This document shows positions 1-23,861 of a DNA stretch of 23,861 bases, one piece after another. Position numbers and translations under genes: made by a program. The notes beneath the pieces were generated by a model. It saw nothing but the letters and a program-made list of their open reading frames with translations. It made no database searches and had not been told where the DNA came from. The stretch comes from Fragilaria crotonensis (taxonomy: Eukaryota > Bacillariophyta > Fragilariophyceae > Fragilariales > Fragilariaceae): positions 1 through 23,861 of the forward strand of contig JAKSYS010000805.1 in assembly GCA_022925895.1 (NCBI GenBank). Reading direction: 5' to 3'. How positions within the stretch are numbered: position 1 is the stretch's first letter; the number at the start of each line of letters is the position of its first letter.

Positions 1-17
1 TGAGGATGCTATAGAAT

Positions 18-581
18 TAAAGTTTTATTCGCAGTGTTTGAGACTGCAAACAAGGGCTAACGACAATTAGTTATCGCAGGAGCGTTTGTACTCTTTGGTA
101 GAAATTTGTTTTACTAATTGTGAGATGTATAAAACATGCAGAAAATGAAATTGGAATGACTGAATGAGAGCTCTGAAGCTGCACTTTCCTTGTTCTCTCT
201 GTTCTCTGGTTGTTCCTTGATTGTTCTTTTGTTAGTTCTTCAGAATCCCATGGTAGAATGGTTGGTTGAAAGATACTGAATCCCAGATGAATATAATGAA
301 ATATAAAGCATGTAAAATGTAGATTTGATGATGCACCAGTTTGTGTTCTCTTGTGATGTCGGCTGGCGATTGTGCTTCCCATTTATGTGTCCGCGGAACA
401 TCCGACAATGACCGAAGAACAATGACGCAAACACTTACGAGAACGCTAACGCGAAGCGTGACTCAATCGTGCGAAAGAGAACCGAACCGTGACTCACAGA
501 AACTTTGGTTGACGAACGGACGGAAGGAGAGGTAGAGTATGATCCACGACGGTAGACGCCAATACTGTATCTTTTCTTTTA
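18..581 (-). repeat. 3' LTR of the copia element
   Basis: Direct repeat of 6075-6638, identical except for one missing base near position 66 and one extra T near position 233. The element-sense ends read TAAAAG...CTTTA, not the usual TG...CA. The exact outer boundary is uncertain by a few bases because AAAGT occurs at the left edge of both LTRs (19-23, 6076-6080) and again just right of the 5' LTR (6638-6642). Open frames inside the LTR occur identically in both copies and show no protein character. Confidence 0.95.
24..29 (-). terminator. Polyadenylation signal AATAAA in the 3' LTR
   Basis: The minus strand reads GCGAATAAAAC here, a perfect AATAAA near the 3' end of the LTR, where the element RNA could be processed. 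The same hexamer is in the 5' LTR at 6081-6086. Function is inferred from motif and position. Confidence 0.45.
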
Positions 582-592
582 CTCCCTCACTC
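582..592 (-). other. Polypurine tract
   Basis: The minus strand reads GAGTGAGGGAG directly upstream of the 3' LTR, the expected position of the purine tract that primes plus-strand DNA synthesis in LTR retrotransposons. Its abutment supports placing the LTR start at 581 or 580. Confidence 0.6.
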
Positions 593-611
593 GCTTGACG
601 AAGTCCTTCGA

Positions 612-1148
612 TTACCAACCCATCAATTGCTTGCGCAACTTGGTGTGAGTCTCTTCATTGCAGATCTTGGTGAGGATATCTGCAAGCATGTCCTCAGTTG
701 ATACAGAATGAATAGAAATAGTGCCATCTTGAACCTTGTTCCTGAAATGATGGTATTTGGTGTTGATATGGCGCGTTCTGGGACGCATCTTCGGATTCTT
801 GACGCTTGTAGCCAGCTCAATGGCGCCGCTGTTGTCTTCAAAAACCCGACAATGGAGCTTTGGTGTTGTCGCTGTCAATCCACATCCATGCTCTTGCATT
901 TCTTGCACCAACTCCATCAATGGTAGCACTTCTCTTGTGGCTGTTGAAATTGCCAAATATTCACTCTCTGTTGTTGATAGAGCAATCTCAGACTGAAGCT
1001 TGGATGCCCATATGACTGGACATGAGGCATAAAGGATGACATAGCCAGTTCTTGACCTTGCTGTGTCTGGATCCCATCCTGCATTCTCTGGGTCCCAATC
1101 CCCTGTGAATGATGCATCCACATAGACATCAAAGCTTTGATTGCTGGG
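612..1148 (-). CDS. pol: Copia Pol: RNase H domain (C-terminal segment)
   Basis: This is the RNase H that degrades the RNA strand of the RNA:DNA hybrid during reverse transcription in the particle. The segment shows the three copia RNase H acidic positions: D in DVYVDASFTGD, E in STTESEYLA and D in FEDNSGAIELA. It then has the conserved RTRHINTKYHHFR block and the ADILTK tail typical of copia Pol C-termini. It ends in LRKQLMGW at a stop 20 bases before the purine tract, so this is the natural C-terminus of the polyprotein. It is one base out of frame with the RT upstream. The break lies at the CCCC run 1146-1149 (minus-strand sense), where a fifth C would restore continuity. Longer frames starting at 1265 are off-frame for their first ~35 residues. 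Confidence 0.9.
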   Translation of the reverse strand, partial: PSNQSFDVYVDASFTGDWDPENAGWDPDTARSRTGYVILYASCPVIWASKLQSEIALSTTESEYLAISTATREVLPLMELVQEMQEHGCGLTATTPKLHCRVFEDNSGAIELATSVKNPKMRPRTRHINTKYHHFRNKVQDGTISIHSVSTEDMLADILTKICNEETHTKLRKQLMGW

Positions 1149-2150
1149 GAATAGATCATGCCTTTGTCCCTTGAACCAACCAGGTACCTCCCCAACCACT
1201 TCAATGCCTTGCCATGTTGGAACCTTGGGTTGGACACAAACCTTGCTCCTTGGTGGACTGCACATGAGATGTCAAGCCTTGAACACTTCTCCAGATAGTT
1301 CATCTGACCAATGACACGGCGATAATTGAAGTGATCATCAAATGGTGGAGAATCCAGATGCCTGGTGAGAGTCTTGCTTGAAGCTCCTGTGGTTTTCTTG
1401 ATTGCCACATTCTTCCCATCCAGTCTGAGCTCTTTGATGACATCATTGATGAGGTGAGGTTGAGAGAGGTTGAAGGTGGTCGCATTGACTCTGTCAATTT
1501 GAACTCCAAGAAAGTCTGAGATGTCTCCTTCCACTGTAAGGTTAAGGCCAACTGACTTCATCTCTTGGATAATGTCCTCCAACTCTTGTTCATCTGGTCC
1601 TGCCAGAATGGAATCATCCGTGTAGAGAACAAAACTGACTTCCCTTTGTAGAAGAGGCATTCATCAATCTCACTTGGAATGAAACCAACCTCCTTGAGCT
1701 TGTCCACCAGATGCTGGTTCCACACTCTGCCAGCTTGCTTCTGACCAAAGAGATTCTTCTTCAGCTTGAGGACATAGTCCCCTCCACCTCAAAGCCTTTT
1801 GGGACGGCCATGTAGAGTTCACACTCCACCTCTGCTTGGGTGTAGGCCAACACAAAATCGATTTGTTTGGTGTGCCATCCATGAATCAAGGTTGTGATGA
1901 GCACCATCCTGATGGCTGCCCATGATGCCACTGGTGAGAATGTTTCCCAGTAGTTGACACCTTCCTCTTGCTTGGATCCATCAATGTTGAGCCTTGCCTT
2001 CCACTTGTAAACTTCTCTTGTGGCAATTCTGCGCTTCATTGCCCACACTGCTGGAAGAATCTTGGTTCCTGGAGGGACTGATGACCTTGGGACCAACTCC
2101 CAAACTTCGTTTTCGGTGTGACTCTTGACCTCCTTCTCCATTGCCTTGAT
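1147..2150 (-). CDS. pol: Copia Pol: reverse transcriptase (RVT_2), three frame segments
   Basis: This is the copia-type reverse transcriptase. The N-terminal part (2141 to about 1783) carries the ETFSPVA block and motif A aspartate in TKQIDFVLAYTQAEVE, then the ELYMAVPKGF block. The middle (about 1779-1634) carries KLKKNLFGQKQAGRVWNQHL. The C-terminal part (1634-1147) carries the catalytic VLYTDDSILAGP (YxDD) and the IGQMNYLEKCSRLDISCAVH connection region. The three parts lie in three different frames. Breaks fall at a G run of four at 1779-1782 and a T run of four at 1631-1634 (element sense), each one base short of continuity. No substitution-type stop is seen within a domain. All catalytic aspartates are intact, so the enzyme was functional recently or the breaks are consensus errors. 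Confidence 0.9.
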
Positions 2151-2820
2151 GAATTCGGCGATCTGGCTCCCTCATGGCCTCATGGTAGTACATCGTGTCG
2201 GGATCTGCGGAGGCGGCGAAAGCCAGCATGGGATGCTGCTCTCCCTCAATGTCCATCCACTCTTTGATAGCTTCAAAGGCCACATAATAAGGAAGCTTGT
2301 CCTCCAACTTGGCTTCAAAGTTGTGCCACACACATCAAAGACCTTGGATCCTGCCTTGCTGGAAGGTTCATCAGAGACTTTTGTTGATGCAGCCCCTGGG
2401 ATCTTGTTGAGCCTTGGGGACCTCCTGAATTGGACAGGAAGTTCTTCCCCTTGTTCTCCCTCAGAAACTGGAAGTGGTGTTTGAGATGCTTGAGCCTCTC
2501 CCTCATTGACCGATTCTCCAGGTTCCAGATCAAATTCCATGAAGGGGACATCACGTTGCAAACCTTGAGCTTGAGCTGATTGCTTGATGCCTTGAAGCCT
2601 GGAAGGTGATGAGGCCTTGAATCCACAAAGCTTCTGCCATTCTGATGGAGGTGACAGGTTGCCCAGTGACTGCCTGACTGTCTCAAACTTGGGATCAAAT
2701 GTGACATGAAACTGGGGAGAGACATGGCCAGTCTTGAGGTTGAGAACAAGAGCCACACTGCGGGCATGCTGCATGGATATGCCAAGGTAGACTCCCATGC
2801 GAGGCTCTGACCTCCCACTT
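2151..2820 (-). CDS. pol: Copia Pol: integrase C-terminal region and linker to RT
   Basis: This spans the part of Pol between the integrase core and RT. The segment from about 2815 to 2335 shows MGVYLGISMQHARSVALVLN and GHVSPQFHVTFDPKFETV, the post-core integrase blocks of copia elements. A variable acidic, proline- and serine-rich linker follows, including a PVQFRRSPRLN motif. The segment from about 2335 to 2150 (EDKLPYYVAFEAI, then YYHEAMREPD) leads into RT. Frame breaks lie near 2815, 2335 and 2150. The linker is poorly conserved across the family, so its function is not inferred. Confidence 0.75.
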
Positions 2821-3768
2821 GGGCAATTTCTGGCCAGATTGCATCTTGTTGTCGAGGACAAACACAGGACATCCAAAAGGTTGAAAATGATTCAGATTTG
2901 GAGTGACTTCAGACCTTGCAAACAACTCAAAGGGAGACTTGTGATCCACTCTTCCAATTGTTGGTGTAGAGTTGTGAATTTCATTGGCCACTCTGAGAGC
3001 ATAAGGCCAGAGATGTGCATCAATAGCCTTAGGCCACCTGTGCTGAGCATGAATCAACATAGTTCTTGCTTGGTCTTGCAAAGTCCTGATCCTTCTTTCT
3101 GCCACAGCATTCTGAAAATGAGCATTGACTCCACAGAAAGTGATTGTCTGACCTGCTTCCTTGACAGCTGCCATGAACTTGTTCTCTGCAAACCTGCCAT
3201 TGTCAGCTTGATAACTCTTGACTTGGACCTTGAACTTGGAAGCATACCTCTCAAAGGCCAGCTTTGCTTCAAGAGTTTCATCTGCATTGGTTGACTTCTG
3301 AAGGTGGATGTAGGACAAACCACTGAAGTGATCCACAAAGATTGTTGCCACCTTGTACCTTTTCTTGGTGAGCCAACCCTTGATTTGGGCAATGAGCCCT
3401 GGAGTACTGGACTCCAACTGATCGATGCTGATGCACTGTCCCGGCTCTGAGGCTGTTCGAAGTTTTCCACCTTGTTGACCACCCTTTGGCTTGGTTCTCC
3501 ATGGTCTTCTGGTGGCCTTTCCATATAAGCAGCTGGTGCAGGTTGGAACTTGGCACTTGGCCAACTTCTTCGGGAGCAAACCGCGCTTGGCCATGCTTTG
3601 CATTTTGGCAGCCGACATGTGATTCAACTTGTGATGCCAGCGAAGGAACTCTGCAGCAGGGTTCTCATGAACGGCAGTGTCCTCTTCGTCGTCAATGACG
3701 ACTGGCAAGTCGGTGCGGTCAGTAGCATCAAGGTCAAATGAGACTGGTGTATTTGGAGGATGACTCAA
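2821..3768 (-). CDS. pol: Copia Pol: integrase (zinc-binding GAG-pre-integrase plus DDE core)
   Basis: Integrase joins the double-stranded DNA copy to host DNA. An HHCC zinc-binding domain comes first (residues about 45-80 of this frame: HHKLNH ... CTSC). The catalytic core follows with D116 in SIDQLESS, D189 in QADNGRF and E224 in GVNAHFQNAVAERR, a D-D-x34-E arrangement. The wording NAHFQNAVAERRIRTLQ is very characteristic of copia elements. This is the longest uninterrupted Pol frame (~310 correct residues). It has no ATG of its own and is the continuation of the upstream protease segment through a short frame-2 stretch at about 3770-3960. After WEVRA at about 2820 the reading moves to another frame. 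Confidence 0.93.
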
Positions 3769-3769
3769 T

Positions 3770-4704
3770 CCACCCCTTGGGATGAGGTATCTGGTGCTTC
3801 TGGTTGATGAAGAGGTTCCTGACAGTCTTCATTTTCATCATCAGGGATGAGATGGGTTTCCATGTTAATGATTGGGTCATCCTCATCCAGTCCCACCTCA
3901 CACATGTTGCAGAAGGTGTTGAAAGCCTTGTAGCTTGGAGCAGTATACATGGTTGCAATGTTGCCACTCCTGGTTCAACCTCACTGTTTTGGTGTGCTGT
4001 CTTTGGGCCCAGTGTAGTTGAATGCTGTCATGGTATGTTGCACACCATGTGCCTCTTGGCAAAGGCTTGAAGTCTTGGGCAGTCTGGGCCCAATGCTGTG
4101 GAGACAACAGCTTTGAAGGTGAATCCTTGACATAGAGCCCATGTGGAATGACAATGTCATGAGGAACTCCTGTATCATCTTCAATTGACCACTTGATAGT
4201 CCCTGAGTAGATCTCAGTAAGTGTTCCACCCAACCCCTTCAACTTTTTGTTGACCCTCTTGAGAGGAGTGATGAAGTCTTTCTTGTCATTGGAAATGCAA
4301 TAGGATGCACAGTTGTCAATCCTAATAGCCTTGGAATCAGTATCAAAGCTTGCTGCTTCATCTTGGTGGGCTTGCCTTGCCTTCATTGCAATGACTGCTG
4401 TCAGGCAGTTGAGTTGGTGGAATTCCTTTGTATCTTGGCCTTTGCCCTTCATCCAAGGTCTTGGTCTTGGTTGCATGCTGAAACTCCCATCATGCATCCA
4501 TGACTTGACATATTCAGACACTGTGACTGGGTGTACCTTCCAATTTCTCACCTTTCCTGAGGCCTTGCTTGAATTTGGATTGGTAACCCACACCTGAACA
4601 GATTGGACAATGGCCTCCAAGCCATGGCTGAAGAGGTAGCACACGTCTGCGCACCATCTCTGCCACCACTTGAAAATCCAAAGCCCAATGAACACGCAGT
4701 CCAT
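3770..4704 (-). CDS. pol: Copia Pol: N-terminal region and aspartic protease
   Basis: This encodes the retropepsin-type protease that matures the polyprotein. The active-site-like motif is AIRIDNCASYCISN, with D130 of the frame starting at 4704; D-N-C-A-S stands in for the usual D-S/T-G-A-S. Downstream are TIKWSIEDDTGVPHDIVIP (flap-like strand region) and SPSKLLSPQHWAQ, a block that follows the protease in this copia group. The first frame runs to 3898. From about 3960 the homologous reading is in another frame (YKAFNTFCNMCEVG, then an acidic stretch), which leads to the integrase. Gag ends in a TGA 13 bases upstream in the same frame, so expression needs readthrough, reinitiation or splicing, unless the stop is private to this copy. 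Confidence 0.85.
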
Positions 4705-4716
4705 TGGGCGTCCCCA

Positions 4717-5937
4717 TCATTCATCATCATCGGAGATGGCTGCGAGCGCTTTGGCCAGTTTCATGCTAGGCTGCTTGGAGTCTTGACCCTTGTTGCCTTG
4801 ATCCTTCTTGGGACCACCTTTGAAACCAATACCCTTACAGTCAGAAGGCTTGTGTCTGGTCCACCTGTTGTGATTGGGGCACCAATGGTAGTCCTTGCCT
4901 TCAACAGTCTTGGACTGCTTCTCTCCTTCCTTGGGATGAACATGTACCCATGCTGGAAGATCCTCAACTCTGAACTTGCCTTTACCCTTGTCTTTCTTGT
5001 TTCCCTGCTTGTTGTCCTTCTTTCCTCCTCCACTGGACTTGCCACTTGCTGGATTAGGTTTCTTCTGATTGGACATGAGGGTTTTGACTTGGGATTGCAA
5101 GGCAATGATAGTTTCCTCCTCTGTAGTCTTGAGGCACCACTGCTCTGACTCTTTCCTGGTTTTGAACTTGTTGAGAGCCCAGTCCATGAGCTGTTGATAC
5201 TCAACTTGGCCACCTTCTTCATAGAAGTCTTCCTTCTTCTTGATGTAGTCCACAAACTCAGCATCCTTGCAGGCCTTGTAACCTTTGAACAGATTCACCA
5301 GGAGATCTTGGGTTTGTTCACCCTGGCAGAGAGCTTGCTGACCAATCCAAGGACATAGTCATTAAAGAGTTCAATGTCAGAATCGATATCGCGCATGGCA
5401 TGATCAAGACTGGAGAGCTTGGTCCGACACTAGTGATGGTGGCTCTGGTATCCACATGTGAGACCATGATAATGACCTTGAGGAGGACTGGACCTGATCC
5501 TTTACCTCCAAAGATGAAGGGATGAACATTGCCTCTGGTCCTGACCTGCTTTTGAGCAGCATCAGTCAAAGAGTTCATGAGACAATGGTACATCATGAAG
5601 GAATCTTGAGCTTCCTGGCATCCTCATGCATGTAGGTGAGGGCATGGGCTCTGACCTCCTCATAGGAGATCTCTCCATAAGACTCAATGAGATCCTTGGA
5701 ATTAGCCACATTGCCTTGAATGGGAATGCTAAGAATGTTGAGCCAATCAAAGACTATGGATCTATCCCTGGTTTGATCAAGGAAGAGCTGAAGATTGTCT
5801 GACTTGCAGTCAAACTTGATGGACAAAGCCTCAGTACCAGACTTGAAGAGCTTGGCAGCAGCCTGCTCAGAGTAGTTGAGGACATCAGGATTAGCAAAGG
5901 CTGGAGCCAATGCAAAATGAGGGGCTGGAGCAGCCAT
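4717..5937 (-). CDS. gag: Copia Gag with atypical zinc knuckle (frame-broken)
   Basis: This is the structural protein of the virus-like particle. The ATG at 5937 starts an N-terminal part (to 5593). The homologous reading then continues in other frames: MMYHCLMNSLTDAAQKQ with KVIIMVSHVDTRATITSV (about 5596-5420), SSLDHAMRDIDSDIELFNDYV (about 5417-5330), then the last 193 residues in the original frame (5298-4717). The middle matches the UBN2-type Gag fold of copia elements. The C-terminal part is lysine/glycine-rich (about residues 79-110) followed by a knuckle C140-x2-H143-x5-H149-x4-C154, not the classic C-x2-C-x4-H-x4-C. It ends in an acidic SDDDE. All three internal breaks are equivalent to loss of one base. 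The TGA stop sits in the same frame as the following pol start. Confidence 0.88.
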
Positions 5938-6058
5938 GGTTGACCTTGAAGCTCAAATGAAGTACTTGACTTGAAATGATCCTGATTGATCAAGGAAAGC
6001 AGCACTGGGCTTGCAGGTGAGCTTGAAAGGTCAAAGAATAAAGCACTTGGCTTGTACT

Positions 6059-6075
6059 TAGCGCAGAGGAAGCGT
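6059..6075 (-). other. Primer-binding site resembling the D-arm of initiator tRNA-Met
   Basis: The base directly inside the 5' LTR begins a 17-base site whose plus strand, TAGCGCAGAGGAAGCGT, matches the remembered eukaryotic initiator tRNA-Met positions 8-25 (TGGCGCAGNGGAAGCGT) at all but one fixed position. It would pair with an internal tRNA segment, not the 3' CCA end, implying a tRNA fragment as primer. Copia and Ty5 are known to prime from cleaved initiator tRNA-Met. The exact cleavage point here is inference. Confidence 0.55.
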
Positions 6076-6638
6076 AAAGTTTTATTCGCAGTGTTTGAGA
6101 CTGCAAACAAGGGCTAACGACGAATTAGTTATCGCAGGAGCGTTTGTACTCTTTGGTAGAAATTTGTTTTACTAATTGTGAGATGTATAAAACATGCAGA
6201 AAATGAAATTGGAATGACTGAATGAGAGCTCTGAAGCTGCACTTTCCTTGTTCTCTCTGTTCTCTGGTTGTTCCTTGATTGTTCTTTGTTAGTTCTTCAG
6301 AATCCCATGGTAGAATGGTTGGTTGAAAGATACTGAATCCCAGATGAATATAATGAAATATAAAGCATGTAAAATGTAGATTTGATGATGCACCAGTTTG
6401 TGTTCTCTTGTGATGTCGGCTGGCGATTGTGCTTCCCATTTATGTGTCCGCGGAACATCCGACAATGACCGAAGAACAATGACGCAAACACTTACGAGAA
6501 CGCTAACGCGAAGCGTGACTCAATCGTGCGAAAGAGAACCGAACCGTGACTCACAGAAACTTTGGTTGACGAACGGACGGAAGGAGAGGTAGAGTATGAT
6601 CCACGACGGTAGACGCCAATACTGTATCTTTTCTTTTA
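6075..6638 (-). repeat. 5' LTR of the copia element
   Basis: Direct repeat of 18-581 with one extra G near 6122 and one fewer T near 6287. The element RNA starts within it and runs leftward. It abuts the primer-binding-like site at 6075, which supports this boundary. The right flank begins AAGTACC at 6639. Confidence 0.95.
6358..6553 (-). promoter_or_regulatory. LTR promoter: bZIP-type sites upstream of a TATA-like box
   Basis: In element sense the LTR carries TGACTCA-type AP-1/GCN4 sites (plus-strand positions 6547-6553 and 6516-6522, 31 bases apart), a CRE-like TGACGCAA (6480-6487), then a TATA-like CTTTATAT (6358-6365) about 115 bases further downstream. The 3' LTR repeats them at 490-496, 459-465, 423-430 and 301-308. 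The order is that of an inducible promoter, and bZIP factors often mediate nutrient or stress responses. Function is inferred from motifs only. Confidence 0.4.
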
Positions 6639-6972
6639 AAGTACCATAACTCTGGTGTTCTGACGGCAAATAACACAATTCCATCATAGCGGTTGCTTTG
6701 AAAGGAGTATGTAGTTGCTGTAGAAAAGGTGGGACAATCAGGACTTCCAAAGTGTGAGGCAATGCTGCAATGGTGCAGGCCACAGGTTGAGCAACGTACA
6801 GCCAGAAGCTACGTAGGGAGTGGCAAAGTTTGTCACAAAGTGCAAGATGAAGCCATCTCTTTGTCCATGTCACATCGAAATCAGCCAGAGGAGTCGTGAG
6901 GTAGCTTTTAAGAATAAGTAAGGGAGAGGAATTGCTGCTGTGGGGAGTAAAGAAGCCAAAAGATGCAATGAT
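6639..6972 (-). pseudogene. Unrecognised reading frame ending at the copia insertion
   Basis: The minus strand is open from 6972 to the LTR edge (about 110 codons, no ATG needed inside), encoding a W/L/H-rich sequence containing TWTKRWLHLALCDK and LPSEHQSYGT. I do not recognise a family. If the copia element is removed and the 17 flanking bases at the window start are joined, the frame stays open, so the insertion may have broken a coding exon or an older transposon gene. The frame continues by chance into LTR sequence, which inflates its apparent length. It could equally be a random open frame. Confidence 0.2.
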
Positions 6973-7092
6973 TCAGTTCAGCATGGACAATGCTTTCTAA
7001 ATTAAAATCATTGTTGCATTCACGTAGACAAACAGCATTGCTTTCAATGCTAATGTTGCCAACTTCGTAAATGGCGGCATTTCCGAATAATT

Positions 7093-7440
7093 TTCTACCA
7101 GTAATGTCGCCGCTTGTACACGATGTCGACATTAGTGGATTTTTTTCTACCAGTAATGTCGCCGCTTGTACACGATGTCGACATTAGTGGATTTTTTTCT
7201 ACCAGTAACGTCGCCGCTTGTACACCATGTCAACATTAGTGGATTTTTTCTACCAGTAATGTTGCCGCTTGCACACGATGTCGACATTAGTGGATTTTTT
7301 TCTACCAGTAATGTCGCCGCTTGTACACCATGTCAACATTAGTGGATTTTTTCTACCAGTAATGTCGCCGCTTGCACACGATGTCGACATTAGTGGATTT
7401 TTTTCTACCAGTAATGTCGCCAATTGTTTGGAGACTTTAG
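7093..7440 (+). repeat. Left foldback arm: tandem ~52-bp units
   Basis: CTACCAGTAA recurs seven times at about 7096, 7147, 7199, 7250, 7302, 7353 and 7405, giving six units of 51-52 bp. Units carry GTCGCCGCTTGTACACGATG, GTCGACATTAGTGGA and a T run of 6-8. Units alternate between GATGTCGACATT and CATGTCAACATT variants, which suggests two-unit amplification. An open frame over 7269-7517 simply translates the repeat and is not taken as a gene. Confidence 0.93.
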
Positions 7441-7694
7441 GGAATAATACGCTGACTGCGCCAAAATGGCGGCATTTGCAAAAATGTATGCAACCAGTAA
7501 CAATGGCAACACCATAGATAGCAGCCTTGTGCTTGCTTCTTCACAACTGTACTCCATCTCATGGTGGTTTCCCTGTTGATCTCGGATCTGCTGCTACCAT
7601 GAACATGTCACAGCTAGCGGTGTCCTTTTTCACAACTGTACTACGCACCAGCACAACAGTTTCCTAATTGTGCTTGTCACAAGAGATAGGTTTT

Positions 7695-7773
7695 TAGCAT
7701 TTCTTGGGGATTGAACCCCGGACCTTGCTTCAAAAAACAAGATCTGAGCCTACTAACCTACTCATTTCTGCTA
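7695..7773 (-). ncRNA. Degenerate tRNA-like sequence in the foldback spacer
   Basis: The minus strand shows a tRNA-like order: acceptor-like TAGCA (7773-7769) pairing with TGCTA (7699-7695), a D-arm-like TGAG...CTCA enclosing TAGGTTAGTAGG, an anticodon-arm-like ATCTTG...CAAGGT, and GGGGTTCAATCCCC, which holds a perfect pol III B-box core (GTTCAATCC). The anticodon loop is too long, the acceptor stem has mismatches and no T-run terminator follows directly. It is therefore more likely a tRNA-derived SINE head or decayed tRNA than a working tRNA. No anticodon is assigned. Confidence 0.35.
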
Positions 7774-7800
7774 GTTTTTGAAGATGAAACTAAAAAGTAT

Positions 7801-8355
7801 AAAGTCTCCAAATAATTGGCGACATTACTGGTAGAAAAAATCCACTAATGTCGACATCGTGTACAAGCGGCGACATTACTGGTAGGAAAAAATCCACTAA
7901 TGTCGACATCGTGTACAAGCGGCGACATTACTGGTAGAAAAAAATCCACTTATGTCGCCGTTGTGTACAAGCGGCGACGTTACTGGTAGAAAAAATCCAC
8001 TAATGTCGACATGGTGTACAAGCAGCGACATTACTGGTAGAAAAAAATCCACTAATGTCGACATGGTGTACAAGCAGCGACATTACTGGTAGAAAAAAAT
8101 CCACTTATGTCGCCATCGTGTACAAGCGGCGACATTACTGGTAGAAAAAAATCCACTAATGTCGCCGTGTTGTACAAGCGGCGACATTACTGGTAGGAAA
8201 AAATCCACTAATGTCGCCATCGTGTGCAAGCGGCGACATTACTGGTAGAAAAAAATCCACTGATGTCGCCGTTGTGTACAAGCGGCGACATTACTGGTAG
8301 GAAAAAATCCACTAATGTCGCCGTGTTGTACTAGTGGCGTCATTACTGGTAGAAA
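7801..8355 (-). repeat. Right foldback arm: ten inverted ~52-bp units
   Basis: TTACTGGTAG recurs 11 times from about 7826 to 8344. The best units read GGCGACATTA-C-TGG, an ~10-base loop, CCA-C-TAATGTCGCC, so each monomer can fold alone into a ~13-bp stem with one mismatch. Units vary at the second half-site (TAATGTCGAC or TAATGTCGCC) and linker (ATCGTGTACAAGC, GTGTTGTACAAGC). Unequal arm lengths (ten against six) indicate independent expansion or contraction after inversion. Confidence 0.93.
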
Positions 8356-8373
8356 AAATCTGCAAATTCCGCC

Positions 8374-9222
8374 CTGTTCTATGAGTGGCAGCACAGGGCT
8401 AACTATAACATGCACACGTAGCAATTCAAATCATTCGGTTATCATAGAATGCAACGGAGTGTCGTATCAAGTATGCTGTTCCACGCATAACAAATTTCAA
8501 AAAATTAACTGGCTGGCGTGACAAAGGGTGGGCAGGCGTATTGGAAAACCCATGAAAGAAATGAGAAACAAAGATTCCGTGTCTTCTTCGGCCTACGCGT
8601 GTCACAGGTGCTCTACAGGATGGCCCCACGCAGCTTCATTACTGTGACGAAAATGTTGACGTCATTTCCTTGCATTCTAATCGGATCCGTGTCAGAATTA
8701 TACATACTACTAGTACAGGACCGTGTGTAGGGTGTAGGGTGTAGGGCCAAAGGCCTCTTGACCCTTGGCACATTTCGGTCACACTATTTCGTACGCCAGT
8801 ACTTGTACTGGAGTCAAAAGGTACAGCAGCTGACAGCTGTTATTGTGCCGTTATTGACGTTGAAATTTCGTCCCCGCCAGCTGAGTCCCATCCGGCTTTG
8901 GATACGAAGATTCCCACGCCAACTGTATACGGCGAATCGCCAGTACGAAAACTACAGTTGTCCCGGACTGCTTTCCGCCCTCATTACCTCCTTTTCTACA
9001 ACAACAATTTGTCCACATTAACCCAGTGCAATTCAACTGCAATTTCCCTTCATGTGCCAACTAATTTCCAACATGTGTCCCTCATCATGTTGGCTAAGTC
9101 TGGCCATGTTGCAACAGTTGTTGCGACCGTCAATTTGCTCGTGAAGGCGGAGTTGGTCCTGACATTTCAATGCCCTTATCAGTGGGATGAAGGCTTTGAA
9201 TGTTCACTCCCACAACCCTCTA
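8374..9222. other. Gene-free stretch
   Basis: No recognisable coding sequence. Short overlapping frames on both strands lack shared composition or motifs. A minor tandem of three TGTAGGG-like heptamers occurs at 8726-8744. The sequence has no visible relation to neighbouring elements and may be ancient intergenic DNA. Confidence 0.5.
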
Positions 9223-9302
9223 AGGGCCACCCTTATGAGATTTTTTTTGACAGATACAGAAACGTTTCTGTTTCTGTTACTCAATATTACCACCCTTGTG
9301 AG
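9223..9302 (+). repeat. Left terminal inverted repeat
   Basis: A perfect 26-bp outer segment is followed by an imperfect extension to the subterminal motif CACCCTTGTGAG. It includes the palindrome AGAAACGTTTCT at about 9258-9269. Confidence 0.65.
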
Positions 9303-9599
9303 CAGAAAACGAGTTACGGGAAAAAGTTCTTTTCTGTTAGGATGCGCCCCATATCCCAAATCCAATCAGATACCACTTCGGTTTCTGATCGTGCAACAGA
9401 AACCATTTTGGAAAAACAGAAACCGAATTGCATCAAAGGGATTCGAGATTCCCTCGGATGTGATACTGGTACGAAGTAATCGGAGTATCGGAGTACCATG
9501 CACTTGTTTTACGTCGTAGCACATCATACGACTCGGAGACTCGGAGTACAGTTCATGCAATGAGGGGCCACCGTATCTTTCGTTTTTGTACACTTGCCA

Positions 9600-10285
9600 T
9601 CATCAGTTTGTTTCAAGTGCAACGTCAAGTCCTTTTCGCAGCTGGAGCTGGAACTTATGGTGCCGACGAGCACAAGCCAACAACACGAACGACGAGGAAC
9701 TACTGTCCATAATTGCATCGAGGAGATGATTACGCTGCAGCGTTTGTGAGAGTCATCCCTACGAATGCAAGCAAAGGCGATTGATCTCCTTGCTCAACTT
9801 GCATTTTAAGAGTTTGGGGTGCTTTTTTTGCAACAAATCAAGAAAGAATTATCTCCATGACCTTCGTCACAAGGCTCCTGGCAAACGTGCTGCATGCGAA
9901 TTGAAACCTTCTGGTCTGAGTCTGTTGATGAGGCTTTGAAGCCGGGGTCGATAGATGCTGCCATATCAGTGCTGGTACAGAAGACGAAACTCAACTAATT
10001 TTTCAGCATTCCATGCCTATCGAAGAATATCGAGGCGGAGGTTTTGAGGGCGACATACCAAGCTGTGCAATTGGTGGTCCTGCCTGGTTCGGTTTCGTCT
10101 GGTTCCTGAACGATTCATCGCCGAACGAGGTTGAAATCGATTATGACGATCAGGAAATAACTCTCTCATCCAGCAAACTATGTGCCATTATTACCCAGCG
10201 AAATTGCCAAGTATGGCGCAGAGTCCCTTCGCTCTCATGCAGAATTCATGCGTATTGTGAAGAAGGTGGACAAGATTGACACGAA
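9600..10285 (+). pseudogene. Decayed coding-like interior of the TIR element
   Basis: Plus-strand frames here contain peptide-like stretches that shift frame repeatedly, such as AKAIDLLAQLAF near 9770, LFLQQIKKELS near 9820, SVDEALKPGSIDAAISVLVQ near 9930, EAEVLRATYQAVQLVVLP near 10030 and EIAKYGAESLRSHAEFMRI near 10200. Composition is protein-like, but I recognise no family. The longest clean frame (10013-10279, 88 codons) is in a different frame from these. It may be a captured host gene fragment or a decayed transposon gene. Confidence 0.25.
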
Positions 10286-10550
10286 TTAGACGAAGGAACC
10301 GATTTGTAAATTTGCAATCCTTGTCAAAAACAAAAAGAGGTCTGCAATCAAAAAGTAGATGATACTATACTTGCTTGATTCATGCTTGTCATTTACTAGT
10401 TACCAGTAGCCACTGGAGTGCGTTACGTCTTCGTCGTCGAGAAACGATGTCTTGTCTTCGTTAGCTCGAGAGCATGCGAATGAACGCGACTCGTTCGACT
10501 GAGTTTCGACTCATACGACTCACTTATTTCTGTTTCTGTTATGTGCGTTT

Positions 10551-10637
10551 CTCACAAGGGTGCAGGCGCAAGAAAATCTCCAATAAAAACAAAAACGTTT
10601 GTGTTTCTGTGAAAAAAAATCTCATAAGGGTGGCCCT
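10551..10637 (-). repeat. Right terminal inverted repeat
   Basis: Reverse complement of the left end, perfect over the outer 26 bp, with the CACCCTTGTGAG motif 75 bases in from the end (68 bases on the left). Confidence 0.65.
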
Positions 10638-11319
10638 AACTTCGCGAAAGTAGATCGGCAAGATTCAATCGGACCTGGATTGAATTGGTTCCTTCAAAGT
10701 GAAACCTAGAAATAAGCTCATAAGTTAAACAACTCTAGAATTAAAAACTCTACGTTTGACCGAACCCGGATTTCTACGAACTAGTACGCAGCCTTGATCA
10801 CGCCGTGTACTTCGACTACTGGAGTACTACTAGAGTACAACCTGCCTGACACCTGACACTTGAGACGCGACTGTGCTAGTAGTAGACATCCGGTAAAAAA
10901 AGCAGAACAAAAGTAGCACATCTACGGTAGTAGTCCCACAGCTACTTTTGAAATCCAAAACAGTTGTCGAGAATTGTAGGCTAGTAGTACTGGATAAGAC
11001 CAGTACCGGTTCGACAGTAAATACTGTTGTCGGTTAAAAAATGTTTTGAGATGCGAAGTTCAGTCGGGATGTCAGATTCGAGTCTCACGTGAACTCCAAA
11101 TTTGACAGCACAGCACGACTGAAGTGGAAAAAGACTTCAAGATTAATTGTGGAATGGAATTCCAGCAGAGGGTCTTGGAACAATGCAAAGATTCCATTGA
11201 AGGCCAAAACTAATGGGAAGTCAATTAAGAAAATTAAGAGTTAAGAGTGATGGAGAATGGACAGAAGTCAATTTTTGAAGAACAGAGAAGAACAAGGACA
11301 GAGTCCCAGGAAGGAAGAA
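10638..11319. other. Gene-free stretch before the satellite
   Basis: No frame over about 60 codons and no repeat structure seen. AT-rich with many stops in all frames. Confidence 0.5.
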
Positions 11320-11972
11320 GACTGACGATGGTATCATGGGACAAAAGGGAACCTGAAGAAAAGAGTTAGTTTAGAAAAAACACATAACTTGACTTCATCA
11401 AATTTGTCAAGGCCTGACAACTGCAATTGTTATCACCCCATAACCTGGAGAAAAGAGTTCCTCAAAGACTGACAATGGTCTGATGGGACAAAAGGGCCTG
11501 AAGAAAGGAGGTAGTTTAGAAAAACTCATAACTCTTACTTCATCAAATTTGTCAAGGCCTGACAACTGCAGTTGTTATCACCCCATAACCTGGAGAAAAG
11601 AGTTCCTCAAAGACTGACGATGGTCTGATGGGACAAAAGGGAACCTGAAGAAAAGAGTTAGTTTAGAAAAAACACATAACTTGACTTCATCAAATTTGTC
11701 AAGGCCTGACAACTGCAATTGTTATCACCCCATAACCTGGAGAAAAGAGTTCCTCGAAGACTGACGATGGTCTGATGGGACAAAAGGGAACCTGAAGAAA
11801 AGAGGTAGTTTAGAAAAACTCATAACTCTTACTTCATCAAATTTGTCAAGGCCTGACAACTGCAGTTGTTATCACCCCATAACCTGGAGAAAAGAGTTAC
11901 TTTAGAAAAATTCATAACATTTACTTCACTGAATTTGTCAAGGCCTGACAACCGAAGTTATCACCCCATAAC
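11320..11972 (+). repeat. Satellite of ~146-bp units with A-B-A-B pattern
   Basis: GACTGACGATGG-type unit starts lie at 11320, 11467, 11612 and 11759 (periods 147, 145, 147). Units 1 and 3 share ACACATAACTTGACTTC and GCAATTG; units 2 and 4 share CTCATAACTCTTACTTC and GCAGTTG, so the repeat is a ~292-bp dimer. A fifth copy (about 11896-11972) lacks roughly the first third. All carry TCAAATTTGTCAAGGCCTGA or close variants. The array stops 56 bp before the DIRS-type element. Confidence 0.9.
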
Positions 11973-12028
11973 CAGAGCAAGAACTGTGATACCAAGCTTG
12001 TGTAAATCTAGGATTCTCAGCAAACAGT

Positions 12029-12328
12029 CACGAAATAAATTCCGAGTCTTGTCCGCATTTCTCTAAGTCCGTTTAGTCGGATGAGTCGGCCGCCTAGTGG
12101 TTTCGTCGTACCGCTGTCTCGCGTACTGTCGCGTCGATTCGTGTGTTGCTGTGTGTGGTTTTCTGGATTCTCCTTCATGTTCACGAGGCTAGTGGAACTA
12201 AATAGATGGCATCGGAATCTGGTCCTAATAGTTTTGTCTCTCTCTCCTGGTTCGTCTCGCGGGGTCGGTCCCGTGATATTCATCTAGCGGGGTCCGTCGC
12301 GTCGTTGTGAGTCGACCTGGTTTCCGCC
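12029..12328 (-). repeat. Split direct repeat B2 (outer 3' end)
   Basis: Matches 12564-12861 over 300 bases with two single-base indels, both in or beside runs (TTTT/TTT and TCC/TC). Begins CACGAAATAAATTCCGAG at the element boundary. It contains no gene; open frames in it repeat in B1. Confidence 0.93.
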
Positions 12329-12416
12329 CCATGCAGTGCATGGCCAGGAGGTAACGGCGCCGGAGGCGCCGATGAACCTAGGCATCGGGCCAGGAGAGGA
12401 GGTGTGGGTGGGTGGG
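12329..12416. other. Hairpin-rich unique spacer between A2 and B2
   Basis: The only part of the 3' repeat region that is not repeated. It holds three adjacent inverted repeats: CCATGCA-G-TGCATGG (12329-12343), CGGCGCC-GGA-GGCGCCG (12355-12371) and CCGATG-8-CATCGG (12369-12388), then a G-rich stretch (GTGTGGGTGGGTGGG, 12402-12416). The position suggests a structural role in replication, transcript ending or circle formation, which is inference. Confidence 0.6.
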
Positions 12417-12565
12417 ATTAACTAGAGTAGTGTCTTTGTTGATTCGAGTTCGTCCGGATTGTGAGCAATTCGCATCTTGTGTTGTGTCCGGGTGTTCGTC
12501 TGTCTGTGTCTCGTGTTCGTCTGTCTGACGGCGACTGCTCTCCTTTCCGAACTTCGGACATGCCA
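12417..12565 (-). repeat. Split direct repeat A2 (internal copy)
   Basis: Matches A1 at 18817-18967 from ATTAACTAGAG to CATGCCA, with two single-base run-length differences (CTCTCCTTTCC against CTCTCCCTTTCCC). It contains two short direct repeats of GTGTTCGTCTGTCTG. It abuts B1 with CA shared at 12564-12565. Confidence 0.93.
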
Positions 12566-12861
12566 CGAAATAAATTCCGAGTCTTGTCCGCATTTCTCTA
12601 AGTCCGTTTAGTCGGATGAGTCGGCCGCCTAGTGGTTTCGTCGTACCGCTGTCTCGCGTACTGTCGCGTCGATTCGTGTGTTGCTGTGTGTGGTTTTCTG
12701 GATTCTCCTTCATGTTCACGAGGCTAGTGGAACTAAATAGATGGCATCGGAATCTGGTCCTAATAGTTTGTCTCTCTCTCTGGTTCGTCTCGCGGGGTCG
12801 GTCCCGTGATATTCATCTAGCGGGGTCCGTCGCGTCGTTGTGAGTCGACCTGGTTTCCGCC
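12564..12861 (-). repeat. Split direct repeat B1 (internal copy)
   Basis: Copy of B2. The recombinase gene ends inside it (stop at 12817), so the last ~15 codons of the recombinase are repeat sequence and are also present, out of context, in B2. Confidence 0.93.
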
Positions 12862-13769
12862 ATTTTCCGGTTGTCGTTCGTCCGCAGGATCATGGGCGAC
12901 TGTGAAGAAAGTTTGTCGATTCGTCATGCGCGTGGCGACCCCGATCGTGGTGTCTGGCACTTGGATGCGTAGGTATCTCATGAACGTCCTGCTCCGCCAA
13001 CGGCCCACCATCTGTATCGTTTCGCTTGGCACACCTGCCAAGTGCATTGCCATGGCCGCGCCCGACCTAATCGAGTGCGTACCGATTCGATCGGCCTGGA
13101 GTCCCAGCCTCTCCTCTCGATAGTATTGTCGCGGCCCTCAGCTGTTCGAGGATCGTTTTCGAAGAGACGTGTTCGAGCTCGTTCGATGTTGTCGATACGA
13201 AAGCGTTTATCTTCGGGTTCGTCCGACCAAGTCGTTCGTAGCCTCTAATTCTGTGAATCAATTCCGCAAGTGTCCGTACCGGACATATGTCTGCCTGACC
13301 GGGGTTGTTGTTCCTGTGCTGCGTCACCTTCGCTCCTTTGTCTCCGTTCTTTTGTTGTCGATAGGTGATCGTTACGGCGTCTGCATTTCGGGTTTGTTCG
13401 TAGGAGAAAGTCGTCAGCGTTTCGTCCTGTTTCCTGAATCGAACGTCGTCTACTCTGACTACCGATGTTCGTCTGCCGCCTCCCACGTCGGAGTATTCGC
13501 AAGACCTCATGGCGAAGAAAAGGCCGTGACCACCAGTTGTCCGACTGCCACGTCCAACTCGTTCCTGGACCAGGATCTCACCTTCCTGATCACTTCAAGA
13601 GGAATGGCTTGTTGTTGTGCGACTCCCGGGTCGTCGTCCGCGTACTTCTTCAATTGTAAAGCCAGAAGGGGTCGAGGCGTCCGGCGGAGTCGTGGATTGG
13701 GCTCTCAAGTTTGTTAAGCCTGAAGGTCTGAGCCACACCGTCGAGGGTGGCACGAATGGTACCGGACAT
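12817..13769 (-). CDS. Tyrosine recombinase of the DIRS-type element
   Basis: The recombinase inserts the circular DNA copy at the target. The N-terminal core-binding part begins near 13769 (GTIRATLDGVAQTFR), passes through LQLKKYADDDPGVAQQQ and reaches the catalytic domain. Catalytic Arg I is in FFFAMRSCEYSD (about 13505). A lysine-rich beta-hairpin region (TYRQQKNGDKGAKV) and a conserved DICPVRTLAELI follow. The H-x-x-R box THSIRSGAA has its H at 13077-13075 and R at 13068-13066. GRWRSRTFMRYLR holds the nucleophile Tyr (Y27 of the last segment), with W at the usual second H/W position, as in Cre. The reading changes frame at about 13650, 13515 (a four-T run one short) and 13070. All R-H-R-Y residues are present. 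Confidence 0.9.
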
Positions 13770-14500
13770 GGCTCCATTGCCATCTGTCGCAGGCTGTCTG
13801 GAGCGAAGCCGTCCGTCCCGAAGGGCGGCAGCGAAACACGCGAAGATTTCCGTCCTTTCGTTTCGTCCGAACCGGCGGAGAAAGGGTCGAGGTCGACTCC
13901 GACTCGCTCGAGGAATCGTGCGTAGCAGTTCCAGCTGCTGCTGCGCTTGGCGCGGGTTGAGTCGGCAAGAGCTGCGTTTTGGGCAGCAGACGCAGCCAGT
14001 CTCCAATCTGCGAAATGAGGGCTGGCTGCAAGGGGATGATCCTGAAGTTCTGTGGGACAAAGGGTGAGCCATGTTTCCTGATGAGCGAGGTGACCTCGTC
14101 GTCGTCGAGCGCGAAGTCTCGCGATAAAATGTCCGCCACCTTGTTCTCTCGCCCGGGAACCATTGAGTGTAGTGGTCGATCTCGTGCGTCAGACAGAAAT
14201 CAGCGAAACTCCTCGCGATGGTGAGGTGAAGCGGACAGTTGTCGTCGAAGCTGGACTTTGCCAGCCACCCTGCGGCCGAGGTGCTATCCCCTGGCTTAGC
14301 AGGACGTCCGAGACTGGCGACCACTTTTTCCTTCGCGGAATTCGACTACCATTCCCACGAAGGCTGCTAGAAACTCCAACGTATTAAGTGTCGCTCGTCC
14401 CGCTAGATCTTCGGGCAGTTGGTATCGCCAAGCAATCCCGCTTTGGAGACCATATCCTCCTATCCCTTGCGGGCAAGCGTCCACCCGAACGATTCGCGTC
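13770..14500 (-). CDS. RNase H domain and linker of the DIRS-type Pol
   Basis: This domain removes the RNA template after cDNA synthesis. First acidic residue is in IVRVDACPQGIGGYG (D near 14481), the second in TLNTLEFLAAFVGM (E near 14376) and the third in PGDSTSAAGWLAKSSF (D near 14288). The WFPGRENKVADILSRDF block (about 14165-14110) is the usual close of RNase H in Ty3/DIRS-like Pol proteins. After it, a variable Ser/Ala/Pro-rich linker (about 14050-13850) leads to the recombinase. The domain is spread over two or three frames. The same polypeptide probably continues into the recombinase, since no separate start is evident. Confidence 0.85.
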
Positions 14501-16162
14501 GGCCACCTGCAGACCAATCTGTTGATGGAGATCCCTTGCGCCGCTCTTCGCAGGAAGCTCCTCCAAAGGCTCAGGTCATCGCGTTGGGGATTCGTCAGTC
14601 TCGTCTTTCCACTTCGTTTCGATCTCTCGCATGCCTTGTAGAGTCGCCCCATGAAATGCCTGGAGTACGGGACGACGTATGCGGCGTGGCTGAGTCGTCC
14701 GAGGGTCTTCTCAGATCGTTCGTCGTTACGTGCGCATGCCTGTTCGCTAGGATCTTGTCGATCACTTTCGTCCATGCGTGGTATTTGTCCTCAGGCAGAG
14801 CGACCGTGAAGCGGCGTGTGTCTACCAGCCATCCCAAGATCATCTTCCGCTCAGATGGTTTCGCCTCGGCCAGGAACTTCGGGATGGCAAGGATGTCGTC
14901 TCTGGGAAAGGATTCGTTTCCCTCTGCGTTGTGGGGTCTTCCCACTATGTGCAATGCAAGGGAATCGCTGCCGAGCTCTTTTCTGCGTCTCTTGGGTTGA
15001 AAGCCCCAAAATGTCGTCCAGGTAACAGTCGAATCTGGGTAGATCGTCGTCGTTTGCGATCGGGTAGTTCACAGCGAAGAAATCGGCTTCTCCGAATTCG
15101 CTCGACCCGTCGATCATTCCATCGTCGTTATCTACGGCTTCGTCAGAATCAAGCAAGTGTTGATGCGGCGAGTGGAATACCTTCGGGTCCCAGTCTGATC
15201 TCCTGACGAGGTCATTCGCAAGGTCCGTGATTACTTCGGACACGTCGCTCCACTGGGACGGGTTTGGTGCTCCTCCGAAAGTCATCCTGAGTGCCACGAG
15301 GAGCAGGTCGTCAATGCTAGTGCAAGACTTCAGGGCGGTTCGTGCCTTTAAGTGTATTCGTCTGTAGGCGGATTTGCAGTCCACCTTTGTGAGGAGGATG
15401 GGTTCTTTCGGCCACAATTGTCTGAGGTACGAGATGTGGTACATCAGTCGACTGAAAGCCCTGCCAAATCGTGCGGTCGTCAGTTGTGACGTGTCCACTC
15501 TGTCGTTTACGCTTCGTCCTGGGATCCCGCTGGGGTTGAATGACTGGTCGTGTGAGCCTTAGCTTCTCGATGGTCTGTCCCTTCTCGTCGATCGATGTCT
15601 GTGCCACCATGCCCAAAGGCGCCACCTCGCAGCCTTCTAATTCCAGAGCGGCCTCCTCGGTAGGGGCAGTTGCCAGCCCCTTTCCACTTCTTCTTTTAGC
15701 ATTGATATCAACTTCGCTTCGTGGCCTCGGGCCGATTTGTGATTGCCACGGGCGAGGTTGTCGCGGACGTCGGCGAGGCGGTCGGCGTCGGAAATCTCGC
15801 GGAGGAAAATCCGCGCCGTCTGAAATGCGCTCTTGGAAGCGCGACCAGAGCGGGTGTGCGGAGAGGCGGCGCCAGGAGCGCGGCGGATCGAAATTCGGAT
15901 CCGGGTGTCACCGCGCTGAACGGTTGGGCGTCCACGGCTGCCCCGAGGTCCAGCGCGTAGCGCCGGAGGACTGCCAGGTTGTGAGCGGCCGCCTCGTGAG
16001 TCCATTCGAAGCGGAATTCGGTCGGGTGCGTCGTCGGCTGGGGGGCGTCGAGGATGCTGGCCAGAGCATCGGCGAGTCGAGGTTCGGGAAGGCGCGGGAA
16101 AGGCGAGTCGACATTCGGAAGCGGTATCGTCGGAAGTGGAACCAGGGCGAGTGACTTACCGT
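14500..16162 (-). CDS. Reverse transcriptase of the DIRS-type element
   Basis: The region starts with a conserved leader (GKSLALVPLPTIPLPNVDS at about 16160) and the pre-RT module (EISDADRLADV, RGNHKSA, KEEVERGWQLPLP; 16005-15640). Fingers follow (KLRLT, then SFNPSGIPGRSVND). Palm motif A is LLTKVDCKSAYRRIH (D40 of the frame starting at 15498), motif B FGGAPNPSQWSD (74-85) and motif C CYLDDILGL (Y159 to D162). An acidic insert of about 45 residues separates B and C. The thumb/connection part (KMILGWLVDTRRFTVALPEDK; then SHAAYVVPYSRHFMGRLYKAC) lies in two further frames down to 14500. Breaks lie near 15650, 15545, 14950 and 14700. The divergent copy at the right of the window reads through the 15545 site, which shows that break is private to this copy. 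Confidence 0.92.
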
Positions 16163-16463
16163 TGGTCCTAGGACCCCAGAGGGGTGTCAGGAGTCGTGAC
16201 GTGAGACGAACGTCCTCGTTCGCAGTGCCGGGGCGGTCAGCTCCGCGGCGGACGGTCGTGGGCGGTCGGGCGGGCGAGGCGGTGTCGCGGCCGCGAGCGA
16301 TGTCTCATGCGTGGCGATCGTTGCCGTCGGGCGTGGTTGTGCAGCCGGGATTGCTATGGACGGACCCGCTATGGGTCCATCGGTCGGCTGGCGCGAGTCG
16401 CGGAAAGGCGGTGCGTCCCCTGTCGTTCGTCGATTGTGAAATTCGCGATGGGCTGCCTCGTGA

Positions 16464-17196
16464 TCAAAGGACCACCGGGAAGGCTGAGCGACGAAAAAGT
16501 TGTAGTGTAAGCAGATGCAGAGGTCCTAATTTCGTTTTCTTGCTGGGCGGCGTCGAGTCGGACGAGGGTCGGCGCATGCGCGCCCTGCATTGTTCGATCC
16601 ATGCCCTAACGCTCGCGGTTTGTTCGGTCGTAAGGGCGACGTGCGAAGCGCTCAGGAAGCAGCTCCGGACACACTTGCCGTTCAAGTGCCAGCGGCAGCA
16701 CATGTTCGGGAGCGGCCCGCTCCGCACGTGATCGAGGAAGACCTGCCAGACGTCGTTGGCGTCCTTCGTGAACAGGTCCTGCTGCGGGTTCGTGACAGCG
16801 TCTGCTGGTTGTCCCTTTCGTCCAGATCGTGCGCCGCCTCCTCCTGATGCGCTGGGGCTTCCGCCTTCGCGGCAGCTGCCCCGGACCCCATCCTGTCTTT
16901 CAAGAAGTCGCAGGCGGGAAGACGAAGGCTCCGTCCTCCAGTTGCTGACGCGTCGAACGGAAGTCTAGCAGATTCAGGTTGATATCGTCCTCGTGTTCCA
17001 CTCCTGCGCACAACACCAAGTATTGTTGCGTGCGTTTCTCGATGAACCAACCGAGGCGACAGGCGGCCGAGTTGTCTTCGTGAGCTAGCTGTCGTAACGT
17101 CGCTAAGGTCGATCCGACTGCTCGCGTCAGGAAACGACACCACTCGTCCAACATATGCGTCAACGGGGACCGCGGGCCGAAGAGGAGCTCGGCCAC
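16464..17196 (-). CDS. C-terminal part of the Gag-like protein, with CCCH-type finger
   Basis: Continuation of the Gag-like ORF in other frames. The first segment has SPLTHMLDEWCRFLTRAVGS, LGWFIEKRTQQYLVLCAGVE and RSTRQQLEDGAFVFP (17196 to about 16915). A Gln/Arg-rich linker follows, then NMCCRWHLNGKCVRSCFL with a downstream His (about 16710-16650). The spacing C-x8-C-x3-C-x5-H is that of CCCH fingers found in Gag-like proteins of many microalgal and fungal retroelements. An RNA-binding role in packaging is likely. Frame breaks are at about 17190 (GGGG one base short) and 16915 (a missing G). The second copy confirms both as continuous protein. Confidence 0.75.
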
Positions 17197-18752
17197 CCCG
17201 CCATGTTCTCGAGTAGTCGCGCGAGCTCGTGAAAATCACGCGGGATAGTGAAATTGAGCTTCGTCATGCTCTTGATGTCTTTGTCCGAGAATCCAGTTGT
17301 CGTGTCTGTCGTCTTAAGTTGCATTTGAACAAGGGTGCTTGCGTGGTCGAGAGCATCCCTGCCCGTCGCGTTCGATCGTGCGAGCGTCTGGGGCCCGCAG
17401 CAAAAAAGGCTGAAGGCTCCTGGTCTGTCCGAAGCGTCGGCTAGGAAGGATGCGGTCCGAATGGCTGCGCAGAAACCCATTGGGATGAATGCATCCCTCC
17501 CTTTCGTGTTGCGCAAGAAATGGTGTATGTGGTTTTGGACGTACGCCACGTTGCTGAGCGCTAGGATGTCTGCGAAGGTCTGGACGGGGCGAGTTGGGGT
17601 CCTCCCAAGGCGTCCTTCTCCGAAACGAACAGGATCATCCGCTTTGTCGACGGGGAACGAGTCGAATCCTGTCTTCGGGATTTGAGGAGATGACGCGACT
17701 GCGCTAGCGACCTGTCTTTCGAGGAGGCTCGACAAGTTTCTGATGGCGTCGTTCTCTCGTCCTGGCGTTTCTGACTGATCGTCCGATTGGATGAGGCTTT
17801 TAGCCTTCACGGCCAGGTACTTCATGTGTAGGACTTTCGCCCAGTCGTCCGCTCGCCTAGAGTAAGCTGACGAAGCCGCCACTCCCACTTTGTTGGACCG
17901 TGAGTGGTTCTGGTGCTCGCTGCAACGCAGAGAACCCATCGAGTACGTAGGACGCTGCTTCGGCCAACCTCGACGCCCGGTCGGGGTCCGGTCCTCACTC
18001 GCCCTCTGTTTGATGGTCCTGACTATCATCAGGGCCAATTCCTCAGGGTCGGTGACGTATGATTCCATGATGGCTGCTGCGATGAACGCCGGAACTGGTA
18101 CTGTCGGTTTCATGGTGAAACCGACGACCGTGACGTCTTCTGTGTCGTCCGCGTCCGCGTCGTTCGTCTTGTCTTGGTCGTTAGTCTCGTTAGTATGTTT
18201 GCTCGACTTGGATCTGCCTCTTGGGGCACTGCCTTTCTTGGGGCGTCCTCTCGTCGCTGCCACAGGAGGTGGCTCCCGCGCCGGCGCCGATGCCTGTCCG
18301 GCGCTCTCGCTGACGCCTGACACCGAAGATCTCGTCGTCACCAATTCTTCAATCGCTCTTCGTACGTCGGACGTAGAATTCCACGTGAGCATTTTGGACC
18401 AATCGTAAGGCGTTCCAACGTGGCTTCTGACGATCTGTTTCGTGTCGACCGCCATGGCGGCTGCGAATCCACCGCCGCCGAGAAGTGCCCATAGGGCGTT
18501 CGTTCCGTCGTTTAGTCCGTCGTCGGCGTCGTGGTGAAAGTGGTGGAACAGACGGATCGTCCCGTGCGTGTTTACCATCAGGTGTGCGATGTCCGGCGAA
18601 CACAGGTGTACAAACCCTGTAGACTCCGTATTAATCGAATTCGATTTCGTGTGTAATCTGTTGAGCTTCGGGACCACTTCCCACTGGTCAAGGGCACGGA
18701 AGACGTCTTCCCACGTAGACGTCATCGTCATAGGGGACGACATGTCGGCCAT
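17160..18752 (-). CDS. Gag-like ORF1 of the DIRS-type element, with AT-hook motif
   Basis: 530-codon frame starting at the ATG at 18752, 65 bases after repeat A1. It is the longest clean frame in the window. It belongs to no family I can name; its position marks it as the Gag-like ORF1. Conserved blocks shared with the second copy are VFRALDQW (17-24), HHFHHDADDGLNDGTNALWAL (70-90), RGRPKKG (168-174), TVVGFTMKP (208-216), AFIAAAIMESYV (222-233), NVAYVQNHIHHFLRNTKGRD (401-420) and FIPMGFCAAIRTASF (422-436). RGRP with flanking lysines is an AT-hook core and could also act as a nuclear localisation signal. A strongly acidic patch follows (DADADDTED). The last ~11 residues (from about 520) are off-frame; the protein continues in the 16464-17196 segment. 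Confidence 0.85.
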   Translation of the reverse strand: MADMSSPMTMTSTWEDVFRALDQWEVVPKLNRLHTKSNSINTESTGFVHLCSPDIAHLMVNTHGTIRLFHHFHHDADDGLNDGTNALWALLGGGGFAAAMAVDTKQIVRSHVGTPYDWSKMLTWNSTSDVRRAIEELVTTRSSVSGVSESAGQASAPAREPPPVAATRGRPKKGSAPRGRSKSSKHTNETNDQDKTNDADADDTEDVTVVGFTMKPTVPVPAFIAAAIMESYVTDPEELALMIVRTIKQRASEDRTPTGRRGWPKQRPTYSMGSLRCSEHQNHSRSNKVGVAASSAYSRRADDWAKVLHMKYLAVKAKSLIQSDDQSETPGRENDAIRNLSSLLERQVASAVASSPQIPKTGFDSFPVDKADDPVRFGEGRLGRTPTRPVQTFADILALSNVAYVQNHIHHFLRNTKGRDAFIPMGFCAAIRTASFLADASDRPGAFSLFCCGPQTLARSNATGRDALDHASTLVQMQLKTTDTTTGFSDKDIKSMTKLNFTIPRDFHELARLLENMAGWPSSSSARGPR

Positions 18753-18816
18753 CCTATCTGCGTTCGTCGTTCGAGTCGTCGGTCGGTTGGTGGTTTGAGG
18801 GAAGAGGCCAGATTAA

Positions 18817-18967
18817 ATTAACTAGAGTAGTGTCTTTGTTGATTCGAGTTCGTCCGGATTGTGAGCAATTCGCATCTTGTGTTGTGTCCGGGTGTTCGTC
18901 TGTCTGTGTCTCGTGTTCGTCTGTCTGACGGCGACTGCTCTCCCTTTCCCGAACTTCGGACATGCCA
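18817..18967 (-). repeat. Split direct repeat A1 (outer 5' end)
   Basis: In element sense it begins TGGCATGTCCGAAG and ends before the 5' untranslated stretch 18816-18753. Copy of A2. The outer boundary is set by loss of similarity after CATGCCA at 18967. Confidence 0.93.
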
Positions 18968-20620
18968 GGTAGAGAGATTCTCTTTTTGTTGTTTGCAGCA
19001 CGTAACCCATAGCCGTACAACAATTTGGCTTAATGTGATACACTAATTAACATAGTTCAATGATGTCCTCATAGTAGAAGATACTCCCAAGATGACTTCA
19101 CAACTCAGATTCCTTCAAAACTTCTCATGTCATCCAGTTTAAAATCCATTTAAACTCAGAATCACAGCAGCTAGAGGGCACAAGATCATGCATCAAGTTA
19201 GACTGCATTGGTGTTGTCATAACTCTTCAGAGCTATTTCAAAACGTAGAAGCCTAGATTGACTATTCATCACTACTACTAGTGAACTACAAGTTCCATTA
19301 ATGCTTTTATAGACATTTCTTGCTGAAAGAACGAAAAGTTGGCTTGCAGCTTAAATGGCTGCACTTTCCTGTTCAACTTCCTTCATTTGAAGTTTCTGGT
19401 CCTTCAAGTCAATCTTTTCCTGTCTAGTACACTTCATGTGCTGGCCCATGCCTTCATTGGAGCATTGATGCAAAGTCATCCGGGGCCTTCAAAATCAGGC
19501 TCAACAAATTTTCAAGGCTTGTGCAACATCATCGCCTATGCAATCTGGAGTAGAGTGTAATCGCATCTAACTGGTGCTCCTTCACGGATTGGACATTATC
19601 CATTGAAACAGCCTAGCTAACATCATTAAAAGCTTGATGATCACAAAATTGCTGTGCCGCCAGTGATGGGTTTCAGATGTTTCTCATAGTTGTAATCATG
19701 CGTTCCACAGGCCTGACCTCTTGCATATTTCTTTGTATAGGATCAAGCTTGGATGTTCAAGCAGCTGTCCCTAAGGTACTTTGGCATTGGTATCCTTGTT
19801 GTTTTCAGGCTATGGCCAATCATTTCTACCGATGTCTCACTGACTTTGGTATTACGATGCCAAGTTTCTTGTGCCCACGTCACCATAGGAAAATGTCGTT
19901 TCTTCAATAGATCCTGGCCGAAAACGAGGTCGATCAGATGACCTACTATTGCAATGTGGCACATCGCAATGACAAAAGTCATTAGTGAATACTACTGGGT
20001 GATGAGGACATGATGCCATGTTTTGTGATCCCAAAACATCAGTACAAAAGCATCCTCAAAGAAATTGCCGGCAATGCGCGCTTCCTCAAGTCGGAGCAAA
20101 GGTCAACAAAAAACAATAATGTACTCGGACAAAGACAAATCATTTCAACATGGAAGTACTTTCCGAAGAAGTAAACACGTCGAATGGAATTTGTTCAGTG
20201 TCAAGGTGAAGGGGAATTAGGGCTTCAAATTCACCAAAGGACCCCAAAATTCATGAAGTTACTAGGGGAAGTCCATTCTCAACTTCACCAAGCTGAGGAC
20301 CCAGAAACTGTACTGGGTCCAGAGTTCTGTAAAGTTGTACTGTAACAGTGCGAGGCTCTCTCTCTCTAGTGTCTACACTCTGGGCCATGTGCCTTAATTA
20401 ACGTCACTTGCCTTAATTAACTATCATTTTCATTATATTTGGTGCTTTTCTGCAGTTTATACTCGTGCCACTGAAAAAATGCTCAAATTGCAGTCACGAC
20501 GGAAAGATAGCGACACGCTATCTGTGCTCAATTGATCCTGACCTTTTCTTTATTTTCGGTAAGTCACTGACTTGAAGCAAGCTTGATACTTGATTTTTCA
20601 TCCGCAATCAGTCTCTGACA
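18968..20620. other. AT-richer flank between the two DIRS-type elements, no convincing gene
   Basis: No recognisable host gene. Small features: a (CT)n run at about 20355, a GCCTTAATTAAC motif repeated at about 20390 and 20410, and a small hairpin AGATAGC-GACAC-GCTATCT at 20503-20521. A GGTAAGT donor-like site lies at 20558-20564. Low GC contrasts with both flanking elements. Confidence 0.5.
19743..19982 (-). CDS. Small unrecognised reading frame
   Basis: 79 codons from ATG at 19982, starting MTFVIAMCHIAIVGHLIDL. It contains LIDLVFGQDLL, vaguely like the DxILGxDxL end of retropepsins, and MPKYLRDSCLNIQ. There is no second motif to support that reading. It may be a decayed retroelement fragment, an exon, or chance. 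Confidence 0.15.
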   Translation of the reverse strand: MTFVIAMCHIAIVGHLIDLVFGQDLLKKRHFPMVTWAQETWHRNTKVSETSVEMIGHSLKTTRIPMPKYLRDSCLNIQA

Positions 20621-20627
20621 AAGGTGC

Positions 20628-22760
20628 GTGATCTCGTGGTTGGACGTTTTCAGGAAGCTCGACCAGTGGGATCGTCGAAAAGCTCAGCGCTTTGAATTCG
20701 AACGAACTCGGTCAGTACAAATTCTACAGGATTCGTACACTTGTGCTCTGGAAGTCGCCCACCTTATGGTAAACACGCACGGAGTCATCCGACTCTTTCA
20801 CCACTTCCACCACGACGCTGACGATGGACTCAACGACGGGACGAACGCCCTTTGGGCACTGATGGGGCTGGCGGCTTCGCCGCCGCCATGGCGGTCGACA
20901 CGAAACAGGTCGTGAGACGACACCGGAACGCCTTTTGATTGGTCGAGGATGCTCTCGTGGAATTCTACGTCGGACGTACTGGCGGCGATCAATGAATCTC
21001 TGACGACACGTGACCAGGTGCCAGGCGTCAGCACCGGAGCCACAGCGAAGCCGAGCCAGCCGGCACCCTGCCGACTGCAACCAGAGGACGACCGAAGAAA
21101 GGCGGAACGAAGCACCGGGCGAAGCCAAGCAAGCCAGTCGCGCGAGCGAGGACGACACAGACGACGTCACGGTCGTCGGGTTCACGATGAAGCCCACCGT
21201 CCGGTGCCGGCCTTCATCGCAGCCGCCATCATGGACACTTACGTCACCGCGCCAGAGGAGCTCGCCCTACTGATCGTCAACGCCATTAAACAGAGAGCGA
21301 GCGAGGACCCAGACCCGTCCAGAGCAACCATCCGCGCGGAGGCTCTTACATCCCGCGGTGGGTCCTCAGCGTAGCGGTAAACTCGAGGAGGACCCCGGGA
21401 CCGACAAAGCGAGGGTGGCGGCATCAAACGCATACTCCAAACGATCGGACGAATGGGCGAAATCGCTACACCTCAAGCATCTGGCGGTCAGAGCTAGGAG
21501 CCTCATTCGGACGGACGACCATGCCAGCACGCCAGGACGCACAGAGGACGCCATTCGAAACCTGTCAACGTTACTGGAGCGACAGGCAGCAAACGCAGCG
21601 ACCTCGTCCCCCCAAACGTCGAAGACAGGCTTTGACTCTTTCCCGCCGTCGACGAAACGAATGGTCCTTTTCGTGTCCGAAAGGGACGCCGACAGGATGA
21701 TTCGCAGCCGCCCGGTCCAGTCTTTCTCGGACATCCTGACGCTTAGCAACGTGGCCTACGTACAAAACCACATCCACCACTTCTTGAGGAACACCAAAGG
21801 TCGAGACGCGTTCATTCCCATGGGCTTCTGCGCCGCAATCCGCACCGCTTCTTTCACGGCCGACACACCTGACCGGCCAGGGGCCTTCAGCCTCTTCTGT
21901 TGCGGTCCCCAGACGTTCGCCCGAGCAGCAGCGATCGGGCGAGAAGCCTCTGATCACGCCAGCACCCTTGTGCAAATGCAACTCAAGACGACCGACACGA
22001 CCACGGGCTTCTCGAGAAGGACATCAAGAGCATGACAAAACAACTTCACGGTGCCGAAAGATTTTCACGAACTCGCGCGGCGCCGAACATGAGCGGAGTG
22101 CTGGAGCTCCTTCGAGCCAATTCCCGCTCACACACATGTTGGACGAGTGGAGCCGTTTCCTGACCAGGGCGGTCGGCTCCACACTGGCGACAACTCCGCC
22201 AGCTAGCGCGCTGACCCCTCAGCCGCGTGCAGGTTGGGTTGGTTCATCGGCATGCAACAATACCTAGTTCTCTGCGCTGGAGTCGAACACGAGGACGAGA
22301 TCAACCCAGCACTCCTAGAATTCAGGTCCACCCGGCAGCAGTTGGAGGACGGCGCCTTTGTCTTCCCGGCCTCGCGACTTCCTCAAGGAGCGGCTGGGAC
22401 GTGGAGTCGACCAAAGGGCGACTCGCAGCCTGTAGCCGCCGCCGGAGGCTCGAGCGGACGTCGCGGGCAACCGCGGACGCAGTCACAAACCCACAGCAGG
22501 ACCTTTTCCTGGAGACGCGAACGACACTTGGCAGGTGTTCCTCGATCACGTCCGAAGTGGACCGATCCCGAACATGTGCTGCAGGTGGCTAAACGGGAAG
22601 TGCGTCAAGAGCTGTTTCTTGAGCGCCCGCCGTCGCCCTCACGACCGAACAGACGACCGCCGTACGAGCGTGGATAGAGCAGTGCCGGGCGCGCATGCGC
22701 CGCCCCTCGTCCGACGCGACGCCGCCCAGCAAGAAAACAAAATTAGGACCCTCTGCATCT
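20628..22760 (+). pseudogene. Gag-like ORF1 of the second DIRS-type element (frame-broken)
   Basis: Homologue of the 18752-16464 protein in at least five frame segments: 20628-20915 (VFRKLDQW, HHFHHDADDGLNDGTNALW), about 20930-21090 with the AT-hook RGRPKK at 21083-21100, about 21130-21350 (DDVTVVGF, AAAIMDTYV), 21400-22005 (NVAYVQNHIHHFLRNTKGRD) and 22100-22680 (PLTHMLDEWSRFLTRAV, QYLVLCAGVEHEDEIN, CCRWLNGKCVKSC). The finger lacks the His between Trp and Leu seen in the first copy. The 5' start differs: the ATG at 20628 yields MISWLDVFR, and upstream residues of the first copy are absent. Breaks are more numerous than in the first copy and include lost or rearranged stretches, so real decay is likely here. 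Confidence 0.75.
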
Positions 22761-23099
22761 GCTTACTAGCCCGCCTTCGTCGCACAGCCGTCGCAATGGG
22801 CGTTCGACCCGGAACGGTCGACGGCCGAGTTCCACAACAGACGCCACGTCGGACGCGGACTTTATCGGAATCTGCCGCCCGAGACAGTCGCCGGGAACCC
22901 ACGCGCACGAACCTTCTCGCCCCGCCGTGTCGCCGACGCCGCATCTCTCGCCAGCCCGCGACGACCCGTCACGAAACGAAGTCGGGCCTGGGCGCTACGC
23001 TCCGCCCTCGACTCGCCACCGACCGACCACCCGTGGCGCGCGCATTGTCGCCCGGAGACGCCCACGACGCGCCGACATCAGCCCTCGCAGACACGCCAC

Positions 23100-23861
23100 G
23101 CCCGCTTCCCGGTAAGTTCCCATCGTTGGTGCCATTGCCGACGATCCCGCTCCCGAACGTCGACTCGCCGTTCCCGACTCCCGAACCACGCCTGGCCGAT
23201 GCCCTTGCCACTATTTTGCACTCCGGCCAACCGCGCACCCACGCGACGGAGTTTCGCTTCGACTGGACGCACGACGCCGCCCGCCACAACCTCGCGGTGC
23301 TCCAACGGTACGCCCTCGACCTCGACGCCGCCCTTCGGGCCCAGCCGTTCAGCGCCCTGACGCTGGGATCCGAGTTTCGCCACCGAACTTCGCGCTCCTG
23401 TCCGCCCACCCTCTGGCGCGTTTTCAGGAGCGCATCTCGAAGGGGCCGAGTTCCCTTCGAGATCTCGGATTCTGACCGCCTCACAGCGGACGTGCGCTTA
23501 ACCAGCTCAGCGGCAATCACAAATCGGCCGAGGCCACGAGGCAAAGTTGATATCCATGCTGAAGGACAAGCCTCAAGGGGCAGCTACCACCGCCGCGAGA
23601 AGCCGCCTTAGGAATCAAGGGATGCGACGGTCGCGCCTCTGGGGATGGTCGCGCAGGCGTCGATCGGCGAGAAAAGAGAAATTCGTAAACTCCGACTGAC
23701 ACATGACCAGTCATTCAGCCCGAGCGGAGTGGCAGGGCGAAGCGTAAATGAAGCGCGTGGACACATCCCAACTGGCAAACACGTTTCGGAAAAGCATTCA
23801 GCAGACTCATATACCACATCGTTCCTGCGCCAACTATGGCCCAGACGAGGCCTATCTGGAT
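23100..23861 (+). pseudogene. Pre-RT and RT N-terminus of the second DIRS-type element, partial
   Basis: Starts at the conserved GK leader, LVPLPTIPLPNVDSPFP, then TEFRFDWTHDAARHNLAVL, LALDLDAAL-like and AQPFSALTLGSEFR blocks, EISDSDRLTADV and ITNRP. The RT fingers LRLTHDQSFSPSG and GRSVNEA lie near 23690-23750, and the segment preceding motif A is near 23800-23861. Motifs A, B and C lie beyond the window. A stop at 23609-23611 and frame changes near 23400, 23560 and 23750 interrupt it. It confirms continuity across several breaks in the first copy. Confidence 0.7.

Follow-up and report, generated by a model that had tools for sequence, protein, structure and literature searches.

Tyrosine-recombinase retrotransposons are not new to stramenopiles: 80 Ngaros are reported from four Cafeteria strains (PMC8547959), and 15 Ngaro and 5 PAT-like families from Ectocarpus (PMC12477816), which does not support the suggestion, made in an earlier sequence-only reading of the locus studied here, that such descriptions are few. 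The nearest relatives by description, as far as the accessible text of the source goes, are the four types of Ngaro in Cafeteria burkhardae, which share with our element the order A1-[ORFs]-B1A2B2, a stramenopile host, a recombinase with HxxR and Tyr, and a GC-rich insertion of similar size (6-7 kb there, 6.9 kb with 57.5% G+C here) (PMC8547959). This likeness is one of description, and whereas empty sites yield a base-level integration rule for our element, none was found for the Cafeteria Ngaros in that text. DIRS1-like elements likewise store a circle junction and make no target duplication, and a circular intermediate has been proposed for them, but they carry inverted rather than split direct repeats and, according to the available text, undergo recombination where 3 bp are identical between element and target (PMC3266345), an identity that our element does not need. 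PAT-like elements, VIPER and TATE resemble ours in combining split direct repeats with a tyrosine recombinase; however, PAT elements have a putative methyltransferase, none being recognised here, and the descriptions of VIPER and TATE come from kinetoplastids (PMC4157794, PMC6681497, accessible parts). For neither Ngaro nor PAT elements was a base-level integration rule found in the available portions of PMC8547959, PMC4157794, PMC6681497, PMC3266345, PMC12477816, PMC4482531, PMC9210276, PMC2685390 and PMC9345347, and we do not claim that none is in print.

The window, a 23,861-nucleotide stretch of the Fragilaria crotonensis genome, contains a young full-length retrotransposon of Ngaro layout at 12031..18967 on the minus strand (6,937 bases), standing out from the 41-43% G+C of the adjoining DNA. 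Its genes lie on the minus strand, and thus its "right" end is its 5' end. In coding sense, the 5'-terminal A1 repeat (18817..18967, ending ...ACATGCCA) is followed by the genes, the B1 repeat (12566..12861, starting CGAAAT...), the A2 repeat (12417..12565, likewise ending ...ACATGCCA), a spacer outside the repeats found by repeat comparison (12329..12416) and the 3'-terminal B2 repeat (12031..12328), all on the minus strand. The A and B repeats were placed by alignment: the B pair (12029-12328 versus 12564-12861) is 99.3% identical over 300 columns and the A pair (12417-12565 versus 18817-18967) 98.0% over 151 columns, both far above chance. The split direct repeats of a DIRS-order element that had been read from the sequence are therefore present, in the order A1-genes-B1-A2-B2, and the position of the internal repeats downstream of the recombinase is the Ngaro layout. 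No pair of inverted repeats, the mark of DIRS1-like elements, was found in 11000-20000 with a seed of 15 and a minimum length of 30, and an Rfam search of the window gave zero matches at gathering thresholds. A second copy of the same group, which lacks its A1 end and is truncated where the contig stops, occupies 20635..23861 on the plus strand; from 20635 on it is about 95.5-95.8% identical to three other genomic stretches (L021, L023 and L026). It was considered as a third family and proved to be the second subfamily, already sampled.

A recombinase frame fragment at 13067..13510 (minus strand), its frame broken in the assembly, aligns with the recombinase frame of another copy, L022, in which the R of AMRSCEY, HSIR, GRW and Y are present, which we take to be the tyrosine recombinase motif set. 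The R, HxxR and Tyr expected of a Ngaro recombinase are thus found in L022 by motif, together with a weak PF00589 match whose E-value of 0.0019 falls short of the curated cut-off; a PDB sequence search with this frame returned no recombinase. A Ngaro would also have reverse transcriptase and RNase H. The putative reverse transcriptase fragment (14854..15558, minus strand) carries YLDD, presumably the reverse transcriptase motif, which appears in 20 of the 21 stretches scanned, with none listed for L028; this region has no Pfam or PDB match. Structure predictions were too poor to be usable for both (pLDDT 36.6 for the recombinase, 33.2 for the reverse transcriptase), and family searches support the two assignments weakly. 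In L027 a continuous 874-aa frame runs from the reverse transcriptase motif into the recombinase with zero Pfam matches, and Pfam gave no methyltransferase match in the frames scanned, a weak sign that this domain is absent. The first reading frame (17160..18752, minus strand; 530 aa) is gag-like by position only, its single Pfam match being implausible and below its cut-off.

The window copy reads CAGT-CA-CGAAAT at its left end (CA at 12029-12030), ACATGC-CA-CGAAAT at the internal A2/B1 junction (CA at 12564-12565) and ACATGC-CA-GGTAG at its right end (CA at 18966-18967). The internal junction is therefore a stored copy of the sequence made by joining the two outer ends, as had been proposed, and it occurs in exact form at 48 places in the genome. 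Which of the flanking CAs belong to the element was decided by other copies. All 33 readable right ends are ACATGC|CA, and the pattern AWCTTCGGACATGC has 110 matches genome-wide while AWCTTCGGACATGC followed by CA likewise has 110, so the CA after the A-repeat end is the element's own. The CA at 12029..12030, by comparison, most likely belongs to the flanking target DNA, since the dinucleotide here varies between copies. With the ends set from the readable ends among 50 copies and from 12 informative empty sites, the previously proposed right end at 18967 stands and the left end moves from 12029 to 12031. Near matches of the junction with two mismatches lie at 22 places, of which 8 read TGGACATGCCACGAATT; seven places read CGGACAGACC. 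The former were considered as a related family and six of the eight examined: the only long one (L116) does not resemble the element, the other five have the same surrounding sequence as L116, and these are taken for an unrelated repeat. Of the latter, one of the seven places was read and dropped.

By script, the left end could be read in 38 and the right end in 33 of the 50 copies. Four copies sharing flanks with another copy (C22, C208b, C641a and C74a) were dropped, leaving 34 left ends, 31 right ends and 24 two-ended distinct insertions; C74a served in the empty-site test only, standing for the C208a insertion, and the left ends of C510 and C74b, with flanks common to C133 and C208b, stayed outside the counts. 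All copies come from one genome and from a single lineage, in which two subfamilies are present. Within each element A1 equals A2 and B1 equals B2, although between the subfamilies these repeats diverge by about 10%. As a pattern, this shows that the internal copy and the outer ends are renewed together, the copying route being surmised.

Twelve kinds of dinucleotide precede the left end in the 34 distinct insertions. The sequence-only reading had the crossover occur at a CA common to element and target, and the flanks of the window copy agree with it, as do the 3-bp identity rule given for DIRS1-like elements in the available text of PMC3266345 and an excess of CA before the left end (8/34 versus a 7.5% background, p=0.003). 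However, CA is missing from 26 of the 34 left ends and from 10 of the 12 informative empty sites, so that neither shows the target identity expected of a DIRS1-like element, and the left outer end of other copies departs from the internal junction in this CA, a mismatch named beforehand as telling against the idea. Together with the CA fixed at the A-repeat end, these observations refute shared CA as a requirement and leave it as a mild preference only; we regard recombination at a shared CA as very improbable. The left CA of the window copy is coincidence or such a preference. CA in the target is unnecessary and site preference is weak, about CA|N-G/T-C/G, with information at target positions -2..+4 above all 2,000 control draws (a range picked after the left-end dinucleotides had been viewed).

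Unoccupied sites bear directly on the join. Twenty-three of the 26 two-ended copies entered the searches (C22, C208a and C389 were left out), in which 40 of 64, 114 and 96 candidates, respectively, were scored; the second search was dominated by the repeat around C80, and six of its eight insertions (C191, C35, C87, C131, C182a and C55) were not properly covered. One or two sites were aligned for insertions with several listed, giving 20 alignments that cover 14 insertions, of which C366a (83%, with gaps from the join onward) and C551 (right side only) were uninformative. In all 12 informative cases the empty site equals left flank plus right flank, with zero bases gained or lost at the join. 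Insertion is therefore precise and makes no target duplication, including the longer one that had been put forward as a contrary outcome. For six insertions (C125, C40, C271a, C98, C271b and C835), junction and flanks have no base in common, and hence the position of the join cannot shift. Among the matches listed, C641b had some across the join and C785 and C92a had none. For the window copy itself the search did not turn up an empty site: its closest candidates had 3 mismatches in 19 bases, at 5 places versus 45 for a control pattern, and a search with the joined flanks gave, among the matches listed, only the window copy. Many empty sites are repeats and are hence paralogous sites, not proven alleles.

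Could such neat junctions arise from collapsed or misjoined repeats in the assembly? Assembly indel errors are frequent, as the paired repeats (19 B1/B2 and 18 A1/A2 pairs) show 70 indels, 47 of them in homopolymers, versus 5 substitutions in 8,438 aligned columns, but identical ends recur in many contigs with differing flanks and agree with unoccupied sites across the join, and an artefact is accordingly hardly credible. Linear cDNA with exact ends, made or trimmed by the recombinase and put into breaks by host end joining, would account for a group of truncated copies, at least six, in which the A end is exact and a regular left end is missing (C249, C366b, C287, C322, C431 and C572). One of them, C249, has a 35-base target duplication, and these copies also count against the favoured reading given below. 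End joining usually leaves small losses, whereas none is seen at the 12 informative sites, and the base preference in the target also speaks against this route, which we consider unlikely.

On the favoured reading, the element's tyrosine recombinase, by analogy with known families, would act on a circular intermediate containing ACATGCCACGAAAT, and the element ends, as the empty sites show, join the target always at the same position, ...GCCA^CGAAAT..., placing CGAAAT after the left target base and GCCA before the right target base with no target base gained or lost. All two-ended insertions read the join at CA^CGAAAT: among the 24 distinct ones, the left dinucleotide differs from CA in 18, and the reverse arrangement, CA to the left and target bases to the right, does not occur. 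In well-studied tyrosine recombinases the exchange is staggered and involves both strands, and such an exchange, if resolved randomly, predicts two classes of ends; the single class seen suggests that integration is strand-asymmetric, the exchange of one specific strand deciding the product. A single-stranded or nicked circle may be inserted, with the host completing the other strand. An ordinary staggered exchange would also give identical final ends if repair or replication always corrected the mismatched core to the same strand, but each of the 18 distinct two-ended insertions that lack a left CA would have to end this way, with a chance of about 8e-6 under random resolution, and we hold this explanation to be possible yet doubtful. 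An appearance of strand asymmetry could also be produced by bias in mismatch repair or in resolution. One-strand exchange is what the products of a tyrosine recombinase point to in the Vibrio elements SE-6945 and SE-6283, strand-biased circularizing integrative elements, although these are bacterial DNA elements with a 6-bp spacer and no reverse transcription, known in this respect from PCR and sequencing in the accessible text, and offer an analogy only (PMC9345347). A young Ngaro-layout element with a stored junction, integrating at a fixed point without target change by an exchange that we infer to be strand-asymmetric, is in our judgement very probably the best explanation.

Irregular copies may add to this account. 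In three of them B2 is broken, at element positions 180, 182 and 187, and another shows a fusion of A1 (about 44) to B2 (about 190), which suggests that irregular copies record RNA ends, with a transcript that begins near window 18860-18875 and stops near 12208-12218 and whose missing ends would be restored from the A2|B1 copy inside the element. A joint reading, in which circular and perhaps single-stranded cDNA undergoes single-strand exchange independently of target homology and the irregular copies record RNA ends, is tentative and rather less than an even prospect; if true, it would explain the fixed single join and the lack of duplication in the products of such tyrosine-recombinase retrotransposons.

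How tyrosine-recombinase retrotransposons enter chromosomes has so far been largely inferred from sequence. Here, dozens of young copies and unoccupied sites in one genome fix the join to the base, and the short identity with the target that forms the DIRS1-like rule is unnecessary for this family. The predicted strand asymmetry is concrete and could be tested with purified recombinase.

The tyrosine-recombinase retrotransposon at window 12031-18967 is genuine and well resolved, and represents a kind of element that is already known. It is 6.9 kb long with its genes on the minus strand, and its split direct repeats A and B are arranged as B2-spacer-A2-B1-body-A1 in window orientation, or A1-genes-B1-A2-B2 in coding sense, the same order of repeats and genes as that reported for Ngaro elements (PMC8547959). 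The element has a G+C content of 57.5%, versus 42.8% and 41.3% in its flanks. Its reading frames contain a YLDD motif, which we take as a marker of reverse transcriptase, and what we read as the tyrosine recombinase motif (R, HSIR and Y) is found in a reading frame from a sister copy; the PF00589 match of this same frame is weak (E=0.0019, under the curated cut-off), and among the frames scanned no Pfam model matched reverse transcriptase, RNase H or gag. Elsewhere in the window, a minus-strand retrotransposon (18-6638) with direct terminal repeats at 18-581 and 6075-6638 (99.6% identical) encloses a gag_pre-integrs match and is presumably Copia-like, judging from its gene content. A 52-base unit forms two tandem arrays in mutually opposite orientation (7091-7421 and 7818-8360), and a 147-base unit is tandemly arrayed at 11318-11973 (four copies up to 11898 and an incomplete one after them), stopping 57 bases left of the tyrosine-recombinase element.

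In the assembly searched (62.1 Mb, 881 contigs), the internal A2/B1 junction CGGACATGCCACGAAAT occurs at 48 exact places and at one more with a single mismatch. The host is likely to be a diatom, in agreement with the stramenopile source assumed in the sequence-only reading: a light-harvesting protein from this assembly has FCPI-7 (6ly5), an entry for a diatom photosystem, as its top PDB hit (E=9.2e-88), and PF00504 gives 61 matches. The block at 12029-12861 matches the genome at either 98-100% or 89-90% identity among the best 40 of 145 candidates, and these two classes indicate two subfamilies; a second copy in the window (20635-23861), belonging to the other subfamily, lies in opposite orientation to the first, is without its A1 end and is cut by the contig end. 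The set compared here comprises 50 copies: the window, 20 long stretches and end pieces from 29 more copies. Several insertions have the same or very similar flanks (contigs C208, C641 and C74; C40 and C22; C133 and C510; C322 and C667), and the contigs concerned represent either alleles or duplicated regions. In the window copy, BLAST identity is 99.3% for B1/B2 and 98.0% for A1/A2, and all differences are indels, every one in homopolymers. Across 37 repeat pairs (19 B and 18 A) from 21 copies (the window and stretches L009-L028), 8,438 columns hold 5 substitutions and 70 indels, 47 of the latter in homopolymers. Since substitutions within pairs are so few, whereas A and B are about 10% divergent between the subfamilies, the repeats are renewed together. 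The excess of indels looks like uncorrected long-read assembly error, and broken frames in the window therefore need not signal a dead element.

The sequence-only reading had observed that the internal junction equals the joined outer ends, and this stands; its further proposal, a crossover at a CA common to element and target, does not survive comparison of the ends. On the right, CA directly follows ACATGC in all 33 readable ends of the 50 copies, and AWCTTCGGACATGC has 110 exact genome matches, as does AWCTTCGGACATGC followed by CA, a count that takes in internal junctions and leaves out A ends deviating from the pattern. On the left, the dinucleotide before CGAAAT in 34 distinct insertions is CA in only 8, the others being TA (5), AA (4), GT, AT and CT (3 each), CC and TG (2 each), and AC, TT, GA and CG (1 each). 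Because CA is constant at the right and the dinucleotide varies at the left, CA is part of the A end; the CA on the left side of the window copy most probably belongs to the flanking DNA.

Unoccupied landing sites agree with this assignment. Joined flanks of 23 insertions were used in three genome searches, with 40 candidates scored per search, and 20 places matching both flanks in a single stretch were fetched for alignment against the actual flanking sequences of 14 insertions. Twelve of these (C125, C264b, C40, C411, C841, C80, C181, C271a, C98, C271b, C74a and C835) align through the join with zero bases gained or lost there, at identities of 0.915 to 1.000 in the aligned part. Some alignments have indels distant from the join, that of C271b covers 154 of 200 bases, and C74a has a mismatch immediately left of the join; C366a (identity 0.83, gaps starting at the join) and C551 (right side only) are uninformative. 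For C125, C40, C271a, C98, C271b and C835, the flanks have no base in common with the junction, so the position of the join is unambiguous. CA lies left of the join at two of the 12 empty sites (C264b and C841). Many empty sites are repeats and should therefore be regarded as paralogous, not as proven alleles. Insertion is seamless, and CA remains with the A end.

The target shows a weak base preference. Information summed over positions -2 to +4 around the join, a range picked after inspecting base counts, is 1.91 bits in 24 distinct two-ended insertions. Among 2,000 controls drawn from flanking DNA none attains this value; they average 0.51 bits and peak at 1.18. The strongest single position, -1 (0.52 bits), is equalled by the maximum of 19 of the 2,000 controls. 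In larger sets, -1 is A in 18/34, +2 is G or T in 28/31, and +3 is C or G in 26/31. CA at -2,-1 is enriched (8/34, p=0.003), which amounts to a preference rather than a requirement.

In several copies the outer portion of B2 is missing, with breaks at element positions 180 (C366b), 182 (C249), 187 (C182b), 296 (C322 and C667, with similar flanks), 320 (C427), 337 (C287), 357 (C431) and about 386 (C572). Right ends were read for six of these copies (C249, C366b, C287, C322, C431 and C572), and all six have an exact A end that includes CA. B2-truncated C249 (L019) has a 35-base direct target duplication (97%) at both ends, and no duplication adjoins the ends of C366b, C287, C322, C431 or C572 (right flank of 298 bases for the last four). 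In C366b (L020), A1 up to position about 44 is fused with the part of B2 that starts around position 190; in C841 (L014), part of A is duplicated at the 5' end of the element, where positions 3-147 come after positions 1-59. Post-insertion deletion is a possible explanation for most irregular copies, and C182b may be a regular left end plus an internal deletion, since CGAAATA immediately precedes its break. Alternatively, the C366b fusion, the C841 duplication and the B2 breaks may record RNA ends and template jumps.

As for integration itself, the recombinase substrate would be a circle, or an equivalent, bearing the junction GCCA^CGAAAT, and one strand would determine the outcome. If strands were exchanged with the conventional stagger, leaving a mismatched core, two end classes would be expected after replication; a single class is found among 18 distinct two-ended insertions with a left dinucleotide other than CA, for which the chance under random resolution is about 8e-6. 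The main rival is that biased repair or biased resolution yields this single class. Should one strand indeed determine the outcome, the bias would be comparable, by analogy only, to that of the strand-biased tyrosine recombinase reported for bacterial SE elements (PMC9345347).
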